Shown piece after piece: positions 1 through 64,000 of a stretch of DNA of 64,000 nt. Positions within the stretch are counted from its first letter, which is position 1; each line of letters starts with the position of its first letter. A program made the translations under genes and the position numbers. This DNA comes from a virus. Location of the stretch: the IMG/VR virus record IMGVR_UViG_3300044977_000094, positions 111,261 to 175,260 of that record. One strand, given 5' to 3'. The notes below the pieces were generated by a model, which ran no database searches, had not been told where the DNA came from, and saw nothing but the letters and a program-made list of their open reading frames with translations.

Positions 1-120
1 GCGGCGCCTGTCGTAGAGGTATTCGGCTCGGCGGCAGGCGGGGCAGGGGCAGCGGGGGATGCCGGTTTGGGGGCGGCCGATGGCGCGGGCGTGGGTGCCG
101 TGCGGCGGGAGGGGCTTCAC
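1..120 (-). CDS. Small Cys-rich phage protein, 3' end cut by window edge
   Basis: The GTG start overlaps the TGA of the RusA-like gene as GTGA, the pattern used throughout this operon. The visible N-terminus begins VKPLPPHGTHARAIGRPQTG and is followed by a CPCPPC cluster at about residues 24-29, which suggests a zinc-binding fold. The reading frame is open to the first base, so the C-terminus lies outside the window. Proteins with a PHGT-start and a Cys cluster next to WhiB/RusA genes are common in actinophage early operons, but I assign no function. Confidence 0.6.
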   Translation of the reverse strand, partial: MKPLPPHGTHARAIGRPQTGIPRCPCPACRRAEYLYDRRR

Positions 121-593
121 GGGGTCACCGCCCCGGCGAGTTGCCAGACGCGGATGATGGCGCCGGGGGAGTCGAGGGCGTCGGGGTGCTCGCCGGGGAA
201 GACCTTCGCGAGTTGCCGGTACTCGATGACTCGGGCGTCGTCAGCCCACACGCCGGCGGTGGTCAGGGCGTCCTCGGTGGACCGCAGAAGCTTGCTGAGG
301 TCCGGGTAGCGGGTGGGCCAAGTGCGGGTTCGCTTCGGGGCACTGGCCGGCTTCGGCAGTGTGAACACCATGTCGGCGCACAGCGGGCCGTCGAGGATCG
401 TCCAGTCGGCCCATGTGGCGAGCTGTTGCCGGGCCGCGGCCTCGACGGCGTTGCGCCACGGTGCGACCTTCTTGGAGGACTCCAGCAGGACTGCTGTGGA
501 CTTTCCGGTGGACTTGCTGGTCCGGTGGCCGACGTACTTCTTGCTGCCCTGCGGTGCTGGGATGCCGTGGACGGTGATGGTGAGTGGCGTCAT
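117..593 (-). CDS. RusA-like Holliday junction resolvase
   Basis: This 158-residue protein opens with LTITVHGIPAPQGSKK, the typical N-terminus of RusA-family endodeoxyribonucleases. It continues with an acidic WADDARVIEY segment near residue 120 that corresponds to the catalytic Asp region. RusA enzymes cut branched DNA during phage replication and recombination. The ATG at 593 was chosen because it overlaps the WhiB stop (ATGA); a longer upstream frame is low-complexity Arg/Pro and unlikely. It is translationally coupled to genes on both sides. Confidence 0.85.
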   Translation of the reverse strand: MTPLTITVHGIPAPQGSKKYVGHRTSKSTGKSTAVLLESSKKVAPWRNAVEAAARQQLATWADWTILDGPLCADMVFTLPKPASAPKRTRTWPTRYPDLSKLLRSTEDALTTAGVWADDARVIEYRQLAKVFPGEHPDALDSPGAIIRVWQLAGAVTP

Positions 594-901
594 GCGACGG
601 CCCTCGCCAGGCGGTAGCGGACGCGGTAGACGTTGTAGCGCTCTTCGGGGGTGAGGCCGCCGCGGATGCCGTCCCGCCCGTCGGTCTTGGAGCCGCCTTC
701 GCTCTGGAGGGCGTCTTCGAGGCATTCACGGCGTACGGGGCAACTGAGGCAGATGGCCTTGGCAGTGTTGGCTTGCCGCATCCCGTGGGCATTGGTGTAG
801 CTGTAGGGGAACCACAGTTCGGGGTCGTGGCCGAGGCAGGACGCGATGTCGCGCCAGGTCTGCGTGGCGGTGCGTCCGGGCTTGTAGGCGACGGTGGTCA
901 C
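590..901 (-). CDS. WhiB-family transcription factor
   Basis: The 103-residue protein has the four conserved cysteines of the Wbl family (C22, C51, C54, C60) in a CLSCPVRREC context, followed by the GIRGGLTPEER turn and a basic C-terminus. Wbl proteins are actinobacterial [4Fe-4S] regulators that bind the primary sigma factor, and phages often carry them to reprogram host transcription. It overlaps its neighbours by 4 nt on each side, so it is co-translated with the early operon. Confidence 0.92.
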   Translation of the reverse strand: MTTVAYKPGRTATQTWRDIASCLGHDPELWFPYSYTNAHGMRQANTAKAICLSCPVRRECLEDALQSEGGSKTDGRDGIRGGLTPEERYNVYRVRYRLARAVA

Positions 902-1188
902 TTGGTGTGCCTCCTTGTCGCGGAGTGGGAGTGGTAGAGCTCGGCGATGACCAGGAAGGCGGCGTCGATGCTGTTCTGGTCGGCGGTACTCCAGATGGCG
1001 AGGGTGTCGATGCGCCGCGGCGCCGGCATGGGTTCGTCGTCGACGGTGCAGGCCCTGTACACGTCGGGCTCGGTGGCGGCGAGTCCTTCGGCGAGGGCGG
1101 CTGCGAGGGCGGTGCCGGCGCGGAGGCGGATCGCGATGCTGCCCACGGCGCGGCCCAGCCGGACGGCGATGGCGAGGAGGAGGTTCAT
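898..1188 (-). CDS. Hypothetical protein with hydrophobic N-terminus
   Basis: The protein has 96 residues. The start at 1188 overlaps the upstream stop (ATGA) and the stop overlaps the WhiB start. The N-terminus MNLLLAIAVRLGRAVGS is hydrophobic and amphipathic, and residues 60-90 look globular. I recognise no family. Its position suggests an accessory early gene. Confidence 0.6.
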   Translation of the reverse strand: MNLLLAIAVRLGRAVGSIAIRLRAGTALAAALAEGLAATEPDVYRACTVDDEPMPAPRRIDTLAIWSTADQNSIDAAFLVIAELYHSHSATRRHTK

Positions 1189-1325
1189 TGCTCGTCCTCT
1201 CGCAGGTCGTTGCGGAGGCTGATGTGGGCCCAGGTGGCGACGCCGAGGCAGACCACGACGAAGGCGACGCCAGCGGTGAGGGTGAGTCGGGGGTGGTCGA
1301 GGAGGATGAGCAGGGCGTGGAGCAC
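1185..1325 (-). CDS. Small single-pass membrane protein (46 aa)
   Basis: A GTG start at 1325 follows a good GAAGGGAGCCC ribosome-binding site, and the TGA overlaps the next ATG. The product has a clear hydrophobic span (LTAGVAFVVVCLGVATW, about residues 16-33) and an acidic tail RNDLREDEQ. Tiny membrane proteins like this are frequent in actinophage early operons. The function is unknown. Confidence 0.6.
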   Translation of the reverse strand: MLHALLILLDHPRLTLTAGVAFVVVCLGVATWAHISLRNDLREDEQ

Positions 1326-1397
1326 GACGGGCTCCCTTCGGGTCTGGGGTGGTGGCCGCCGCCGGGGAGGGGAAGACCGACGGCGGCCGGCTGGTGG

Positions 1398-1424
1398 GCC
1401 GGGCAGGTCGCTGGGCTGCCCGGC
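1398..1424. terminator. GC hairpin downstream of the 1430 gene
   Basis: A 9-bp perfect stem GCCGGGCAG/CTGCCCGGC with a 9-nt loop lies just after the stop at 1430. It has no T-tract, which is usual in actinomycetes. It may attenuate the leftward operon before the small membrane gene. Confidence 0.45.
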
Positions 1425-1429
1425 GGGTG

Positions 1430-2134
1430 TCAGACGGCTTCGGCCGCTGTGGCCGGCTTTGCCTTCCGCGAGAACTTCGGCTTCCAGGTGACGTGCGGTG
1501 CGGGCCCGAGCGGCACCTCGTCGGGCGGCTCCGGCGGCAGCGGCGGGAGGCTGCTACGGGGCATGTCGGCGGGGATCGCCGCAGCCGGGTACTGGGCGGT
1601 CTCATCCGGGCCGAAGACCCGCTGCGCGGGCAACTGAACGGTGCTGGGACCGCAGTCGGGCTCCTTGGCCGGCGTGGGCTTGATCGGCTCGACCTTGGCC
1701 ACGGGAGCCCGTGCCACCCGGAGCCGGTCCAGCAACGCCTTAACCTGGTCGATGGCCAGCTCGGCATCCCCGGCGAGCCACGCCAGGAACTCGCCGCGCT
1801 CACTGGTCACGGCACGCCGGTAGACGCGGCCGGCCTCGAAGGCGAAGTGGCGGCCCCACTCCTCGGCCTGCTCGCGGGTCCAGCAGTGCGCCCCGCCGCG
1901 GCCGGCCTCGGGGGTCAGCGGCTCCCACGTGGTGCCGTTCCAGTAGTCCGGGGCTCTGTAGCCGGCGTTGCTGTCGTAGACGACCCAGTCCCCGGCGGCG
2001 TCGGCGGCGATGCCGATGTACTTGCGTGGCCCGGCCCAGTGGCCCTCAACGGGGTAGCGGATGGATGTGGCGAGGTTGGCGAGGTCGGCGCGGGCTTCGG
2101 CGGCCTGGGCGCGGCGTGCAGCCTTGGTGGTCAT
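1430..2134 (-). CDS. Hypothetical early phage protein, proline-rich C-terminus
   Basis: The protein has 234 residues. The ATG at 2134 overlaps the upstream stop (ATGA); the extra N-terminal frame is Arg/His/Pro shadow sequence. The N-terminus is an Ala/Arg helix (KAARRAQAAEARADL). Residues 30-120 contain many aromatics (GHWAGPRKYIGIAADAAGDW and YWNGTTWEPLTP). The last 80 residues are Pro-rich and likely disordered. No family recognised. Confidence 0.6.
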   Translation of the reverse strand: MTTKAARRAQAAEARADLANLATSIRYPVEGHWAGPRKYIGIAADAAGDWVVYDSNAGYRAPDYWNGTTWEPLTPEAGRGGAHCWTREQAEEWGRHFAFEAGRVYRRAVTSERGEFLAWLAGDAELAIDQVKALLDRLRVARAPVAKVEPIKPTPAKEPDCGPSTVQLPAQRVFGPDETAQYPAAAIPADMPRSSLPPLPPEPPDEVPLGPAPHVTWKPKFSRKAKPATAAEAV

Positions 2135-2334
2135 CTCGGGTCTCCCTCGGCGGTGTTCTGGGCGTCGTCGATGGCCTGCTGCCACTGGGCGCGTTCTCTG
2201 CGGTATCGCTCGGACAGGTGGAGGCAGCTTTTGACGCTGGGAAGTCGCAGGCGTTGCGTGAGCTGCCGGATGTGGCGCTCGGCGATGTCGCGGGTCGTGT
2301 TGTCCGTCACGCGGAACGTGGTCGCGGGCGCCAT
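2131..2334 (-). CDS. Small hypothetical protein (67 aa)
   Basis: The ATG at 2334 shares a base with the HU-like stop (TGATG) and the stop overlaps the next start. The sequence is charged and helical (TTRDIAERHIRQLTQRL and RYRRERAQWQQAIDDAQ), consistent with a small DNA-associated helical protein. No family recognised. Confidence 0.55.
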   Translation of the reverse strand: MAPATTFRVTDNTTRDIAERHIRQLTQRLRLPSVKSCLHLSERYRRERAQWQQAIDDAQNTAEGDPR

Positions 2335-2729
2335 CACGCGACCTGCTTTCGGGCGGCGATGTCCGCGGCAGCGGCGGCGCGCAGGGCCTCGACGCCACCG
2401 GGCATGTAGGTGCCCTTCGGGGCCTTGGTCACGGCGCTGCCCTGCGGGAGGGGCTTGGTGCCGGCGACGAGGTCGAGGAGGTTCTGGCCGGGCCGGAACC
2501 TTGGGTGCTGGTGGGCGGGGATGCGGATGGGGGTGCCGTCCTGCGGGTTGCGGGCGGCGCGTTCGTGGCGTTCGACGGTCTCGAAGCGGCCGAAGCCGGT
2601 GACGCTGACGGGTTCTCCGGCGACGAGGCTGCGGGTGATGGTGTCCAGGACGGCGTCGACGGCTGCTTCGGCGGCGCGGCGGCCGCCGAGCTTGGCGGCG
2701 ACGGCGTCGATGGGGTGGGCCTTGTTCAT
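2334..2729 (-). CDS. HU/IHF-family histone-like DNA-binding protein
   Basis: The 131-residue protein carries the HU arm signature VTGFGRFETVERHERAARNP at residues 42-61 and the beta-arm/dimer end RFRPGQNLLDLV at 77-88. HU is normally about 90 residues, and here a C-terminal extension of about 40 residues contains several Lys and Ala. HU proteins bend DNA and assist recombination, replication and packaging. ATG start at 2729. Confidence 0.88.
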   Translation of the reverse strand: MNKAHPIDAVAAKLGGRRAAEAAVDAVLDTITRSLVAGEPVSVTGFGRFETVERHERAARNPQDGTPIRIPAHQHPRFRPGQNLLDLVAGTKPLPQGSAVTKAPKGTYMPGGVEALRAAAAADIAARKQVA

Positions 2730-2807
2730 TGCGTTCTCCGTGAGGGTGAAGGTGAGGGTGGGGCTCGAATTCAGGCGGACGTATCCGCAGGTCAGGTAAG
2801 AAGTGGC

Positions 2808-3011
2808 CTAGGCGGTGTCGGTGGGGCAGCCGCAGCCGGGCTCCAGGAGGCTCACGAACCCGGCGAAGCCGTGGTCTGCGCACTCCAGCCAGTTCTGCGG
2901 CAGGACCGGGTGCGGCCCGAAGCTGGCGTAGACGCTGGTGCGGCGTGGGCGCCACGGCAGCAGGGCCACGAGGTCGGCGGCGGCGAAGGCGGCCAGCCAG
3001 CGGGCGGTCAC
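2808..3011 (-). CDS. Small Cys-containing hypothetical protein (67 aa)
   Basis: The GTG at 3011 overlaps the stop of the coiled-coil gene (GTGA). The product starts VTARWLAAFAAADLVALLPW and ends with a CGC motif. The cysteines at 44, 60 and 62 could bind metal. No family recognised. Confidence 0.5.
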   Translation of the reverse strand: MTARWLAAFAAADLVALLPWRPRRTSVYASFGPHPVLPQNWLECADHGFAGFVSLLEPGCGCPTDTA

Positions 3012-3553
3012 GACGTCGCCGCCGGTGCCGGCGTCCACGGGTGGTCGTTGCGGTGCGGGTCGCGGGCTTCGCTGGCGCGCTGCATCAGGGCCAGGCGCTC
3101 CGTCAGGGCGACGCGGGCACGGTGCTCGTCCCGCCACGCCTTCGCGGCGTCACCGCGGCTCGGATCCCACTCGGCGGGCTCCGACGCGCGGGCCAGCGCG
3201 GCCTTCGTGGTGTCCAGTTCCTCGGCCAGGCCCCGCAGCGTGATGTCCCGCTCGGCGATCTGCTCCCGCAGCGCGGCCACCGTCGGCGTGTCCGCGAGGC
3301 GGCGGGTCAGGGCCCTGTTCTCGCCCTCAAGCCCCGTGATGATCTTCTTGAGGGCGGCGACCTCCGCTGAATCCATTGCCCCCGCCGTGCGAACGACGTT
3401 GTCGTACAGCTCCCGCAGCGTCGTCAGGTCCTGAGTGGTGCGGTCGTGCCGCTCGGCTTGGATGGCCTCCCGCTTCTTCCGCAGAGCGACCTCGGCGCGC
3501 AGGTCGCGGTTCTCGCGCCGCAGCTTGCGTCTGGACTTCAAGACCTCAGGCAC
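3008..3553 (-). CDS. Coiled-coil hypothetical protein
   Basis: The 181-residue product is almost wholly alpha-helical heptad sequence: RRKLRRENRDLRAEVALRKK, then VAALKKIITGLEGENRALTR, then VAALREQIAERDITLRGLAE. A GTG start at 3553 follows a GAGGAG ribosome-binding site; the longer frame upstream is shadow. Likely an elongated dimer, of unknown function. Confidence 0.65.
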   Translation of the reverse strand: MPEVLKSRRKLRRENRDLRAEVALRKKREAIQAERHDRTTQDLTTLRELYDNVVRTAGAMDSAEVAALKKIITGLEGENRALTRRLADTPTVAALREQIAERDITLRGLAEELDTTKAALARASEPAEWDPSRGDAAKAWRDEHRARVALTERLALMQRASEARDPHRNDHPWTPAPAATS

Positions 3554-3690
3554 GGCTCCTCCTCGGTGATCTCGGCGCGGTGGTTGGTGATCGAGTCGCG
3601 CAGTTCGCGGGCAGCGACCGCGGCGAGCAGCAGGTCCAGCAGGGGCGCCGGCTCCGGGCCGGCCGGCCTCAGGTCCACGGCGGCGGTCAT
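3538..3690 (-). CDS. Small hypothetical protein (50 aa)
   Basis: The ATG at 3690 overlaps the preceding stop (ATGA), and its 3' end overlaps the coiled-coil start by 16 nt. The sequence has a Leu/Ala helix (PLLDLLLAAVAARELRDSI). It is probably translated because of the coupling on both sides. Function unknown. Confidence 0.5.
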   Translation of the reverse strand: MTAAVDLRPAGPEPAPLLDLLLAAVAARELRDSITNHRAEITEEEPCLRS

Positions 3691-3791
3691 CGCGCACCCC
3701 GATGACGCCAGGCGTTGAAGCAGATCCGCGACCAGCCGAAGGCCAGGAAGAGGACGAACAGGAAGGAGACGACATCCAGGGCGGAGTTCAC
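3687..3791 (-). CDS. Very small membrane protein (34 aa)
   Basis: The GTG at 3791 follows AAAGGGA and the stop overlaps the next ATG. Residues 4-20 (ALDVVSFLFVLFLAFGW) form one hydrophobic segment followed by a basic tail (AWRHRGAR), giving a predicted N-out single-pass peptide. Function unknown. Confidence 0.5.
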   Translation of the reverse strand: MNSALDVVSFLFVLFLAFGWSRICFNAWRHRGAR

Positions 3792-3865
3792 GAGGGTCCC
3801 TTTCGGTGGCACGAATGGATCTGCTGTACGGGCGGGGCGGTGGGCGAGACCGCCCCGCTGGGTGG

Positions 3866-4555
3866 CTAGAACGGGGGCTCGTCCGAGATTTCGGGCCAGC
3901 GCTGCGACGGCCGCTTACGGGCCCGCTGGCCCATGTCCGAGAGTTCGAGGGCGTAGTCGACGGCGTCGTCGATGTTCAGTCCCGCGTCGTCCAGGCGGGA
4001 CGCGAGCGCGTTCGCAGCCGCCCACCGGTCGTCCGAGCGGCCCTGCAACTCCTCCGCCACGTGCCGGACCAGCAAGTCGCGGTACGCCTCGGACAGCTTC
4101 CGGAACGCTGCCTGGTCCAGCCCGACCGTGACCGGCTTGGCCGCGGGCTCGTCGTCGGCCGGCACGGGCGGTGCCGCGTCCGCGTCGTAGCTGCGGTTGA
4201 AATCCTCCATGCGGTTCTCGATCGCCGCGTCCACGCTGACGTGGCGCGACCGCAGCGCGTAGGCCAGCCCGTGGGCCAGCTCCTGCGCGGCGGGCTTCCC
4301 GTCGATCAACGTCTCGGCGATCACAGCGCCGACGATCCGTTGCGTGGCCGCCAAGTCCCGCTGGAGCTCACGAAGCTGCTCCTGCGCGTGGGCCTGCTGC
4401 TCCGGCAACTGAGCCAGCGTCGCGTGAGCGCCAGCCAAAGCCGCCAAGATCGCCGCCGACTCGGGATTGACGAACACCGCCTCCGGGCCCGTACCGCGCA
4501 ACCAGGACGCCTGCGACAGGTACTTCTCCGCCGACGCGAAGTGGTTGACTGTCAT
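3866..4555 (-). CDS. Hypothetical early phage protein
   Basis: The 229-residue protein begins with ATG at 4555, overlapping the RDF stop (ATGA). The N-terminal HFASAEKYLSQASWLRG resembles the opening of a widespread but uncharacterised actinophage protein. A helical middle (EQQAHAQEQLRELQRDLAAT) suggests a coiled coil. Coupling to the RDF gene suggests expression during excision or replication. Confidence 0.6.
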   Translation of the reverse strand: MTVNHFASAEKYLSQASWLRGTGPEAVFVNPESAAILAALAGAHATLAQLPEQQAHAQEQLRELQRDLAATQRIVGAVIAETLIDGKPAAQELAHGLAYALRSRHVSVDAAIENRMEDFNRSYDADAAPPVPADDEPAAKPVTVGLDQAAFRKLSEAYRDLLVRHVAEELQGRSDDRWAAANALASRLDDAGLNIDDAVDYALELSDMGQRARKRPSQRWPEISDEPPF

Positions 4556-5655
4556 GCCGTCGCCCCCTCGACCATGAAGTCGACGAACGCGGCCAACTGC
4601 TGCTCGCTGGCGTCCTGAATGCGGTCACCCTGGGACCAGATCCCGAACTGCGACTCGGTCGCTTCCCCGTCCCAGCCGCGCAGGCTGCGGGCCTCGTTGA
4701 GCCGCGTCCGCAGGCCATCCGGGTCGTCCGGATCCACGAACTCGGCCTCCAGCGGCTCATCGGACGCAGCCTCCTCGTCCTTGAGGCTGGCGATCCGCAT
4801 CAGCTCCTGAGACAGCGGATCCTTGCCGTCCGCCCGCACGTGACCCACCTGGCGGGCCTGCGTCCACACATCCCGCACGTCGTCCGACGTCAGGGCGCCC
4901 TTGGCCAGCGCGACGTAGTCCGGCTTCGGGGGCTCGATCGCCAGCGCCTCGACGGCACCACCCGGGTTCAACGCCACAGCGGTCGGCAGCGGCCCGGCCA
5001 GCGCCTGCCGCGGCGTGACACCACGCAGCTCGACCACCACCACGGGAAACTTCTTCGTCTCCCCATTCGCGACCCGCTGACGCGGCTCGATCCGCAGCGT
5101 CACCGGCACGAAGCCCTTGCCGTCGGTCCCGGCGAGGACCATGTCGACCATGCCGCCCCACTCGCTGGCGGCGTAGAAGCTGTGCGTCTCCGCACGCCAC
5201 ATGCCCATCCCCGACAGGTCGGGCAGCATCACGTTCAGGCGCGACGTCGCGGCACAGACGCGGCCCTTCGGCTGCTCGTACCAGGTCTCCCCGAACTTGG
5301 CGGCGCACAGGCACGGCTGGCGGGACAGCAGCTCGGTCTCGCCGTCGCAGCGGCGCTGGCAGCCACCCTTGGACCACATCTCGTTGTACTGGTTCAGCGG
5401 ATCACCGGGCGTGATCAGCGCCTCGATCGACGCCGCCTTCGTGATCACCCGCCACTGCTCGATGGAGGAGTTCAGCGGCGACCACTGCTCGACGTTGCCG
5501 CCCCACAGCTCGGCGGCCGTGCGCACGTGCTCCTCCGAGTGGGAGGTGACCACCCATGTCGCCGACCGCACAGGACGGTTGCCCTGCGTGTAGCCGGTGC
5601 GAAGGCGACCGTGCTCGGCGGCCTTCCGCTGGATGTTCAGGAGCCGGGAGCCCAT
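4552..5655 (-). CDS. Gp3-like recombination directionality factor
   Basis: The 367-residue protein matches my knowledge of the Gp3-like family that includes the phiC31 RDF. It has an N-terminal LNIQRKAAEHGRLRTGYTQ, then ELWGGNVEQW, then a Cys-rich GGCQRRCDGETELLSRQPC block at about 97-115, then RLNVMLPDLSGMGMWRAETH. Such factors bind a serine integrase and switch it to excision (attL x attR). A serine integrase lies 3.7 kb away at 9347-10816, making a plausible functional pair. The C-terminal 140 residues are acidic and less conserved-looking. Confidence 0.8.
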   Translation of the reverse strand: MGSRLLNIQRKAAEHGRLRTGYTQGNRPVRSATWVVTSHSEEHVRTAAELWGGNVEQWSPLNSSIEQWRVITKAASIEALITPGDPLNQYNEMWSKGGCQRRCDGETELLSRQPCLCAAKFGETWYEQPKGRVCAATSRLNVMLPDLSGMGMWRAETHSFYAASEWGGMVDMVLAGTDGKGFVPVTLRIEPRQRVANGETKKFPVVVVELRGVTPRQALAGPLPTAVALNPGGAVEALAIEPPKPDYVALAKGALTSDDVRDVWTQARQVGHVRADGKDPLSQELMRIASLKDEEAASDEPLEAEFVDPDDPDGLRTRLNEARSLRGWDGEATESQFGIWSQGDRIQDASEQQLAAFVDFMVEGATA

Positions 5656-5656
5656 C

Positions 5657-6484
5657 TCAGGCCACCTTTCGGGTCACGGCCGCAGCCTGCGGCGGCATCA
5701 GCGCGGGATAGGACGAGGGAGCGGCGTGGTGCCACTGGGCGTTCATCAGGGCGCCGCGGAACGCCCGGAACGCGGCCCGGTTGCCGGGCATCTCCACCAA
5801 GGCGTGGGACTTCTGGCGCAGGTTCAGGACGGCGGTGCGTTGGATCTTGGGCATGTCGCCGTCGCTGTCGTCCGGCAGCAGCACGTTCTCGGCGAACCGC
5901 AGGGCAGCGAGCTGCTGCGCGTTCTCCGCGTACACGCTCTTCGCGGACCGGGTCGAACTCGACTTGTAGTCGATCAACCAAAGCTCCATGCGGCCACCCG
6001 CGCCGGTCGGCAGCCAGATCATCAGGTCTGCGGTACCGGCGTAGCCGAGGCGGCGGTGAATCACGGTGATCTCCGTCGCGACGACGTCACGGTCGATGTG
6101 GACGCCCCACTCGTTCAGCCAAAGGTCGAACCGGCGCAGGTAGGGCCGGACCTCGGCGTCGTCAGCGATCGGGGCGCGCAGCAGGCGCGCTTCACAGGCG
6201 GCGTGGATGCGGTCGCCCAGATCAGCGGCGCGCTCCCGCACCGTCCCGTGGACGGCCTTGATGTCCCTCGTCAGCTCGGTCCGGTCGGTGACGACGCGAC
6301 GGGAGACCTCGGCGAGGTTGTCGAGCGTCCACTCGACGCAGAGCTTCACCGCCCACGGGATCAGGGCGTGCTTGTGGACCGACGTGTCCAGGACGTTCGT
6401 GACGGACACCAGGTCGGGGCCGCCGGCGGGGTCCGTGTAGTAGCGGCCGTTGTCGGTGTCGTGCGCGAGCTTGGGATCGGTCAC
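5657..6484 (-). CDS. PD-(D/E)XK exonuclease, Cas4/RecB-like
   Basis: The GTG at 6484 overlaps the upstream stop (GTGA), giving 275 residues. The nuclease core is visible as GTADLMIWL followed by LWLIDYKSSS (the D-X-K of motif II/III) near residues 165-190, then AENAQQLAALRFAEN, the Q/Y motif of RecB/Cas4 folds. These nucleases process DNA ends in phage recombination. Its neighbours RusA and RDF fit a recombination role. Confidence 0.8.
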   Translation of the reverse strand: MTDPKLAHDTDNGRYYTDPAGGPDLVSVTNVLDTSVHKHALIPWAVKLCVEWTLDNLAEVSRRVVTDRTELTRDIKAVHGTVRERAADLGDRIHAACEARLLRAPIADDAEVRPYLRRFDLWLNEWGVHIDRDVVATEITVIHRRLGYAGTADLMIWLPTGAGGRMELWLIDYKSSSTRSAKSVYAENAQQLAALRFAENVLLPDDSDGDMPKIQRTAVLNLRQKSHALVEMPGNRAAFRAFRGALMNAQWHHAAPSSYPALMPPQAAAVTRKVA

Positions 6485-6906
6485 TTCGTGCCTCCGTGGC
6501 GCTCGCGCTGCTGCTCGATCCACGCGTCGGCGCGGTCCTTCGACGGGAAGTGGCGCTGTGACTTGCGCTTGCCGTTGAGGCGGTAGCGGACCTGCCAGCC
6601 GGAGCGCGCGGTCTCGGTGACGCGGACGGCCGTGACGCCGACCTGCAGCTCCGGGGTCAGGCGGGCGACTTGGGCGAGCAGTTCCGGCACGGCTTCGTGG
6701 GCGTCAGCGATCCACAGCGCGATCGGCCCGGCATAGTCCGGCAGCGTCGCCAGGACCGAACCGGACTCGTGGTGGATGACCCGCCAGTACGCGGGTTCCT
6801 CCCCGTCGCCCTCGACGTAGTCGGTGGTCCACTCGCCGCCGTACCAGTCGCCGAGCTGCACACCCGCGATCTCAGCGAGGCGGTCATCCGACATCGGGTC
6901 GCTCAT
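6481..6906 (-). CDS. Hypothetical protein with AP2/Arm-like C-terminus
   Basis: The ATG at 6906 gives 141 residues; an alternative ATG lies four codons later. The last 35 residues (GWQVRYRLNGKRKSQRHFPS, then ADAWIEQQRERH) look like the three-strand DNA-binding arm domain at the N-termini of tyrosine integrases. The first part is acidic and aromatic. It may be a small DNA-binding protein; no integrase catalytic domain is present. Confidence 0.55.
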   Translation of the reverse strand: MSDPMSDDRLAEIAGVQLGDWYGGEWTTDYVEGDGEEPAYWRVIHHESGSVLATLPDYAGPIALWIADAHEAVPELLAQVARLTPELQVGVTAVRVTETARSGWQVRYRLNGKRKSQRHFPSKDRADAWIEQQRERHGGTK

Positions 6907-6908
6907 GG

Positions 6909-7121
6909 TCAGCACCCCCGCCGGTAGTCGCGGTAGTGGCGGTCGTCGTGCTCGCGGAGCAGCTCCGCGTCGTAGTCGTCCAGGCACAGCACCCGCTCCG
7001 ACGGCAGGTGCTCGCGGGTCTCAGCGGCGGGGAAGGTGTCGAAGCACTCCTCGCACATCACGAGGTCGACGGCAGGCGCGGCGGTCACGGCGGGCGGGGC
7101 GAGCAGCAGGTCGGCGGTCAT
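6909..7121 (-). CDS. Small zinc-finger-like protein (70 aa)
   Basis: The ATG at 7121 overlaps the previous stop. A CEEC pair (residues 23-26) plus C46 and terminal C70, with a conserved-looking ECFDTFPA context, suggests a one-zinc ribbon. The C-terminus is His/Asp/Arg-rich. Function unknown. Confidence 0.5.
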   Translation of the reverse strand: MTADLLLAPPAVTAAPAVDLVMCEECFDTFPAAETREHLPSERVLCLDDYDAELLREHDDRHYRDYRRGC

Positions 7122-7297
7122 CGCGCACCTCGCGCCAGATCCGCTGTCGGGACCTTCTCCGCCGCGATCCGATTCCGCAGGTAGTCGTGCAGCGGCGACG
7201 ACAGAGGCGTGCGCTCCAGCGCCTCGAACGTCTCCCAGTGATCGACCGGGTCCAGCGCCGGGCGAACCGTGCCACCCGGGCACAGGCGCGGGCTCAC
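7118..7297 (-). CDS. Small hypothetical protein (59 aa)
   Basis: The GTG at 7297 overlaps the DUF6197 stop (GTGA) and the stop overlaps the next ATG. The sequence DHWETFEALERTPLSSPLHD is a likely helix pair. No family recognised. Confidence 0.5.
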   Translation of the reverse strand: MSPRLCPGGTVRPALDPVDHWETFEALERTPLSSPLHDYLRNRIAAEKVPTADLARGAR

Positions 7298-7728
7298 GCG
7301 GCACGCACCGGGGACTCGACGCCGGCCTCGATCGCGAGACGCGTCAGGCACGCCGACACGTCCGTCACCACACACGGCGTCAAGTCGGTGAAGTCCGCGA
7401 GGTGCTCGATGTAGTCCGGCTCCCCATCCGTCCACGGAGCCTCGCCCCGCATGTGCAGCGACGCGAACTTGATCGCCGCCATCGCCGTGAAGCCGCCCGA
7501 CTCCGTCGGGTCCATGCCGCACGCGATCCGAATCGCACCAACCATGTCCACGGGGCGGAACTGCGGGTCCGAGGCGTGCAGCACGCCGGACGCATCCGGC
7601 ACGGACGGCGGGGCGACGAACGCGCCCTTCGCCAGGCCGTTCCGCTCGATCACGTCCGCGGCGATCCGGAAGATGAGCGCGAGGTCGGTAGTTCTTGCTT
7701 CGGGTGTCAGAATGGTCACGGTGACCAC
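7294..7728 (-). CDS. DUF6197-like protein
   Basis: The 144-residue protein contains FRIAADVIERNGLAKGAFV near the N-terminus and VDMVGAIRIACGM in the middle, the pattern I associate with the DUF6197 family of actinobacteria and their phages. An A/G-rich GAAGAAGG site precedes closely spaced GTG starts (7728 or 7722). The function of the family is unknown. Confidence 0.6.
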   Translation of the reverse strand: MVTVTILTPEARTTDLALIFRIAADVIERNGLAKGAFVAPPSVPDASGVLHASDPQFRPVDMVGAIRIACGMDPTESGGFTAMAAIKFASLHMRGEAPWTDGEPDYIEHLADFTDLTPCVVTDVSACLTRLAIEAGVESPVRAA

Positions 7729-7816
7729 CCCTTCTTCGGTTGTGTGTTCGGGTGGTTGCCAGGGCCTTCGGCACTGCGGGTGCGATCCGCAGGGGAACCG
7801 GGGGCCCGTTTTGCTG

Positions 7817-7978
7817 TCAGGCGGCGGTCTGGTGCTCGGCCGGCTGGACGGTGATTTCGAAGACCCGCTGCAGGAAGGCGATCTGTTCGGGCGATGGCGG
7901 CGGCGACTCGGCCGCTATTCGGTGCGCCTCGGCGATCTCATCCGGATGGAGGATCTTGTGGCGCTCCTCGCGGGTCAT
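7817..7978 (-). CDS. Small hypothetical protein (53 aa)
   Basis: The ATG at 7978 overlaps the stop of the HTH gene (ATGA). The sequence is helical and acidic (HPDEIAEAHRIAAESPPPSP). It is the second gene of the leftward operon, directly after the regulator, a common position for small phage control factors. Confidence 0.5.
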   Translation of the reverse strand: MTREERHKILHPDEIAEAHRIAAESPPPSPEQIAFLQRVFEITVQPAEHQTAA

Positions 7979-8277
7979 GCGCCGACCGCCTGAAGGAGTG
8001 CCTCGTAGGCGTCCGATCCGTGCGGTGGCTGGAAAAGAACCAGGACGCCGACTCCGAGACGGCGGGTGATGCCGTGGGCTACATCCATGGGGACGCTTTC
8101 CTGGGTGCCGTCCAAGAGGAATCCGATGGTGCTGTGGGCGGCGCAACCTGCTGCCTCGGCGAGAGCTCGGTGGCTTACCTTCTTGCCGTCGCCGGTCCGT
8201 TCCATGAGCTTCGCCATCAGCTCTCGGTCTACGAGCTGGTACATCGGCGGCGGCAGCGTGGGCGTCTTGCTACGCAT
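7975..8277 (-). CDS. XRE-type HTH regulator, first gene of leftward early operon
   Basis: The 100-residue protein starts at the ATG at 8277 with a near-perfect AAGGAGGTGAAC ribosome-binding site. Its helix-turn-helix is VSHRALAEAAGCAAHSTIGF (about residues 34-53), followed by MDVAHGITRRLGVGVLVLF, as in small phage repressor/Cro proteins. Divergent placement from another HTH gene across a palindrome-rich region suggests a lytic Cro- or antirepressor-like role. This is inference from position. Confidence 0.75.
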   Translation of the reverse strand: MRSKTPTLPPPMYQLVDRELMAKLMERTGDGKKVSHRALAEAAGCAAHSTIGFLLDGTQESVPMDVAHGITRRLGVGVLVLFQPPHGSDAYEALLQAVGA

Positions 8278-8333
8278 GTTCACCTCCTTGATCGGAGTGT
8301 CTATCTGCCTGAACAAGACGAGCATTGCATGGC

Positions 8334-8350
8334 CTAGACGCTTTGTCTAG
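8334..8350. promoter_or_regulatory. Inverted repeat CTAGAC-N5-GTCTAG
   Basis: A perfect 6+6 bp dyad with a 5-bp spacer lies 57 bp upstream of the leftward HTH start. The half-site GTCTA recurs nearby at about 8298 and 8421. It is a candidate operator or activator site in the early promoter region. Confidence 0.6.
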
Positions 8351-8355
8351 CAGGA

Positions 8356-8370
8356 TGAACAAGATGTTCA
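8356..8370. promoter_or_regulatory. Operator candidate TGAACA-aga-TGTTCA
   Basis: This perfect 6+6 bp dyad shares the consensus TGRACA-N3-TGTYCA with the site at 8432-8446. A weaker half-match (TGAACA followed by aga) occurs at 8310. Two like-spaced copies between divergent HTH genes are typical of a repressor switch. Confidence 0.65.
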
Positions 8371-8430
8371 GGGGATGGCCCTGGATTGCGCCAAATATGT
8401 CGCGCGCCCTACCCTGCGCCGTCTAAGTAG

Positions 8431-8447
8431 ATGGACACTGTGTCCAT
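8431..8447. promoter_or_regulatory. 17-bp perfect palindrome ATGGACAC-T-GTGTCCAT
   Basis: The palindrome is perfect around a central T and contains TGGACA-N3-TGTCCA, the same consensus as the 8356 site 76 bp away. It lies about 100 bp upstream of the rightward XRE gene and is probably a second operator controlling that gene. Confidence 0.65.
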
Positions 8448-8545
8448 GTGCGCGAACATGTCATGTCCTTGAGCAGCGGCCAGACCGGTGGCATGCGCGT
8501 GACCCCTGGACACCAGTGTTTGCAATGAGAACCCGGAGCGGCAGG

Positions 8546-8980
8546 ATGGGCCCCATGGCAGAGCAGAACCCACGCACACAGCTGGCGGACCTGGTACGTG
8601 ACAGGCGCGCCAAGCTGCACCTCAGTCTGCGCAAGCTTGAGGCTCGCTGCATCGACCCGGACACAGGCGAGCTAGAGATCAAGTTCGGCTGGCTGCATCG
8701 CCTGGAGAACGACGAACCGACTACGCCGCCGCAACTGCCGCAGCTGCGCGCGCTCGCCGCTGCCCTCGACCTACCCGTGGAGGTCGTCCAGGAAGCGGCC
8801 GGCGCCCAATACATGGGCATCAAGCCAGCCGTAGATGCGATCTACTCCAGCAGCCGAGAGGGACGCATCACCGCAGCGCGAATGGACAAGCTGACTCCCA
8901 GTGAGCGCCAGGAGCTGGCGGAGATGGTCGAACTGTGGACCCGTCGGAAGATCCAGAACGCCGACGAAAGCCACGAGTAA
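8546..8980 (+). CDS. XRE-family HTH protein, repressor candidate
   Basis: The 144-residue protein (ATG at 8546; the ATG at 8555 is possible) carries an XRE domain: QLADLVRDRRAKLHLSLRKL, a recognition segment with FGWLHRLEN, then LRALAAALDLPVEVVQEAAG. The C-terminus (TPSERQELAEMVELWTRRKI) may oligomerise. It is the only rightward gene of the divergent pair and sits beside the integrase, so I infer a lysogeny repressor. No peptidase-type cleavage domain is visible. Confidence 0.7.
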   Translation: MGPMAEQNPRTQLADLVRDRRAKLHLSLRKLEARCIDPDTGELEIKFGWLHRLENDEPTTPPQLPQLRALAAALDLPVEVVQEAAGAQYMGIKPAVDAIYSSSREGRITAARMDKLTPSERQELAEMVELWTRRKIQNADESHE

Positions 8981-9132
8981 GTACGACTTTAGGTACTGGG
9001 CTCGACACACTCTGATCACATTGGCATCATGTGTGGTCCGCCTGGGGGGCGTGCAAGACCATCTGTGAACCGGCCTATTCGCGCAGCTGCGCGCGAATCG
9101 GCTCTGGTTCCGCGCGCAGTAGGGGGCGCTCC

Positions 9133-9354
9133 ATGCCTATCGCACGTGCCGAACTGGTCGACTACCCACTCCCGGGAGGACGGGCCGTCATCGCCCTGGA
9201 AGACGACGGAGAGATCCTGTTCAGGTTCTCGACGGGACACATCTCCGAACAGGGCCTGCGCGAGCTCACCGATCTCATGCAGCAGGAGATCGACTCAGGA
9301 ACCTGGACCCAGCACTGGAATGACCCCGGAAAGCCCGAAAGCCCCCTCAACTAG
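9133..9354 (+). CDS. Small hypothetical protein (73 aa) tail-to-tail with integrase
   Basis: The ATG at 9133 follows a G-rich stretch, and the product is MPIARAELVDYPLPGGRAVI, then ALEDDGEILFRFSTGHISEQ. It ends 8 nt inside the 3' end of the convergent integrase gene. Similar short proteins are frequent in Streptomyces genomes. Function unknown. Confidence 0.55.
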   Translation: MPIARAELVDYPLPGGRAVIALEDDGEILFRFSTGHISEQGLRELTDLMQQEIDSGTWTQHWNDPGKPESPLN

Positions 9355-10816
9355 GCAGATCGGACGTCGAGTCTTCGGCATCGGGTGTCGCCTGCGGCCC
9401 AAACCACAGGTCCACCCGGCCGGGCTCGATCCGCCGCACCCCCTTCCTGCCCCGATTCACCGTAATGCTCGCGCAAGCACGAAGAACCGCCCGACGTCTC
9501 TCTAGCGGCAACGCATTCCACCGTGCGTCAGCATCCGGAGCCCCGAGAAGATCCCGGAGCGCCGGCGGCACGGTCGCCCGGTGCAGTCGGGACTGCAGCT
9601 TCTCGATGCGCGGCTGAAGGCCAGCCTCAAGCGCGGCCAGCGACAGCACCGACAGCTTGCGCGATGCCGCCAACTGGCGCGCCTCCTGCAACTCGGTGTT
9701 CAGCTCGTCGATCTCGGCGAGGATCGCTGCCGTCGTGCCGCCCCGGTCGACCGGCTTGAACGCCTCCGCCGACTGCGGAGTAGACAGCCACTCAACCAGC
9801 GACTCCTCGACGTACGCCTCCAGTCGCGTCTTCAGCATGACGACATGGGCGCTGGGGCGGCATGTGTAGCTGGGAAGTGTGCGGTTCTTCAGGATGTACA
9901 GGTCACGCTGCTTGCAGACGCCGCAGATCGCGATCCCGGACAGCAGATGCGTCAGTGGACGCCCCGCGCCGTCGTTGCGGCCGGGCAGCGAGAGGAGACT
10001 CTGTACGGCCCAGAACGTCTCCGGGTCAATGAGCGCAGGCCAGAGCGCATCCCGGATCACGGTTCCCTGGTGCTTGCGCTTCCCCAGGTTCGTCTGATTC
10101 CTCATGATCTTCAGCAGCGCGTCACCGTTCCACTCGTAGCCCGCGCGGGTCCTGTGGCCCTGACTGTTCAGCCACGCGGCAATGGGCGGCGCCGACTCGC
10201 CGGCGGCGTAACGCCGGTATGCCTCGGCGAGATCGCGCGACTCGGTCGGATGCAAGACCTGGGCGATCAGTTCGCCCGACGCGGGGTCGTACTCGCGGGC
10301 GTAGCCAAAGGGGATCCGGCCGTGGGGGCGTCCCTTCGCGGCATTGAGGCGCACCGTTCGTAGGTTCCGGTCCCGGATGGCCTCGGCCTCGTCCTCGGCC
10401 TGGAGTGCGTCCTGGGCGGTGTCGCGCCGGTCGCGACGGTTGGTCATGTCGTAGGTGTGGCCGCCATAGTGCCACAGGACGCCAGTCTCCTCGCAGAGCT
10501 GGCGCAGGAGGACGTAGCCGTCCATGCTGCGGTTGGCGCGTGACGACTCCCAGGTCACCAGGACGTCGCATTCGCCCGCGCGGATGCGGGCGGCCATGGA
10601 TTCGAACTCGTCGCGGGTTCGCTTGGCGTGGCGAGAGGCTGAGCGGTCGGTGTCGGTGAACTCGCCGACCACCTGCCACCCTTGCTCGTCGCACTCGGCG
10701 TGGTTTTCTGCCGACTGGTCGTCAGTGGAACGGCCGCGGCGCTTAGGGTCGCGGGAGGCACGGTTGTAGATGAAGGCGCGCAGGGGGGCCGGCTGGCCCT
10801 GAGTGTCTCTGGGCAT
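9347..10816 (-). CDS. int: Large serine integrase
   Basis: The 489-residue protein has the resolvase catalytic domain: FIYNRAS with nucleophile Ser21, DQSAEN at 33-38, and TWESSRANRS at 88-97 holding the catalytic Arg pair. The recombinase domain follows (GRPHGRIPFGY at 162-172; IAAWLNSQGHRTRAG at 212-226). A zinc ribbon uses C298, C301, C319 and H324. A coiled-coil insert covers about residues 361-412. These enzymes join attP and attB without host factors and need an RDF for excision; one is encoded at 4552-5655. It is transcribed toward the early operon. Confidence 0.95.
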   Translation of the reverse strand: MPRDTQGQPAPLRAFIYNRASRDPKRRGRSTDDQSAENHAECDEQGWQVVGEFTDTDRSASRHAKRTRDEFESMAARIRAGECDVLVTWESSRANRSMDGYVLLRQLCEETGVLWHYGGHTYDMTNRRDRRDTAQDALQAEDEAEAIRDRNLRTVRLNAAKGRPHGRIPFGYAREYDPASGELIAQVLHPTESRDLAEAYRRYAAGESAPPIAAWLNSQGHRTRAGYEWNGDALLKIMRNQTNLGKRKHQGTVIRDALWPALIDPETFWAVQSLLSLPGRNDGAGRPLTHLLSGIAICGVCKQRDLYILKNRTLPSYTCRPSAHVVMLKTRLEAYVEESLVEWLSTPQSAEAFKPVDRGGTTAAILAEIDELNTELQEARQLAASRKLSVLSLAALEAGLQPRIEKLQSRLHRATVPPALRDLLGAPDADARWNALPLERRRAVLRACASITVNRGRKGVRRIEPGRVDLWFGPQATPDAEDSTSDLPS

Positions 10817-10936
10817 GGCAGCAGGCTAGTCCTCAGGAGTATGTCTACGCCGCCTTTTCGGGTGAGAGAGTCCAGCAGGCATGTGGGTATGAATATGCGG
10901 CGCGTTCGCTACGCCCTGGTTTTGCCGGAAATAGCA

Positions 10937-10966
10937 CCAGGCCCCCGCCCGTCGGCGGGAGCCTGG
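10937..10966. terminator. Strong GC hairpin upstream of int
   Basis: Stem CCAGGC-CCCCGCC against GGCGGG-A-GCCTGG with a short loop, and no T-tract. No gene clearly ends here, so it may insulate the int promoter from rightward or leftward transcription in the 10817-11307 intergenic region. Confidence 0.5.
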
Positions 10967-11056
10967 CTCGTGCGTCCCGCTGATCCGCCTGGGGGGCAGG
11001 GTCGAGCGGGACGCCGTCAGTGGGGCGCGCTGTCGCGCGTCAGGGGCGGCATGTCA

Positions 11057-11093
11057 GCGTGCAAAAGTTGACCATTGGACCACTTGGGCATGC
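11057..11093. other. 37-bp imperfect dyad, attP or operator candidate
   Basis: The core is AAGTTGACCA-T-TGGACCACTT, centred at 11075. It extends outward as GCG-TGC on the left and GCA-GC on the right, and 14 of the 18 position pairs are complementary. It lies 241 bp upstream of int, where large serine phage integrases often have attP, and size and imperfect symmetry fit attP. A repressor operator is the alternative. Confidence 0.4.
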
Positions 11094-11177
11094 GACTCCG
11101 CCGGAGAAGGTCGTGCGGATACGTGCGACATCACCGGATGCTGAGTGGGAGCGCTCTCGCGGTGAGTCAGTGACGGC

Positions 11178-11272
11178 CGTTAACGCCGGATAACGGGAAC
11201 ATGCGTGCGAACCTATCGGTGTCGGACGCATCTATCAACCCCGACCGCCCGGGAAGCTTAACGAATCCGTTA
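11178..11272. promoter_or_regulatory. CGTTA/TAACG repeats upstream of XRE gene
   Basis: CGTTAACG (11178-11185), TAACG (11191-11195) and the inverted pair TAACG-aatc-CGTTA (11259-11272) share one half-site. The last lies 36 bp before the GTG of the rightward XRE gene, suggesting autoregulation by that protein. Confidence 0.5.
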
Positions 11273-11307
11273 GGGACTATCACCGCTCCCACCTCCAGTT
11301 TTGCTGT

Positions 11308-11610
11308 GTGGCTAAAGATCCAATCCAGCCGGTAGACACCGACCCCGTACCGGAGCGAGTGGCGATCGGCCGCAACATCCGCAGCATCCGAGACTGGCGC
11401 AAGCTGAGCCAGGAATCGCTTGCGGAAGCCACCGGCGTGCACGCCGTCCAAATCAGCCGCGTCGAGAACGGCGCTGCCGACACCGGCATCGACACGTACA
11501 TCCTGCTGGCCCGCGGCCTCAAGGTCCCGTCGCACTGGTTGTTGACCATCGACTGGCCGCAGCTCATAGGAGACGACGAGGACTCCCCTCCCCGCCCTCC
11601 GCGCCCCTAA
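11308..11610 (+). CDS. XRE-family HTH transcriptional regulator
   Basis: The 100-residue protein (GTG at 11308) is essentially one HTH_XRE domain: IGRNIRSIRDWRKLSQESLA, then EATGVHAVQISRVENGAADT and YILLARGLKVPSHWLL. The TAACG/CGTTA repeats lie immediately upstream. It may be a second lysogeny regulator or control int; both are inferred from position. Confidence 0.75.
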   Translation: MAKDPIQPVDTDPVPERVAIGRNIRSIRDWRKLSQESLAEATGVHAVQISRVENGAADTGIDTYILLARGLKVPSHWLLTIDWPQLIGDDEDSPPRPPRP

Positions 11611-11666
11611 CCACTGCTCGCCGACATCCTGTCGCACAGGCGCACTCGCCCGGCGCGCGACTGGCT

Positions 11667-12050
11667 TCACGCGCCCCCTCGCGGATGCTCGGCGTGGTGG
11701 GTCGTGCCGGTCGTCTCGCCGTACCGGTCCGGATACGACAGGGTCACCGTCGCCTGGTACTGCGACGAATCCTCGACCGGGCCCGGGGTGCGCGCCCACG
11801 CGATGTTGTGCAGCTCGGCGCGAGGCGACTGACGCACCAGGGCCACGACCGCCTCCAATGCCTCCAGTTGGCTGCTGCCGGTGCACACGACCGCGGTCTG
11901 CAGGGTGGCCGCTATGTCGTGGACGGCGCCGAGCTGCTCCACGACCCGCCATGCCTGCTGCAGGTCCCCGACCGCGTCGCCCATCTGCCCGGGGACGGCG
12001 GCCGGCGCCGCTGGTGGGGTGATGCGCACGACGGCGCCGGGGTCGCTCAC
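11667..12050 (-). CDS. Hypothetical protein, last gene of accessory operon
   Basis: The GTG at 12050 overlaps the upstream stop (GTGA), giving 127 residues. It is helical in the first half (VGDLQQAWRVVEQLGAVHDI) with a beta-rich end (YQATVTLSYPDRYGETTGTT). It belongs to a four-gene set reading away from the XRE gene at 12998. No family recognised. Confidence 0.55.
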   Translation of the reverse strand: MSDPGAVVRITPPAAPAAVPGQMGDAVGDLQQAWRVVEQLGAVHDIAATLQTAVVCTGSSQLEALEAVVALVRQSPRAELHNIAWARTPGPVEDSSQYQATVTLSYPDRYGETTGTTHHAEHPRGGA

Positions 12051-12208
12051 CACAGCTCCCGCAGCGCGGGGTACTGCCGGAGGAGGGCCTGTACGGTCTG
12101 GTAGCCCTCCGGGGTGATGCGCGCAGTCAGGCCCGCGGTGCGCAGCGCGAGGAACTCGGCCCACGCGTCGGTGGGCACGCCGGATGGTCGGGTGAGGGTG
12201 GGGGTCAT
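12047..12208 (-). CDS. Small hypothetical protein (53 aa)
   Basis: The ATG at 12208 overlaps the stop of the gene at 12205-12654. The sequence WAEFLALRTAGLTARITPEG, then YQTVQALLRQYPALRELW resembles a short winged-helix or HTH fragment. It is coupled on both sides. Function unknown. Confidence 0.5.
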   Translation of the reverse strand: MTPTLTRPSGVPTDAWAEFLALRTAGLTARITPEGYQTVQALLRQYPALRELW

Positions 12209-12654
12209 GCTGGCGTCTCCGTGGTGAGGGTGGTCCGGTTCAGGGCGTGCTGGTGCTGGAGGGCGGCGGCCAGCCACGGTGGTCCGCTGAGGCGCGGGGT
12301 GGACGGCAGGTGCAGCCACTGGAAGCGGTTGCTGGGCCCGCGGTCCGTGGGGGTGCTGAGCCAGCCGCCGCGCCCTATGAGGCGGCAGCCGGGCGGGTAG
12401 GTGGCGCTGTGGCCGGGGCTGACGAGGAAGTGCACTTGGCCAGCCTTCGTGTCGTGCAGGACCGGTCCGAGGCGCCTGCGCTCGTACTGGTTCTCGTGCA
12501 GCAGGTACGTGAGCGCGGGCAGCGCGAGGTCGGCTGGGGTGCGGACCGCATCCCACAGGACGCCCGCGGGCCACATGACGACGGGGTGGTCCAGGCAGCG
12601 GGTGAAGCCCTCCGGGGTCAGCCACGCCGTGGCACTCACCGGGCTTGTGGTCAT
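12205..12654 (-). CDS. PrimPol-related small protein, catalytic residues not evident
   Basis: The 149-residue product has the layout of the short Streptomyces proteins usually annotated as bifunctional primase/polymerase: LWDAVRTPADLALPALTYLL, then GPVLHDTKAGQVHFLVSPGH, CRLIGRGGWLSTPTDR and FQWLHLPSTPRLSG. I see no clear DxD catalytic pair, so enzymatic activity is doubtful. It is coupled to the gene on either side and lies beside an XRE regulator. Confidence 0.5.
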   Translation of the reverse strand: MTTSPVSATAWLTPEGFTRCLDHPVVMWPAGVLWDAVRTPADLALPALTYLLHENQYERRRLGPVLHDTKAGQVHFLVSPGHSATYPPGCRLIGRGGWLSTPTDRGPSNRFQWLHLPSTPRLSGPPWLAAALQHQHALNRTTLTTETPA

Positions 12655-12857
12655 GACGCCAGCCTCAGGCAGTCAGGGTGCGCGGCGACAGCCCAGCCGA
12701 GGGGCTGGCCCGGCCGTACCTCGACCTCGACGTATCCCGCTCGCACCAGGACGCCCCCACTCGCCGCGCAGGCCACGCACGCCTTGCCGTGCAGCTGCGC
12801 GTAAGAGTAGTGACGTCCTGCGCCCGGGGCGCACGCCTGCGCCTGATGCTCCGACAT
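12651..12857 (-). CDS. Small Cys/His-containing protein (68 aa)
   Basis: The ATG at 12857 starts a product with CVAC (27-30), C9, C63 and several His, suggesting metal binding. It is the first gene of the leftward set and lies across a repeat-rich promoter from the XRE gene at 12998. No family recognised. Confidence 0.5.
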   Translation of the reverse strand: MSEHQAQACAPGAGRHYSYAQLHGKACVACAASGGVLVRAGYVEVEVRPGQPLGWAVAAHPDCLRLAS

Positions 12858-12918
12858 GTCCGCTCGCACCTCTCGCGATCCACCAGACGAAAACCGCTGG
12901 TACGAGTAGCGTCGACAA

Positions 12919-12984
12919 TGCGGACACCCAACCACAGGGTCTGACTGTCCGCACCCGTCCGCACCCTCGCGGACAGCGCGGACA
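12919..12984. promoter_or_regulatory. Five GCGGACA/TGTCCGC half-sites
   Basis: TGCGGACA (12919) and TGTCCGCA (12946) form an inverted pair. CGTCCGCA (12956), CGCGGACA (12968) and GCGGACA (12978) follow. All lie in the 140-bp divergent promoter region just before the GTG of the XRE gene, as expected for autoregulation. Confidence 0.55.
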
Positions 12985-12997
12985 CCCAGGGGAACAC

Positions 12998-14173
12998 GTG
13001 AACGACGAGACCTTCGGCCAGCTCCTCAAGCGCTTACGCGGAGACCTCTCCCTACGCGACCTCGCGCGCCTCGCGAACTGCGGAAAGTCCGCCATCGGCG
13101 ACCTCGAATCCGGACGCCGCCGCCCCACCCTGCACATGGCCCAAACCCTGGACCGCGCCCTGGACACCGGCGGCGCCCTCGCCCACCACGTACAAAGCCC
13201 GCCCGGAACCCCCGCCATCCAGGTTGCCGCAGCCCTGCAGCGCGACCTCGCGGACAGTCTCGCCGCCGGACCCATGACCGATGCCGGACTCGAAGAGTGG
13301 GACTACCAAGTCTCCCGCCACGGCCGCGCCACCCGCTACCGCACCGAAGCCGACCTGCTGCCCGAGCTCGTCGCCGACATGACCGACCTCCAGCGGCTCC
13401 TCGCCCACCGGCACCCCCTGAACGTGCGCCGCCGCTTGCTGGCCACGGCCGCAGGCCTGTCCGGGCTCCTCGCGCTGACCCTGCTGAAGCTCGACGACGC
13501 GTCCGCCCGGGACTGGTGGCGCACCGGCCGCGCCGCCGCGACCGCAGCCGAGAACCGGCCCGTCCTCGCCTGGATCTACGCCCAGGAGTCCTATCAGCGC
13601 TACTACGACAACGACCTCGCCGGCGCCGTGGAACTCGCCGTCCGCGCCCAGCAGCTGGCCGGCGGGCTGCCGTGCGTTGCGGATGCTCTCGCCGCGCCGC
13701 TGGAAGCCCGCGCGCACGCCGCCGCAGGCCGCTGGGACGAGACGGTGGCGGCGCTGGCCCGTGCGCAGGTCGCGTTCGACCGGCTGCCCGAGGAAGACCG
13801 GCAGCCCTCCGCGCTCGGCTACGACGAAGCACAGCTGCGGTTCCACTCCGGGTCGGCATGGACGCTCCTCCACGACACCGGGCGCGCCTGGGAGGAGCAA
13901 CAGCAGGCCCTGGCCCTGTATTCGGACGAGCAGCGCACGGACCGGTCGCTGGTGATACTGGACCGCGCCTCATGCCTCGCCTGGGACGGTGACCCGGCGA
14001 CGGCCGCGTCGATGGCGGCACAGACACTGCTGGAACTCCCCTTGGAGCATCGCTCGCCGCTGATCGTCTACCGTGCCCGTGATCTTGCCGCTACAGTCCC
14101 CGAGACAGCCAGGTCACTGCCGGAGATGCGGGTCCTGCGGGAGATCCTCGCCCTGCCCTCCGGAGCCGTCTGA
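12998..14173 (+). CDS. XRE regulator with helical sensor-like domain
   Basis: The GTG at 12998, after an AGGGGA site, gives 391 residues. Residues 1-60 are an XRE domain (LRDLARLANCGKSAIGDLES). The remainder is helical: RRRLLATAAGLSGLLALTLL near residue 150, then TPR-like repeats in 185-340 (WIYAQESYQRYYDNDLAGAV and LGYDEAQLRFHSGSAWTLLH). This architecture is common among Streptomyces chromosomal regulators. It probably controls the divergent operon and perhaps the GNAT gene 13 bp downstream. Confidence 0.75.
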   Translation: MNDETFGQLLKRLRGDLSLRDLARLANCGKSAIGDLESGRRRPTLHMAQTLDRALDTGGALAHHVQSPPGTPAIQVAAALQRDLADSLAAGPMTDAGLEEWDYQVSRHGRATRYRTEADLLPELVADMTDLQRLLAHRHPLNVRRRLLATAAGLSGLLALTLLKLDDASARDWWRTGRAAATAAENRPVLAWIYAQESYQRYYDNDLAGAVELAVRAQQLAGGLPCVADALAAPLEARAHAAAGRWDETVAALARAQVAFDRLPEEDRQPSALGYDEAQLRFHSGSAWTLLHDTGRAWEEQQQALALYSDEQRTDRSLVILDRASCLAWDGDPATAASMAAQTLLELPLEHRSPLIVYRARDLAATVPETARSLPEMRVLREILALPSGAV

Positions 14174-14186
14174 AAGGGGCACCGCC

Positions 14187-14636
14187 GTGGGCATCACGAT
14201 TCGTCAGGCCGTCGAGCAGGACGTCGAGGCCATCTCCCGTCTCCTCGGTGAGGTGGAGGCGTACTACGGCGGCGACAATGAGCCCGCGGATGAGACGCAG
14301 GTCCGCGTGGCCCTGTTCGACGAGCCTGTGTCCGCGACGGTGCTCCTGGCTGTCGACGGGGCGACGGTGGTGGGGTTGGCGTCGTTCTCCCGCTTGTGGC
14401 CCGCTGCGGGCGCGGATACGTCCATGTACCTGAAGGAGCTGTTCGTCGCCGAGACCGCCCGCCGTCGGGGTGTTGGCGCGCAGCTCCTGGACGCGGTGAA
14501 GGAAGCCGCCGAGATGGCTGGGTGCAGTCGTCTGGAGTGGACCGGCGACACGGACAATCCGGCCGCGCTCGGCTTCTACAAGAAGCTGGGTGTGCCGGTC
14601 AACGACGGTAAGGTCTTTTACCGGCTCTCGCTGTAG
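14187..14636 (+). CDS. GNAT-family N-acetyltransferase
   Basis: The GTG at 14187 is preceded by GAAAGGGGC and yields 149 residues. The acetyl-CoA site is LKELFVAETARRRGVGAQLL (about residues 82-101), followed by LEWTGDTDNPAALGFYKKLG, the motif B/C region. The substrate cannot be predicted. It forms a two-gene operon with the XRE regulator. Confidence 0.88.
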   Translation: MGITIRQAVEQDVEAISRLLGEVEAYYGGDNEPADETQVRVALFDEPVSATVLLAVDGATVVGLASFSRLWPAAGADTSMYLKELFVAETARRRGVGAQLLDAVKEAAEMAGCSRLEWTGDTDNPAALGFYKKLGVPVNDGKVFYRLSL

Positions 14637-14662
14637 CCAACCGGCTGCGAGTACGACGAAGC

Positions 14663-14687
14663 CCGGCCCCGATGCGAGCGGGGCCGG
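14663..14687. terminator. Hairpin terminator after GNAT gene
   Basis: CCGGCCCC/GGGGCCGG stem of 8 bp with a 9-nt loop, 27 bp after the stop. Factor-independent terminator candidate for the XRE-GNAT operon. Confidence 0.6.
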
Positions 14688-14735
14688 CACGGGTGCCTGT
14701 TGGTCAGCTCACCGCTTCCAGCGGCCGCCCCCACC

Positions 14736-14765
14736 TGGGTTTTCACGGATGTCCGTGAAAACCCA
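14736..14765. repeat. 30-bp near-perfect palindrome
   Basis: Arms TGGGTTTTCACGGA and TCCGTGAAAACCCA (14 bp each) flank TG. It is AT-richer than its surroundings and sits between convergent genes. It may be a bidirectional terminator or a protein-binding or recombination site. Confidence 0.6.
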
Positions 14766-14795
14766 CGCCCGCGCCTCCCGAAGGAGACGCGGGCG
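14766..14795. terminator. Hairpin terminator before HTH-ImmA stop
   Basis: CGCCCGCGcCTCC/GGAGaCGCGGGCG stem with a CGAA tetraloop, directly abutting the 30-bp palindrome and 10 bp from the 3' end of the leftward gene. Likely terminator. Confidence 0.6.
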
Positions 14796-14804
14796 CCTGC
14801 CGGC

Positions 14805-15965
14805 TCAGCGAGACTGCGTAATCGCACGTCCGCCACCGGGCCTTCCCTGCATGCGGGTCCGCAAGCTCACTACATTGTCGACAGCCTTCGGAGCCGGATC
14901 TGAACCCGCATCCGGTGCCAATGACCGCATCAACACCGGATGCAAGCCGAGGTCATCTGCAGCCTGCAGCACCGACGGCGGCTCCCCATATCGGCGCACC
15001 AGCATCGCCCGCATCAACGCCGGCTGCTCAGCATGCACCGTTACGGGCTCCTGTGTCCGCCATCCCCGAGCGGCGATCTGCTTGTACAGACTGGTCTTCC
15101 TGTCGTCGTCGATCAGCCCAAGATGGCTCGCCCGCATGATGAACGCCTGGATCGACACCCCCCAGCGGCCCTTCAGTGCAGCCAGATCCCGCAGCGTGAA
15201 AACGCCCTCAAGGGCCTCGCGGGCCCGCTCCTGCGGGAAGAGGAACGCGCCCGCGAACCGGTGAGCCTCCTTCTCTGCATCCGCCGCCGACAGGCCGCGA
15301 CGTGCCGTGTGCAGGACCAGGTGCCCCAACTCGTGAGCGACGGTGAACCGCTGGCGATCACCACTGCCTGCGGCGAAGTAGCTGATCAGATAGGGGTCGT
15401 CCGCCCCACGCCAACAGGAGACGCCAGAGTGGCCGACGACGATCTCCTCGCCGTGCCCTTGGGCGTCGACCAGGACGAGCGGTACCACTGGGATCCCGGC
15501 ACGCTCGCACGTCCGGATCACATGGCGCAGCACACCGTCACGGCCAACGGCCAGCGCGTCACGGGTCTGCTCCGCCAGCGTCTCGATCATGTCGCCGTCA
15601 ATGTCGCCCTCGGCGCGGGGCAGCTGGAGACGCCGCACGCGAGTCTCCGCCAGCAGCCGGGCGGCCACGCGGTACGCCTCGCGGACGGTCGCCTCGACCC
15701 GCTTCACTTCTTTGGCTGACGCGCCGGCCCGCTTGCGGAAGGCCAGGGTGTCTGTGGGCAAGTCATCCGGATCGACGTCGAAGAAGGCCCGGGGGGTGCT
15801 GGTAGCAGCCGCCACCTTGGAGAGGAAGTCCTCCGTGGCCAGCTTGGTGTGCTTCTCGATGTAGTGGATGAGGGGCTGCGACACGCCTGCGATAGCTGCG
15901 AGCTCGTCCTGAGACAGGCCCATCAGCAGTCGCAGGGTGCGCAGCCGCTCGCCTGCATCAGGCAC
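14805..15965 (-). CDS. HTH-XRE / ImmA-IrrE zinc metallopeptidase fusion
   Basis: The GTG at 15965 overlaps the partner's stop by 8 nt, giving 386 residues. Residues 5-60 form an XRE domain (LSQDELAAIAGVSQPLIHYI). The peptidase has FTVAHELGHLVLH with the HELGH zinc motif at 211-215, and the third ligand region EKEAHRFAGAFLFP at 231-244. ImmA-type peptidases cleave repressors or other regulators. The HTH fusion suggests DNA-targeted or self-regulating proteolysis. Together with 15958-16572 it forms a compact two-gene accessory module. Confidence 0.85.
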   Translation of the reverse strand: MPDAGERLRTLRLLMGLSQDELAAIAGVSQPLIHYIEKHTKLATEDFLSKVAAATSTPRAFFDVDPDDLPTDTLAFRKRAGASAKEVKRVEATVREAYRVAARLLAETRVRRLQLPRAEGDIDGDMIETLAEQTRDALAVGRDGVLRHVIRTCERAGIPVVPLVLVDAQGHGEEIVVGHSGVSCWRGADDPYLISYFAAGSGDRQRFTVAHELGHLVLHTARRGLSAADAEKEAHRFAGAFLFPQERAREALEGVFTLRDLAALKGRWGVSIQAFIMRASHLGLIDDDRKTSLYKQIAARGWRTQEPVTVHAEQPALMRAMLVRRYGEPPSVLQAADDLGLHPVLMRSLAPDAGSDPAPKAVDNVVSLRTRMQGRPGGGRAITQSR

Positions 15966-16572
15966 CGGTGTCGCCCTCTTCGCGGCGCTCGTCGCTGTCG
16001 AGCTCGAAGGGGAGCACGAAGTCCTCGTCGTTCGGAATGAACTCGATCTTGGTGAGATCTTCGGCGCTGCGGGGGAGGGTGAAGTCGATGTCCGTCTTGG
16101 CGTTGCGTCCCAGGCTCCATGCGCCGACCGGGCGCACGATCCGAATGCTGAGTTCGCCGGTCTTCGTGTCGTTGGTCCACACGGCGAGGAGCCTGCTGGA
16201 CTCGACTCCGAATAGGTCGAGGGTGGGGTTGCGGTAGTAGCTGACGCGGGCCTGGTTTCGGCCGGGCGGCGGCGTGTCTGCGAACGGAGCCCCGTGCAGG
16301 ACGCGGATGAGCATGAGGCCGTTGGCGAGCAGGATGCGTCCGCTGACGGTCTTGCGCAGTTCCCAGCCGCCGAGGTCCTCGCTGGACAGAAGTCGACGGG
16401 CATGGTCCCGGGTGAGGTCGGTGCGGCCCTTGGTGTAGCCGTGGCCGTTCATCTTGTGCTTGTCGTAGTGCTCGTGAGCGACGAGGCGTCCCTTGTCCAG
16501 GGCGTCGTGGAGGGGGACGGCGAGGTCGGTGGTGGCCTCGGTGATGTACTGCGCATCAGCAGGTGTGAGCAT
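15958..16572 (-). CDS. Partner protein of HTH-ImmA module, unknown family
   Basis: The 204-residue protein starts at the ATG at 16572. The N-terminal half is helical (DALDKGRLVAHEHYDKHKMN); the second half is beta-rich (RNPTLDLFGVESSRLLAVWT and DFTLPRSAEDLTKIEFIPND) with an acidic C-terminus. It overlaps the protease gene and shares its promoter. I recognise no family; a substrate, inhibitor or effector of the peptidase is plausible. Confidence 0.6.
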   Translation of the reverse strand: MLTPADAQYITEATTDLAVPLHDALDKGRLVAHEHYDKHKMNGHGYTKGRTDLTRDHARRLLSSEDLGGWELRKTVSGRILLANGLMLIRVLHGAPFADTPPPGRNQARVSYYRNPTLDLFGVESSRLLAVWTNDTKTGELSIRIVRPVGAWSLGRNAKTDIDFTLPRSAEDLTKIEFIPNDEDFVLPFELDSDERREEGDTGA

Positions 16573-16575
16573 AGC

Positions 16576-16590
16576 GGTTATTTTATAACC
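16576..16590. promoter_or_regulatory. Palindrome GGTTAT-ttt-ATAACC
   Basis: A perfect AT-rich 6+6 dyad lies 4 bp upstream of the partner gene ATG. It overlaps the probable promoter or leader, so the HTH-ImmA protein likely binds here. Confidence 0.6.
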
Positions 16591-16650
16591 CCGAATTACA
16601 CACTCGCAAGGACCCGGGCGTGGCGTGTCCTGGTCCACCTTCCTGGAAGA

Positions 16651-16881
16651 ATGATCTCTATGCCTCCGCCTCGCCCGACCCCGGACCCGCAGCGTGCGAT
16701 CGAGCGCGCCAACGCGCGGATCCGGGCGTACCTGCGCGGCATCCCCGGACGCTCGCCGGCCACCACGGAGCAGCGCGCCGAGTACCACCGGCTCGTCGAC
16801 GCCTACCTCACCGCCGTCAACCAGCGGGACGAGGCCCGGCGGCGGGAGGGCGAGGACGACGGCGAGCCCGTCGCAGCCTGA
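16651..16881 (+). CDS. Small hypothetical protein (76 aa)
   Basis: The ATG at 16651 (or 16660) begins a Pro-rich lead followed by QRAIERANARIRAYLRGIPG and YHRLVDAYLTAVNQRDEARR, two predicted helices. It is typical of small Streptomyces orphan proteins. It is followed 26 bp downstream by another short gene on the same strand. Confidence 0.5.
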   Translation: MISMPPPRPTPDPQRAIERANARIRAYLRGIPGRSPATTEQRAEYHRLVDAYLTAVNQRDEARRREGEDDGEPVAA

Positions 16882-16907
16882 CCAGCACTCGCACGTATGC
16901 TCGGGCC

Positions 16908-17153
16908 GTGCCCGATGACCAGCCACTCCCCGAAGACCTCGTCGACCTCCAGCGCGCAGTGTTCGCAGCCCAAGAAGCCCTCAGGGCATACGACGGCGAC
17001 GACCCCCAGCAGCGCGAAGCCCTCCGCCAAGCCGAACGCGAAGCCGTCCTCGCCCTCAACCGGCACCCCGGCTACCTCGCCGCCCGCCAAGGCGGCGGCG
17101 ACTGGCAAGACCTCTGGGAAGCCGCCGGACGACCCCGCACCGTCCCCAAGTAG
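16908..17153 (+). CDS. Small hypothetical protein (81 aa)
   Basis: GTG start at 16908. The product is acidic and helical (LPEDLVDLQRAVFAAQEALR) with a C-terminal GDWQDLWEAAGRP. It probably forms an operon with the preceding gene. No family recognised. Confidence 0.5.
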   Translation: MPDDQPLPEDLVDLQRAVFAAQEALRAYDGDDPQQREALRQAEREAVLALNRHPGYLAARQGGGDWQDLWEAAGRPRTVPK

Positions 17154-17170
17154 CCCCGAACGCACGAAAG

Positions 17171-17208
17171 CGCCCCGCTCCGCCGCCGTAAGGCAGCAGA
17201 GCGGGGCG
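17171..17208. terminator. Bidirectional hairpin between accessory and late regions
   Basis: CGCCCCGCTC/GAGCGGGGCG 10-bp perfect stem with an 18-nt loop, between convergent transcription units. It marks the end of the leftward late operon after the endolysin gene. Confidence 0.65.
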
Positions 17209-17279
17209 ATCCATGTGCAGCCACGGGCCCGATGCCCGCGCGGGGGCCGGACAGCATGGCGACAAGCAGGGGGGATGGG

Positions 17280-18170
17280 TCAGCCCTTCGGGACCTGCAG
17301 GCCGTCCCAGGACTCCTTCCCCGGCGGCCACTTCAGGGCGTCGCCGGTCCAGCCGAGGTTGTGGCGCCGCGAGAACTCCGCCTGCCACGCCTCGTACGAG
17401 TTCACGTCCCCGGTCCCGATGACGTCCTTGCCCAGACTCGACCGGTACTTGTCACAGCCCTCCGCGACCAGCCGCGCATGCATCCGGCCCACCACGGGCG
17501 ACACCCGGCCCATCGTGAACCACGCCGCGCCCGGAAACGGCTCATACGACGGGGCCGGGGCGGGCTTCGGCGCCGGAGGCTTCGGAACCTTCGCCGACGC
17601 CCACGCCCGCAACGCAGCCGCGCTAGCCGCCGCCGACACATCCTGATCCACCCCACCAGCAACCGCCCACTGATGGAACATCCACGGATGCTCAATCCCC
17701 GGCTCACCAGCAGGCAGACCCGTCGTCGCGATCCACAGGAAATCCCCGCAGTCCGACGTCGTATCCACGTTCAACCAGTAGTCCTTGTTGCAGTACAAGC
17801 CCGTCTGGTGCTGCGGCTGCTTGCCCCGCACATACGCCAACCACGCGCCCTTGAACACAGCCTGCGCCGGCTTCGGCACCGCGAGGTTCGCCGCGTCGTA
17901 GCCCTCCCAGTCCAGACACAACACCTCACCCGCCGTCGGCTGCGCCACCGACAGGAAGTGATCCGCCTCCGCCGCCGGCGAGTTCGCCATATCCGGGTAG
18001 TGATACAGCCCCACAACCAGACCGGCCGCCGCGGCGTGCGCGCGCTGCTGCTGCCACAGCGGATTGACGTAGGTCAGGCCCTGCGTGACCTTGATGAAGG
18101 CAAACGACAGGCCCGACGTGCTCGGGGTGGGCGACTGGTACGACGCCCAGTCCTGGCCGTTGACGGTCAT
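17280..18170 (-). CDS. GH25 muramidase endolysin
   Basis: The 296-residue protein begins MTVNGQDWASYQSPTPS (catalytic-face Asp7). It continues with FAFIKVTQG, GLYHYPD, and VLCLDWEGYD with the acid pair D87/E89, the pattern of glycosyl hydrolase family 25 lysozymes. Residues 200-215 are a Pro/Lys linker, and the last 75 residues (RVSPVVGRMHARLVAEGC, NSYEAWQAEFSRRHNLGW) form a wall-binding-like domain. There is no signal peptide, so a holin is required. It is the last gene of the late operon. Confidence 0.9.
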   Translation of the reverse strand: MTVNGQDWASYQSPTPSTSGLSFAFIKVTQGLTYVNPLWQQQRAHAAAAGLVVGLYHYPDMANSPAAEADHFLSVAQPTAGEVLCLDWEGYDAANLAVPKPAQAVFKGAWLAYVRGKQPQHQTGLYCNKDYWLNVDTTSDCGDFLWIATTGLPAGEPGIEHPWMFHQWAVAGGVDQDVSAAASAAALRAWASAKVPKPPAPKPAPAPSYEPFPGAAWFTMGRVSPVVGRMHARLVAEGCDKYRSSLGKDVIGTGDVNSYEAWQAEFSRRHNLGWTGDALKWPPGKESWDGLQVPKG

Positions 18171-18182
18171 GGTGCGCTCCTG

Positions 18183-18581
18183 TCAGACCGCGGCGGGCGG
18201 TGCGGGGATCGGCGCCGGCCCCGGTGCCGGCTGCGGGACGAGAGACGCCGTCGGAGTCACGTGGATGCGCAGGACCAGCGACAGCACGGCCACGACGACA
18301 GCGTTCAGCGAGCTGACCTCCCCGGTCGTGACGTGAGGCACACCGAAGGCCATCAGGACCGTGGCCACGGCCGACAGCGCACCGGTCAGCGCCGCCACCG
18401 GGAACGGGCGCACGCTCACCGCCGCGACAAGCGCCAGGACCGCGGTGGTCACCGCCTCCAGCGCGCCGGTCTGGCCAGCCGTGAGACTGAAGCCGAGGCC
18501 CACGACGAGGGCCAGCAGGGACTGCACCAGGCCGGTGATCAGCACCGGCTCAGTTCGGATGGTGTTGACGATTCTGCTCAT
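18183..18581 (-). CDS. Multi-pass membrane protein, holin candidate
   Basis: The 132-residue product (ATG at 18581, GGTGAGGGTCCC region upstream) has about three hydrophobic segments (PVLITGLVQSLLALVVGLGF, EAVTTAVLALVAAVSV, NAVVVAVLSLVLRI) and a Pro/Ala-rich tail. It is placed between the C1 protease and endolysin genes, so a holin or holin-accessory role is likely. Confidence 0.6.
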   Translation of the reverse strand: MSRIVNTIRTEPVLITGLVQSLLALVVGLGFSLTAGQTGALEAVTTAVLALVAAVSVRPFPVAALTGALSAVATVLMAFGVPHVTTGEVSSLNAVVVAVLSLVLRIHVTPTASLVPQPAPGPAPIPAPPAAV

Positions 18582-18594
18582 GGTGAGGGTCCCT

Positions 18595-19425
18595 TCAGGC
18601 CGCGAGGATGAGCTGCTTGTAGTCCGCATAGGCGCCGAGGAGCGCCAGCGTGGACAGGTGGATCCGGTACGAGCCGTGATCGCCCCACGACTCCGACCAG
18701 GAGTTACGGACGCGCACGTGGGACTTGTCGCCGTCGATCCGGCCGAGCAACCCGGTCGTCAGGCGCTCCACGGCGGTGATGCAGGTCTCGTGACCGCCGG
18801 CCACGCCGGAGGCGATCGCCCGCTCCAGCGCCGCGATACCGCCGTCGCCGTCGACGAATCCCAGGGAGTCGGGCTCCATCCACGCCTCGAACCAGGGCAG
18901 GCCCACCATGACGGTGCCCCCCTGGAGCAACGAGACGACGTTGCGTATCCCGGAGGCGGTCTTGTGACCTGAGGCCAGGCCCTTCTTCTCCAGCTCCGTG
19001 CACACGTACAGGCCGGTGCTGCCGCAGTCGGTCGGCGGCCACTCCTGTGCCGGGTCGCCGGTCTGGTCGGTGACGTCGTGGTACAGCTTGATCGCGAACT
19101 TCTCGCCGCCGACGCTGTCAGTGGTCGACAGGCCGATCTGCGGGAGCGCCGCGGCTCCATGGAGGGCGGCGTACCGCTCTGCCACGTGTGCGGTGCCGGA
19201 GTTGCAGGTGCAGGATCCGAGCGCGTCGACCTTCGCCGCTCCGGGGACCAGGGCCGAGGTGTCGATGCCCTGTGCCAGGAGATCCTCCTGGTCCAGGACC
19301 GGGATCGGGGACTCGTGGTCGACCTCGCGCAGCGTCTCGCCGCGGTGCAGGTGCATGCGGTCCAGGCGCATCGGCATCGGTGCCGCGTGCCGGCCGAACT
19401 TGGTGGGGGTGATGCCTTCGTACAT
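18595..19425 (-). CDS. Papain-like C1 cysteine peptidase
   Basis: The 276-residue protein has VDALGSCTCNSGTAH with the predicted nucleophile C72, GGHETC with H212, and VRVRNSWSESWGDHGSY with N241, in the order and spacing of bacterial papain-fold peptidases. There is no signal peptide. Its place among lysis genes suggests attack on host envelope or processing of lysis/virion proteins. C1 peptidases do occur in actinophages, but their role is not settled. Confidence 0.85.
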   Translation of the reverse strand: MYEGITPTKFGRHAAPMPMRLDRMHLHRGETLREVDHESPIPVLDQEDLLAQGIDTSALVPGAAKVDALGSCTCNSGTAHVAERYAALHGAAALPQIGLSTTDSVGGEKFAIKLYHDVTDQTGDPAQEWPPTDCGSTGLYVCTELEKKGLASGHKTASGIRNVVSLLQGGTVMVGLPWFEAWMEPDSLGFVDGDGGIAALERAIASGVAGGHETCITAVERLTTGLLGRIDGDKSHVRVRNSWSESWGDHGSYRIHLSTLALLGAYADYKQLILAA

Positions 19426-19447
19426 GGGCCCCTCCGGGCATGGGAAA

Positions 19448-19466
19448 GCCCCCGACTCGCGGGGGC
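19448..19466. terminator. Hairpin between iron-permease-like and C1 genes
   Basis: GCCCCCG/CGGGGGC 7-bp stem, 5-nt loop. It may attenuate late transcription before the C1 peptidase. Confidence 0.45.
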
Positions 19467-19488
19467 GTGAGTGGTGGAGCGGAGGTGC

Positions 19489-19947
19489 TCAGGCGTCTGC
19501 GGGATCCACATGAACGGAGGCCGCGACGTTCACCTGTACAGGTGCGGTCTGCTGCTCGATGACGGCGAGGCGCTCGGTCAGCGCGGTCAGCTGCTCGGCC
19601 AGGGATGCGAGGGTGGCCAGCTCCTGGCGCTCGTCGGCGAGGCTCTCGTCGGTGCTGGCCCCGATGTGCTGCAGGAGCAGTTCGAGGCTGCGCTCCTGCC
19701 GGTTGTTGCTCGCCGCGATCAGGAAGCCGATGAACAGCTCCAGGATGGTCGTCACGGTGTTCAGCGGGAAGTTCCAGCTGTTCGACGTGAACCAGACCGG
19801 CAGGAAGCTGGACTTGGCGATGACCGGGCCAAGCAGCGTCCACGCCACCAGCAGCACGAACCAGATCCCGATGTTCTGCGGTGTGCCGATGGCGTACGAG
19901 ACGCGGTCGGCGGCGTCGACGAAGCGGTCGATCAGGCGACGGCTCAT
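19489..19947 (-). CDS. Low-affinity iron permease-like membrane protein
   Basis: The 152-residue protein has IGTPQNIGIWFVLLVAWTLL, then WNFPLNTVTTILELFIGFLI and AASNNRQERSLELLLQHI, the signature arrangement I associate with the low-affinity iron permease family. It has two hydrophobic segments and a coiled-coil tail. In a lysis cassette it may act as a holin/antiholin-type membrane protein rather than a transporter; this is inference. Confidence 0.65.
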   Translation of the reverse strand: MSRRLIDRFVDAADRVSYAIGTPQNIGIWFVLLVAWTLLGPVIAKSSFLPVWFTSNSWNFPLNTVTTILELFIGFLIAASNNRQERSLELLLQHIGASTDESLADERQELATLASLAEQLTALTERLAVIEQQTAPVQVNVAASVHVDPADA

Positions 19948-20381
19948 GCAGCACTCCCGGGCAGGAACAGGCCGCACAGCAGCACGGCGATGAAAATCGC
20001 GGCCAGGACCGCGCCGGTCTCGACCAGAGCGCGCAGTGGACGCCGATTGGGTCGCATCAGCGCCACCGCGACGCCGATCCCGATGCAGATGACCACCGAG
20101 GCGCCGATCGCCAGCGGGCCCGTATCGAACGCGTACGGCAGCGCCGGCAGCGCCGCCCCGAGGCCCGTGGCGAGGCCCATCACGCAGGACGCGCCGAAGC
20201 CGTTGTCGCTCTCGCTGAGCCACTCCCCGCCCGCCATCGACAAGGCAGAGCTGATCGCACCCGACACAGCCGCCGGGAAGATCAGATCGCGGTGGCCCAA
20301 CAGGTAGAGCACGACGCCGAGCAGCGACATCATGCCGTCGGACAGCCCGAATATCGCCGGGCGAACGAGCCGCTGCTTCAA
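19944..20381 (-). CDS. VIT1/CCC1-like membrane protein
   Basis: The TTG at 20381 overlaps the HNH stop (TTGA), giving 145 residues. Its FGLSDGMMSLLGVVLYLLGH and SGAISSALSMAGGEWLSES match the first two helices and the metal-site region of VIT1/CCC1 iron/manganese transporters. Four to five membrane segments are predicted. It is shorter than chromosomal VIT proteins (about 230 residues). It lies directly upstream of another iron-transport-like membrane gene. Confidence 0.65.
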   Translation of the reverse strand: MKQRLVRPAIFGLSDGMMSLLGVVLYLLGHRDLIFPAAVSGAISSALSMAGGEWLSESDNGFGASCVMGLATGLGAALPALPYAFDTGPLAIGASVVICIGIGVAVALMRPNRRPLRALVETGAVLAAIFIAVLLCGLFLPGSAA

Positions 20382-20830
20382 GAGATCAGACCCCTGACGT
20401 ACCTGGACGCCTCGTAGTCCGACGCCGCGGCTACGTGCACGCCTCCGTGGCCGCGGTGGCAGGCCCGGCACAGCCACTGCAGGTTGTCCGCGGACTCGAC
20501 CCACGCACCGACCTGGTTCGGGTCGCTGATGCCGGGATAGTCCCGCTCCAGCCACGCCAGGTCCACGCCGTTCTGCAGGCTGAACTCGACGTGTGAGTGG
20601 TGCAGTTCAAGCGGCGCGCTCAGGTCGCACTCGGAGAAGTCGCCGCGGGCCACGCCCATGGCGCACTTGGCGGTGGCCTTGGTGCGGCGCCGGTACGCCT
20701 CGAAGTCGCGGTAGTGCGGATCGTCCTGCCGCGCCGGGTGCTCCGGGTAGTGCATGACGTAGTGGTGGGCCTGGGCCTGCTCGTGCGCAGCGACCTGGTG
20801 TCCAGGGTGCCCCGACAGGTCGTCGGTCAC
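20378..20830 (-). CDS. HNH-type endonuclease/zinc protein
   Basis: The GTG at 20830 follows GGAGG and gives 150 residues. CDLSAPLELHHSHVEFSLQN and NLQWLCRACHRGHGGVH form an HNH motif with paired Cys ligands. Free-standing HNH genes in phages are packaging-linked or homing endonucleases. This one is embedded in the lysis operon and overlaps both neighbours, so it is part of the operon rather than a recent insertion. Confidence 0.75.
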   Translation of the reverse strand: MTDDLSGHPGHQVAAHEQAQAHHYVMHYPEHPARQDDPHYRDFEAYRRRTKATAKCAMGVARGDFSECDLSAPLELHHSHVEFSLQNGVDLAWLERDYPGISDPNQVGAWVESADNLQWLCRACHRGHGGVHVAAASDYEASRYVRGLIS

Positions 20831-21222
20831 GGAGTCCTCCGGTTGCGAGGGGCGCGCGTGCGGTGCGCGCCGGGAGTGGAAGGGCCGTCGTCGGGCGGAT
20901 CGTTCTCGTGCTTGATCTGGATGCGGAGGATGAGCACGACGCGCCAGACGATGACGATGGGCACGAGCCCGAAGGAGATGACGGAGAACCACGCGAACAG
21001 GGGCGTATCAGCCGAGCTGACGCCCAGCGCGTGGTGGATGACGGAGGGCAGCAGCGTCAGCGCCAGTGCGCTGTCCATCGCCAAGGCGTTGCGCCCTATG
21101 GCCGAGCGCCACCACGGGGCGACCGCCCACAGGACGAGGATGGCCCCGACGGCGGCACAGAATGTGGCGATGACCTCGATGGTCGTGGTGTGGACGATGA
21201 CGTCCAGGGTCCCCGGGCTCAC
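20827..21222 (-). CDS. Phage holin-like protein
   Basis: The GTG at 21222 follows GGGAGGGGACC, giving 131 residues; an upstream TTG at 21252 is weaker. Three hydrophobic helices are visible (IATFCAAVGAILVLWAVAPW, ALALTLLPSVIHHALG, PLFAWFSVISFGLVPIVIVW) with a charged C-terminus, the layout of the actinophage putative holin family. Most likely holin of the cassette. Confidence 0.65.
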   Translation of the reverse strand: MSPGTLDVIVHTTTIEVIATFCAAVGAILVLWAVAPWWRSAIGRNALAMDSALALTLLPSVIHHALGVSSADTPLFAWFSVISFGLVPIVIVWRVVLILRIQIKHENDPPDDGPSTPGAHRTRAPRNRRTP

Positions 21223-21248
21223 GGTCCCCTCCCGAATGGTGACGCTGG

Positions 21249-21494
21249 TCAACGTGGCGGAAGACCGAACAACTCGCCGATTGACTCGCTGAAGTGGTTA
21301 CGGCGCCGGATACGGCGCAAGTGCTCGGCGGTCGTCGATACCTGCACACGCAGGCCCTCGGCCTCGCGGAGAGCCGACGACGCCCGGACCATCGCCGCCG
21401 AGGCGTCGCGCTGGCCCTCCGTCACCCTGCGCTCCAAGCACACGCCCTGCGGCCTACGAAGCGGGTGGCGGAGGTAGTGGACCCAGCGGTGCAC
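21249..21494 (-). CDS. Small basic helical protein (81 aa)
   Basis: The GTG at 21494 is preceded by GAGGTGA and overlaps the 3' end of the upstream gene by 41 nt. The product (SALREAEGLRVQVSTTAEHL, then RRIRRRNHFSESIGELF) is a basic amphipathic helix. Similar short proteins sit upstream of actinophage holins; function unknown. Confidence 0.55.
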   Translation of the reverse strand: MHRWVHYLRHPLRRPQGVCLERRVTEGQRDASAAMVRASSALREAEGLRVQVSTTAEHLRRIRRRNHFSESIGELFGLPPR

Positions 21495-21804
21495 CGGCCG
21501 TCACCTCCCGCCCAGATGGCGAAGGGAGCGCGGAGAGCAGATGGACGGCAGTGCGTGACAGCTCCAGGAGCTCCATCGTCGACTCCTGCGACTGTGCTCG
21601 GGCCGCTGCCTCGCGTTCGGCCACCACGCGCCAGGTGTCGCGCTCGGCTGAGATCTCTCTTATCCGCAGCTCGCGGTCCTCGCGGAGGTCTTCGACCTGG
21701 CGGCGGGGCACGAGCCGGCCGGTGAGGATGAGCAGGATGACCACCGCCAGGATCGTGGCGGCGCTGAGCTGGAGGAAACCGGCTTGGTCCCAGAGTTCTT
21801 CCAC
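21454..21804 (-). CDS. Single-pass membrane protein with coiled coil
   Basis: The GTG at 21804 gives 116 residues: one N-terminal membrane helix (FLQLSAATILAVVILLILTG) followed by a charged coiled coil (RRQVEDLREDRELRIREISA and WRVVAEREAAARAQSQE). This layout resembles spanin-like or holin-accessory proteins near tailspike genes. Function inferred only from position. Confidence 0.6.
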   Translation of the reverse strand: MEELWDQAGFLQLSAATILAVVILLILTGRLVPRRQVEDLREDRELRIREISAERDTWRVVAEREAAARAQSQESTMELLELSRTAVHLLSALPSPSGREVTAGAPLGPLPPPPAS

Positions 21805-21830
21805 GGGCGGTCCCTCTCGCGGCTGTTGGG

Positions 21831-23924
21831 CTATTTGATGCGGGTTAGTCGCACCCAGGAGCCGGCGACGAGGCTGGCGGTGTTGCTGCTGGTGCCTGTC
21901 GCGAAAGTGACGGTCAGGCTCCCCGCGGTGCTGCTCGTGACGAGGAGTCCTCGCAGGTGGGCGTGTTTGTTGGCGCCGGTCCCGGACCAGGTGTCGGTGC
22001 CGGTGATGGTGGCGACGTAGTTCCCGGCGGCGTCGCCCCACTGCATGGTCGCGCCCGAGGGGCCGGTCCAGGAGTGGACGAAGTTCACCCCGGACGGCGT
22101 TTCGATGATCAGGGCCGCGTCCAGCAGGTAGGTGGCGCTGGCCTCAACTGCGATGACCAGGTGCGTGGAGGCAGTCTGGCCGGTGGAGGTGGTGGTCTCG
22201 GTGGCGGCCGACACGGCGTAGGCGTCGACCAGGCTGCGCACGTTGCCGGACGTGTCGCGGAGTTTGAGTGGCGCCGCGGTCCCCGACTGAGAGTAGACGA
22301 CGCCGCCGGCCGTGGGGTTCGTCGTCGGCACGGTCGTGGCGTCCGCGACCTGGATTTCGCCGACGCCGTTGTCGCCCAGTGCGGTCGCGGATCCGATCAG
22401 GGCGTTCTTCGAGGTGTACCAGACGCCCGCGGCGGCGCGCCCGTAGGCCGTGTCGCGGGCGGCGGAGCCAGAGCCGAGGTTGACAGCTCCGTCGCAGGTC
22501 AGGCGGTAGGTGTCGAAGCTGAGCCCACTGACCCCCGCACCGTGGGCGATGCTCGTCGTGTCGTGGCCGGTGGTGCCGAACATGCGCTGCCCGGTGGAAC
22601 CACCGGTTACGGCGATCATGGTGCCGGAGCTGGCGGTGAAGTTCACGCCCGTCGCGAAGTTGACGACACCGCTGCTGGCCTCGATGACGCCCGCGGGCAG
22701 GTTCGTGAACCAGTTGCTGCTCGACGAGCCGGAGCCTTGGAAGGCTGCCGCGTCGACCAGGACGGCCTGGCCGACGGTGCCGATGTTGATGGACTCCTGG
22801 ACGCCGGCGCTGCCGCTGGTCACGATGTTGCTGCCGAGCCAGCAGCCGAGGATCTTGCCTTGGGCGGTTCCGGACCAGTTGATGTCGTAGTTCGTGCCGC
22901 TGGCCCCGGCGCCGTTCAGGTTGAACAGGCAGTCGTAGATGTGGACGGGCTTGCCGGTGGACGCGACGGTGATCCCGTGGGTCTGGTTGTTGATCAGACG
23001 GGAGGTGGCGATGTGGACCTGGTAGGCGCCGCCGGTGATCTGCAGGCCGGGCGAGCCCTGCTGGATGACGCCGCCTTGGATCTGCACGTTCTGCGGGGAG
23101 CCGTTGGGGCCGTCCTCGATCAGCACGCACGGGCCCGCGTGTGGCCCCAGGGCGTCGAGGTTGGTCACGAAAGCGGCCGCGCAGTCGCCCTTGATGTGCA
23201 CGGACGAGCCGGTGCCGTTCGACGTCCAGGCGATGGCGTTCTCGACCAGGACGTCCCAGGAGTCCTCGATGCGGATTGTGTCCAGGTTCGCGCTGGCGCC
23301 GCTGGTGACGCCGCCTCCGTAGAACTGGACGTCGGTGACCTGCGAGTTCATCGCGAAGCCCTGGGCGGTGTTGCCAAGGAAGTGGATGCCGCCCGCGCAG
23401 GAGTTCCCGTAGAGGTGGGAGATCTGCGTGCCCAGCGGGTTGCTGCTCCCGGAGGCGGAGGTGGCGGCGACTTCGATGGCCCAGCCGTTGACGTACCAGA
23501 ACTGGCAGTTCTCGATCTTGTTGCGGCGTACGCCGGTGATCTCGATGGCGTTGCATGCCGGGTTGCTGGTGGTGGTCGAGCTCGCCCCGGACACCGACAA
23601 GTTCCGCACCTGGCAGTTGTAGCCGGTGATCTCGATTGCTGCGGTGCCGGAGAAGCTGGACCCGATCAGGAGCTTCGTGTTCTCCGCACCGGCGCCCGTC
23701 AGCACGGTCGCGGGCGTCGTCAGCGTCAGCGGGCCGCTGTTCAGCAGGTAGCTGGCGGTCGTGGCCGGGAGGTACACGACGCCGCCGTTGGAGCCCAGCT
23801 GGTTGATCGCGGCCTGGATCGCGGCGGTGTCGTCGGTGACGCCGTCGCCCTTGGCGCCGTAGGTGACCGCGGAGACCCAGCCCAGGGCCGTGGCGATGGT
23901 CGTACCGAACGCGCTGGCGGTCAC
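21831..23924 (-). CDS. Beta-helix tailspike, pectate-lyase-3 type
   Basis: The 697-residue protein opens with WVSAVTYGAKGDGVTDDTAA and IQAAINQLGSNGGVVYLP (residues 16-55), the hallmark of Pectate_lyase_3/GH28-type right-handed beta-helices on tailspikes. Repeated strand-turn units with Asn/Gly follow to about residue 390. The C-terminal 250 residues are Gly/Ser/Thr-rich with a compact end (WGDAAGNYVATITGTDTWSG). It likely binds or degrades a surface polysaccharide. GTG start overlaps the upstream stop. Confidence 0.85.
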   Translation of the reverse strand: MTASAFGTTIATALGWVSAVTYGAKGDGVTDDTAAIQAAINQLGSNGGVVYLPATTASYLLNSGPLTLTTPATVLTGAGAENTKLLIGSSFSGTAAIEITGYNCQVRNLSVSGASSTTTSNPACNAIEITGVRRNKIENCQFWYVNGWAIEVAATSASGSSNPLGTQISHLYGNSCAGGIHFLGNTAQGFAMNSQVTDVQFYGGGVTSGASANLDTIRIEDSWDVLVENAIAWTSNGTGSSVHIKGDCAAAFVTNLDALGPHAGPCVLIEDGPNGSPQNVQIQGGVIQQGSPGLQITGGAYQVHIATSRLINNQTHGITVASTGKPVHIYDCLFNLNGAGASGTNYDINWSGTAQGKILGCWLGSNIVTSGSAGVQESINIGTVGQAVLVDAAAFQGSGSSSSNWFTNLPAGVIEASSGVVNFATGVNFTASSGTMIAVTGGSTGQRMFGTTGHDTTSIAHGAGVSGLSFDTYRLTCDGAVNLGSGSAARDTAYGRAAAGVWYTSKNALIGSATALGDNGVGEIQVADATTVPTTNPTAGGVVYSQSGTAAPLKLRDTSGNVRSLVDAYAVSAATETTTSTGQTASTHLVIAVEASATYLLDAALIIETPSGVNFVHSWTGPSGATMQWGDAAGNYVATITGTDTWSGTGANKHAHLRGLLVTSSTAGSLTVTFATGTSSNTASLVAGSWVRLTRIK

Positions 23925-24226
23925 GTAAGCCTCCCCAGGATCACGTAGGTCTGCTGGGCGCCGACGGGCATCGCGAGCACCGCGTCCCCGGCGGCTGGCG
24001 TGTAGGCCGCCAGGTGCTGATAGGGGCCGGTGAGCGTGGGGGAGCCGTTGATGTACGCCTTCGGGTCGCCCGAGGTGTAGCCCGAGTCGATGACCGCGGG
24101 CAGGCAGGCCAGCGGGAAGCCGGAGTCGATCGCCGCGGTCCGCGACTGCAACTTCTTGATCGCTGTCCGCATGGCCTTCAGCTCGGCCGCGAACCGGTCG
24201 TTCAACCCCCGCGGGTACATCGTCAC
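23921..24226 (-). CDS. Small minor tail/baseplate protein
   Basis: GTG at 24226 (or ATG at 24220) with a GAGGGGG site. The product has an N-terminal helix (NDRFAAELKAMRTAIKKLQS) and an Ala/Gly/Pro-rich globular part ending AQQTYVILGRLT. Position between tail protein and tailspike suggests a tip or fibre-attachment component. Confidence 0.6.
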   Translation of the reverse strand: MTMYPRGLNDRFAAELKAMRTAIKKLQSRTAAIDSGFPLACLPAVIDSGYTSGDPKAYINGSPTLTGPYQHLAAYTPAAGDAVLAMPVGAQQTYVILGRLT

Positions 24227-24237
24227 GGCGCGCCCCC

Positions 24238-25443
24238 TCAGGTACTGGCGATCACGCCGCTGGTGGCCAGCTGGATGTACTCGGACTGCTGAGGGTTCGG
24301 CGGATAGCAGGTCCAGCCCGTGACCCGGACCTGCGTCTGCAGGCCCGGTGAGCCGTCGGCGCCGGGCGGGTGGATCGGGGACGTGGCGACGAACGACACG
24401 CTGTCGCCGAGGACGATGTCCCGCAGTGAGGGGCGCCCACCACCACCGACGTTGATCGTCGGCAGCGTCATGGCCTCGGAGACCAGCGCGACCTGCCCGT
24501 CCGCGAAAGCATCGACCTGGGCCTGCGCGGTGACGACGGACCCCTCCCAGCTGACCGTCGACTCCATCAGCGGATAGCCGGCGGCAAAGTCGGAGGTGTC
24601 CGCGCCGTGCGGAAAGGCGGACTGCCACTGCAGCGCGGAGCCGTTCGGCGGTGCCGTGGCCCACACCAAGTTGCTCGACTGGGAGCCGGTGCGCTGGTAG
24701 CCGTAGTCCAACACGTTGCCCGGATACGTCAGTCCGTAGCCGCACTGCCCCGCCGGCCGGCCGAGCTGCAGGTAGGCCATCTGCACGAAGACGGCGAGCT
24801 CGCCGTTCACATCCAGGCCCGGCACGAACGCCCACTCCAAGTTGCCGCTGGCGGTCATGTCCGACCAGGCACTGGAGACCTGCGTCAGGTCCGAGTAGGT
24901 GTAGGACGCGGTCCACGGGACCCCGGCGACCGCCGACGTCGGCAGCACGAGCCGCGCCACGCCGCCGTTCGAGGCCACCAGGGCGAGATAGTCCGGGTCC
25001 CGCGTCGCCGCCGGGGACACGCCCGCCTCGATGTACGGGCTGCTCTTCGTCATCCCGTAGTAGACGAGATCGATGAACGCGGCGAACAGGTCGACCTGCG
25101 GATACTCCAAGGTGTCCGTGATCAGGCGGTGTCCCCAGATCGAGTCGAGGGTCTGCGCGGAGATCGGCAGCGTGCCGTCGGCGCGGGTCATGTCCGGCCA
25201 GTCCCATACCACCCCGGCCCACACCGGGTAGCCGTCCATGAGGACCCACAGCACAGCCTGGCGGCACTCCAGGGCACGCATGAACGGGGCATTCACCGAG
25301 TAGGTCTGATCCAGGTTCAGGTTCCCGGTCAGGCTGCCGGAGCCATTGAGTTGGATGCTGAACGACTGGACGGTGAGGGGGATGTTGTCGGCGAGCACCT
25401 GCCCGGTGAGCACGTGCGTCGCCACGTAGGTGTAGGTGGCCAT
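24238..25443 (-). CDS. Minor tail protein, Gp37-like baseplate component
   Basis: The ATG at 25443 shares a base with the upstream stop. The 401-residue protein has VQSFSIQLNGSGSLTGNLNL and MDGYPVWAGVVWDWPDMTRA near the N-terminus, typical of actinophage tail-tip proteins related to ReqiPepy6 Gp37. The C-terminal RPSLRDIVLGDSVSFVA fits a hub-like beta domain. It is probably part of the tail tip. Confidence 0.7.
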   Translation of the reverse strand: MATYTYVATHVLTGQVLADNIPLTVQSFSIQLNGSGSLTGNLNLDQTYSVNAPFMRALECRQAVLWVLMDGYPVWAGVVWDWPDMTRADGTLPISAQTLDSIWGHRLITDTLEYPQVDLFAAFIDLVYYGMTKSSPYIEAGVSPAATRDPDYLALVASNGGVARLVLPTSAVAGVPWTASYTYSDLTQVSSAWSDMTASGNLEWAFVPGLDVNGELAVFVQMAYLQLGRPAGQCGYGLTYPGNVLDYGYQRTGSQSSNLVWATAPPNGSALQWQSAFPHGADTSDFAAGYPLMESTVSWEGSVVTAQAQVDAFADGQVALVSEAMTLPTINVGGGGRPSLRDIVLGDSVSFVATSPIHPPGADGSPGLQTQVRVTGWTCYPPNPQQSEYIQLATSGVIAST

Positions 25444-26522
25444 CAGCGCCCGACCGGGGACACCCGCATCACTGCCGGCGAGTAGGTGGCGCCGCGCAGG
25501 GTCACGTCGACGCCGGTGCTGTCGATGCCCTGAAACTTGAACGCGACCGTGTGCGAGCCGGCGGACGGCGTCGTGCCCTGCGATGCCGCGGTGTAGGCGG
25601 TGAAGGAGCCGCCGCCACGCACGACGCCGTCGGAGGCGGTGTTGAAGACGACCATCTCGTCGATGAGCGTTCCGTCGAGGTACACCTGCAGGTTGCCGCC
25701 GAACTCCCCGTGGCTCGCGGACATGTAGATGCCGGTCGCTTTGACGTAGATCGCCAGGTCCGTGTTGCCGTCCACGGTGACCGTCGCTGACGCCACGTTG
25801 ACGATGGCACCGGCGATGGAGATCGTGTCCGTGGTCTTGTAGGACGTCAGGGGTACCCACGGCATGATGGGCAGCACGGATGGCCCCGATGGGGTGTTGT
25901 GGTAGAACGACGCCGACGCCGGGTCGTAGGCGATCTGGCCCGTGTAGCCGGTCACGGCGCCCTTGGCGGCCTTCAGGACGCCGCCGGCGGTAGTGGTGTA
26001 CGGCCGACTGTCCGTGATCATGCCACTGTTGATCGACACGGTGCCGGCCGCGACCGCCAGCTGGCCCAGGGTGATCGAGTTGGCGGGGGCGGACGGCGCG
26101 GTCGGCGACGGCGCCGCAGTCCCCGTGATGATCTCCACCGCGCCGAAGCTGGAGCTCGACCCCACGTCGGACACGTACGCGACCACGATGTCGATCCGAG
26201 GATTCGTCGGATCCGCAGTCTGAACGGTCAGCGTGGCCAATGATGCCAGCGTCGACACATAGCCCCCGGCGGTTGGCGTCGCACTGTTCGGGACCACGAA
26301 GCTGCCCGGCCCAACGGTCACATTCATGCCCGTGCCCGGACCCACCGCGAGCCCTGCGCCGCCAATGACGCCACCCAGGACGCCGATCGCGGAGCTCGTG
26401 ACAATGCCCTCGTCGTAGAACGTTGGCGTCACGGACGAGTTCCGCAGGTCATTGCCGCTGCTCCCGTCGTACGTGCACCCGGTCAGCCACTGCGGCAGGC
26501 TCGTCGTCACCTGTGTTGCCAT
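25443..26522 (-). CDS. Minor tail protein / receptor-binding structural protein
   Basis: The 359-residue product begins MATQVTTSLPQWLTGCTYDG and has a Gly/Ser/Thr-rich beta architecture: RIDIVVAYVSDVGSSSSFGA and LGQLAVAAGTVSINSGMITD, resembling actinophage baseplate upper proteins, and a lectin-like C-terminus (SHTVAFKFQGIDSTGVDVTL). It sits in the tail-tip gene block. Confidence 0.65.
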   Translation of the reverse strand: MATQVTTSLPQWLTGCTYDGSSGNDLRNSSVTPTFYDEGIVTSSAIGVLGGVIGGAGLAVGPGTGMNVTVGPGSFVVPNSATPTAGGYVSTLASLATLTVQTADPTNPRIDIVVAYVSDVGSSSSFGAVEIITGTAAPSPTAPSAPANSITLGQLAVAAGTVSINSGMITDSRPYTTTAGGVLKAAKGAVTGYTGQIAYDPASASFYHNTPSGPSVLPIMPWVPLTSYKTTDTISIAGAIVNVASATVTVDGNTDLAIYVKATGIYMSASHGEFGGNLQVYLDGTLIDEMVVFNTASDGVVRGGGSFTAYTAASQGTTPSAGSHTVAFKFQGIDSTGVDVTLRGATYSPAVMRVSPVGR

Positions 26523-26532
26523 GCCACACCCC

Positions 26533-27804
26533 TTAGATCCACGAATCGGCCCAGTAGTACGTCGCTGTCGACCCGGAGCCGGCCTGACCGCCGAACTGCA
26601 CTTCGTTGTCGCCCGGCGCGATCTGCCACCAGGCCGAGGTCACATCAGCCGGCCAGTACGTGCCGCCGGTTGAGGGGATGCCCGGCGTCGTCGACACCGT
26701 CGTCGGGTTCACGTACGCCTGCCGGTTCAGGAAATCGACCACCAGGACGTCGCCCGCCAGGAGGACGAGGTTGCTCCACGACACACTCAGGCCCGTGGTC
26801 AGATTCGCCAGCGACGGGCCAATGACCGGGCCGGCGATCACCGCCACCGGTGGTGATTCGAAATCGCCTGCATTGGTCGCCACCGCGGCGCCCGGCGGCG
26901 GAGCGGAGTCCAGCGTGATGGGGATCGTGAACGGCACCACCATGCCGCCGCCGCCCCCGGAGGGCAGCAGCCCAATGGCCAGTGACCGCTGGACGGTGCT
27001 GTATTTGCGCGGGTCCGGCGCGACCAGCCCGACCGTGAACGTCACATCCGTCAAGGTCGGATAGCTCTCGCTGACCTTCCCGCTGCGGCGCACCCACGCC
27101 ATCTTCGGCGTCGGCTCGTCATACCGCAGTTGCGCCAGGTCGCTGATCGGCACCGCCTGCTGCAGGAGGGACCGGGCGAGATCCCTCAGCGCTTGGGTCG
27201 GCGCGGAGGCCGTGACGGTCAGGGTGAGGGTGCGTGCCGCGTAGTACTGCGGGGACGCCCACGCGCCGTGGTCACCCGAGCGGGCGATGACCCCGGCTCC
27301 CTGGACATCGGGACCGTCCCAGCCGTCGATCTTCTGCCACAGCCAGCAGATGCCGTTGCTGTCGACCGTGCCGAACTCGATGTCCAGGCCAGCCGCGGCG
27401 TAGATCAGGCCACCGGTCCAGAACCCCGTGTCGCCGCCGGTGATGGGCGGCGTGTAGGCGCCGGGGACGCCGGCGACGGGGAAGTCCTCGACGCCCAGGA
27501 ACCCGCCGGTTCCGTACGTGCAGGACCAGTTGGCGACATACACGCCGGTGACGGTGTCGGCGGGGATGTTCCAGGTGCAGGCGTACTGGCCGACCCCGAT
27601 ACGCCAGATCGCCCCTGGTACTGGGGAGCTGGCCCCCAGGTACTGGTACGGGCCGGCGACGTCCGGGACGAGGCCGACCTCGGTGCCGTACGTGATGTCG
27701 AGCTGGATGGCCGACGGGTCGGCCAGGGCCCTGGTGGTCTCGTCGTAGAAGTTCAGGTACAGCGTCCACGGCAGGCCGGCGACAGCACCCGACAAGCGAA
27801 CCAC
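26533..27804 (-). CDS. Distal/minor tail protein
   Basis: GTG start at 27804, 423 residues. The first gene after the tape measure usually encodes the distal tail protein. Residues 195-270 (LTVTASAPTQALRDLARSLL, then VRRSGKVSESYPTLTDVTFT, VGLVAPDPRKYS) match the siphovirus Dit-like core. The N-terminal 120 residues are an Ig-like extension and the C-terminus a carbohydrate-binding-like beta domain. Confidence 0.75.
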   Translation of the reverse strand: MVRLSGAVAGLPWTLYLNFYDETTRALADPSAIQLDITYGTEVGLVPDVAGPYQYLGASSPVPGAIWRIGVGQYACTWNIPADTVTGVYVANWSCTYGTGGFLGVEDFPVAGVPGAYTPPITGGDTGFWTGGLIYAAAGLDIEFGTVDSNGICWLWQKIDGWDGPDVQGAGVIARSGDHGAWASPQYYAARTLTLTVTASAPTQALRDLARSLLQQAVPISDLAQLRYDEPTPKMAWVRRSGKVSESYPTLTDVTFTVGLVAPDPRKYSTVQRSLAIGLLPSGGGGGMVVPFTIPITLDSAPPPGAAVATNAGDFESPPVAVIAGPVIGPSLANLTTGLSVSWSNLVLLAGDVLVVDFLNRQAYVNPTTVSTTPGIPSTGGTYWPADVTSAWWQIAPGDNEVQFGGQAGSGSTATYYWADSWI

Positions 27805-28021
27805 CCCCCATCACGGTAGGCCAGGACAGCGACCTCGCCGGGCAACCCAATCCGAGCGTCGGTCAGTTCATCATGGGGACGGAAGCCCTGGAGTTCCCGG
27901 CTGGGAGCGCCCGACTCCTGTTCACCGACCGATTCGGCACATCCCTGTGCGCCGTGCCAGTGCCAAGCACCAACTAAGCCCAAGCCAGCCACTGTCCCGC
28001 CGTCTTGGGCATAGCCGACGA
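27805..28021. other. Intergenic stretch between tape measure and tail genes
   Basis: This 217-bp gap is unusually long for the late operon. A short plus-strand frame (ATG 27871, MGTEALEFPAGSARLLFTDR) ends at 27975 without a visible ribosome-binding site. A minus-strand frame is equally open. It may hold a small gene remnant; I see no terminator or promoter I can defend. Confidence 0.3.
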
Positions 28022-31000
28022 CTAGCCGCTCAGTGCGAGCGCCAGTTCCCTCTTCATGGCCGCCTTCTCCTCGGCGTTCGGCAGTGCCGACCCGTAGAAG
28101 TTCTGAACCACCTGCTCGCCCCCCATCGGAGTCGACAGGCTGGAGGGGGCAGCGGCATCGCGCTCCAGAGCTACAGTGAGACGCTCGAACAGGTCCGTCT
28201 GGCGCGGCGACAGCACGCGCTCCGGCAGCGGAGTCCCCTTCGGGAGCATCCCCATGCCGGTGGCGATGCCACCTTCATCGAAGGTGCCCCATCCCATGGC
28301 CTTGTAGACGGCGTTGGCCGACGCCATGCGCTGCGGCAGCGAAGAGGTCAGATTCGCTGGCCGCTCGTAGTAGTCCTGGTAGATCTGGGCTGCGTTCGAC
28401 GCGCTGGTGGCACGGTTGACGAGCCCCGGGCCGCCGCCCCACGACAGGATCGCGTTGAGCTGCGTCATCAGGTCCGCCTGAGCGTTCCCGGTGATGTAGC
28501 CGGGCGGGTACGGCGTCCACTGGATCAGGCCACCACCCCCGCCGCCGCCGATCTCCAGGATCTCCGGATTACCGCCCGACTCGGCGTCGATGTTGCCCGC
28601 CACGCCGGCGGCCGCGAACTTGCTGAACCCGTGCGTGGAAAGGAACTGCGCGATCGCCTTCCAGTTCTCCGGCAGCGATCCGACTGCGCCGGAGCTACCG
28701 CCGGGGAGCTGCTGCTGGCCGTGGCCGCCGCCGCCGAAACCGAGCAGGTTGACGATCTGCCCGGCCGCACGGCTGATCAGCGTCTTCGGCAGGCCCAGCA
28801 TCATCTGCCCGAGGTCCCCGGTGGCCTTCGTCCCCACGAACGCGTCGAGCGCGTTCGTCAGAGCACTGGTGTTCCCGGTCGCGAGCGCCGCGACGATCTT
28901 GCCGATGTCGTAGGTCTTCGAGATCGTCGAGGTGACCCCGTGCCAGATGCCCTTCGCCAGGCCAGCGATCCCACCACCACTGAAGCCCATGACGGCATGC
29001 TCGGCGCCGTGCTCCGCTGGCTTCTCGACACCGCGCTTGCGGAGCTGCTTCTTCAACTCCTTCCCGAGCTCGCTCTTGTGCTGGTCGTCGTCGCCCGCGA
29101 TGCCGCCGCCCGCGAAGGCGTGCGGGCCAGACTTCCTGCCATGGCCATAGGTCGCGTTGAGACCGTGGACTGTCTCCGGCCCGATCGCCTGCACGGCCTC
29201 GGGCACAAGGACACCCTCACCGGGACTGAGGACCGCGGGGATGGAGTCATGCCCCGGCGCGTAGCCGGGCAGGACGCCACCACCGGCGAGCTTCGGGATG
29301 TCGGGCAGCGCGATGCTGCCAAGCCCGACCTTATTGACGACCCGGTTCCACAGGTTCTCAATTCCGTCCGTATAGACGCTCGTGATCAGGAAATTCACGG
29401 GCGTCTTAAAGACGTCTTCCAGCTTTCCCCAGATTTCACCCAGGTCGGAAACGAAGCCCTCGGCCCCGGACTTGATTCCGCCCCAGACGTCCTCGACCGT
29501 GGACTTTATGCCGCCCCAAATCGAATTCCAATGCTGGGCCAGTTCGATCAATCCGAGGGCTATCAGGCCATTCGGACCGAGCAACAATAGCAGGTATTTT
29601 CCGAATCCGTCGTAGATAAACTTCCACGCGTCCTCGGCCCAGGTCTTGATGTCCCCCCAGACCTGCTTCCAGTGCGTCGCCAGGTAGATGATCGCCGTGA
29701 CCAGCAGGCCGATCGCGATCGTGATGCCGCCGGTCGCGCCGTCCTCCACCGTTCCGGCCTCGACCGCCGACGCCTCCTCGGCCTCGTTCTCAGCCTCAAC
29801 GGCCGTGGCGTTGGCGCCGTTCTCCTCGGCCATCTCCGCAGAGTCCGCCTCTTCCTCCTGCGTTTCCTTTCCGTAGCCGGTCACGAAATTCTTGACCGAC
29901 GTCGCCGCATTGCCCATCATGGCGCCGATTTTCGACGCCATATTCTGGATCGCCTGGACGCCGTTGCTGGCGAACTGGCCCAGTTTCTGGCCCGCCGTGG
30001 AAAGGTAGCCGGGAAGGGTGGTGGTGAAGAAAGTCGACGTCTTGCCCCAGGCGCCGGAGATGCCCTCGGCGGCCTGCATGCCGCGCAGTCGGATGCCGTC
30101 CCAGACGCCGCCGGGCCCGAAGACCTTGGAGAAGACCCCGGCGACCTTGCCGGGGATGCTCGACAGGCCACTCCACGCCTTGCCGATCTTGGTGGCCATC
30201 GACGACATCTTCCCGGGGATCCCGGTGATCATCTTGTAACCGGCGGAGATCGCCTCGAACGGGGCCTTGCCCCACTTGACGAGCGTCTTCATCGTCAACA
30301 GCCCAGCCACGACGGAGCCGAGTACCTTGGCGACGGTGCCGTTGGGGTGCGCGTTCAGGTACCGGGTCAGCGGCGCCAAAGCGGTCGCCACCAGGCCGAT
30401 GATCGTACCCAGGCCGGGGCCCAGGTTCGAGATGATGTGGCCCGCGGCCTGCAGGAAGCTGTTGATCGGCCCCTGGAAATGGCTGATCGTGCCAGCGAAC
30501 TTCGTCAGCCCATTGGCGATCCCGGCCAGGACCCCGGCGATGCCGTCAACGGCCCCCTTCTTGGAGCCGATCTTCGCCAACTCCTGCACGAACGTGGCGA
30601 AGGCGGGCAGCACGATGTTGGCGAACTTGATGCCGTTGCTGATCAACCCGTCCAGCACGTGGGCGAACTGCGGCGTCGCCATCTGCTTGCCGAACGACGC
30701 GAAGCTCTTGCCGATGGCCTGGCCCATCCGGGTCACACCCTTGGTGATCTCCGGCATCAGCGTCGCCAGACCGGTCAACCACACCGACATGCCCGGCAAC
30801 ACAGCGTTCTGCGCCGAGTCCCGCAGCTTGTCGTACGCGCCCTTCATCCCCAAGATCTGGTTCACGAACGCCCGGCCGGTCGGCGTCAGCCGTGCCATAT
30901 CCTTCGCGAACTCGTTCGCGGCCTCGTTGGACGTGGACTTCGTCGCAGCCATCGCCAGCTGCTGCTCTTTGATGGTGTTGGTGACGTTCCGCTCGGCGAT

Positions 31001-32443
31001 CGCGACCTGCTGCGCGTCCATCTTCTGCTGGAACGCGGCGTGCTCCTGCGCCGCCGCCAACTGCCGCTGCGCCTGCTGGACCTGCGCCGCATTGTTCAGC
31101 TCTGTGACGGTCAGCGTCTGCTGCGCCTCGGAATACTGGGCCTGCGCATCGGTCTGCGCATACGTCGCCGCCACCACGCCCTGCTTGGCCTGGATGACCG
31201 TCTGCGACCCGGCCACGCCCTGCTTGTTCGCCAGGTTCGCCGCATACGCCGCAGCGGTCTCCTGATCGGAGGCGTCCTTGAGCTGCTGCTGAGCCTGCAG
31301 CACCGCCAGCGCCGCCTGCTGGCGGTCGATGCTCGTGCTGTAGGCGTTCTGGTCCACCAGCCGCTGGTTGTACAGGGCCTGCTGGATCGCCAGCTGTGCG
31401 GCCGACACCGACAACTTCGAGTCGGAGAGCTGGTCGTCGAGCTGCGTGATCTGCTCGCGGGCCTGCACCCACGCCTGCGTCAGGTTGTACTGCGCCTCGG
31501 ACAGGCCGTAGTTGGCCTGCTCGACGCCCTGCTCGGCCTGCTTCACCGACTGCAGCGCCTGCACCTGCGCCTGCGCGGCATTACGGGTGACCTCGGCCAG
31601 GTTCGTCTCCGCCGAGGCGATGGACTGGGCAGCGGTGACCGCGTCCTGGCCGGCCTGCTCGCGGGTCGTGGTGACGGTCTGCTGCGCCTGCTGGACCTGA
31701 ACCTGGTTGTCGAAGTTCGTCGACGCCAACTGCGCGCCGGTCAGGCCGACGTTCAGCGCGGACTGGTGCGCCGCCGACAGGGCCTTGGCCACACCACCCA
31801 GTGCCAGGCCACCGGTGACACCCAGGAGCCCCGCGCCCGTGGCTGCGCCCGCCAGGCCGGGCATGAGAGCCCCGACGCCCAGAGTCAGCGCGCCCAGGAA
31901 GCCGCCGCCCTCACCACCACCGCCACCACCCCCGCCGCCTCCACCGCCGGAGGCGCCAAGGGACGGGCCGCCGGACTGCGCCGCGAATGCATCCAGCGCA
32001 GCCTGCGCGGCGGTGAGCCGCTCGTCGAACTCCGTGGTGTCCAGCGTCAGACGCGGATCGGCCCGCCGGGCATCCAGATCGTCCAGCTTGGCCTTGGCAT
32101 CTTCCGACTTGGCGTCGAGGTCGGCCGCCTCAAGGGTGACCTCGGGCCGCGCCTCCTTGCCGTCCAGGTCGTCCAGCTTGGCCTTGGCGTCGTCGACCTT
32201 CGCGTCGAGGTCGGCCGCGTCGAGACTGACCCGCGGCTCGGCGGTGGCACTGCCCAGGTCGTCGACCTTCGCCCGGACATCGTCGGCTTTCGCGTCCAGC
32301 TCGGAGGTGTCCAGGCCGACCTTGACGTCCGCCTCGACACCCGCCACGGCCTCGTCCAGCGCGGCCTGCAACTGCTCCTTGAAGCCCTCCGTGTCGGGGC
32401 TGACCTCCACCCACGCAGACGCGATCTTGAAGCCTTCGGGCAT
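28022..32443 (-). CDS. Tape measure protein with tail lysozyme domain
   Basis: The 1473-residue protein is the largest in the window. Residues 39-140 hold three repeats of about 28 residues (AADLDAKVDDAKAKLDDLDG type). Residues 160-215 are a poly-Gly linker and hydrophobic helix, 230-520 a long Gln/Ala-rich coiled coil, and about 905 another membrane-like segment. Residues about 1258-1390 (FLSTHGFSKFAAAGVAGNID, AESGGNPE, LIQWTPY) match the phage tail lysozyme fold with its ESG motif. It sets tail length, about 220 nm by the usual 0.15 nm per residue rule, and aids wall penetration. Confidence 0.92.
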   Translation of the reverse strand: MPEGFKIASAWVEVSPDTEGFKEQLQAALDEAVAGVEADVKVGLDTSELDAKADDVRAKVDDLGSATAEPRVSLDAADLDAKVDDAKAKLDDLDGKEARPEVTLEAADLDAKSEDAKAKLDDLDARRADPRLTLDTTEFDERLTAAQAALDAFAAQSGGPSLGASGGGGGGGGGGGGEGGGFLGALTLGVGALMPGLAGAATGAGLLGVTGGLALGGVAKALSAAHQSALNVGLTGAQLASTNFDNQVQVQQAQQTVTTTREQAGQDAVTAAQSIASAETNLAEVTRNAAQAQVQALQSVKQAEQGVEQANYGLSEAQYNLTQAWVQAREQITQLDDQLSDSKLSVSAAQLAIQQALYNQRLVDQNAYSTSIDRQQAALAVLQAQQQLKDASDQETAAAYAANLANKQGVAGSQTVIQAKQGVVAATYAQTDAQAQYSEAQQTLTVTELNNAAQVQQAQRQLAAAQEHAAFQQKMDAQQVAIAERNVTNTIKEQQLAMAATKSTSNEAANEFAKDMARLTPTGRAFVNQILGMKGAYDKLRDSAQNAVLPGMSVWLTGLATLMPEITKGVTRMGQAIGKSFASFGKQMATPQFAHVLDGLISNGIKFANIVLPAFATFVQELAKIGSKKGAVDGIAGVLAGIANGLTKFAGTISHFQGPINSFLQAAGHIISNLGPGLGTIIGLVATALAPLTRYLNAHPNGTVAKVLGSVVAGLLTMKTLVKWGKAPFEAISAGYKMITGIPGKMSSMATKIGKAWSGLSSIPGKVAGVFSKVFGPGGVWDGIRLRGMQAAEGISGAWGKTSTFFTTTLPGYLSTAGQKLGQFASNGVQAIQNMASKIGAMMGNAATSVKNFVTGYGKETQEEEADSAEMAEENGANATAVEAENEAEEASAVEAGTVEDGATGGITIAIGLLVTAIIYLATHWKQVWGDIKTWAEDAWKFIYDGFGKYLLLLLGPNGLIALGLIELAQHWNSIWGGIKSTVEDVWGGIKSGAEGFVSDLGEIWGKLEDVFKTPVNFLITSVYTDGIENLWNRVVNKVGLGSIALPDIPKLAGGGVLPGYAPGHDSIPAVLSPGEGVLVPEAVQAIGPETVHGLNATYGHGRKSGPHAFAGGGIAGDDDQHKSELGKELKKQLRKRGVEKPAEHGAEHAVMGFSGGGIAGLAKGIWHGVTSTISKTYDIGKIVAALATGNTSALTNALDAFVGTKATGDLGQMMLGLPKTLISRAAGQIVNLLGFGGGGHGQQQLPGGSSGAVGSLPENWKAIAQFLSTHGFSKFAAAGVAGNIDAESGGNPEILEIGGGGGGGLIQWTPYPPGYITGNAQADLMTQLNAILSWGGGPGLVNRATSASNAAQIYQDYYERPANLTSSLPQRMASANAVYKAMGWGTFDEGGIATGMGMLPKGTPLPERVLSPRQTDLFERLTVALERDAAAPSSLSTPMGGEQVVQNFYGSALPNAEEKAAMKRELALALSG

Positions 32444-32469
32444 GACAGGTCACCCCCCGCCATATCCGG

Positions 32470-32769
32470 TCATCCGAAGCTGAAAACACCGGCAAACGCC
32501 GGCTCCGCCATCAGCGTGGTCCGCGTCCCGGGATTGATCTGATCGCCACCGCGGGCAGGCCCACTGGCTGCCTTCGGAGCGGGACGCCGATCCTTGTTCT
32601 GCTCCGCCAGCGCCCGGGACTGCATGACGCCGGTATAGGCCGGCAGCCGCCACGCCAGCTTGAAGAACGTCGGGCCGTCCAGGGCGGTGGCGTCGTCGAT
32701 CCGGTGGAAAGCGCTCAGGTCACTGGCGATGTCGTCCAGGTAGTCCAGCATCCACGCGACCTGATTCAC
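32470..32769 (-). CDS. Tail assembly chaperone, frameshifted C-terminal part
   Basis: The 99-codon frame (GTG 32769) begins 9 bases upstream of the stop of the preceding gene in transcription order, in the -1 frame. It follows a CCCAAAA slippery site, so its main product should be a fusion of about 247 residues with the 32778-33212 protein, as in lambda gpG-GT. Sequence NQVAWMLDYLDDIASDLSAF and WRLPAYTGVMQSRALAEQN fits the T part. Independent initiation at the GTG is possible but has weak ribosome-binding support. Confidence 0.85.
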   Translation of the reverse strand: MNQVAWMLDYLDDIASDLSAFHRIDDATALDGPTFFKLAWRLPAYTGVMQSRALAEQNKDRRPAPKAASGPARGGDQINPGTRTTLMAEPAFAGVFSFG

Positions 32770-32777
32770 GCGCTCTT

Positions 32778-33212
32778 CTAGTCTTTTGGGAGCTCCAGGC
32801 CCCCGAGGGTGATCCGCATCGCGATCTCACCGATCTGCATGAACTGGGCCGGGGTGAGCTCGTCGTACTCCCGCAGCGCCCGGTAGCCCGCATCCCCAAG
32901 GAGCCGGTTCAGCAGGAAGTCGATCGCCGCCAGCTCGCCGCCGGTCCGGAACAGGTGCAGCGCCTCCAGGGCGATGTTCATGCCCGGCTTGGCCTCGATC
33001 GAGTACACGGTGTCGTCGATGCTGAACAGCGGCACCCGCGGCCGTTCAGCCTCCGGCGAGCTGACCAGGCGGATCATCTCGAAGTCCGCCTCGGGGAGCG
33101 GCGCCACCGGCGGCAGCGCCTTCCGTGTCCGTGGAGCCGCCCGCTTCGCCGCAGCGGGCTTCGCTGCCGGGCGCTTGGCGGCCGTCTTGGTGGCCTTCAC
33201 TGTGGCAGCCAT
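32778..33212 (-). CDS. Tail assembly chaperone (G-like)
   Basis: The 144-residue protein has a Lys/Ala/Pro-rich disordered N-terminus (about 35 residues) and a globular part: YSIEAKPGMNIALEALHLFR and YRALREYDELTPAQFMQIGE, ending ELPKD. Position between major tail protein and tape measure, plus the slippery sequence at its end, identifies it. It keeps the tape measure soluble during tail assembly. Confidence 0.85.
   Translation of the reverse strand: MAATVKATKTAAKRPAAKPAAAKRAAPRTRKALPPVAPLPEADFEMIRLVSSPEAERPRVPLFSIDDTVYSIEAKPGMNIALEALHLFRTGGELAAIDFLLNRLLGDAGYRALREYDELTPAQFMQIGEIAMRITLGGLELPKD
32784..32790 (-). promoter_or_regulatory. Programmed -1 frameshift site CCCAAAA
   Basis: On the minus strand the 0-frame reads C CCA AAA GAC TAG, a canonical X XXY YYZ heptamer six nucleotides before the stop. 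Slipping back by one gives CCC AAA AGA CTA and enters the downstream chaperone frame. This is the conserved siphovirus G/GT mechanism. Confidence 0.88.
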
Positions 33213-33241
33213 GCCATCTCTCTTAAGGTCAGGGGGTTGGG

Positions 33242-33841
33242 TCACGCCTGCTGGTCGACGATGTGCACCGGCGTGATCGAGTTCGACACGTAGTAGGCGG
33301 TGAAAGTGACGTCGAGCGCCTGCTGGGTCTTCTTGTCGTACGCCAGGCTGGCCTTGACCTGCGACAGCACCTTGCGGACGATCACGCGTCGCAGGGCCGG
33401 CGCACCGGAGGACAGCATCGGCGCCCACCCGTCGATGATCAGCGCCGCGTAGGTGGGCTGCGTTGCCGCCGAGCTGACCGGGATGTCGAGGGTGGCGTAG
33501 CCGGACCCGCTGCCAGTCGTGCCGATGTTGTTGAGGCTGGTCTGCAGGTTCGCCAGCGTCATCTCGGACAGCTTGGAGGTGACCGTCATCTTCATCTCGG
33601 TCAGGCGCGCGCCGACGTTCATGATGATCTGGTCCACCGACAAGTCGGTGTACGTGTTGTCGGTCTCGAAGGTGACGCCGCCGTCGGTGCCGCCGACGTC
33701 CGTCCAGGGGCTGCTCGGGGGCGTCGACGGCCCGTTGGGGGTGACGGCGGAATCGGCGGGCTCGGACGAGCCGAACGGCGCGACATACAGGCGCGCGGGC
33801 CCAAGGACCAAATTTGCAGCATTCACGCTCAATCGGACCAC
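33242..33841 (-). CDS. Major tail protein
   Basis: The 199-residue protein is beta-rich: LVLGPARLYVAPFGSSEP, DGGVTFETDNTYTDLSVDQI, and RLTEMKMTVTSKLSEMTLAN, the pattern of tail tube proteins in Streptomyces siphophages. GTG at 33841 is used here; downstream TTG or GTG codons fit the GAGGAG site better. It is directly upstream of the chaperones, as in most siphoviruses. Confidence 0.85.
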   Translation of the reverse strand: MVRLSVNAANLVLGPARLYVAPFGSSEPADSAVTPNGPSTPPSSPWTDVGGTDGGVTFETDNTYTDLSVDQIIMNVGARLTEMKMTVTSKLSEMTLANLQTSLNNIGTTGSGSGYATLDIPVSSAATQPTYAALIIDGWAPMLSSGAPALRRVIVRKVLSQVKASLAYDKKTQQALDVTFTAYYVSNSITPVHIVDQQA

Positions 33842-33914
33842 TCCTCAGATTTGGAGCCCATCAAATGTCCAACTGGCGTATGGACTTGAGGCTCAATTGG
33901 TAGAATTTGCAGTC

Positions 33915-34619
33915 ATGAAGACCTGCAAGCGCGGCCACCTATTGACGCCCGAGAACATTGCTCCGAACGGCAGTAGTGGAACCTGTCGGACATGCAAGAA
34001 CCTTCGCGGGAGGGCCCGCTATTGGAAGAACCCTGAGGGAAGCAGGGAGTCCGGACGTCAGCGAATGCGAAAGCATCTTGGCCCGCTCAAAGGGCATGCC
34101 CAGTCCCGCAAGACGCACTGTCCGCAGGGGCATCCATATGACGACGAGAACACTTACGTCAGCCCTCAAGGGCACCGGCAGTGCAAGACGTGCCGACGGT
34201 CCCGCGCCATGGAATCGTGGTGGCGCAACCGAGACAAGCGCACAGCCGAGAACAAGGCCTGGCGCGAGGCTAATCAGGATCGAGTCAGGGCCAGCATTCG
34301 CAGATGGCGCGAGGAGAACCGCGAGCGTTCCAACCTGCTCAGTCGCCTGAAGAAGCAGCGCAAGCGTGCAGCAGGGCGACTGACCGCAGCGGACTGGGAA
34401 CTTGTGATCGCCACCTACGGGGGTGCTTGTCTCAGCTGCGCCAAGCCGGAGGTAACTATCGACCACATAGTTCCAGTTTCGGCAGGCGGTCGAAATGAAA
34501 TCGACAACGTGCAGCCGCTGTGTGGGTTCTGCAACGGAAGCAAAGGGGTGAAGACTATAGACTTTCGGCCCGCCCCCATCGCGGAACTGCTCGCCGAAGC
34601 CGAGAGGTTGGAGCCCTAG
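33915..34619 (+). CDS. HNH homing endonuclease inserted against the late operon
   Basis: The 234-residue protein (ATG 33915) has two repeated zinc modules (CKRGHLLTPEN with CRTCKN, then CPQGHPYDDEN with CKTCRR), a basic helical linker, and an HNH core CLSCAKPEVTIDHIVPVSAG with LCGFCNGSKG. It is the only plus-strand gene within the structural region, sits between the major tail gene and the next head-tail gene, and has lower GC. All this marks a free-standing homing endonuclease. Confidence 0.9.
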   Translation: MKTCKRGHLLTPENIAPNGSSGTCRTCKNLRGRARYWKNPEGSRESGRQRMRKHLGPLKGHAQSRKTHCPQGHPYDDENTYVSPQGHRQCKTCRRSRAMESWWRNRDKRTAENKAWREANQDRVRASIRRWREENRERSNLLSRLKKQRKRAAGRLTAADWELVIATYGGACLSCAKPEVTIDHIVPVSAGGRNEIDNVQPLCGFCNGSKGVKTIDFRPAPIAELLAEAERLEP

Positions 34620-34623
34620 GACG

Positions 34624-34989
34624 TTAGAGCACGCCGACGTACTGGAGCAGCGCGAGGGTGATGTTCGCGGGGGTGCCGAACGAGACGGTGATCGTGCCGC
34701 CCGGGGCTTCCTCGTCCGTGGGGAACGGTCCGATGACGTTGGTCGCGCTCGCGGTGAGCGTCGGCGTCAGCGGCGAGACGGCTTGGCCTTCGATGGTGGT
34801 GCCGATGGCGATGCTGCAGGTGCTGCCGCCGGAGCCAACCGCGATGACCAGGAACTCGTGGCCCGTGTTCTGCCAGGTCACACCGGTGTTGGAGCCGACG
34901 ACTCCGGCCGCGATGAGGGTGGTCAGGTTGACGGGGGCGCTGGCGCCCGTCTTGGGCAGCTGCGTGGGGGTGAGAGTCAGGATGCTCAC
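34624..34989 (-). CDS. Virion structural protein, decoration-like
   Basis: The 121-residue product is beta-rich and Thr/Gly-rich (VTWQNTGHEFLVIAVGSGGS and APGGTITVSFGTPANITLAL). The GTG overlaps the upstream stop. Its position between head-tail genes and the tail tube suggests a small virion protein, perhaps decoration or tail-associated. Confidence 0.6.
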   Translation of the reverse strand: MSILTLTPTQLPKTGASAPVNLTTLIAAGVVGSNTGVTWQNTGHEFLVIAVGSGGSTCSIAIGTTIEGQAVSPLTPTLTASATNVIGPFPTDEEAPGGTITVSFGTPANITLALLQYVGVL

Positions 34990-35174
34990 GGGGCGCCGTC
35001 CTTCTTGGTGGTGGTCTTGGCGCCGCCGGCCGGCGGCTCGGCGTCGGTGGGGGCCTTCTGGCGGAGGAGGCCCTGCGAGCGCAGAACCGGGACCTCGTCA
35101 GCGGGGACCTTGATGGGGTCGGCGAACATGGTCACGTCGACGGTGACCATGTCGGGGCCGGGCGTGTCGGGCAT
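34986..35174 (-). CDS. Small hypothetical structural-operon protein (62 aa)
   Basis: ATG at 35172-35174. VDVTMFADPIKVPADEVPVL RS is followed by a Lys/Thr-rich tail (GGAKTTTKKDGAP). Short proteins of this type occur between connector and decoration genes in actinophages. No assigned function. Confidence 0.55.
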   Translation of the reverse strand: MPDTPGPDMVTVDVTMFADPIKVPADEVPVLRSQGLLRQKAPTDAEPPAGGAKTTTKKDGAP

Positions 35175-35184
35175 GGGGGTCCTC

Positions 35185-35682
35185 TCAGTCGAGGCGGTCG
35201 TTGACGGTCACCCAGGCCAGAGCCAGGTCGAACTCGTAGCGGGCGTAGTCGCCCTGGTCGTCGTAGATCCGGCGCGCGGTGGTGGCCATGTACGCCGACT
35301 TGACGACCGCGGGCGGGTAGACGACGCCGTTGACGTCGATCACCAGCGGGCGCGAGATGTTGTAGCGGTCCAACGTGGCGCGCCGGATCGCGGACGCCAT
35401 GGCGGCGGCCTTGAGCCACGGCGGTTTGTTGCTGCCGGGAACGGTGGCCCAGCAGTCCACCTGGATCACGGGGCATCCGACGGGCAGCGCATCATCGGGC
35501 GTCCCGCCGGAGACTGCGACGGTCGCGAAGCCGGTGGTGATCCAGGCGGCCGGCGTGCCGGTGTCGTCGACGTCCGGCGGCAGTTGGGTGCCGACCATGG
35601 CGGAGGTGAAGCCGGGGACGGTGGCGATCCACGCCGTCGCGACGAGCTCGTCCGTCGTCTCCAGGGGAAGGGGAGTTGTCAC
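35185..35682 (-). CDS. Tail terminator / head-tail joining protein
   Basis: The 165-residue protein has CPVIQVDCWATVPGSNKPPW and YEFDLALAWVTVNDRLD at the C-terminus, which match minor-tail-U/tail-terminator style folds of actinophages. It is the last connector gene before the tail tube, the expected place. GTG at 35682. Confidence 0.65.
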   Translation of the reverse strand: MTTPLPLETTDELVATAWIATVPGFTSAMVGTQLPPDVDDTGTPAAWITTGFATVAVSGGTPDDALPVGCPVIQVDCWATVPGSNKPPWLKAAAMASAIRRATLDRYNISRPLVIDVNGVVYPPAVVKSAYMATTARRIYDDQGDYARYEFDLALAWVTVNDRLD

Positions 35683-35695
35683 CGCACCCCCCGGT

Positions 35696-36031
35696 CTAGT
35701 CGCCGCGTTCCTGGTAGAGGGCAGGCCGCAGGAAGGGCTGGGGCGGCACGACTTCGGGTCCGGTGATCCCGGTGCTGGGGTGGTAGACCCGGTGGCCGAG
35801 TTCGACGTAGGCGGCGTAGGTGCGCCCCTGGTCGCCGCCGGTGGCGGAGACGATCAGGTTGCCGTCCTCGATGTGGGACTCGATCGAGTCCTTGAGCGAC
35901 CCGGTGCGTTCGGGGCAGTAGCGTGCCGCGTCGCCGGCGATGTCCGGTCCGAGGCGCCATTCGAAGAAGTCCTCGGTGGCCGCGTCGACTTGCTCCGCCC
36001 ACTGGTCGTCCACGGTGACCCGGCTGGCCAT
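35696..36031 (-). CDS. HK97 gp10-like neck protein
   Basis: The 111-residue protein contains AARYCPERTGSLKDSIESHI and YAAYVELGHRVYHPSTG, then PPQPFLRPALYQ, the signature of the HK97 gp10/minor-tail Z-like family. It acts at the head-tail joint. Confidence 0.8.
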   Translation of the reverse strand: MASRVTVDDQWAEQVDAATEDFFEWRLGPDIAGDAARYCPERTGSLKDSIESHIEDGNLIVSATGGDQGRTYAAYVELGHRVYHPSTGITGPEVVPPQPFLRPALYQERGD

Positions 36032-36043
36032 GGGGGGAGCCTC

Positions 36044-36400
36044 CTAGTCCGAGCCGGTGCCGACGCCGGAGCGCCAGCGCAGGGTGAGGATCTTGTCGGG
36101 TGGGATGCCGGTGGGTCCGGTGGGCTGGACCTGGATGTCCTGGATCATGTAGTAGTTCCCGCTGATCTCATCCATGATCGTGTCCGAGTCCAGGACATCC
36201 ACCCAGCCCGCGACCACCGCTATGGACGTGCGGATCGTCCGGGGCTGCTGCGTGGCCGGGTCCCACGTCTGCTTGCTGGACTCGTTGACCGCGGCCGGGA
36301 CACCCGTCTTGATCGGCGTACCGACGTCCGACTCGTCGCCGTAGGCGTTCACGGCCGTGCCGCGCATGATGGTCAGTCGAGTGTTGGCGATCTCCATCAT
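36044..36400 (-). CDS. Head-tail stopper/adaptor
   Basis: The 118-residue protein (MMEIANTRLTIMRGTAVNAY) has the beta-barrel stopper look: TRLTIMRG, RTIRTSIAVVAGWVDVLDSD, YYMIQDIQVQPTG. It lies between the connector and gp10-like gene, as in other siphovirus necks. Confidence 0.65.
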   Translation of the reverse strand: MMEIANTRLTIMRGTAVNAYGDESDVGTPIKTGVPAAVNESSKQTWDPATQQPRTIRTSIAVVAGWVDVLDSDTIMDEISGNYYMIQDIQVQPTGPTGIPPDKILTLRWRSGVGTGSD

Positions 36401-36407
36401 CAGCGGC

Positions 36408-37160
36408 CTACCAGTTGATCAGTGCGGCACTGCCCAGGACACCGGCCGCGTGCAGGATCGCCGCAGCCTGGGGAGCCAGCGGAGGGAACGTCATCGCGGT
36501 CATCGCCGACACCCGCGACGTCGACACGCCGCCCATCGAGGTGCTGCCGTACTGCCGCTTCACGCCCGTCGGATCGTTGTCCGCCAGCATGAACTGGCAC
36601 TGCGCACTGGTGGCCCGGGACAGGACGTCGATCAGCAGCGGATCGGTCGGCATGCCGTTGGCGTTCGTGGCGTACACGGCGCCGATCAGGTAGTGGTCCA
36701 TCGCTTCCGACGCCCGCTGGAGCGTCACGCAGACCAGGTCATCAGGCGTGAACTGGTCCCCCGACCAAGCCCGGTAGGCCGCCACCGTGGCGTACATGCC
36801 GGGAGCCGGCGACCCCGACGCGACCGCGGCGACGGTCACCGTCCACACGTAGTTCACTGCCGTACCGCCGACCGTGCCGGACCAGGTGACCAGGTAGTCA
36901 CCGACGGACTGCCCGGCGGGGCACGACCACACGTACTGGAACAGGCCGTTCCCGTCGAGTCCCACCACCCCGGTGGAGGTGGTGGCCACCGGCGTGCCCG
37001 TGCCGCCGCTGGCCGTTGCAGCGGCGGAGATGGTCACCGTCACGCCGGATGCCGGGGCCCCCTGGCCGGAGCCGGGGAAGGTCTCGAACAGCTGCGTGAG
37101 GCTGATCTGTGCGCCCTGCAGGACGTCGGACTGCTGGTTGCCCAGGATCGTGAACGACAT
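36408..37160 (-). CDS. Head-tail connector with Ig-like N-terminal domain
   Basis: ATG at 37160, 250 residues. Residues 1-115 look like a beta-sandwich (VTVTISAAATASGGTGTPVA and YLVTWSGTVGGTAVNYVWTV). Residues 120-250 resemble head completion proteins: MYATVAAYRAWSGDQFTPDD, SEAMDHYLIGAVY, SRATSAQCQFMLADND. The Ig-like fusion is unusual for a connector and may decorate the neck. Confidence 0.65.
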   Translation of the reverse strand: MSFTILGNQQSDVLQGAQISLTQLFETFPGSGQGAPASGVTVTISAAATASGGTGTPVATTSTGVVGLDGNGLFQYVWSCPAGQSVGDYLVTWSGTVGGTAVNYVWTVTVAAVASGSPAPGMYATVAAYRAWSGDQFTPDDLVCVTLQRASEAMDHYLIGAVYATNANGMPTDPLLIDVLSRATSAQCQFMLADNDPTGVKRQYGSTSMGGVSTSRVSAMTAMTFPPLAPQAAAILHAAGVLGSAALINW

Positions 37161-37174
37161 GACCGGCCCACCCC

Positions 37175-37507
37175 TCAGGTGTTGTGCGCCCCGGTGAGCA
37201 GGTCGATGAGTTCGGCCTTGGTCAGGGCGACCGCAGCGGCGCGGTCCATGCCCTGCGACACGGCGAACTCCGTCCACGTCGCCCGGTTGTCGGCCCGCTT
37301 GGGCAGCGGGACGGCGTCGGGAACATCGACGGCCTCGGCGGGTTCCGGCTCGTCGTGGCCCGGCTCGCGCCACGGCGACCCGTCCTCGTTGACCTGCACC
37401 AGGTCGCCCCGGTGCAGGCGGTGGGCAATGCCCGGGGGGAGCGGCACGTCGAAGCAGTGCAGCGCGCCGTTCTCCCCCCGGATCCACATCGTGTCAGCCA
37501 TCGTCAC
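37175..37507 (-). CDS. Small head-operon protein with SAP/Rho-N-like end
   Basis: GTG at 37507 (overlaps stop) or ATG at 37501. The C-terminus RATWTEFAVSQGMDRAAAVA LTKAELIDLL looks like a short helix-extended-loop-helix (SAP or Rho-N-like) domain. The N-terminus is IRGENGALHCFDVPLPPGI. Function unknown; head-tail connector-associated. Confidence 0.55.
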   Translation of the reverse strand: MTMADTMWIRGENGALHCFDVPLPPGIAHRLHRGDLVQVNEDGSPWREPGHDEPEPAEAVDVPDAVPLPKRADNRATWTEFAVSQGMDRAAAVALTKAELIDLLTGAHNT

Positions 37508-37956
37508 ACCAGGTTGAACGGCAGCTCGTACGCCAGGACCGTGACGCTGGTGGTCTGGGAGAAGTCCAGGAACAGGTAGGTGTTCCCGGACGAGTCGGTC
37601 TGGATGAACCGGTCGCTGGTGAGCGGACCGACGTCCAGGGTGGCGGAGGTGGTGGACGCGGACACGAGGTCGCCCTGCGAGCCCCAGCTGAACACGGCGT
37701 TGCTGGGGTAGGGGCTGGTCTGTGCCGCACCAGACACGTTGACGCCGTTGCCGTTGGCACGGATGGTGACCACGGTCGCGGTCGAGCCGATGATGAAGCG
37801 CAGCAGGAGCTTGCGCAGGTCGATCGTGGAGGACGGCGAGGACGCGTTGACGCCCTGGATGTACATGGTCGAGGCGGCGGCGCTGGCCGCGGACTCGGTG
37901 ACGCCGAAGCTGTCCCGGACGAGCTGGACGGGAGTGAGCTGGGTACGTGCGGTCAT
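37504..37956 (-). CDS. Capsid decoration-like protein
   Basis: The 150-residue product is beta-rich (LLLRFIIGSTATVVTIRANG and YLFLDFSQTTSVTVLAYELP) and lies directly downstream of the major capsid gene in transcription order. Position and composition suggest a decoration or head-fibre protein. Confidence 0.6.
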   Translation of the reverse strand: MTARTQLTPVQLVRDSFGVTESAASAAASTMYIQGVNASSPSSTIDLRKLLLRFIIGSTATVVTIRANGNGVNVSGAAQTSPYPSNAVFSWGSQGDLVSASTTSATLDVGPLTSDRFIQTDSSGNTYLFLDFSQTTSVTVLAYELPFNLV

Positions 37957-37976
37957 GACGGGTTACTCCCTTCTGC

Positions 37977-38861
37977 TCAGATGCCCGACGGGCGGGTGAC
38001 GTAGGCGACGGCGATGGCGTCGGGGCGCACGAGCTTCGCGCCGAAGACGTGCAGGCCGCGGACGCCGTCGGCGAACGTGGTCTGCAGGCGCAGGGCCTCG
38101 GTCTGGACGATCTGCTCCGCGTAGGTCAGCGCCATCGGGTGGCCGGCCTGCACGATCCAGTTGCTGCCGCTGTAGTTGATCGCGTTGTTCGACACGTAGA
38201 TGTCGAAGCCGGCGGCGCGGCCGATCATGCCGGTGGTGAACACCTCGGACGGCTGGCCCTGCATGTCGGTGATCGCGATGAACGCCTGGGTCTGCTCCAG
38301 GAGCGCCTCGGCCCACGGCGGCACGACCACGTACCGGCCCTGCATGGGGATGTTGGCCTCGGTGAGCTGGACCTTCAGCGGCAGCAGGACCTTCTGGTAG
38401 AAGTCCGCCGGGGTGCTGGAGGCGTACAGCGCCGGGGTGACCGGGGAGCCGGAGGACCCGACCATGTTCTGCGCGGAGACGCCGGTGTACAGCGAAGCGA
38501 TGTACTGGTCGGCGTTGTCGGCGAGCTTGTAGCTGGCGCGCTCTTCCAGGTACGACTGCATGTCGCCGGCGGCCTGGCGCCGGTCGACGTCGTCGACGGA
38601 GAAGCTGAAGCTGAACGCCTGGTCGATGTTCATGTCCAGGCCGGCGTCGTTCAGGGCCTGGTAGGTCAGCGTGGAGTTCGGGGTGTAGGTCGTGATGACC
38701 GGGTCCCCGAACTGCGTGATGTGGACGACGTTTCCGGGGCCGCTGATCTCGCCCTCGTAGTCGTTGTTGACGATGCCGGGGCCGCCGAAGACAAGGTTCT
38801 TCTGGAGCGCGGCCAGGATGACCTTGCTCCAGATTTCGGGCTTGAAAGCCAGAACGGACAT
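37977..38861 (-). CDS. Major capsid protein, P22-like HK97 fold
   Basis: The 294-residue protein begins MSVLAFKPEIWSKVILAALQ, followed by KNLVFGGPGIVNNDYEGEIS and VVHITQFGDPVITTYTPN. It ends with GLHVFGAKLVRPDAIAVAYV. This is the layout of the P22 coat-like major capsid proteins of actinophages. It follows the scaffold gene. Confidence 0.88.
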   Translation of the reverse strand: MSVLAFKPEIWSKVILAALQKNLVFGGPGIVNNDYEGEISGPGNVVHITQFGDPVITTYTPNSTLTYQALNDAGLDMNIDQAFSFSFSVDDVDRRQAAGDMQSYLEERASYKLADNADQYIASLYTGVSAQNMVGSSGSPVTPALYASSTPADFYQKVLLPLKVQLTEANIPMQGRYVVVPPWAEALLEQTQAFIAITDMQGQPSEVFTTGMIGRAAGFDIYVSNNAINYSGSNWIVQAGHPMALTYAEQIVQTEALRLQTTFADGVRGLHVFGAKLVRPDAIAVAYVTRPSGI

Positions 38862-38945
38862 TTACTCACCCCTTTGGTGGGTTGGGTTGGGTGGCTGGTG
38901 GTGTCCGGCCACCCCGCCCGGGGGTGCATGCCGTGGTACGGAACA

Positions 38946-38966
38946 GCCCGCGCACCTGGCGCGGGC
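38946..38966. terminator. Hairpin between scaffold and capsid genes
   Basis: GCCCGCGC-acctg-GCGCGGGC, 8-bp perfect stem, in the leader of the capsid gene. It could protect the capsid mRNA end after processing or act as a weak attenuator. Confidence 0.45.
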
Positions 38967-38985
38967 AAGCTGAAGCGCGGTACTG

Positions 38986-39765
38986 CTACCGGCGCCCGGC
39001 GCGCTTGGCGCCGAAGCCGAGGTCGGCGCAGAGGCCGTCGTTGATGGCCTTCTGCAGCTGGGATGGAGTCGCCCGCTGGACGTCCTCGTCGGTCCACTGC
39101 CGCGGACCGGGCGGAACAGCGCCGAACTCGCTCCCCGACTTGGGGATGGTCGGTGCCGGCGGTGCCGGAGGCTGGGCGGCCGCGGTCTTGTATCGCGGGT
39201 CCCGGTCGGCCGCAGCGGCGATGGCGTCGGTCACGCGCTGCCCGAAGTCGGCTGATGTCGGGTCCAGTGCGGCCAGGGTGCTGGTGAACGCGTTGGAGTC
39301 CAGCAGCGCCGTGCCGTCGACCTGCTGGGCGGACGCTGCCTTGAAGACCGCCAGTTGGACGGCGGCCTGCCGGGCACGGTCGCGTTCCGCGTCGCGCTCC
39401 TTGGCGGCGGTGGCCAACTGCTCGGCCAGCTGCTCCGCAGTGGGCGGTTCGTCGGTGACCAGGCCCAGGGCCTTCGCGAACGCGTCGCGCTGCTTGGCCT
39501 GCTCGGCCTGGAAGGTGGCGAGCTGGTCGGCGTTCTCCTTGGCCTTCACCCGGTTCGCTGCGGCCTCGGCACGCAGCTCGGCGAGGGACTTCTGCGCCCA
39601 GGGGGGCAGTTCGTCAACGCTGGATGCGGGCTGCGGGACCGGCGCGGGCTGCGGTGCGGGCGCAGGCTCGGAAGGCGCCGGGGCCGGCGTGGGGGCGGGC
39701 GGGTTCGGCGGGGGTGCCGGAGTCGGCGTCGGGGTCGGGGTGGATTCGGGGGTGGGTTCGGACAT
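38986..39765 (-). CDS. Capsid scaffolding protein
   Basis: The 259-residue protein has a Pro/Thr/Ala-rich N-terminal tail (about 45 residues), an extended coiled coil (LAELRAEAAANRVKAKENAD and LAEQLATAAKERDAERDRAR), and a C-terminal basic helix (QLQKAINDGLCADLGFGAKR). That is standard for scaffolds whose C-terminus binds coat protein. Directly upstream of the capsid gene. Confidence 0.85.
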   Translation of the reverse strand: MSEPTPESTPTPTPTPAPPPNPPAPTPAPAPSEPAPAPQPAPVPQPASSVDELPPWAQKSLAELRAEAAANRVKAKENADQLATFQAEQAKQRDAFAKALGLVTDEPPTAEQLAEQLATAAKERDAERDRARQAAVQLAVFKAASAQQVDGTALLDSNAFTSTLAALDPTSADFGQRVTDAIAAAADRDPRYKTAAAQPPAPPAPTIPKSGSEFGAVPPGPRQWTDEDVQRATPSQLQKAINDGLCADLGFGAKRAGRR

Positions 39766-39817
39766 GAGTGGCCCTCCTGGGGCGGTATGCAGTACCCGAC
39801 TCCTGGCCGGGCAGCGA

Positions 39818-39836
39818 ACCCGCCGCGGAGGCGGGT
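39818..39836. terminator. Hairpin upstream of scaffold gene
   Basis: ACCCGCC-gcgga-GGCGGGT, perfect 7-bp stem in the 82-bp gap after the minor capsid gene. Possible mRNA processing or attenuation element. Confidence 0.4.
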
Positions 39837-39847
39837 GGACTGGGGCG

Positions 39848-40969
39848 TCAGCGAGCAGCGAAGGGGTGCTCGCGGCGCTGGACGGCGACCTTTGTCATCG
39901 CGAGGTGATGCAGGCGCCGGTGCGTCTGGGATGCGGCCTTGGCGGCGGCGAGTTCACGCCGGGCAGCGGCCCGGGATGCGGGGGTGATCGCGGCGTGCGC
40001 CTGGCGTCCGGCCGCCCGGACCCGGCGCTCCAGGGCCCGCTGCTTCTGGGATGCCTTGTAGATGGCCGCGGCGCGGTCCAGTGCCACCGGATTGGTGGCC
40101 TCGGCGGCGACGCCGGCGCCGAGGGCGGTCCACGAGCAGCGGCACGAGGGGTGCCGGAATCCGGCCGCCCTGGCCTCGGCGAGCGTGGCATAGCCGCGTG
40201 TGGCGCCGGTGAGGGACAGGGTGCGGCCCAGCCACGGCAGGCACTGCGGACAGGACCCCTCGGCGGAGTGCGTGTAGACCTCGACCAGGTCCAGGCCCGA
40301 CCGCATGAGCGCGCCGGCCTGAACGTCGTCCCAGGCGCGGGACACCGCGGTGCGCGTGGCCATCTCCACGTAGGAGGTGAGGTCCCAGCGTCGGCCGGCC
40401 CGGTCCGTGAATCCGGTGATGCCCCGCGTGCCGAATTCGTCCAGCGCCGATTGGGCCGCCTGGATCCGCGACAGCGACAGTGACGTCCCGGGCAGGCCGT
40501 TGCGGTGCTCGGCAACGGCCCGGCTGCTGACCTGGGCGAAGATGTTCCCGGGCGCCGGCGGCGCGGAGGACGTGGTGTGCTCGGCCGCGCTGACGGCCGT
40601 CTTCAGGCCCTGGGCTAGGGATGTCGTAGCCTCGTCGTTGGCGTGGTCGAGGATCCGCGCGAGCGGCATCCAGTCGCCTACTGGCGCTGGTACCGACATG
40701 GTCGGCCGGGCACCGGTGAAGCCGGCGGACAGGACGGCTCGGATCTTAGGTGCGGCCGCGCTGAACAGGGCGTCGGCGCCCTGGAGCAGCTTGCGCTGGG
40801 CCACGGCGGGCAGCAGGACGCCTGAGGCGACCTGGCGGGACAGCGTCGCCGTCATGCCGATCAGGGCCAGTTCGAGCGGCTCGTAGATCGCGGCGACGGC
40901 GTCCGCCACGGCCTGGGCGTGATCCTCGCGCTGATCACCCGGGGTGCGCGGCAGGGGGCTGGTCACCAT
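39848..40969 (-). CDS. Phage minor capsid protein 2-like (MuF-type)
   Basis: The 373-residue protein has a helical N-terminal half and a C-terminal domain with TAVSRAWDDVQAGALMRSGL, VEVYTHSAEGSCPQCLPWLG and FRHPSCRCSWTALG, the conserved Cys/His pattern of minor capsid protein 2 / MuF-like head morphogenesis proteins. Found between portal and scaffold as expected. It may be injected or help DNA entry. Confidence 0.82.
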   Translation of the reverse strand: MVTSPLPRTPGDQREDHAQAVADAVAAIYEPLELALIGMTATLSRQVASGVLLPAVAQRKLLQGADALFSAAAPKIRAVLSAGFTGARPTMSVPAPVGDWMPLARILDHANDEATTSLAQGLKTAVSAAEHTTSSAPPAPGNIFAQVSSRAVAEHRNGLPGTSLSLSRIQAAQSALDEFGTRGITGFTDRAGRRWDLTSYVEMATRTAVSRAWDDVQAGALMRSGLDLVEVYTHSAEGSCPQCLPWLGRTLSLTGATRGYATLAEARAAGFRHPSCRCSWTALGAGVAAEATNPVALDRAAAIYKASQKQRALERRVRAAGRQAHAAITPASRAAARRELAAAKAASQTHRRLHHLAMTKVAVQRREHPFAAR

Positions 40970-40975
40970 CGCCCC

Positions 40976-41329
40976 CTAGGGTCGGAACGTGCCCCCGAGC
41001 GCCGGCGTGTTGCCCTGATCGTTGAGGATCTTCGAGGACAGTTCCCGAAGGCCCTTCATGGCGCCCGTGACGGCCTGTTCGACCTGCTCGCCGGTCGGAT
41101 CCGGCGCCTGGATCTGGGTGACGTTGACCAGCGGGCCCTGACCCAGCAGCGGGGACCGGGTCGAGACGACCAGGGTGTGCAGAACCGCGAATCCGCCGGT
41201 CGGAGTCGGGGCGACGACGGCCGTGGCGATCACACCGAAGTCCTCGCCGAAGCACTGCCGCTCGACGGCGGCCAGCGCAGCCGACCTGACCTTCGCCGCG
41301 ATGTCGATGGCGCCCATCAGATTCCCCAC
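40976..41329 (-). CDS. Hypothetical head-region protein
   Basis: 117 residues with GTG at 41329 (or ATG at 41317). VRSAALAAVERQCFGEDFGV and GGFAVLHTLVVSTRSPLLGQ indicate an alpha/beta fold. Similar genes accompany minor capsid genes in Streptomyces phages. Unknown role. Confidence 0.55.
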   Translation of the reverse strand: MGNLMGAIDIAAKVRSAALAAVERQCFGEDFGVIATAVVAPTPTGGFAVLHTLVVSTRSPLLGQGPLVNVTQIQAPDPTGEQVEQAVTGAMKGLRELSSKILNDQGNTPALGGTFRP

Positions 41330-41375
41330 GCCTTCCTGAATTGCTCGGTGATCCAGTTACTGCCTGGCTTCCGCA

Positions 41376-41567
41376 TCAGGTGCGGTTCCGCTTCCCGAGC
41401 CGCCGGTTGCCCGCGTCGGCCCGGTCGAACACCGACTGCCCGGTGGTGTGCGACGACTGGTCGCGGACCGCGCTCGGCGGCCGCTGCGAGCCGGCCGTCG
41501 TCGGCAGCTTCTTGCCGTCAGCGGGTGCCGGTGCCTGCTTCGCGGCGGTCTTCTTGGATGTGGCCAT
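41376..41567 (-). CDS. Small basic hypothetical protein (63 aa)
   Basis: ATG at 41567 shares a base with the preceding stop. Lys/Ala-rich start (MATSKKTAAKQAPAPADGKK) and a basic end (RADAGNRRLGKRNRT) suggest a disordered, possibly nucleic-acid-associated virion peptide. Confidence 0.5.
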   Translation of the reverse strand: MATSKKTAAKQAPAPADGKKLPTTAGSQRPPSAVRDQSSHTTGQSVFDRADAGNRRLGKRNRT

Positions 41568-41860
41568 CAGTAGTTCGCACCTCCGCCCACCCACTTGGTT
41601 GCCAGCGAGTACGGGCCCGGCGCGGCCACGCCGACACCATCGCACTCGTCGTCGTTGACCTGCCGGTCCGCCGGAGGGTTCGGATTGCCGCCGACGGTGA
41701 GCGGATAGCCTCCGGGCGGCGCGGTGACGGCGGCATCAGGGGCCTGCTGGTGCCGGCGCAGATCCGCCGAGATGTCCCTGGGGCCCGGGCCCGGCGCGAG
41801 GGACGCCACGGCCTTGCCGTTCGGCTCCGGGAGCGCTTCGTCGGGGCCGCGCGTCAGCAC
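41567..41860 (-). CDS. Pro/Gly-rich hypothetical protein (97 aa)
   Basis: GTG at 41860, only 4 bp after the upstream stop. The product is low-complexity Pro/Gly/Ala with a compact C-terminus (GPYSLATKWVGGGANY). Tight spacing supports translation. Function unknown. Confidence 0.5.
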   Translation of the reverse strand: MLTRGPDEALPEPNGKAVASLAPGPGPRDISADLRRHQQAPDAAVTAPPGGYPLTVGGNPNPPADRQVNDDECDGVGVAAPGPYSLATKWVGGGANY

Positions 41861-41864
41861 GGGG

Positions 41865-42056
41865 TCACATCCCGTCGTTGTCGGCGTCGCCGGCGCTGCC
41901 GCGCTTGTTGGCCTGCGCGGTCTCTCCGGCGCTGGCACCGGTGCCGGGCATCGGACCCGATCCCCGGACGTGCTTGCCGACCCGGTCGGCTGCACCCTGG
42001 GGGCCCTGGCCGGGGATGGTGTTCTTGACGGGCTTGCCGCTGTCGCCGATCGCCAT
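41865..42056 (-). CDS. Small Gly-rich hypothetical protein (63 aa)
   Basis: ATG at 42056. Sequence GKPVKNTIPGQGPQGAADRV and AGETAQANKRGSAGDADNDG is hydrophilic and disordered. Part of a run of four small genes between portal and minor capsid genes. Confidence 0.5.
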   Translation of the reverse strand: MAIGDSGKPVKNTIPGQGPQGAADRVGKHVRGSGPMPGTGASAGETAQANKRGSAGDADNDGM

Positions 42057-42077
42057 GATGATCGCCTTCTCTCTGGG

Positions 42078-42302
42078 TTACTTGCCCTTGCCGCCGGAGC
42101 GGCCCTTGCTGAGGACGTTCTTCGCGAAGTTGGCCTGCTTCTGGGCCTTCGGGCCCTTCTTGCCGGCGAGTGCCGCCTGCATGTCCTTCGCGGGGATCGG
42201 CTTGTCCTTAGGGACACCGAGGGATTCGTGCAGGCCGCCGGGCTTGAAGCTGATGGGCTTCTTCCCGGCAGCCTTGATGGTCCGCTTCTTGGCTTCGGCC
42301 AT
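42078..42302 (-). CDS. Small Lys-rich protein (74 aa)
   Basis: ATG at 42302, one base before the portal stop. Highly basic (AEAKKRTIKAAGKKPISFKP and KKGPKAQKQANFAKNVLSKG). Such proteins occur next to actinophage portals; it may be a DNA-associated virion peptide. Confidence 0.55.
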   Translation of the reverse strand: MAEAKKRTIKAAGKKPISFKPGGLHESLGVPKDKPIPAKDMQAALAGKKGPKAQKQANFAKNVLSKGRSGGKGK

Positions 42303-42303
42303 G

Positions 42304-44028
42304 TCACTGCCCTTCCACGTCGCCGTCTTCGGGGAGTTGCGCCGCCGCGGGCGCCTTCGAGGCGTCGGCGAGCTCCTGGATCTCCTGGGAGATCGTCTCG
42401 TCGCTGTTCATGGGCGGCGCGATGGTGATCCTGGCGCGGCCTGCGAGGGCGAGACCCGTCTCCGCGTAGATCATCTTGACTTCGCGGTGGACCTCTTCGT
42501 CGCCCCAGTCCGGATGCACCATCCGCACCAGCGTCTCCTTCGACGCCGCGTCGGCTTGCGCCAACGCCCCAGCGGCCTGTGCGACTTCCAGCGGGTCCGG
42601 CGTCACCGAATCCGGGAACTCGGCCTCGGGCCGCTCCGGGCTCACGCTCGCGTCGTTGAACACCGCGCGTTTGACGGCGAGCCAGCCGTACAGGATGTCC
42701 CGCACGGCCGGGCGCCAGTACAGGAGCTTCTTGTTGCGGGTGATCTCGGTCTTGCGTTCCCGGGCCCGGATCTCGGTGGCCGTCATGGCACTGCCCTGGC
42801 TGTCGTACTCGCCGAACGTCTGGCCGGAGTACCCGGCGCCCTGGACGATGCGGTTGATGTACTCGGCGCAGGTCTGCTGGTGCTCGCTGACCCGGATCTG
42901 GAACTGGTTGGCCATGATGTCGTTGGTGCCGCCGTTGCTCGTCATCATCGAGACGGGGCTGTACACCTGCCGGTCCGGGTCGAACACGGCACCCTTGCCG
43001 CGGCCGATGTTGTCCAGGTACTGCTGCGGCACGATCAGCCGGGCCTTGGCCAGGCGCAGATCCCGCTGCCAGGACGAGTACGCCTCGTCGAGGGCGTCCA
43101 TGAGGATCTCGACGCCGGAGAAGTCGGACCGGCCCAGCGGTGCGACGGCGGGCCCCAGGTCGCGCCAGATCTTGTTGGGCCTCATATTCGGCACATACAC
43201 CACGGTCGAGGCGTCCTGCGGCATGTCGGGGAACGTGATCGCGTTGCCCTCCGACAGGTACTGCGCGAACTGGGCCGTCTCGGGGAAGTCCGTCAGCGGG
43301 TACACGCGACCGAGGTCGGTCTGGTCGCCGACGTACACGTTGTGGAAGATCGCATTCTGGCCCGGTGCGTGGGTCTCCAAGTGACGAACCACCGCGGAGC
43401 CGTCGTCGGACAGGATCCGCCAGAACGTCACGCCCAGCAGCTTGCCGTGGGAGAACATCGGCACCGCGGCATCCGCCGGAACGACGTCGATCATCGGCTC
43501 GTCGGACACGTCCGTGTCCCACGTGACCCGCAGGAACACCCCGCCGAGCCCCGAGCAGTTCTCGGCGGCGTCCAGGAGCGTGGCGTGCATGCCGTCGTCC
43601 ATCAGGCCGTCCAGGGCGTCCTGGTTCGCCGGATTCGACGCCGTGACCACCGGCGGCTTGGAAAACAGCAGGTCCGCCGACGTGGACGCGATGTCACTCG
43701 CGATCGGCACGTGCAGCTTGCTGCGCTTCTCGCCGGGCGAAGTCGGGGAGCCCCAGAAGGTGTAGGACACGGAGCCCAGCAGGCCACCGCGGAACTGGCC
43801 CGGGCGCGGCATCGGCAGCCCGGCCTCGCCCGTCGTCGAGAAGTAGCTGCGGCCCACCGGGGAGTTGTCGCCCAGGTTGTAGTACGTCCACTGCAGCTTG
43901 TCCGGGTCGCCGGACCACCACGCGTCCCAGGCCCGCATCTGCATCGTGATCGGGTTGAACTCCGGCGGCGGCCAGGGGCGTGAGTCGGTGGGCAGGAGCA
44001 TCCGCATTCGGTCGTCGATCGCTGCCAT
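42304..44028 (-). CDS. Portal protein
   Basis: The 574-residue protein has the actinophage portal features: MQMRAWDAWWSGDPDKLQWT, SKLHVPIASDIASTSADLLF, VFLRVTWDTDVSDEPMIDVV, and YSGQTFGEYDSQGSAMTATE followed by IRARERKTEITRNKKLLYW. It forms the dodecameric DNA gate at the capsid vertex. Separated from TerL by one small zinc-protein gene. Confidence 0.9.
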   Translation of the reverse strand: MAAIDDRMRMLLPTDSRPWPPPEFNPITMQMRAWDAWWSGDPDKLQWTYYNLGDNSPVGRSYFSTTGEAGLPMPRPGQFRGGLLGSVSYTFWGSPTSPGEKRSKLHVPIASDIASTSADLLFSKPPVVTASNPANQDALDGLMDDGMHATLLDAAENCSGLGGVFLRVTWDTDVSDEPMIDVVPADAAVPMFSHGKLLGVTFWRILSDDGSAVVRHLETHAPGQNAIFHNVYVGDQTDLGRVYPLTDFPETAQFAQYLSEGNAITFPDMPQDASTVVYVPNMRPNKIWRDLGPAVAPLGRSDFSGVEILMDALDEAYSSWQRDLRLAKARLIVPQQYLDNIGRGKGAVFDPDRQVYSPVSMMTSNGGTNDIMANQFQIRVSEHQQTCAEYINRIVQGAGYSGQTFGEYDSQGSAMTATEIRARERKTEITRNKKLLYWRPAVRDILYGWLAVKRAVFNDASVSPERPEAEFPDSVTPDPLEVAQAAGALAQADAASKETLVRMVHPDWGDEEVHREVKMIYAETGLALAGRARITIAPPMNSDETISQEIQELADASKAPAAAQLPEDGDVEGQ

Positions 44029-44064
44029 GCGCCTGCGCCACCTCCTGTTCGGTCTCGCTGCGGG

Positions 44065-44487
44065 TCAGGTCAGGCGGATGCGGTGCTCAATGGCCCAGGC
44101 CCGGCGGTGTCGGCGGCTGCAGAACACGTAGCGCCAGGTGCCCTCGTCGCCGGCCATCACGTGGACGTGCCCGTACCGGCCCGGCCATGGGCAGGCGCCG
44201 TGTGCGCACCCCAGCGGCTTCACGCCGCGGCGCCGGCACCACCACGCGTGGACGCCGTGGGCGATGCGCACCACAGGGTTCACCCGCGGGAGGGGCGTGC
44301 TGGTCGCGGTCACGGCCGGACGGTCGTGACCGGTACCGCAGCCCGGACAGATCTCCAGCACGCCGGCGACCGCCGCCGTGAGGCTGCCGATGTGCAGCGG
44401 GATCCGGATCCGGGACGGCAGCCGGCACACCGGGCACCATCCGTGGAGCTCCGGTTCGCCTGCGACAACGCTGCGGGGTGTGCGCAT
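44065..44487 (-). CDS. Zinc-ribbon protein between TerL and portal
   Basis: The 140-residue protein has CPVC (18-21), CPGC (47-50) and later Cys/His clusters (CAHGACPWPGRYGHVHVM and FCSRRHRRAW), so at least two metal sites. It could be a packaging-associated nuclease cofactor, but no HNH core is evident. Confidence 0.6.
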   Translation of the reverse strand: MRTPRSVVAGEPELHGWCPVCRLPSRIRIPLHIGSLTAAVAGVLEICPGCGTGHDRPAVTATSTPLPRVNPVVRIAHGVHAWWCRRRGVKPLGCAHGACPWPGRYGHVHVMAGDEGTWRYVFCSRRHRRAWAIEHRIRLT

Positions 44488-44497
44488 CTGCCGCCCT

Positions 44498-45784
44498 TCA
44501 GGCCGCAGCGGACAGGGGGATCCTGTTGAACCACAGGCCCTGCGAGGACTTGATGGCGTACCGGCCGCCGTCCAGCGAGTGATCGTCGGCCTTGACGGGC
44601 TTGTCGACGCCCATGAGCGCGGCGCGGTCGTCCCAGGAGTAGCCGCCGATCTCGTCGATCCACCCCTGGCAGGAGCGGGACGCTTTCAGGCGCCGCCGGG
44701 CCAGGAGCGAGGAGACCAGGCGGATCCCGTCGAGGACACCGTTGTCGGCGTCGGTCACGGGCCAGCCGTCCTGGTGGCACTGGACCTTCAGGGACGCCGC
44801 GGACGGGTCGATGAACAGGTACTGCGGAGTGGGTCCGCGCAGGTGCGTCCCCGGAAACCGCACCCCGTTGATCCACTCGCGGAGCTTGCCGGACAGCTCC
44901 ACGTCCGTCAGCTGCCGGTGCCGCTGCCGCGAGTCCCACCGGAACTCGTCCACCAGGAACAGGCACGGCTCCTGGCCGCTGTCGCCACCACCGCGGTTGC
45001 TCATGCCCAGCAGCAGCGCCGCGGTCGGAGCGGTCGTACCGTAGTCCAAGCCGATGCCCAGCCACGTGTGGATCGAGGGAATGATGTCGACGACGTGGAC
45101 AGCCGGATCCCACATGTCGTAGATCGCGCCCTCGGCGGCGCACCATTCGCCCAGGACACGGCGCCGGTACCACAGGCCCACGTTCTCGGCTTTGACGCCG
45201 GCCTTGTAGTCGTCGTCAAGGGACGGGTTGTCGTCGAGGAGGAAGTGCCAGCTGCGCAGGTCGAGCTCGTGGCTACGGAGCAGGTAGTTGCGCCGCAGCC
45301 AGTGTGCGGGGTTGTCCGGGTTGGTGGTCGCGAAGAGCTTGGCGCCGGGCACGGACATGCGGCCGAGGAGCTGCGAGAAGAACTCTTCGCTGACGAGGGT
45401 CGCCTCGTCGACGTAGGCGCCGGCGGCGGTGAGGCCGCGGAGCCTGGTTTCCGCGCGGGTGTCGTTCGCGCCGATGACCCACACGCGGCGACCCAGGATG
45501 GTGCCCGAGGGCGCGCCGGGGGTGTAGCGGGTCTGGTTGGCCAGCTCCCCGAACACCGCGTAGTCCTGGAGCGGGGAGAACACGTTCCGCATGGCGGTCT
45601 GGCTCGTCTTGGCGACGACGACGAGTTCCCCGCGGGGCGCGGCGGCCACGTACATGAGCCAGCGCAGCAGCGAGGAGATCGTCTTGCCGGAGCGGATGGC
45701 ACCGGTCCAGATGTTGATGCGCGCATCGGCCTCGGCAACGGAGCGGATCTGCTTCGGAGACAGAGGCAAGGCATTGAGCTGCAC
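44498..45784 (-). CDS. terL: Terminase large subunit
   Basis: The 428-residue protein has Walker A GAIRSGKT (28-35), Walker B YVDEAT with D126/E127, coupling motif LFATTNPDNP, and a C-terminal nuclease with GLDYGTTAPTAALLLG, YLFIDPSAASLKVQC and DDHSLDGGRYAIKS supplying the catalytic Asp residues. This is the PBSX/Terminase_6 type that pumps and cuts DNA. GTG start. Confidence 0.93.
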   Translation of the reverse strand: MQLNALPLSPKQIRSVAEADARINIWTGAIRSGKTISSLLRWLMYVAAAPRGELVVVAKTSQTAMRNVFSPLQDYAVFGELANQTRYTPGAPSGTILGRRVWVIGANDTRAETRLRGLTAAGAYVDEATLVSEEFFSQLLGRMSVPGAKLFATTNPDNPAHWLRRNYLLRSHELDLRSWHFLLDDNPSLDDDYKAGVKAENVGLWYRRRVLGEWCAAEGAIYDMWDPAVHVVDIIPSIHTWLGIGLDYGTTAPTAALLLGMSNRGGGDSGQEPCLFLVDEFRWDSRQRHRQLTDVELSGKLREWINGVRFPGTHLRGPTPQYLFIDPSAASLKVQCHQDGWPVTDADNGVLDGIRLVSSLLARRRLKASRSCQGWIDEIGGYSWDDRAALMGVDKPVKADDHSLDGGRYAIKSSQGLWFNRIPLSAAA

Positions 45785-45799
45785 GGCCCCTCCCGGGGG

Positions 45800-46333
45800 C
45801 TATTCGGTGCTCGCCGCAGGATCGGGCAGACTGTCGGCCGCGGCCTTGAGGGCTTCGCTGAGGCTGCCGAGCATGCTCTTGGCCGCGTCCGCGTTGTCGC
45901 TGGTGTCGTACTGCTCCAGGCGCATGCTCTTGTCCAGGGCGATCCCAACCGCGGTGTAGGCGGCCTTGGCGTCCTGTAGCGGCGGCAGGTCGAGGGTGAC
46001 CTGGGCCGCTCCCTGGGGGGTGCTGACGACAATGACGTAGGGGTCCCAGGCGCGCTGCCGTAGGCGTTCGGCGTCCGTGAGGAGGTCTTCCTTCAGCTTC
46101 TCCCGTGCGGCACGGCAGTCCATGGAGCGGGCACGGGTGGCGTTCTCGGTCTGACTGCGGTCGAAGCAGCCTTCGAGTCCTTCGGCTTTCGCAATGTTGT
46201 GGACGCTCGTCGGGTTGACGTCGTGGTCGCGGGCGATCTGGCGCAGCGACACGCCGCTTTCGGGCGCCGCCTTGATGGCCTCGACGATCGACTTGCGGAC
46301 TCGCGCGGGCAGCGCCTTGCCGATGGATGCCAC
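45800..46333 (-). CDS. terS: Terminase small subunit
   Basis: The 177-residue protein has an N-terminal HTH (RKSIVEAIKAAPESGVSLRQ, IARDHDVNPTSVHNIAKAEG) and helical body with AREKLKEDLLTDAERLRQRA. Its position 15 bp upstream of TerL supports the call. It selects the pac or cos site. Confidence 0.8.
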   Translation of the reverse strand: MASIGKALPARVRKSIVEAIKAAPESGVSLRQIARDHDVNPTSVHNIAKAEGLEGCFDRSQTENATRARSMDCRAAREKLKEDLLTDAERLRQRAWDPYVIVVSTPQGAAQVTLDLPPLQDAKAAYTAVGIALDKSMRLEQYDTSDNADAAKSMLGSLSEALKAAADSLPDPAASTE

Positions 46334-46359
46334 GGCTCACCCCCGGTGGTCGTTGCGGT

Positions 46360-47454
46360 TCAGCAGGCGTAGGACACCGGCGGTGTCCACACCTGGCCAT
46401 CTCCGGCACTGTGACTGGTGGGCGTGTAGGTCAGCGGCGTGTACAGGTCCCCGGCGGCGGTCTCGTTGCGGGATCCGGTCCACAGGTCGATGCCCTGATA
46501 AGGGGTGCCGTCGACGACGGACACGGTCCGCGGCTGGCCTCCGCAGCTCGTCGCGGACACGTCCCGGCGCCCGGTGGCAGCGGTGCTGCCCGCGGCAACG
46601 TCCACCGGCGCCGTATACGGGCCAAGCAGGCTCGACGCGGTCGCGTAGCCGGTCCCGGTCCCCGCGCAGTAGCCGCAGCCCGGATCCGAGTAGGTGATCA
46701 CGTAGGTGCCGGAGGCGGTGTCGTAGAAGCCGCCCGGGCCCTCGATGGAGGACAAGCCGGCGATGTTCGCGGCTCCGCCGCTGCCACCGGTGCCCCACCA
46801 GTTCAGCTGCTCCATGGACAGGCTGGCGGCTCCGGGCATCGTGCAGATCAGCGCCGGGGCCTGCCCTGCCGTCCCGGACTGGACCACCCCGAAGTCACCG
46901 TTGCCGGAACAGTAGTTCAAGGAGGGCTTGGTGTACGAGCCGTGGACGGGGGCCCCGGGACCGCACGGGCCGGCGGGCCCGGTGCAGCCCATGGCGTTGT
47001 AGGCGTTGGCGTGGTTCGTCGACCAGTCCTGGGGCGAGTTGAACCACAGCACGAAGACACCGTCGTTGGCTCCCCAGCCCGTGCGCTGGATCATGCGCGG
47101 GTTGAAGCAGCCGAGGCCGTTGCCGCCGCACTCCGTCTGCCAGCTCGCACCGGTCCACGGGTCGGTGCTGGTCGGGTCGAACAGCAGGGTGGGCGTGGAC
47201 CACGGGCCGTTCAGGCTGGGGGCGGTGCTGACCTTGAAGCCGCACCAGGGGGTGTTGGCGATGTACCACTGGTAGCCGCATCCGTAGCTGGTGCCGTAGG
47301 CGTAGTAGGTGCCGCCGAAGTCGGCGACCATCCCGTCGTGCATGTCCAGGGGGATGCTGAACGGTGCGGGCGTCGCGGTGGCGGTGGCGGGCGTTGCCCC
47401 GGCCAGGAGGACGCCCAGGACGAGGACCAGGGCGGTGACGAGGCGGCGCAGCAT
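46360..47454 (-). CDS. Secreted GH43-like beta-propeller glycosidase
   Basis: The 364-residue protein begins MLRRLVTALVLVLGVLLAG then ATPATATA, a textbook Sec signal peptide. The mature part shows propeller blades typical of family 43-like proteins: GMVADFGGTYYAYGTSYGCG, GPWSTPTLLFDP, NPRMIQRTGWGANDGVFVLW and IEGPGGFYDTASGTYVITYS. Export of a carbohydrate-active enzyme is odd for a gene inside a phage late operon. It may alter lysogen surfaces or mycelial matrix. It lies directly after an extra tail fibre gene. Confidence 0.65.
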   Translation of the reverse strand: MLRRLVTALVLVLGVLLAGATPATATATPAPFSIPLDMHDGMVADFGGTYYAYGTSYGCGYQWYIANTPWCGFKVSTAPSLNGPWSTPTLLFDPTSTDPWTGASWQTECGGNGLGCFNPRMIQRTGWGANDGVFVLWFNSPQDWSTNHANAYNAMGCTGPAGPCGPGAPVHGSYTKPSLNYCSGNGDFGVVQSGTAGQAPALICTMPGAASLSMEQLNWWGTGGSGGAANIAGLSSIEGPGGFYDTASGTYVITYSDPGCGYCAGTGTGYATASSLLGPYTAPVDVAAGSTAATGRRDVSATSCGGQPRTVSVVDGTPYQGIDLWTGSRNETAAGDLYTPLTYTPTSHSAGDGQVWTPPVSYAC

Positions 47455-47465
47455 GCGGGCTCCGA

Positions 47466-48602
47466 TCAGCTGATGCCGTACCAGGTCGACCCGACGCCGC
47501 CGGTGATCAGGTTCGTGGCCTGGTTGGAGAGCGTGATGGGCGTGGGCATCGTGGACTGGCCGCTGCCGTAGTTGGACAACGTCAGGTGCGGCGCCGCCAG
47601 GCCCGCGTTGGCGGTGACGCCGCCGCCCGAGGACTTGAGGGCGAGGACGGTGTAGGTGCCGTTCATGAGCAGGCCGATGAAGTACTCGCCGGGCGGCGCG
47701 TTGGTGAACGGGGAGGTGAACGCGATGGTCTTGACCGTGGCCGTGGTGAAGACGCTGGAGATGTCGGCGGTGACGCACTTCAGGGTGCCGGTGTTGTCGA
47801 ACACGCCGAGGTAGCTGCCGGTGATGGCGCCGTTGTCGAGGACGGCGACACCGAAGCTGATGTTGGTCATGGTGATGGTCTTGCGGAGCACCATGCGCTG
47901 CAGGAGGAGCTTGCCGCCGGTGGAGCTGCTGGCCAGAACGGGTGAGGCACTGGCCAGCAGTGGCGGGAACGACTCCCACAGCATGTTGTTGTCGCCCGCG
48001 AGGTGGCCCTCTTGGGAGTGGCCGTGGCCGGCGTCGGCGTAGCGCCCGGTGGATCCGGTCGAGGTGGTGGAGCCGACGATGGTGATGTCGCCGGACTGGC
48101 CGGTGACCGGGATCTGGTTGAAGGCGGCCGCGTCCTGTGCGCCGGATCCGTTGGCCAGCGACGTGATCTTCTGGCCGTCGAGGCTGACCGGCTCGGTGAA
48201 GACGTTGCTGCCGGACCAGGTGTTGTTGCCGCCCAGCGCCCCGAACTCGGACAGGCTGCCTGCGGGGGAGACAGGGCTGATGCTGGACAGGTCGACGGGG
48301 CTGTCGGCCTGGGGCAGCAGGATGCTGTAGGTGCGGCCGACGGGTGCGAGCTGGCTGCCGAGGCGCTCGACGACGGTGTAGGTCCAGCCGGTGGGGGACA
48401 CAGCGGACGCGTCGGTGGCGACCAGGGAGAGGCTGAACGATCCGGTGCCGTCGAGGGTGGCGGTGACCGGGCCGCTCTGGATGATCAGATTGTTGCTGGA
48501 CGACTGGAGGGTCGTACTCGGGGTGATGGTGACGGTGCCGGTCTCCGGGCTGCCGTTCGCGGTCTGGTAGTGGCCGGTGAGGGTGACCATGGGCAGCGTC
48601 AT
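47466..48602 (-). CDS. Tail fibre / virion surface protein located upstream of terS
   Basis: The 378-residue protein starts MTLPMVTLTGHYQTANGSPE, an opening typical of phage fibre N-termini with SpaA-like beta domains. Its middle contains NNTWSGSNVFTEPVSLDGQK, DAAAFNQIPV and YADAGHGHSQEGHLAGDNNM, standard fibre repeats. Its C-terminus is a beta knob. Placing a fibre before the terminase genes, 18 kb from the tail-tip genes, is unusual. Confidence 0.75.
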   Translation of the reverse strand: MTLPMVTLTGHYQTANGSPETGTVTITPSTTLQSSSNNLIIQSGPVTATLDGTGSFSLSLVATDASAVSPTGWTYTVVERLGSQLAPVGRTYSILLPQADSPVDLSSISPVSPAGSLSEFGALGGNNTWSGSNVFTEPVSLDGQKITSLANGSGAQDAAAFNQIPVTGQSGDITIVGSTTSTGSTGRYADAGHGHSQEGHLAGDNNMLWESFPPLLASASPVLASSSTGGKLLLQRMVLRKTITMTNISFGVAVLDNGAITGSYLGVFDNTGTLKCVTADISSVFTTATVKTIAFTSPFTNAPPGEYFIGLLMNGTYTVLALKSSGGGVTANAGLAAPHLTLSNYGSGQSTMPTPITLSNQATNLITGGVGSTWYGIS

Positions 48603-48603
48603 G

Positions 48604-48635
48604 TGGCTCCTCGGTGCGTGGGCAGCGAGGAGCCA
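48604..48635. terminator. Hairpin upstream of fibre/GH43 unit
   Basis: TGGCTCCTCG/CGAGGAGCCA 10-bp perfect stem with 12-nt loop immediately before the fibre ATG. It separates the fibre-GH43 pair from upstream genes, supporting a moron-like unit. Confidence 0.55.
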
Positions 48636-48658
48636 CCAGGTGGTCGACCGGGAAGCGG

Positions 48659-48856
48659 TCAGATGGGGTCGGGCAGGAACTCGGCGCCGGGGCCGCGGGC
48701 GGGGCAGTGGCCTTTGACGTGCCACCACTTGGTCTCGCCGAGCCAGGCCCGGCCGCCGCAGCGCGAGCACGTCCCGGGGACCGGATGCCACTCGGCGCGG
48801 GTCCGGAACGGGGCGTCCAGGGTGCGCCAGGCGTCGTCGGGCTTCTCGTCGGTCAC
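48659..48856 (-). CDS. Small zinc-finger-like protein (65 aa)
   Basis: GTG at 48856 overlaps the upstream stop (GTGA). CSRCGGRAWLGETKWWHVKG with a further HC pair gives a likely zinc knuckle. Function unknown. Confidence 0.55.
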   Translation of the reverse strand: MTDEKPDDAWRTLDAPFRTRAEWHPVPGTCSRCGGRAWLGETKWWHVKGHCPARGPGAEFLPDPI

Positions 48857-49065
48857 TCGGCTCCCGGTTCATGCAGCGACGGCACGAGCCAGTCGGGGCT
48901 GTTCGCGTGCTGCGCGACGTGTTCCCGAAGCGGCTCCGCGTCGCCGACCATCGTCGCCACGAGCCGCCCGTCGCCGTTGGTCTCGACTGGGCCCGGCGTC
49001 AGCGGCACGCTGATCAGTTCGCCGCAGCACGGGCACGGAATCGGGATGACGGAGAAGGTGTCCAT
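48853..49065 (-). CDS. Small zinc-ribbon protein (70 aa)
   Basis: ATG at 49065, two bases after the Tad2 gene stop. CPCCGELISVPL near the N-terminus forms a Cys pair. The end has EHVAQHANSPDW with two His residues. Likely one-zinc protein coexpressed with the Tad2-domain gene. Confidence 0.55.
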   Translation of the reverse strand: MDTFSVIPIPCPCCGELISVPLTPGPVETNGDGRLVATMVGDAEPLREHVAQHANSPDWLVPSLHEPGAE

Positions 49066-49067
49066 GG

Positions 49068-49595
49068 TCAGCTCCCGCGAACGATGCGCCAGTCGCTGGC
49101 AAGGACGTCCGACTGGGACGCGATCCAAGGCACGAAGTCGCCCTGGGCGGTCATCATCATCAGGTACGGCCGGAAGCGGCACACGGTGCCCTCGGGGATG
49201 CCCGTGGCCCGCGCCGTGTTGGCGTTGATCGGGATGCCGTCCGGGTAGCCGGCCTGCAGCACGATGAACATGCCCGACCCGTTCCAACCGTCGCGGCTGA
49301 CTCGCTTGCCGCCGTTGAGCGCGCCGAGAGCCTCGCCGAAGTCCATGTCGCGGTCGATGGAGGCCCGGGGGGCTTCCGCGTCGCGGTCGGTGCCGCTGGC
49401 GTCGACTCGCGTCACGGACACGAGGAGGTCGTCGCGGACGGACAGGACCGCCTTGTTGTCGGCATCCTTGAACGTCGTGAAGTTGCCCTCGGACTTGTAG
49501 TAGGCAGCCTCGACGGGCTGCCAGGTGAGGCCGGAGCCGTTGTTGATCTTGACCACGTAGTGGTGCAGGGTGCTGCTGGTCTCGTTGCTGGGCAT
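49068..49595 (-). CDS. Tad2/DUF2829 domain protein, anti-Thoeris candidate
   Basis: Residues 84-174 of this 175-residue protein match the DUF2829 (Tad2) pattern: DFGEALGALNGGKRVSRDGW, NGSGMF, NANTARATGIPEGTVCRFRP, YLMMMTAQGDFVPWIASQSD and VLASDWRIV. Tad2 proteins sequester the cyclic ADP-ribose-type signal of Thoeris defence. Residues 1-80 are an additional domain (HHYVVKINNGSGLTWQPVEA, AYYKSEGNFTTFKDADNKAV) that classical short Tad2 proteins lack. It is encoded early in the late transcript, next to small zinc proteins. Confidence 0.85.
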   Translation of the reverse strand: MPSNETSSTLHHYVVKINNGSGLTWQPVEAAYYKSEGNFTTFKDADNKAVLSVRDDLLVSVTRVDASGTDRDAEAPRASIDRDMDFGEALGALNGGKRVSRDGWNGSGMFIVLQAGYPDGIPINANTARATGIPEGTVCRFRPYLMMMTAQGDFVPWIASQSDVLASDWRIVRGS

Positions 49596-49636
49596 GCGGA
49601 ACTCCAGGTGGTGGTGGTGTTGGTGGTTGTGGTGGT

Positions 49637-49834
49637 TCAGGTCGCGGCGGTTTCGCGGCCGTCGAGGGAGTGGTGCACGATCAGCCAGCCCATCGACCCG
49701 TCACTGCGGGGCACGGGGCGGGGGCTGGGGCCGCAGGGGCAGTCGTCGGTGAACTCGTGGACGATCAGGTCATCGAGCGGGACGGCGTGCGCCGTGTCGT
49801 CGGCGGTGAAGGTCGAGAGCCACTGGCCCGGCAT
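49637..49834 (-). CDS. Small hypothetical protein (65 aa)
   Basis: ATG at 49834 shares a base with the upstream stop (TGATG). The product has VPLDDLIVHEFTDDCPCGPS and GWLIVHHSLDGRE. The segment DCPCGP plus His suggests metal binding, and the fold is unknown. Confidence 0.55.
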   Translation of the reverse strand: MPGQWLSTFTADDTAHAVPLDDLIVHEFTDDCPCGPSPRPVPRSDGSMGWLIVHHSLDGRETAAT

Positions 49835-49980
49835 CAGTCGCCGCTCTCGTCGTCCACATCCAGGGACTGGCAGTCGCACGGCCAGCCCGACGCGGACGCG
49901 GACCGGCACTTCCCGTCCGGGCCGTGCTCGGGGACGGTATGACCACAGGAGCAGTAGATCCACGCACCAGAGGTGGCCAT
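49834..49980 (-). CDS. Small Cys-rich protein (48 aa)
   Basis: ATG at 49980. MATSGAWIYCSCGHTVPEHG and WPCDCQSLDVDDESGD contain five Cys and two His with a short spacing, a likely zinc-binding minidomain. First gene after the strong terminator at 50005. Confidence 0.5.
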   Translation of the reverse strand: MATSGAWIYCSCGHTVPEHGPDGKCRSASASGWPCDCQSLDVDDESGD

Positions 49981-50004
49981 CGTCACCGCCTCCTGCGTGT
50001 TGGA

Positions 50005-50043
50005 CTCGCGGCCCGGCCTACGGGGGGCGAGCCGGGCCGCGAG
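50005..50043. terminator. Strong hairpin bounding the late operon
   Basis: CTCGCGGCCCGGC/GCCGGGCCGCGAG, a perfect 13-bp stem with 13-nt loop. It follows the HTH gene at 50114 and precedes the first late gene, so a late promoter, or antitermination, is needed between 49981 and 50004. Confidence 0.7.
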
Positions 50044-50113
50044 CAGCCCGCGACCCTCGACGCGGGCGCGGACACCCCACCGGCGCAGAGCGCAGCAGCA
50101 GGGAGACGGGGAG

Positions 50114-50356
50114 TCAGGCGGCGGCGGTCAGCCGCCCGCGTCGCATCCGAACATCATGCTCAGCCTTCAGCACGTCCACGGCGCGGTACATCGGCGTACG
50201 TACGCCCGGGTTGACGCGGGTCAGGTAGCCGCGATGCGCCCACAGCGCGATCAGGCCCGGCGTCACGCCAGCCGCCTGCGCGGCCTGCTGCGGATTCCAC
50301 AGCGTCGCTTCGAGACTCCCGGTGATCGACACGGGTTCAGTGTCCATCGTCTGCAC
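50114..50356 (-). CDS. MerR/HTH-17-like DNA-binding protein
   Basis: GTG at 50356 (80 residues); an ATG at 50347 is an alternative. The sequence WNPQQAAQAAGVTPGLIALW, then AHRGYLTRVNPGVRTPMYRA and VDVLKAEHDVRMRRGRL is a winged-helix excisionase/MerR-like domain. It sits alone between two terminators and may activate the adjacent late operon. Confidence 0.7.
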   Translation of the reverse strand: MQTMDTEPVSITGSLEATLWNPQQAAQAAGVTPGLIALWAHRGYLTRVNPGVRTPMYRAVDVLKAEHDVRMRRGRLTAAA

Positions 50357-50384
50357 GGAGGCCACCGCCTTCCGGGCATACGAA

Positions 50385-50418
50385 AAGCCCCGCCGACCGG
50401 TAAGGGCTGACGGGGCTT
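50385..50418 (-). terminator. Rho-independent terminator for the 50427 gene
   Basis: On the minus strand, AAGCCCCG/CGGGGCTT stem followed by TTTTCG. One of the few hairpins here with a T-run. Confidence 0.75.
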
Positions 50419-50426
50419 CGAGACGT

Positions 50427-51200
50427 CTATGCGGCGGTTGACTCCTGGACATACTCCGCCGCCGCTGAGATTACGGCAAACCTGCCCTCTTGGCCAGCCC
50501 TCTCCTCGGACTTGTACTTCTCGGTGAGTTCATCGGACCATGCCTGGTACTCGGCCTCGCTCATCAGGGTTTCGCAGGCCGGGTTGTGGCAGGCGATGTA
50601 GTCCTCGCCGTCGCCGAAGAACAGGGACCGCCAGCCGCACTTCTTGCACGGCGCGGACTTCTGGTCGAGGCGCACGTCCCGCCGAGTGAAGCGCGTCGCG
50701 GCCCGGTTCCAGTGGCTGATCTGCGAGGCTGGGTTCGCCGAGTCCCGGTCGTGCGTTTCCATCGCGGCCGGGTGGTGGGTGAGCGCCCAGTCGAGATGCG
50801 TGAGCAGGAACGCCACTGCTCCGGTGGCTGTCTGGCCCTCGCGTCCCCGGTCGGGGCGGGGATTGAGGTGCCGCAGGTCCCGAAGGTCGTCTTCGAGCTC
50901 GATCAGGCCGCCGACGATGAGGTCCGTCATCAGGCGGGCGGCCTGTCCGGGCCAGACGGCTTCGGGGGAGCGGCCGATCGTGCCCAGCTTGTCGCCCTCG
51001 CGTGTGCCGTTGGTGGCTTCCAGCCAGATGGCGGCGAGGAGTTCGGGGAGCTCGGAGAGTTGGCGGTAGGCGCGGCCTGTGCACGGCAGGCAGTGCACGG
51101 GGGTGCCCCAGGTGGGGGTGAGGTCGTGGGGTTCGCCGGCGGCTTCGGCTTTCCTCCACGGGTTGTTGTGAGAGCCAGGGCAGACGTTGAGCACGGACAT
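50427..51200 (-). CDS. Hypothetical phage/plasmid protein with zinc ribbon
   Basis: The 257-residue protein has an N-terminal CPGSHNNPWRKAEAAGEPHD and CLPCTGRAYRQLSELPELLA, then a helical middle. The C-terminus has CKKCGWRSLFFGDGEDYIAC, then HNPACETLMSEAEYQAW, a zinc ribbon with HTH-like tail. Proteins of this design are common beside actinophage terminase regions. Function unknown. Confidence 0.65.
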   Translation of the reverse strand: MSVLNVCPGSHNNPWRKAEAAGEPHDLTPTWGTPVHCLPCTGRAYRQLSELPELLAAIWLEATNGTREGDKLGTIGRSPEAVWPGQAARLMTDLIVGGLIELEDDLRDLRHLNPRPDRGREGQTATGAVAFLLTHLDWALTHHPAAMETHDRDSANPASQISHWNRAATRFTRRDVRLDQKSAPCKKCGWRSLFFGDGEDYIACHNPACETLMSEAEYQAWSDELTEKYKSEERAGQEGRFAVISAAAEYVQESTAA

Positions 51201-51274
51201 GGCGCAGCTCCCGGTGTGGCAGGAGTGAGGGTAGTGGCTGAGCCAAGTATGCGCCCGTGATCGTCAAGGCGCGG

Positions 51275-51466
51275 TTAGCCCGCGGTCCCGCCGCCCTCGA
51301 CCAACTCCCGATACAGCTGCTCGGCCTCGTCCCAGCTGACGGGTCGGCAGCGGGGCCCGAGCAGGACGCGCCCCCACATGTCCCACTCCCACCGGAACAG
51401 CGCTATGCGCTCGCGGCGTGACTGCCCGTCGGCCTCGGGATCCGGGTCGCTCCTCACGGACGCCAT
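51275..51466 (-). CDS. Small hypothetical protein (63 aa)
   Basis: ATG at 51466 chosen; an upstream ATG at 51508 would add 14 Arg/Ser/Pro residues that look like shadow. The product RRERIALFRWEWDMWGRVLL and SWDEAEQLYRELVEGGG is helical and aromatic. Unknown. Confidence 0.45.
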   Translation of the reverse strand: MASVRSDPDPEADGQSRRERIALFRWEWDMWGRVLLGPRCRPVSWDEAEQLYRELVEGGGTAG

Positions 51467-51529
51467 GATGCAGGGAGGCACTGACAATCGGGGGCGGGAC
51501 TCGAACATCCGCGCGCCGGACGTGCAGCG

Positions 51530-51545
51530 CCCCCGCCGACGGGGG
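51530..51545. terminator. Hairpin after the 51564 gene
   Basis: CCCCC-gccgac-GGGGG lies 19 bp after the stop of the leftward gene at 51564. Probable terminator closing the small operon 51564-52078. Confidence 0.5.
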
Positions 51546-51563
51546 ACGGCAGGGGCGGGACGG

Positions 51564-51920
51564 TCAGGCGAGGCCGGCCCAGACAGTGCCCGGGGATTCC
51601 GGCGGGTGCTCGTGTCCGGGGATGTTCCGTAGCGCCAGGAACCTGAAGCCGCTCTCGGTCTCGTGCAGCTCGCCGAAGGTGACGGATCGTCCGGCCTCGC
51701 GGTCGCTGCGGGCGGTGTCCTCGGTGATCCTGGCGCCGTCTTGGTCGTACCAGGCCGTCTCCACTATGCCGATCACACGTTCCGTCACCGTCCCGCCTGA
51801 GCCGGGCCAGCCATGTGCGGGCTGGGGTTCCTCGCTGCCCTCCGGTCGCCACCGCATCGCGTCCGCACTGCCGTGCCAGTCGGCGAGGGTGTCGTCGATG
51901 GACGCCAGGATGTCCGTCAT
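51564..51920 (-). CDS. Hypothetical protein, beta-rich C-terminus
   Basis: ATG at 51920 overlaps the upstream small gene (ATGA), giving 118 residues. MTDILASIDDTLADWHGSAD, then VIGIVETAWYDQDGARITED and VTFGELHETESGFRFLALRN. Similar proteins occur on Streptomyces plasmids and chromosomes; function unknown. Confidence 0.55.
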   Translation of the reverse strand: MTDILASIDDTLADWHGSADAMRWRPEGSEEPQPAHGWPGSGGTVTERVIGIVETAWYDQDGARITEDTARSDREAGRSVTFGELHETESGFRFLALRNIPGHEHPPESPGTVWAGLA

Positions 51921-52078
51921 GCTCCCAGTCTCCATCCCGGCGCGATCTCCGCGAGCAGCCGCATGCCAGCCTCGACACCACGCAGGTGCTGCTCGGCGGT
52001 AACGCCGCCCAGGACACGGAGATCAAGGGGCTGTGTGCCGCTGGGACGTGCGGTGTGCTCGACCTTCTTCTGTGCCAT
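51917..52078 (-). CDS. Small hypothetical protein (53 aa)
   Basis: ATG at 52078. MAQKKVEHTARPSGTQPLDL, then RVLGGVTAEQHLRGVEAGMR. Coupled (ATGA) to the gene that follows, which supports translation. Confidence 0.5.
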   Translation of the reverse strand: MAQKKVEHTARPSGTQPLDLRVLGGVTAEQHLRGVEAGMRLLAEIAPGWRLGA

Positions 52079-52109
52079 GGCTCCATCATCCTCTCCGGGT
52101 ACTGAATGG

Positions 52110-52733
52110 TCACGCCCATGGTGGCTTCCCGCCCGCTGCCCACGCGGCGAGCTGTTCCCGTTCGCATACCAGGAACTTGGCCCGGCGGCAGTACTCGGCT
52201 GCGTCCCGGGTCAGGTGCGAGGTGGTGACGATCAGGGCCACGTCGGCGCCGTGGATGACCTTCCAGGTGCCGCCGACCTTCTGTACGTCCTCGGAGGACA
52301 CGCGGTTCGACAGGGCATAGAACTTGTCCTGCACCAGCAGCTTCCGCCCGTCGGGGAGGCGTGCCAGGTTGTCGGCGGCGAAGTCGCCCGCTCCGCCGAC
52401 GCGCCGAACCTGCGTGCAGCCGTCACGGCGCAGCAGGTCCGCGGTGAAGAACTCGAAGGTGGTCGAGTTCAGGGCGAGGATCTGGTTCAGGGTGTGAGCG
52501 CGGTGGAGTCGCTGCTGCTCGCGGCGCCGGTGCATCCGAAGCTGGGCGGCGGCGGCCAGGCCGCCCGCCAGCAGGGCGACCACCACGACGCTGACGATCA
52601 GCACCGCATGGGCGGCTACCTCCTGCAGCAGCACATCGCCGGCCCAGTACGCGCCCAGCAGCCCAAGGAGCACCGCCGCAGGATGGACACGGCGGCGACG
52701 GGTCCAGCGCCGCCAGTGTCGCCGCGCGCTCAC
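52110..52733 (-). CDS. Mrr-like restriction endonuclease with membrane anchor
   Basis: GTG at 52733 overlaps the upstream stop, giving 207 residues. Two hydrophobic helices (AAVLLGLLGAYWAGDVLLQE, VLIVSVVVVALLAGGLAAAA) precede the nuclease: FEFFTADLLRRDGCTQVRRV, GGAGDFAADNLARLPDGRKL and LVQDKFYALS, which holds the Asp and QxK of the Mrr catalytic fold. Membrane-anchored Mrr-like proteins are common near Streptomyces plasmid transfer genes. The role may be defence or transfer. Confidence 0.8.
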   Translation of the reverse strand: MSARRHWRRWTRRRRVHPAAVLLGLLGAYWAGDVLLQEVAAHAVLIVSVVVVALLAGGLAAAAQLRMHRRREQQRLHRAHTLNQILALNSTTFEFFTADLLRRDGCTQVRRVGGAGDFAADNLARLPDGRKLLVQDKFYALSNRVSSEDVQKVGGTWKVIHGADVALIVTTSHLTRDAAEYCRRAKFLVCEREQLAAWAAGGKPPWA

Positions 52734-53161
52734 CGACCGGCCTGGAAGCTGGAGTTGTCGCCCTGGTGGAAGTTCTGGATCCGCACCCCGCCTGCCGACT
52801 TCACCACGACGAGCGCGACCGCGCCGCCAACCACGATGGCCGCGACACCGATGAGCGCGTGCGTGGCCAGGGCCATGCCCGCGAACATGAGGTACGACCC
52901 GGCCTCGGCGATGCCGGCGCCGGCCAGGATCCCGAACGCCATCACCCCGCAGCCGTACATGCGCTGCGGCAGCGGATCGTACGGGGGCAACGGCGCGGGC
53001 TGGTAGGCGTAGTACGGGGCGTGCCCTGGCACGGACACCACGCGGGCCGTCGGCGGCACCAGGGCGGGCGCGGCGGGTGGCGTATAGGGGGCGGGCAGGT
53101 TGGCAGGCATGGCGATCGCCTCGTCCTGGGCCCAGTCGTAGAAGTCGGTGCGGACGGACAT
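52730..53161 (-). CDS. Small membrane protein of transfer module
   Basis: ATG at 53161 overlaps the translocase stop (TGATG). The 143-residue protein has a Pro/Tyr-rich N-terminal half (PYYAYQPAPLPPYDPLPQRM) and two hydrophobic helices (GVMAFGILAGAGIAEAGSYL, THALIGVAAIVVGGAVALVV), ending RIQNFHQGDNSSFQAGR. It may act with the translocase at the membrane, like Spd proteins of Streptomyces plasmids. Confidence 0.6.
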   Translation of the reverse strand: MSVRTDFYDWAQDEAIAMPANLPAPYTPPAAPALVPPTARVVSVPGHAPYYAYQPAPLPPYDPLPQRMYGCGVMAFGILAGAGIAEAGSYLMFAGMALATHALIGVAAIVVGGAVALVVVKSAGGVRIQNFHQGDNSSFQAGR

Positions 53162-55248
53162 CAGTTCTCCTCGGCGCGGAACGCGTACAGGCCGCGGGCG
53201 GGCTGGTGGATGCGGGGATCGGCGGACAGCCACGTGGTAACCGCCGAGCGGGACGGTGCGGTCTGCCCGGGGTAGGTGTCGGCGAACACCGCGATGACGG
53301 CGGACGGGTTGATGCCTTGCGGACCGGCGCAGCGCACGATCTCCACGACCAGGCCGATGCGCGGGTCCGCCCCGGGCTTGGCCGGCGCCTCGGGCTCCTG
53401 CGGCTGCGGGGGCTTGCCCCAGTCGATGCCACCGGCGGCGAGGATCTCGCGGAACTTCTGCTCGGTGTCCGGGTCACGGTCCGTGGCGTCGGACATGGCC
53501 TCGTGCAGGCGACGGCGCACGGCCTCGGCCTCGTCGATCGCCGCCTGCGCGTCCCCGCCCGTGGGCGCCGTGGGGTTGCCCCAGTCGGCGGTGACGCCGG
53601 TGGTGCGCGGCCGCTCCACCGCCTGCTGCTCCTCAGCGACCGCACCGACCGGTACGGGGCCTGCGCCGAAGAGGTGGTCGGTGTTCTCCCAGCGACGCTC
53701 GTACGCCTCGCCCGCTGCCCGGCGGGACAGATCGTCCAGCTCGGGCTGCCGGTCGGCGCAGGCGGCGACAATGTCCCGAATCTGATTGGGCTTGATTCGG
53801 AACACCTTGAAGGGCCGCGCGGGTTCGTCGTCGACCTTGATGAATCCGCAGCCCGGATAGGGGGCCTCGTCGGGGCTTACCCGGTCGGACCAGCCGAACA
53901 GGTACGCCATCTCGGCTTCGTCGGACTTCATGCCGATCTTCAGAGCGGCCTGCTTCACCAACTGCGGTTCGGTCACGACGTCCTGGGTGGCGCGCAGGGC
54001 CGCGTTCTCGACATTGCAGGCCACCGCCCGTCCGAGCTCCAGGATCTGCACGATGATGTCGCCGGTTTCCCGCAGCACCGGATCACGCCGGGCCTTCGGC
54101 GAGAACAGCTCCGCGATCTCGTCGTCGTCCAGCACGATCCCGGGAACCTGCGGGCTGACGGGGAGCTTGTCCGTGTTGGCGGTGATCTCCAGGTGCTTGT
54201 AGCCGGGCTTGCGGGCCTTCGCGATCCGCAGCAGCGCCTTGGCCATGGCCAGCGCCTTCTCCGGCGTGTCCGCGATCCAGTCGATCGGCGGACGGCCCGG
54301 ACGGCCGGCTGCCTCCCAGGCGTGCAGCCAAGCGAGGGCGAGGCCGCCGCCGTTGAGGTCGATCACCCAGGAGAGGCAGTCCGTCATTCGGCACTGGTTG
54401 GCGAGCTTGACGTTCATCAGGTTCGTCTTGCCCGAGCCGCGGCGCCCCGCGGTGAACCCGGACCGCTCGCGCAGGTTGGGTGCCGCGTCGGTGCCGTCAC
54501 GGTAGATGCCGTGCGGATTGGGGCCGTCCAGGGACAGCGGCGAGTAGTCGGTGGGGTAGTCGGCGTCGTCGATCAAGGCGTTGACGGTGGCCACATCGAT
54601 GAGAACGGCGCCGCGGTGCTGGCCGGCTTTCATCTCGACGCCGCAGCCTTCTGGGAGGCGGGCCTCGGCTGCGAGGGAGTCGCAGTAGGGGACGAGGTCG
54701 CGCCACTTGGTTCCGCCGAGGCATTCGGCGTCCAGGGTGAGTCCGGCGCCGGATTCCCACATCTCCACGCCGACGATCTTGACGGTGGCGCCGGTGCACA
54801 CCAGGGCGATGCGGGCATCCCACTCGTCGGCGATCTTCTGCCGCTGGTAGTCCATCGTCGCCCGCTTCACCGCGGCCTCGACGTCGGCCTTGTGCGCGGC
54901 CTGCTCCTCCTCGACGCGGTGCGCGCCGACCAGGGAGATGCCCAAGCCAATCGCGCCCGCAGCCAGGGCGGCGATCACCGGCGGATGCCACGGGCCGACC
55001 TGGACAGCCCACCGGCACCACGCTCCGGTCGCCAACCACGCCGCGGCGTGCAGCGCCAACGTTGGCCAGGGCCAGCGCTTCCGGCGCCCGGCCACCGCAG
55101 TGCCCAGCAGGCCCGCGCCGGCGGCGGCCAGAGCCCAGTCGGCGGGCAGGTGCGCGACGTGCCCGGCGTACGACAGCGCCAGCGCGCTCACAGCGGCGTT
55201 GAACGGCCCGCTGACCGGCCCGTGGCCGCGATCCCAGTCGATGTGCAC
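53161..55248 (-). CDS. FtsK/SpoIIIE-type DNA translocase, TraB-like
   Basis: GTG at 55248 follows GAAGGG; GTG at 55263 and a longer frame to 55299 are alternatives. The 695-residue protein has paired N-terminal membrane segments (about residues 17-108), then Walker A GRRGSGKT (268-275), SWVIDLNGGGLALAWL, and Walker B GIVLDDDE (370-377). A C-terminal winged-helix-like end (GINPSAVIAVFADTYPGQTA) fits DNA recognition. Streptomyces TraB motors move double-stranded plasmid DNA between cells. Its neighbours (small membrane proteins, DUF2637) support a transfer module. A chromosome-pump or replication role is the alternative. Confidence 0.82.
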   Translation of the reverse strand: MHIDWDRGHGPVSGPFNAAVSALALSYAGHVAHLPADWALAAAGAGLLGTAVAGRRKRWPWPTLALHAAAWLATGAWCRWAVQVGPWHPPVIAALAAGAIGLGISLVGAHRVEEEQAAHKADVEAAVKRATMDYQRQKIADEWDARIALVCTGATVKIVGVEMWESGAGLTLDAECLGGTKWRDLVPYCDSLAAEARLPEGCGVEMKAGQHRGAVLIDVATVNALIDDADYPTDYSPLSLDGPNPHGIYRDGTDAAPNLRERSGFTAGRRGSGKTNLMNVKLANQCRMTDCLSWVIDLNGGGLALAWLHAWEAAGRPGRPPIDWIADTPEKALAMAKALLRIAKARKPGYKHLEITANTDKLPVSPQVPGIVLDDDEIAELFSPKARRDPVLRETGDIIVQILELGRAVACNVENAALRATQDVVTEPQLVKQAALKIGMKSDEAEMAYLFGWSDRVSPDEAPYPGCGFIKVDDEPARPFKVFRIKPNQIRDIVAACADRQPELDDLSRRAAGEAYERRWENTDHLFGAGPVPVGAVAEEQQAVERPRTTGVTADWGNPTAPTGGDAQAAIDEAEAVRRRLHEAMSDATDRDPDTEQKFREILAAGGIDWGKPPQPQEPEAPAKPGADPRIGLVVEIVRCAGPQGINPSAVIAVFADTYPGQTAPSRSAVTTWLSADPRIHQPARGLYAFRAEEN

Positions 55249-55277
55249 GATCAAGCCCTTCACCCAGTGACCTGGGG

Positions 55278-56684
55278 CTAGTTGGAGGCGACGTCCCACA
55301 TGCGCTCACCGGCGTGGCCCTTGCGGGGCTGCTCGATGCGGGCGATGTCGACGTCGTGGAGCTTGCGGAACGCGGGCTGTAGCTCGCTCGCCATCTCAGC
55401 TGCCTTCAGCTGCAACTGGTGGATCTGCCGCATCATTTCGACGATCTGCGGCGCCAGCGGGTACTTCGCGTCGGCGTTCTCGACCGTGACCTTCATGGCC
55501 TCGGCGTTGAGTTCCAGGGCTTGCTGGAGGCCGGCGAAGTCGGCGCCGACCTGCATCATGCCGGTGGGCTGGTAGTTGGCTGCCGCGCGTGCCGCTTCCA
55601 TGGCGGGGGCGACGAAGTGGTGTCCGGACATGGCGGGGGCTCCCGTGGTCGAGGCGGCGGTGTAGGCGGTGGGTCGTCGGACAGTGGCGGCAACGGTCGG
55701 GGCCGGCGCGGGTACGGCTTTGGCGGCCTTGCGGTTGGCGCGATGCTTGAGCCACGCGGCCTTGGCCCTCTGGGCGCCCTTGCGGAGCGACGCGTGCTTG
55801 ATCACGCCCCACAGGCCGGCCCTAGCCGACCGCAGGGCATCGGCGGCGGCGCCGCGGGCCCGGACGGCGTGGCGGCGGGCAGCAGCGCCGGCCTTGGTGC
55901 GGTGCGGCTTGCTGGCCTTCCAGGCGCGCGCGGACTGCTGGGCGGCGACACGACCGGCGCGGCGGGCGAGGGACGCGGCTGCGCCCTGCCGCTGGCCGGT
56001 CTTGCCCTTCCCGGGCTTCTGCTTCCCATGGCGGTCGGTCTTGCCGGTTCCGCCGCGCATCCGGTCCGCGAGCCGCGCCAACCGCGAGTCCCCAGTGGAA
56101 CCTGCGCTGGAACCTCTGCGGGTTCTGGGGCCGCCGGAACCTGGGGCCGAGCCGGAACCTGATCGGGTTCGGGGCGAACCGGTTCCGACGGAGCCGGTGG
56201 TCGAACCAGGGCGAGAGGTTCGCGCGGAACCAGCAGAGCCCGAACCGGCGCCCGACCGTGACGGAACCGACCAGGACCCGGTTCCGCCGGACCGGTTCGC
56301 GCGGGCAGTCGTCCGACGCTTCACGGTCCCGCGGCGGCGAACCACCCCCGCGGCACCAACCCCGACCATGCCGACGCTTGCGGCCGCCAGGACAGGCCAG
56401 CCGCCCGCCGCGTAGGCACCCGTAGCGGCGAGCGTGGCAGCGTTCCCCGCGGCGGCCAGAGCAGGGCCGGCCGGGATGCCGCGGCGGTGCTTGGACGGGC
56501 GGCTGGGCGGCTGGTGCTCGGCGGATGCGGGCTGCTGCCAGTCGGCCGTGACCGCAGGCACCGGAGCCGCCACGGGTGCTGGGGCCGGGATCGTCGGGGG
56601 TGCTGGCGGGGCCTGGGTGTCCGCCACGGGGGTCTCCTTGATGTCGTCGTAGTCGTCGTCGCTGGGCCGGGAGGGGCAGGTCAT
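55278..56684 (-). CDS. Basic low-complexity protein upstream of translocase
   Basis: The 468-residue protein has an acidic/Pro-rich start, a hydrophobic stretch (GPALAAAGNAATLAATGAYA and GGWPVLAAASVGMVGVGAAG, residues 72-110), then a long Gly/Ser/Thr/Arg-rich region and a Lys/Arg/Ala-rich region to residue 340. It ends in a helical domain (QALELNAEAMKVTVENADAK and VEMMRQIHQLQLKAAEMASE). It looks like a membrane-tethered DNA-binding transfer accessory protein. One repeat cluster (56046-56343) lies inside it. Confidence 0.65.
   Translation of the reverse strand: MTCPSRPSDDDYDDIKETPVADTQAPPAPPTIPAPAPVAAPVPAVTADWQQPASAEHQPPSRPSKHRRGIPAGPALAAAGNAATLAATGAYAAGGWPVLAAASVGMVGVGAAGVVRRRGTVKRRTTARANRSGGTGSWSVPSRSGAGSGSAGSARTSRPGSTTGSVGTGSPRTRSGSGSAPGSGGPRTRRGSSAGSTGDSRLARLADRMRGGTGKTDRHGKQKPGKGKTGQRQGAAASLARRAGRVAAQQSARAWKASKPHRTKAGAAARRHAVRARGAAADALRSARAGLWGVIKHASLRKGAQRAKAAWLKHRANRKAAKAVPAPAPTVAATVRRPTAYTAASTTGAPAMSGHHFVAPAMEAARAAANYQPTGMMQVGADFAGLQQALELNAEAMKVTVENADAKYPLAPQIVEMMRQIHQLQLKAAEMASELQPAFRKLHDVDIARIEQPRKGHAGERMWDVASN
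56046..56343. repeat. GAACC/GGTTC cluster 1 (17 copies)
   Basis: GAACC or GGTTC occurs 17 times in 298 bp, many as GGAACC or GGTTCCG. In this gene the sites I tested by frame read as Gly-Ser or Gly/Arg-Thr codons in one phase, so protein selection could explain part of the cluster. See cluster 2 for phase-independent copies. Confidence 0.75.
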
Positions 56685-56747
56685 GCGCGTACAGGGGGTG
56701 GGGTGGGTGTCGTCGTCGCCGTGGGCGACTACGACGACGACGCGGGT

Positions 56748-57713
56748 CTAGCCGCCCTCGCCGTGCTCCTCGGCCCAGGTGGTACGGGCCTCGATGAGCC
56801 GGTTGTAGGCGGTCGTCTTGGACATGCCGGTCTGCTCCTGGACGAACTTGAGCTTCACGGTGTCGTAGCCGTGCTCCTGGATCAGGTCGAGGATCTGCTG
56901 CACCTGATCGAGGACCGACGGCGTGCCGGGATTGGTGGGCTTGGCCTCGGCGGCCGGCTTGGGCTTGCTGCGCTTCGGCTGGGTTCGAGTGAGATTCGGT
57001 TGACCCGGATCCGCAGGTTCAACGGCCGCCGACGGGAGAGGTTCGGAACCAGCCGGAACCTGGGGTGCTGCGGGTTCCGGAACCTGCCCGGGCCGGTGAA
57101 CCTCTACCGGTTCGGGCTCCGAGGGGCGCGCCTGAACCTGGTTCGGAACTTCCTCGAATCTGTCCGGGAGGGGGAGGTTCAGGACGTAGGCGCGAACCAG
57201 GTTCCAGGTTCCCTTGTGGTCGAACAGGAACCGCAGCGGGTGGAGGCGGGGGCGAACCTCGGCTCCGTCGCGGCGCTTCGCGGCGGCCCGGACTTCCGAC
57301 ATGAGCCCTTCGAAGAGGATCACTGCGGCGGGTGGCATGAGGGCGGCGACGTCCCGGCCGACGGGGTCGCTGATGTGCTCCCAGTTGATCCACGACGACA
57401 GGGCGGTGAAGGCGACGATCAGGGTGCGCCAGAGCGTTGCGGATCGTCCGTGGACGCCGGCGCGCATGACGACGATGGATAGGCCGGCGGGGGCGCCGTC
57501 GAAGGTCATGGGGACGAGCCATGCGGATCGGTGGCTGAGCATCATGTGCTGCTCGCCGAAGAGGTGGAGGCCGATGAAGCTGGCGGACCAGCCGGAGAGG
57601 GCGACGACGAGGACTAAGGCGAAGCCGAAGCCGCCGAGTCCGGTGTCGCGGAGCCAGAGGGCGGCGTGGCGGCTCCAGGCTGCGGCTCGGTCGAGCTTGC
57701 CTGTGTCGGTCAC
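56748..57713 (-). CDS. DUF2637 (Spd-like) membrane protein with C-terminal HTH
   Basis: GTG at 57713. Residues 15-150 form the DUF2637 domain: several membrane helices (GFGFALVLVVALSGWSASFI), then WLVPMTFDGAPAGLSIVVMR and WINWEHISDPVGRDVAALMP. Residues 165-250 are a Pro/Glu-rich linker. The last 55 residues (VQQILDLIQEHGYDTVKLKF and VQEQTGMSKTTAYNRLIEAR) are an HTH. DUF2637 proteins accompany TraB/FtsK genes on Streptomyces plasmids and AICEs. The membrane-plus-HTH layout could link DNA to the transfer site. Confidence 0.8.
   Translation of the reverse strand: MTDTGKLDRAAAWSRHAALWLRDTGLGGFGFALVLVVALSGWSASFIGLHLFGEQHMMLSHRSAWLVPMTFDGAPAGLSIVVMRAGVHGRSATLWRTLIVAFTALSSWINWEHISDPVGRDVAALMPPAAVILFEGLMSEVRAAAKRRDGAEVRPRLHPLRFLFDHKGTWNLVRAYVLNLPLPDRFEEVPNQVQARPSEPEPVEVHRPGQVPEPAAPQVPAGSEPLPSAAVEPADPGQPNLTRTQPKRSKPKPAAEAKPTNPGTPSVLDQVQQILDLIQEHGYDTVKLKFVQEQTGMSKTTAYNRLIEARTTWAEEHGEGG
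56982..57258. repeat. GAACC/GGTTC cluster 2 (17 copies)
   Basis: Seventeen copies lie in 277 bp inside the DUF2637 linker, including GGTTCGGAACC and GGTTCCGGAACC palindromes. On the coding strand the motif is read in different phases (GAA CC, xGA ACC, xxG GTT C), so amino-acid bias alone does not explain it. Candidate recognition repeats for the nearby translocase or ParB. Confidence 0.78.
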
Positions 57714-57776
57714 GGTGCTTCTCCTCCGGGGATGGGGTGGGGCCGGGCAGCGATGGGCTGCCCGGCGGTGGGTGTG

Positions 57777-57902
57777 TCAGACGTCGGTGTCGATCGGGGT
57801 GGGGCGCATGCGCTGGGGCTCGTCGTTGCTGGGCTCGGGCTCGTCGTTGCTGGGCTCGGGCTTGTCGTCGCTGGGCTCGGGTGTGCTGCTGATCGGGTTC
57901 AT
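57777..57902 (-). CDS. Small acidic repeat protein (41 aa)
   Basis: ATG at 57902 follows GAGAGGAACGCC. The sequence repeats PEPSNDE/PEPSDDK three times, reflecting a 21-bp DNA repeat at about 57820-57880. Tight position before the DUF2637 gene suggests translation. Function unknown. Confidence 0.5.
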   Translation of the reverse strand: MNPISSTPEPSDDKPEPSNDEPEPSNDEPQRMRPTPIDTDV

Positions 57903-57993
57903 GGCGTTCCTCTCGTTGAGCTGGCTGTGGGTGGCGGCCGCGCTGCCGCGGGGGACGGTGTTCAGCGCGGCCGCCGGTCTGGGTGCGGGTTGG

Positions 57994-58134
57994 CTACTGG
58001 GCTCTGCCTGCGGTGTCGCCCTGGAGTCGTACGGGCTCGGCCGGTCGTTCCTCGTAGAGTCCTTCGGCGATCTCCGCGTCGGTGGCGGGGTGTTCGGGCT
58101 GGCCGTAGCCGACGAGGGTGGGTTCGTCGTTCAT
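57994..58134 (-). CDS. Small hypothetical protein (46 aa)
   Basis: ATG at 58134 overlaps the upstream stop (ATGA). MNDEPTLVGYGQPEHPATDA, then EIAEGLYEERPAEPVRL. Acidic, unknown. The 91 bp from 57903 to 57993 has no gene I can support. Confidence 0.5.
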   Translation of the reverse strand: MNDEPTLVGYGQPEHPATDAEIAEGLYEERPAEPVRLQGDTAGRAQ

Positions 58135-58355
58135 GCGGCGCTGCCGTAGTCGCTGGGCTGGCGGGGGCTTGGGATGCGGGGGATTGCGGGGCCGTCGTCG
58201 GCGTCTCCGAAGGCGCGGTCGGCGTGGTGGGCGTCCCACAGGTCGCGGGCCAGGGGCCGGGCGGTGAGGCGCTGGCGCGGCGGGGCCGGGCGCGGGCGGA
58301 GCGTGGTGACGCGCGGGGCGTCTGTGCAGGTACGTGACTGCTCGGTACTCTCCAT
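58131..58355 (-). CDS. Small hypothetical protein, first gene of leftward transfer operon
   Basis: ATG at 58355 follows GGAAGGTCTCCC. The 74-residue product includes ARDLWDAHHADRAFGDADDG. It faces the HTH gene at 58571 across the palindromic operators, so it marks the start of the leftward operon running toward the translocase. Confidence 0.55.
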   Translation of the reverse strand: MESTEQSRTCTDAPRVTTLRPRPAPPRQRLTARPLARDLWDAHHADRAFGDADDGPAIPRIPSPRQPSDYGSAA

Positions 58356-58485
58356 GGGAGACCTTCCTCGGTGCTTAGCGGCTTGAGGTGGGTCTGGCCC
58401 CGGCCATGCGGCGTTGCGAGCGCCGGCCGGGGCCATTTGCTGTTGATCGATACGGAGCACTGCGTGAGTGCGACGCATAGACCAC

Positions 58486-58525
58486 GCTAGAGCCTAGGCT
58501 CTAGCAATGCAAGAGCCTAGGCTCT
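58486..58525. promoter_or_regulatory. Two perfect palindromic operators, 23 bp apart
   Basis: GCTAGAGCCTAGGCTCTAGC (58486-58505) and AGAGCCTAGGCTCT (58512-58525) share the core AGAGCCTAGGCTCT, and their centres are 23 bp apart, about two helical turns. A TAATAT -10-like box (58525-58530) overlaps the second. They sit between divergent genes 58355 and 58571. Confidence 0.8.
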
Positions 58526-58570
58526 AATATGGCCATGCTGTCGCGCCCTCACGGCACGAAGGGAGCGGGA

Positions 58571-58882
58571 GTGGCACAACACCCAGAGGAGGTGCAGCGC
58601 ATCATGGACGCCATCGCCGCACTCGAAGGCATTGATGACGACGGAGCATGCATCCGGGCCACAACCGACCTTCTTGATCAGTGGCCCGCGCAGCACGCGC
58701 GGCTCCGGGAGCTCAGGCAGCAGCGTGTCCTGAGTCTTCGAGAGCAGGGCAAGACCTGGCGCGAGATCGGCGACCTCATGGGCGTGCACTTCACCCGCGC
58801 CAGGCAGATCGCAGCAGGGCAGCGCGGTGAGAAGAACCGGCCCAAGAAGGCCGAATCCGACCCGCCAACAACCCAGGAGTGA
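58571..58882 (+). CDS. Sigma-like/HTH regulator of transfer module
   Basis: GTG at 58571 with AAGGGAGCGGGA upstream gives 103 residues; ATG codons at 58529 and 58535 overlap the operator and are less likely. HTH VLSLREQGKTWREIGDLMGV, then HFTRARQIAAGQ resembles sigma-70 region 4-like folds. N-terminal helices may dimerise. It likely binds the adjacent palindromes to control the divergent transfer operon and itself. Confidence 0.7.
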   Translation: MAQHPEEVQRIMDAIAALEGIDDDGACIRATTDLLDQWPAQHARLRELRQQRVLSLREQGKTWREIGDLMGVHFTRARQIAAGQRGEKNRPKKAESDPPTTQE

Positions 58883-58884
58883 CC

Positions 58885-59349
58885 ATGACCGCCACCCGCG
58901 AGCTCACCCACTACGACTACGACACTGCCCCCTTCACCCCCGGGGAGACCCAGGGCATCAGCCGCTTCGAGGCCGCCGTCTACGGGACCGCGATCCACGA
59001 CTGCTTCGACCAGTTCGACGCCGACTCGATCCGCGACCACACCGCCGAGTTCGGGGAGCTGGCCGCGCGCAGCTTCCTCAAGGAGCTGGCCGGCTACCTC
59101 AATCAGTGGCACCTGGCGGTCGACGGGCTGATCGGCGACCTCCTCACCTGCACGTCGGAGTACAGCCGATACAGCACCGCCGCGGCCCGCTATCTCAAGG
59201 ACAAGGCCGAGGAGTACCACCACGTGCGCCAGGACTTCGAGTACGCAGTGACCGTGTGGACTCTGGGCCTGGATCCGGCGCCGATGGGGAACTATGCGCC
59301 GGCCACCCGAGGGCTGGACCTTGGGATGCAGGCGCTGTCCTACGAGTAG
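58885..59349 (+). CDS. Hypothetical plasmid-type protein (154 aa)
   Basis: ATG at 58885 follows GGAG, just after the regulator stop; GTG 58879 is an alternative. The protein is helical (FGELAARSFLKELAGYLNQW and YLKDKAEEYHHVRQDFEYAV). Similar genes are found on Streptomyces plasmids; no function known. Confidence 0.55.
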   Translation: MTATRELTHYDYDTAPFTPGETQGISRFEAAVYGTAIHDCFDQFDADSIRDHTAEFGELAARSFLKELAGYLNQWHLAVDGLIGDLLTCTSEYSRYSTAAARYLKDKAEEYHHVRQDFEYAVTVWTLGLDPAPMGNYAPATRGLDLGMQALSYE

Positions 59350-59361
59350 CCCCCACATGCA

Positions 59362-59396
59362 GCAGCCCCCGCCCAATTCGCCTGGGCGGGGGCTGC
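59362..59396. terminator. Bidirectional terminator hairpin
   Basis: GCAGCCCCCGCCC/GGGCGGGGGCTGC, a perfect 13-bp stem with 9-nt loop, between convergent genes. Plus-strand readout ends TCTTTCTGC, giving a short T-run. Confidence 0.75.
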
Positions 59397-59407
59397 GTCT
59401 TTCTGCG

Positions 59408-59956
59408 TCAGGCGGCGTTCCCCAGCAGGTACTCGTCGATCGTCATCCCGCGCAACGCCAGCGCCTCGCCCACCGTGGCCGTCCCGCACTCCGTCACCAG
59501 GGCGCGCAGGCTACGGGCGGTCTCCCGGTTGTACACCAGCGGCGCCATCTTGCCGTCCATGCCCTCGATGACCGAGCTGAGGTCGTCCACGGTCATATCC
59601 TCCAGGCTGGTGTCCTGCCAGAACAGGGCCTGCGTCTCGGGATCGCGCCGCCGCAGCGCCTGGACGCCCGACAGTCGCACCAACTTCTCGCCGTCCCGGG
59701 TCTGCACCGGGTGGCGCGTCCGGTCCCAGGACTTGAAGCGCCGGATGTGGCCGGCGCGGGCGTCCTCGTCCATCACCCACTTGGCCCAGGTGCGCTGCGC
59801 CTGGATGGCGTCGTTCAGCAGCTCGTGGAACCTGTCGCCCATCTCGCAGCTGGGCCGGCGCTGGCCGTTCTCGTCGAACCCCGCCTCGAAGACGAGGGCG
59901 TCGTACTCGGCGCGCTCCTCCGCACTGAGCATGTTCCGGATGTTGCTGTTCCTCAC
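59408..59956 (-). CDS. ParB-coupled hypothetical protein
   Basis: GTG at 59956 overlaps the ParB stop (GTGA). The 182-residue protein has MLSAEERAEYDALVFEAGFD, then a mixed body and MDGKMAPLVYNRETARSLRA. It is always produced with ParB, so a partition or ParB-regulating role is plausible, but no ParA-type Walker motif is present. Confidence 0.55.
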   Translation of the reverse strand: MRNSNIRNMLSAEERAEYDALVFEAGFDENGQRRPSCEMGDRFHELLNDAIQAQRTWAKWVMDEDARAGHIRRFKSWDRTRHPVQTRDGEKLVRLSGVQALRRRDPETQALFWQDTSLEDMTVDDLSSVIEGMDGKMAPLVYNRETARSLRALVTECGTATVGEALALRGMTIDEYLLGNAA

Positions 59957-60960
59957 TGATTTCCTCCGGCGAGGCGTAGGCCAGGCTTGGGCCTGGCCGT
60001 GTCGATGCGGTCGAACCAGTCGTCGACCGCGGCGCGGAGCCGATCCAACTCGGCCCAGCGCTCGGATCCGTCCCGACGCGAGGTGAGCGCCTCGGCTACG
60101 CGGTCCGGATCCAAGATCGTGAAGTTGCGCAGCGCTACGCAGGCCGAGGTGTAGTTCTTGAACACCAGGGCGAGCTGGACATCGGGGTCCTTGCCGAGAT
60201 GCTCATCGAGTGCCTTGCGCACCGCTTGGTGCGCCGGGTTGATGGCCGCGCCGGTCTGGGCGAGCGCGGGCATCTGCTTGCGGGCGATCTCGCGGACCGG
60301 CTCAGGGACCGGCTCCTCATGCTTGGCGCTGCCGGCGCCGACGGTGCGGGTGCCACGCTCGGCGATCTGCCGAACCTCGTCCACCTTGTCGATGGAGCTA
60401 CCGGAGAAGCCAGTGGTGACGGCGCCCACCTTGCGTGCAGCCGCAGAGGTCGGACTCGTTGGAAACTCGTCCAAGTTGGACGAGTTTCCGCGGTCAGCCT
60501 TTGGCTCCTCCCAGAATCCGTCCTGCGGGATCTCCGGCTCGACCGTCTTGGCGGGGCGCCCGGGCTTGCGGATTACCGCCGCCTCGGTAAGCACCTTGAT
60601 CCGGCGTTCGCGCATCCGGCTGGCCTCCAGCGGGGACAGCGGCTTGCGGCAGGTGTTCTCGTCAGCTTCGGCGCGCAGGGCCTGCTCGGCGCTGAACCAG
60701 TCGACGACGGTGACCGGCGTCTCGGTCCAGCCGAGCTGCCGGACCGCAGCGAGCCGTCGCCCGCCGGCCACGAGGTCCAGGTTCGCGGTGACGACGATCG
60801 GGTGAAGGAGACCGACGGCAGCGATGGACGCAGCCAATTCGTCGATCCCGTCGATGACTTGACGGTCGCGCTCGCCGACGCGAATGGCGTCGAGCGGGAC
60901 GGCGTCGGGGGTGGTGCCGGGTGCCCCTGGGGGAGGGACTTCTGTGGTGGCGATTCCCAT
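59953..60960 (-). CDS. ParB-like nuclease/CTPase-domain protein
   Basis: ATG at 60960 gives 335 residues; a TTG 13 codons upstream is possible. The ParB N-domain is PLDAIRVGERDRQVIDGIDE, LAASIAAVGLLHPIVVTANL, DLVAGGRRLAAVRQLGW, then RAEADENTCRKPLSPLEASR. The middle is a low-complexity linker, and the C-terminus has QAVRKALDEHLGKDPDVQLA. Plasmid ParB proteins bind parS and load onto DNA. There is no ParA gene in view, so it may act alone as a regulator or in replication. Confidence 0.82.
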   Translation of the reverse strand: MGIATTEVPPPGAPGTTPDAVPLDAIRVGERDRQVIDGIDELAASIAAVGLLHPIVVTANLDLVAGGRRLAAVRQLGWTETPVTVVDWFSAEQALRAEADENTCRKPLSPLEASRMRERRIKVLTEAAVIRKPGRPAKTVEPEIPQDGFWEEPKADRGNSSNLDEFPTSPTSAAARKVGAVTTGFSGSSIDKVDEVRQIAERGTRTVGAGSAKHEEPVPEPVREIARKQMPALAQTGAAINPAHQAVRKALDEHLGKDPDVQLALVFKNYTSACVALRNFTILDPDRVAEALTSRRDGSERWAELDRLRAAVDDWFDRIDTARPKPGLRLAGGNQ

Positions 60961-61069
60961 GCCTATTGAACGATTGGCGTCACGGAAATGCGCCCGCAAT
61001 CTTCCAACTACTTCTCGTTCATGCAGGTCAGACGGTGCGTTACCTACTCCACGAGTCCTTCACGAACGG

Positions 61070-61085
61070 CGATCGAATTTGATCG
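61070..61085. promoter_or_regulatory. Near-palindrome CGATCGAA-TTTGATCG upstream of parB
   Basis: Seven of eight base pairs are symmetric, 110 bp upstream of the ParB start. It could be an autoregulatory operator or centromere-like site; a single copy makes this weak. Confidence 0.35.
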
Positions 61086-61119
61086 GATCGTGCCGCATTC
61101 TGACCGAGTGACAGGCTGA

Positions 61120-61146
61120 AGCCCCGGTCGCTTCCCGGCCGGGGCT
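61120..61146. terminator. Hairpin after the 61156 gene
   Basis: GCCCCGG/CCGGGGC stem with an 11-nt loop, 10 bp downstream of the stop of the leftward HTH gene. It separates that gene from parB. Confidence 0.6.
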
Positions 61147-61155
61147 CCGTGCTGC

Positions 61156-61704
61156 TCACCCCTCGGCGCTGCTGATCCCCATGGGGTCCCCGGGTACCCC
61201 GACCACGTCCCAGCCGTCGCCGTGGTGCGCGGCGTCGGCGATGGCGTCGTACAGCCGGTCGCGTTCGGTCTCGGTGATGCCGGGCGGCAGGTACACGGCG
61301 ATCGTGTAGCCGTCACGGTCGGGGCGCCGGGTGGCGAACACGTCGGCTCGCCCGACGAGCCGGGCGAGCCCCTCGGTGACCTCGGGTGGGCAGTCGTCGG
61401 AGGGCTGGTCGTCGTCTGCGCACAGCCACTCGACGGTCACGCCCCCGTGCGTAGCGATCGCGGCGAGCTCGTAGGTGGAGAAGCGACGGTCGCCGGCGAG
61501 CGACGCCGCGAGCTTGGCGGGGTCGACGTTGATCAGCTCGGACAGCTGCTCCTCGCTGGTGCCGGTCCGGGCTAGGACGTCCCAGACTCGCCGTCGGATG
61601 GCCGTGATCTCGTCCTGCTCTGCGATGAGCGCGATGGTCTCTGGGTCGGTGAGGTCGAGGCCGAGGAGGCCGGCGATGTTTTGGTCCACGGGAACAGGAT
61701 GCAC
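61156..61704 (-). CDS. XRE-like HTH protein
   Basis: GTG at 61704 (or 61689) gives 182 residues. Residues 35-95 form an XRE-like domain: IRRRVWDVLARTGTSEEQLS, then INVDPAKLAASLAGDRRFST and ELAAIATHGGVTVEWL. The C-terminus (YLPPGITETERDRLYDAIAD) is an extra domain. Likely a regulator of the plasmid-like end; target unknown. Confidence 0.65.
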   Translation of the reverse strand: MHPVPVDQNIAGLLGLDLTDPETIALIAEQDEITAIRRRVWDVLARTGTSEEQLSELINVDPAKLAASLAGDRRFSTYELAAIATHGGVTVEWLCADDDQPSDDCPPEVTEGLARLVGRADVFATRRPDRDGYTIAVYLPPGITETERDRLYDAIADAAHHGDGWDVVGVPGDPMGISSAEG

Positions 61705-61743
61705 CCGCCGCCGTCAGGATCTGTCAGGTAGGGCATGCGAAAG

Positions 61744-61769
61744 CGCCCCGCTTCCGGGGAGGCGGGGCG
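61744..61769. terminator. Hairpin after toxin gene
   Basis: CGCCCCGC/GCGGGGCG stem, 10-nt loop, between the toxin stop and the HTH gene start. Closes the toxin-antitoxin operon. Confidence 0.6.
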
Positions 61770-61780
61770 TCTCGTCGTAC

Positions 61781-62134
61781 TCAGTCCGTGGCTTTCGGGT
61801 GGCCGGTCCCGGCGTAGTGGATCCAGCAGGTGCGCCGTTCCTCGTCGAAGAGGTACCAGATACGACCGCCCCCAGTGACCTCGATCTGCCACTGTGGGTA
61901 GACCTGGCCCTTGTAGGAGTCGCTGGCTAGCGTGTGCCTGAGTCGATGATGGCGCGCCGTTTGGACGGCCGGGGCGGGACTGGCGCGCATCTCGCGCCAG
62001 GCTGCCAGAAGGTTGGCTGGCGCCTGCTGGATTAGGTCGTCCCAGCCCTTGCCTGCTTCGTTGCAGCTGAACCGGACGTCGAATTCGTTACTCCCGGGCG
62101 GCGGTGCTGCCCGTTCCCCCCTCTTGCCGCTCAC
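61781..62134 (-). CDS. RelE/ParE-like toxin
   Basis: GTG at 62134 overlaps the antitoxin stop (GTGA). The 117-residue product has the compact RelE-superfamily outline: FDVRFSCNEAGKGWDDLIQQ, then LAAWREMRASPAPAVQTARH, HRLRHTLASDSYKGQVYPQW and QIEVTGGGRIWYLFDEERRT. It is Arg/His-rich on the core strands, as in mRNA interferases. Second gene of the pair, which is the usual order for toxin after antitoxin. Confidence 0.75.
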   Translation of the reverse strand: MSGKRGERAAPPPGSNEFDVRFSCNEAGKGWDDLIQQAPANLLAAWREMRASPAPAVQTARHHRLRHTLASDSYKGQVYPQWQIEVTGGGRIWYLFDEERRTCWIHYAGTGHPKATD

Positions 62135-62616
62135 TCGTCGTCCACCTCGGGCAGGGTGACGCGGCCGTGGTCATCGTGGGTGCCGCTGGTGAGTGCCGCG
62201 TAGAGTTCGGGGTCGGCGTAGACCTCGGCGGTGCTCTTCCAGGCTGCGATGACGGTGGCGATGGGGTCGACGATGCCTAGAGCGGTGCTGGCCTTGGCGG
62301 TATCGATGAGCTCGAGGAGGAATTCTCTGACGGCGTCGTCGGGGAGGAAGCGCACCCAGGGAAAGGCATCGGGGAAGACGCTGGTGAGTAGCTGTACGGC
62401 AGCGGGTTCGCTCTTCATGAGGGCGACGAACATGCGCGTGGTGGAGTCGACGATTTCGACGACCTGTTCGGCGCGTGCTGCGGTAGTGAGGTACAGGTCT
62501 TCGTCGCCTCGGCGGACGATGCGGATGCCGTGGCGTGGTGCGCGGTCCATCTTGGCGACGGTGTCGACGGGCTTGTTGACGAGCTCGGAGAAGGTTGCAG
62601 AGGGTGTCGGGCTCAT
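62131..62616 (-). CDS. Phd-like antitoxin with extended C-terminus
   Basis: ATG at 62616. The 161-residue protein begins MSPTPSATFSELVNKPVDTV, then RIVRRGDEDLYLTTAARAEQ, the prevent-host-death N-domain. A helical C-terminus of about 100 residues (FPWVRFLPDDAVREFLLELI) is longer than in classical Phd. Such long forms are common in Streptomyces. It likely represses its own operon through the tandem site at 62617-62638. Confidence 0.75.
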   Translation of the reverse strand: MSPTPSATFSELVNKPVDTVAKMDRAPRHGIRIVRRGDEDLYLTTAARAEQVVEIVDSTTRMFVALMKSEPAAVQLLTSVFPDAFPWVRFLPDDAVREFLLELIDTAKASTALGIVDPIATVIAAWKSTAEVYADPELYAALTSGTHDDHGRVTLPEVDDE

Positions 62617-62638
62617 ACTTCGAAAGTACTTTGAAAGT
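62617..62638. promoter_or_regulatory. Tandem operator ACTTCGAAAGT-ACTTTGAAAGT
   Basis: Two adjacent 11-bp near-palindromes with consensus ACTTYGAAAGT abut the antitoxin ATG. This is the expected autoregulatory site of a toxin-antitoxin operon and suggests a very short or absent leader. Confidence 0.75.
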
Positions 62639-62869
62639 CCTCGCCTGTCCACGTGAATCACACGTGCGGGTGACTTCTGCACTTGCGCGCCGCCCCGGGC
62701 AGTCCCTTCCCGCACCAGATGAAGGCGGAGACGAACTGGCCGCGCCCTGTTCCCGGGCGCGGGGCCTTCGCGCGCCGTTATTCTGGCCGCATGACCGCCG
62801 CCCCCGCTGTGCGGCGCCGTTCGACGGTGCCTACCGTGGAAGAGGGGGTAGTCGAGCGGCAGGTGCGAC

Positions 62870-63103
62870 ATGAGCGCGAAGACGTACATCAAGGCCGAGG
62901 TACCGAACGGCCGGGAGGCCGAAGCGTTCGGCTACCTTGCTGAGCTTGCCCCCGGCGCGCAGCCGGCTGGCACCGAGAGGCCCGGAACTGGTGTCACCCA
63001 CTGGGAGGTGACCCGGGCCGGGGATGTCCGCGACGAGATCGAGAGGCTCATCGACGCCATGGACACCAACGGGATGAGGATCACCGTTCGGGTGGGGGGC
63101 TGA
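62870..63103 (+). CDS. Small hypothetical protein (77 aa)
   Basis: ATG at 62870 after GGCAGGTGCGAC. MSAKTYIKAEVPNGREAEAF, then GVTHWEVTRAGDVRDEIERL and DAMDTNGMRITVRVGG is a plausible small alpha/beta protein. It is divergent from the toxin-antitoxin pair; the 231-bp region 62639-62869 contains a GC hairpin near 62740-62764 and no gene I can support. Confidence 0.55.
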   Translation: MSAKTYIKAEVPNGREAEAFGYLAELAPGAQPAGTERPGTGVTHWEVTRAGDVRDEIERLIDAMDTNGMRITVRVGG

Positions 63104-63114
63104 TCTTCGGGGGC

Positions 63115-63145
63115 GGCCGGAGCTCTTTAACGGGCTACTCCGGCC
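63115..63145. terminator. Hairpin after the 62870 gene
   Basis: GGCCGGAG/CTCCGGCC stem, 15-nt loop, 11 bp after the stop. The rest of the 63146-63262 gap shows nothing further. Confidence 0.55.
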
Positions 63146-63262
63146 GGAGCCCCTTGCGCGTAGGACGTCACATGCACGCGAGGGGAGACTACTGCGGTGG
63201 GTATGGGATGGGCGGGAGGCGGGGCGTGTCGGGCGCGGACGGCTACTCGGCGGGACGGTCCG

Positions 63263-63826
63263 TCAGCCGTGACCCATGCGCGGCCCGGGCTCTCCGCCTT
63301 CGCGGCCGGGAACGGCGGGGCCGAGCCAGCCGGCCTCGCGGGCTTTCCCGACCCACCGGGAGACGGTGGGCGTTGACTTGCCGTAGCGCTTGGTCAGTCG
63401 GGAGATGGCACCACGCGGCTTGCCGGGGGCGGTCTCCTCGAGGTAGTCCAGGGCGACGCGCCGCAGGAATTCGTCGGTGATCGGGGCGCGGCCCTCGACG
63501 GGGGACGCCAGGGTCGGCATCTGCTCCTGGTCGGCCCGCACGGCGGGATGGCGGAGCGCGAGCGACTGGATCCAGCGTGCACTGGAGAGGATCTTGCGCG
63601 TGGGCACGTCGCGGAGCATGGCGGTCGTGATCCCGGTCCCCTCTTCGTCGGGGTCGACTTCGAGGTGGGAGATGACCAGGCCCTGCGAGGTGCGGCTGAC
63701 GGATCCGGTGGCGGCCCATCCGTCGCCGGTGTACGTGAACGTGGCGACGGGGCCGACCTGGCTGCCTCTGAGCATGCTCTTGAGGGGTTCGATGTGCAGG
63801 CTGGCGTCGTCCTCGTCGTCCTGCAC
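63263..63826 (-). CDS. HTH-containing actinobacterial protein
   Basis: GTG at 63826 follows GAGAGGAACGCA. The 187-residue protein has a beta-rich N-terminus (VATFTYTGDGWAATGSVSRT, GLVISHLEVDPDEEGTGITT) and a C-terminal HTH (LEETAPGKPRGAISRLTKRY, GKSTPTVSRWVGKAREAGW). The same design is widespread on Streptomyces chromosomes and plasmids. Function unknown. Confidence 0.65.
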   Translation of the reverse strand: MQDDEDDASLHIEPLKSMLRGSQVGPVATFTYTGDGWAATGSVSRTSQGLVISHLEVDPDEEGTGITTAMLRDVPTRKILSSARWIQSLALRHPAVRADQEQMPTLASPVEGRAPITDEFLRRVALDYLEETAPGKPRGAISRLTKRYGKSTPTVSRWVGKAREAGWLGPAVPGREGGEPGPRMGHG

Positions 63827-64000
63827 TGCGTTCCTCTCGTGGATGGTTGGCGCCTGCCACGCAATCTCTCATTGGTCGTTGTGGCACGTCAACGAGGCAG
63901 GCCGGGCGTGGTGATGGGGTTGCCTCTCCCTCCCACTTCTAGTGATAGGGAAGGCGATGCCTATTGCACTGAGTGATGTGGTCGCCGTACCATATCGACA
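63827..64000. promoter_or_regulatory. Right-edge upstream region of the 63826 gene
   Basis: No ORF is supported here. It contains ATGCCTATTGCAC (63958-63970), which resembles ATGCCTATTGAAC at the ParB start (60958-60970). It is AT-richer than the surroundings and likely holds the promoter of the 63263-63826 gene. Edge of the window. Confidence 0.35.

Follow-up and report, generated by a model that had tools for sequence, protein, structure and literature searches.

Does a set of plasmid-type transfer genes beside the late genes of a temperate siphovirus belong to the phage, and if so, what might it do there? The question is raised by the window studied here, a stretch of 64,000 nucleotides that covers positions 111261-175260 of a 175,260-bp IMG/VR record. 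According to the original prediction, the region at 50-61 kb joins a transfer and partition module to a complete siphovirus set, in a hybrid element that could spread both by virions and by mycelial transfer. In our reading, to which we assign a probability of roughly 55%, the block would be an exchangeable transfer or spreading cassette, in which the HTH of a DUF2637 protein and arrays of a short DNA word dock the element's DNA at the membrane beside the motor.

The cassette and its phage context

All the cassette genes named beforehand (motor, DUF2637 protein, small membrane protein, Mrr-like nuclease and ParB) were found, on the minus strand (Table 1). So was the siphovirus set beside them, with terminase, portal, major capsid, tape measure, endolysin and serine integrase identified by PHROGs. 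Hence, the window carries a full virion gene set, as a phage-plasmid would.

Table 1. Genes and arrays of the window, with positions counted from its first nucleotide
Feature	Position	Strand	Evidence or remark
Serine integrase	9347..10816	-	phrog_95, E 2.3e-74
Endolysin	17280..18170	-	phrog_291, E 3.8e-27
Tape measure protein	28022..32443	-	phrog_4197, E 6.3e-54
Major capsid protein	37977..38861	-	phrog_267, E 3.7e-66
Portal protein	42304..44028	-	phrog_533, E 1.3e-99
Terminase large subunit	44498..45784	-	phrog_2, E 9.8e-44
Putative DNA-binding protein, between cassette and late genes	50427..51200	-	phrog_1568, E 2.3e-13
Membrane-anchored protein with Mrr-type endonuclease domain (Mrr_cat)	52110..52673	-	Pfam PF04471, E 4.8e-17
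Small membrane protein, 143 aa	52730..53161	-	homologues in L008 and L033
FtsK/TraB-type DNA translocase, 700 aa	53161..55263	-	phrog_31069 'FtsK/SpoIIIE-like', E 5.5e-82
Spd-like low-complexity protein, 468 aa, hydrophobic stretch	55278..56684	-	directly upstream of motor
Array 2, 17 GGTTC/GAACC sites in Spd-like gene	56046..56343		top-ranked cluster
DUF2637 protein, 321 aa	56748..57713	-	Pfam PF10935, E 1.4e-31
Array 1, 17 GGTTC/GAACC sites in DUF2637 gene, mostly linker-coding part	56982..57258		six frame/orientation classes
Small HTH protein, cassette boundary	58529..58882	+	homologue in unit A
ParB-like protein, N-terminal ParB domain (ParB_N)	59953..60960	-	Pfam PF02195, E 1.5e-7

The motor has N-terminal membrane helices, a motor domain with the Walker A motif GRRGSGKT and a C-terminal winged-helix-like domain. 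Its AF2 model (pLDDT 80) matched the FtsK motor and TcpA, the conjugation coupling protein of pCW3, in Foldseek (E ~1e-15); a sequence search against the PDB gave no match. Fold and motifs identify it as a membrane DNA translocase of the FtsK/TraB type, which probably translocates DNA. The motor is far removed from the FtsK of the host divisome: chromosomal Streptomyces FtsK scored 16 bits against the profile of the window clade and the motors of related elements 578-992 bits, a comparison of profile scores, as the motor tree holds no chromosomal FtsK.

The DUF2637 protein scored 110 bits with PF10935, where the gathering cut-off is 22.8. Its AF2 model has four predicted N-terminal helices, a disordered linker (aa 190-262) and a C-terminal HTH (aa 267-317), and a fold search with the protein, including the HTH, found no significant match. 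We predict that it is a membrane-anchored DNA-binding protein. The Spd-like protein had no match in Pfam or PHROG; its gene immediately precedes FtsK in most relatives.

The case for a partition role of the block is weak, because the ParB-like protein stands without ParA: no ParA-type P-loop ATPase occurs among the predicted proteins of the record, which leaves no complete ParABS system. The partition label of the original prediction was therefore not supported, whereas its placing of the cassette in a phage lineage was borne out by synteny. The FtsK-Spd-DUF2637 cassette adjoins terminase and portal genes in other, independent phage and prophage contigs, and the elements that bear it use several terminase families (phrog_2, phrog_9 and phrog_38). 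The circular 51.8-kb Streptomyces plasmid NZ_CP108596.1 has the same gene order as the window. Homologues of the block thus adjoin phage genes; had the prediction been wrong, they would be expected on chromosomes or unrelated plasmids alone, cut off from the phage genes by an att or recombination junction.

The record itself consists of two divergent phage units in head-to-tail tandem, each ~85-90 kb long. Their motors come from different families, and their HTH types and array words differ as well; the Mrr-type and small HTH proteins of the window are 43% and 46% identical to their homologues in unit A. A 137-bp repeat has copies at 10,599 and 100,169 of the record. As regards existence as an autonomous plasmid, the relative NZ_CP108596.1 is a circular plasmid, but the present record carries a serine integrase and no ParA, and is not a proven closed circle. 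Searching the window for Rfam families and tRNAs gave no match. The uncertain origin of such a two-unit 175-kb contig might suggest that the cassette came to lie beside phage genes by an accident of assembly or recombination. This is extremely improbable, since L008 (80.8 kb) and other contigs of a single unit repeat the synteny, cassette and phage genes also occur together in L044 (73.8 kb) and L050 (84.8 kb), and the same holds for the finished circular plasmid. As the source of the cassette's position, accident is already refuted by this repeated synteny. The cassette is part of the phage lineage and not a chance junction; synteny shows it to be an exchangeable cassette of a lineage that comprises temperate siphophages and phage-plasmids of the Streptomyces type.

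Word arrays inside the DUF2637 and Spd-like genes

The coding sequences of the DUF2637 and Spd-like genes contain 34 GGTTC/GAACC sites, in both orientations and several frames. Neither these in-gene arrays nor the two-unit record figured in the original prediction. The 17 sites of Array 2 compare with 3.5 expected from synonymous shuffling. In an unbiased scan of the 175-kb record, Array 2 was the top-ranked cluster (Poisson 1.6e-18) and Array 1, which falls mostly in DNA encoding the disordered linker, ranked second. When synonymous codons were shuffled in the 76 genes of the record with at least 200 codons, the Spd-like gene ranked first and the DUF2637 gene second, with a common word. A blind scan of the record with all 5-mers gave ranks 1-3 to the Spd-like gene of the window, the DUF2637 gene of the window and the DUF2637 gene of unit A.

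The arrays exist at the DNA level, because their sites occur in both orientations and in up to six frame classes. This spread and the synonymous shuffling rule out protein-level repeats or slippage as their source. The clusters do lie within disordered or low-complexity coding DNA, and several of the words are GC-rich, as might be expected if slippage or codon bias had produced them, without function, in the low-complexity linkers of high-GC genes. That explanation has little to recommend it, however: slippage cannot give inverted orientation and multiple frames, shuffles that keep protein and codons lose the signal, and two unrelated genes of one element hold the same word. Moreover, arrays were absent from 29 conserved chromosomal DUF2637 genes, which served as negative control (Mann-Whitney p 5e-9). 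A ParB-parS reading is unlikely, since no ParB homologue was detected close by in some of the elements with arrays.

In most relatives the corresponding position also holds an array, with another word as its unit. Of the 46 testable elements, 32 reached a z of at least 4 in one or both genes; the array was weak or lacking in L014, L020, L021, L025, L035, L038, L042, L046, L047, L051 and Hiyaa. Confidence is lower for the GC-rich words CGCCC, CGCCA and CGACG than for GGTTC, CGCTAC, CAACG, CGAAGC and GTTCA. Words of the DUF2637 and Spd genes were more alike within elements (r 0.24) than between elements (0.09), and none of 20,000 permutations gave a value as high.

The words also covaried with the predicted C-terminal HTH of the DUF2637 protein. 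For DUF2637-gene words the Mantel correlation was 0.47 (p 2e-4, 34 elements), a value inflated by linkage since array and HTH share one gene; Spd-gene words, which lessen this linkage but do not remove it, gave 0.59 (p 2e-4, 18 elements). The correlation survived control for FtsK, as well as for the DUF2637 N-terminus (DUF2637-gene words) or the Spd protein (Spd-gene words), and a partial correlation between whole-FtsK distance and the words persisted at the lower values of 0.20 and 0.32. Natural domain swaps point the same way, with r 0.34 for the same HTH and a different N-terminus, 0.18 for the same N-terminus and a different HTH, and 0.11 when all differed. The predicted words were present in the held-out loci L087 and L091/L092, a small test, as the HTH-domain search of 296 genomes yielded few new loci. 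A more distant HTH relative, L088 (49% identity), has GCTCA and not CGCTAC, and L089 (42% identity) has no clear array. As judged from these distances, the array word tracks the C-terminal HTH of DUF2637 and not the C-terminal domain of FtsK.

A possible membrane docking system

The covarying arrays and DUF2637 HTH suggest an undescribed system that tethers an element's own DNA to the membrane. Because HTH and word co-vary, the HTH probably recognises the arrays. It would bind both the array within its own gene, in the stretch that encodes the linker, and the one in the next gene, spd, and the bound protein would keep the element's DNA at the membrane beside the FtsK-like motor. During the prophage or plasmid state, the motor could then pump double-stranded DNA through the cross-walls of a hypha or into an adjacent one, so that the element may move through the mycelium, with virions as a second route of spread. 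An element that exchanged its HTH and array as a pair would acquire a new specificity, in the manner of an incompatibility group. We consider it an even call that the DUF2637 proteins of mobile elements are membrane tethers of a new, self-encoded class, in which an exchangeable HTH and arrays in the own and next gene, swapped jointly between elements, provide an element-specific address for docking and transfer.

Alternatively, the arrays might be clt sites read by the C-terminal winged helix of the motor, with DUF2637 as an ordinary spreading protein. In conjugative Streptomyces plasmids, TraB recognises the 8-bp TRS repeats of clt (PMC4170104, PMC12857230), and the winged-helix-like domain modelled at the C-terminus of the window motor would suit such a role. 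Just past the FtsK stop, at a plausible position for clt, AICE-like relatives carry a separate array of the CTGTC type. Yet, the FtsK C-terminus is no guide to the word (Mantel r 0.14 for DUF2637-gene and -0.08 for Spd-gene words), which disfavours this domain as the array reader, and elements with unrelated FtsK families share both HTH and word (L039/L048, L033/L050, L038/unit A). We regard a clt role as unlikely. A centromere-like device for stability or segregation is possible but doubtful; the motor would then only sort the prophage-plasmid into spores, with no transfer from cell to cell. SpdA2 of pIJ101 offers a precedent: it binds palindromes in its own gene, and when either is lost, stability after sporulation falls while transfer is unaffected (PMC4170104). 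The orphan ParB-like gene nearby would also fit. However, AICE-like relatives with integrase, Prim-Pol and FtsK share the motor-DUF2637 pair, which fits transfer.

Docking for transfer, our preferred reading, would have wider implications. DUF2637 was found in every one of the 150 Streptomyces-type genomes searched, whereas 14 control genomes had none; despite this wide presence it is scarcely named in the literature searched. The arrays offer a concrete and cheap prediction of the targets of mobile-element DUF2637 proteins, and point to a way in which TraB-like motors might locate cargo. The two units of the record, with their differing motors, HTH types and words, also hint at a reason for the possible coexistence of two related phage-plasmids. 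If the reading is true, phages and conjugative elements have an exchangeable docking system in common, and the double lifestyle of phage and mycelial transfer becomes directly testable.

Comparison with known systems

In the TraB/clt plasmids pIJ101, pJV1 and pSVH1, as in the window, an FtsK-like motor with a C-terminal DNA-binding domain has spd genes as neighbours. The window motor matches these systems weakly (pJV1 TraB 36 bits, pIJ101 Tra 28 bits) and, unlike clt, its array lies in coding DNA and has a word that tracks DUF2637. The SpdA2/sps system of pIJ101 resembles our proposal in that a DNA-binding plasmid protein has sites inside its own gene (PMC4170104). Its sites are a 12-bp palindrome, CGTCACGTGACG, with 1-3 copies (mostly 2-3) in or near the spdA gene, and are common to many plasmids. 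In contrast, the window has 17+17 short GGTTC/GAACC sites, exchangeable words and a putatively membrane-anchored protein, and its array does not match the SpdA/sps site pattern. As for AICEs (actinomycete integrative and conjugative elements), AICE-like relatives such as L024, L026 and L030 join integrase and Prim-Pol or DUF3631 replication genes with the motor-DUF2637 pair; no phage late-gene homologue was found within 10 kb of the motors of AICE-like relatives.

Phage and tra genes in one element are already known from pZL12 (Streptomyces phage ZL12), a 90-kb circular element. Like the window, it combines phage genes with an FtsK/SpoIIIE-like gene adjoining the packaging genes; its product gp71 is a distant relative of the window motor (27% identical over 58%). 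Unlike the window, it has both ParA and ParB (PMC4487206). Transfer of pZL12 is reported in PMC3583192, which cites Zhong et al. It is the only element considered here with reported transfer, and it differs from the window in that no DUF2637 and no array were detected, which speaks against the tether model.

The Streptomyces phages Hiyaa, Spocter, Keanu and Galactica have genomes of 81-83 kb and an FtsK-like gene 33-35% identical to the window motor. Hiyaa has a DUF2637-like gene upstream of the motor, as in the window, whereas it has no clear array and its plan around the motor differs. In plasmid unnamed1 of Streptomyces sp. NBC_01177 (NZ_CP108596.1), the motor is 51% identical to that of the window over 99%. 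Its size (51.8 kb), its terminase and capsid family and its CGCCCC array with a matching HTH class differ from those of the window, but it likewise carries DUF2637, a Spd-like gene, a serine recombinase and a complete siphovirus set.

Phage units and the cassette junction

The full IMG/VR record is 175,260 bp long, with the window at positions 111261-175260, and genes were called on the whole record, including the remainder outside the window. Self-comparison revealed two divergent siphophage units arranged head to tail (~89.6 and ~85.6 kb). Their DNA is mostly 70–80% identical where alignable, with shorter stretches of ~90%, and their structural proteins are mostly 55–95% identical. The integrases differ, with a tyrosine integrase in one unit and a serine integrase in the other. 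A 137-bp sequence found at 10,599 and 100,169 is the longest exact repeat, the final 31 bases equal positions 65–95, and the record ends have 97 bp in common at 82%. Because of the exact repeat and the terminal identity to positions 65–95, the record could be a genuine tandem or co-integrate, or an assembly merging two co-resident circular phages. Single-unit contigs of 74–87 kb were seen among several relatives. The replication-initiator-like genes of the two units are homologous, and each has an in-gene cluster of a short word, which recalls the origin within the lambda O-type gene.

Every protein named in the original prediction, which proposed a plasmid-transfer and partition module joined to a complete siphovirus set, was found, with the full late region of a siphovirus and a serine integrase alongside. 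The partition function, however, is not established, because no ParA partner was found for the ParB-like protein. The predicted junction of cassette and phage is real, as it recurs in independent viral contigs and in a finished circular plasmid. One such contig of 80.8 kb (L008) has a gene order identical to that of the window (ParB, DUF2637, Spd-like, FtsK, small membrane protein, Mrr and a homologue of the gene at 50427-51200), while the plasmid NZ_CP108596.1 combines the same cassette gene order with a full virion set. The relatives L010, L015, L016, L017, L034, L043 and L044 have the FtsK-Spd cassette, preceded by an upstream DUF2637 gene, ≤10 kb from terminase or portal genes, and these terminases belong to several families.

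In unit A, a cassette occupies the equivalent position between flanks conserved with the window (Mrr-type 43%, small HTH 46% identical). Yet, its motor, Spd and DUF2637 proteins gave no BLAST match to their window counterparts, and the two motor families did not match in a profile comparison. The cassette is thus exchanged, either whole or piecemeal. An Mrr-type membrane-anchored nuclease domain protein lies beside the motor in both units, even though the motors are unrelated.

Coordinates of features in the record and its relatives
Feature	Location	Basis or remark
Unit A	about 1-89.5 kb of record	self-comparison
Unit B, containing the window	about 89.5-175 kb of record	self-comparison
Array, Spd gene	window, starts 56046-56339	17 GGTTC/GAACC sites; word counting
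Array, DUF2637 gene	window, starts 56982-57254	17 GGTTC/GAACC sites; word counting
21-bp tandem repeat	window 57812-57881	3.3 copies, 93%; small ORF upstream of DUF2637 gene
Mrr-type nuclease	window 52110-52673; L005:12977-13591	
Ro60/TROVE-type RNA-binding protein, resemblance	L005:8678-10264 (unit A)	528 aa; by eye
CTCATGA cluster	L007:7939-8131	gene g189, replication-initiator-like; short-word cluster
AAGCA cluster	L002:18468-18758	gene g41, replication-initiator-like; short-word cluster
CTGTC/GACAG- or CTTGTC-type array	L021:12095-12237	after FtsK stop
CTGTC/GACAG- or CTTGTC-type array	L045:11918-12214	after FtsK stop
DUF2637-like gene	L036:6522-7529	CAACG array

Short-word arrays in the Spd and DUF2637 genes

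Short-word counting detected arrays of GGTTC/GAACC in the Spd and DUF2637 genes of the window: 24 sites per kb across the arrays, compared with 2.1 per kb in the rest of the window. The sites occur in both orientations and occupy all six frame/orientation classes in the DUF2637 gene and four in the Spd gene; this spread rules out protein repeats or slippage as their source. When codons were permuted among synonymous positions, the Spd and DUF2637 genes took ranks 1–2 among the 76 genes of the 175-kb record, both for GGTTC/GAACC. A blind scan of all 5-mers, which sought clusters in two orientations and multiple frames, placed the window Spd gene, the window DUF2637 gene and the unit A DUF2637 gene as its top three.

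A word reached z ≥4 in the Spd or DUF2637 gene of 32 of the 46 elements with at least one testable gene. The word varies by lineage (CGCTAC, CGCCCC, CGCCAC, CGAAGC, CAACG, GGGCA, CGACG, GTTCA and others; the GC-rich words are less secure), and agrees better between the two genes of one element than between genes of different elements. At 29 Streptomyces-type loci with a conserved chromosomal DUF2637 gene, no array was found; the median top z there was 2.4 versus 3.8 (p 5e-9), and the sole outlier was a single-frame repeat. DUF2637 occurred in 150 of 150 Streptomyces-type genomes searched (1–14 copies each), and a chromosomal form ending ...ELEEDHIA is widely conserved. Within the non-subscription literature searched, DUF2637 is named in a single paper. 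In the relative L036, a DUF2637-like gene has a different C-terminal HTH that looks MerR/excisionase-like by eye (no Pfam match); its array has 26 sites observed against 6.8 expected.

Covariation of the word with the DUF2637 HTH

AlphaFold2 predicted four N-terminal helices, a disordered linker (aa 190–262) and a confident HTH (267–317) for the window DUF2637 protein, and the array of its gene lies mostly within DNA encoding this linker. The array word varies with this C-terminal HTH. DUF2637-gene words gave a Mantel r with the HTH of 0.47, which survives correction for FtsK and for the N-terminal part of DUF2637. With Spd-gene words, r was 0.59 and survives correction for FtsK and for the Spd protein. 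For the FtsK C-terminus, r was 0.14 and -0.08, respectively. Linkage and shared descent account for part of the word-HTH correlations.

Natural domain swaps are also visible in the alignment, and the crossed contrasts are consistent with them. The window and the relatives L009 and L051 have a common membrane domain but different HTHs and words. Conversely, L015 differs from L016, L031 and L034 in its membrane domain, while HTH and CGCTAC are in common; L039 and L048 have HTH and word in common but unrelated motors. The HTH classes in this comparison were set by eye from protein sequence, and the Mantel tests are independent of them. Bait searches with two HTH classes retrieved new loci, namely one with the predicted CGCTAC-type word (L087) and two identical copies, counted as one event, with the predicted CGCCCC word (L091/L092), whereas the word of a more distant locus (L088) did not match the prediction.

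Proposed role and known systems

The cassette association, the motor fold, the arrays and the co-variation are established. We propose that the DUF2637 protein may bind its own arrays at the membrane and would hand the element DNA to the FtsK-like motor, which would let the DNA spread across septa or from one hypha to another. SpdA2 of pIJ101 is the nearest precedent: its target palindromes lie within its own gene (PMC4170104). SpdA2 affects segregational stability but not transfer, and hence a role of DUF2637 and its array in stability is the main functional rival to transfer.

AICE-like relatives have another two-orientation array directly 3' of the FtsK stop codon (see table), with an equivalent position in L020, L022-L024, L026 and L028-L030. 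This array is a candidate clt. A CCGCTACC-type repeat cluster (~11-13 copies) is located at ~15-19.5 kb in L020, L024, L025, L026, L029 and L030, near the replication and integrase genes (Prim-Pol, DUF3631) of these AICE-like elements. Possibly, these repeats are iterons.

The window motor starts with N-terminal helices, followed by a RecA-like motor that carries Walker A GRRGSGKT, and has a winged-helix-like domain at its C-terminus. Its top fold matches were the motor of FtsK and TcpA, the coupling protein of pCW3. Profile scores put it near the motors of other elements (AICE-like, plasmid and Hiyaa motors, 578–992 bits) and far away from chromosomal FtsK (16 bits). Neither DUF2637 nor an array was detected in pZL12, which is syntenic with pSLE1 (PMC4487206). 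ZL12/pZL12 does have a distant homologue of the window motor beside the packaging genes of ZL12. Because of this homologue and the closeness of the window motor to those of the other elements, the window is a further member of a kind already known, namely phages with a TraB-like gene.
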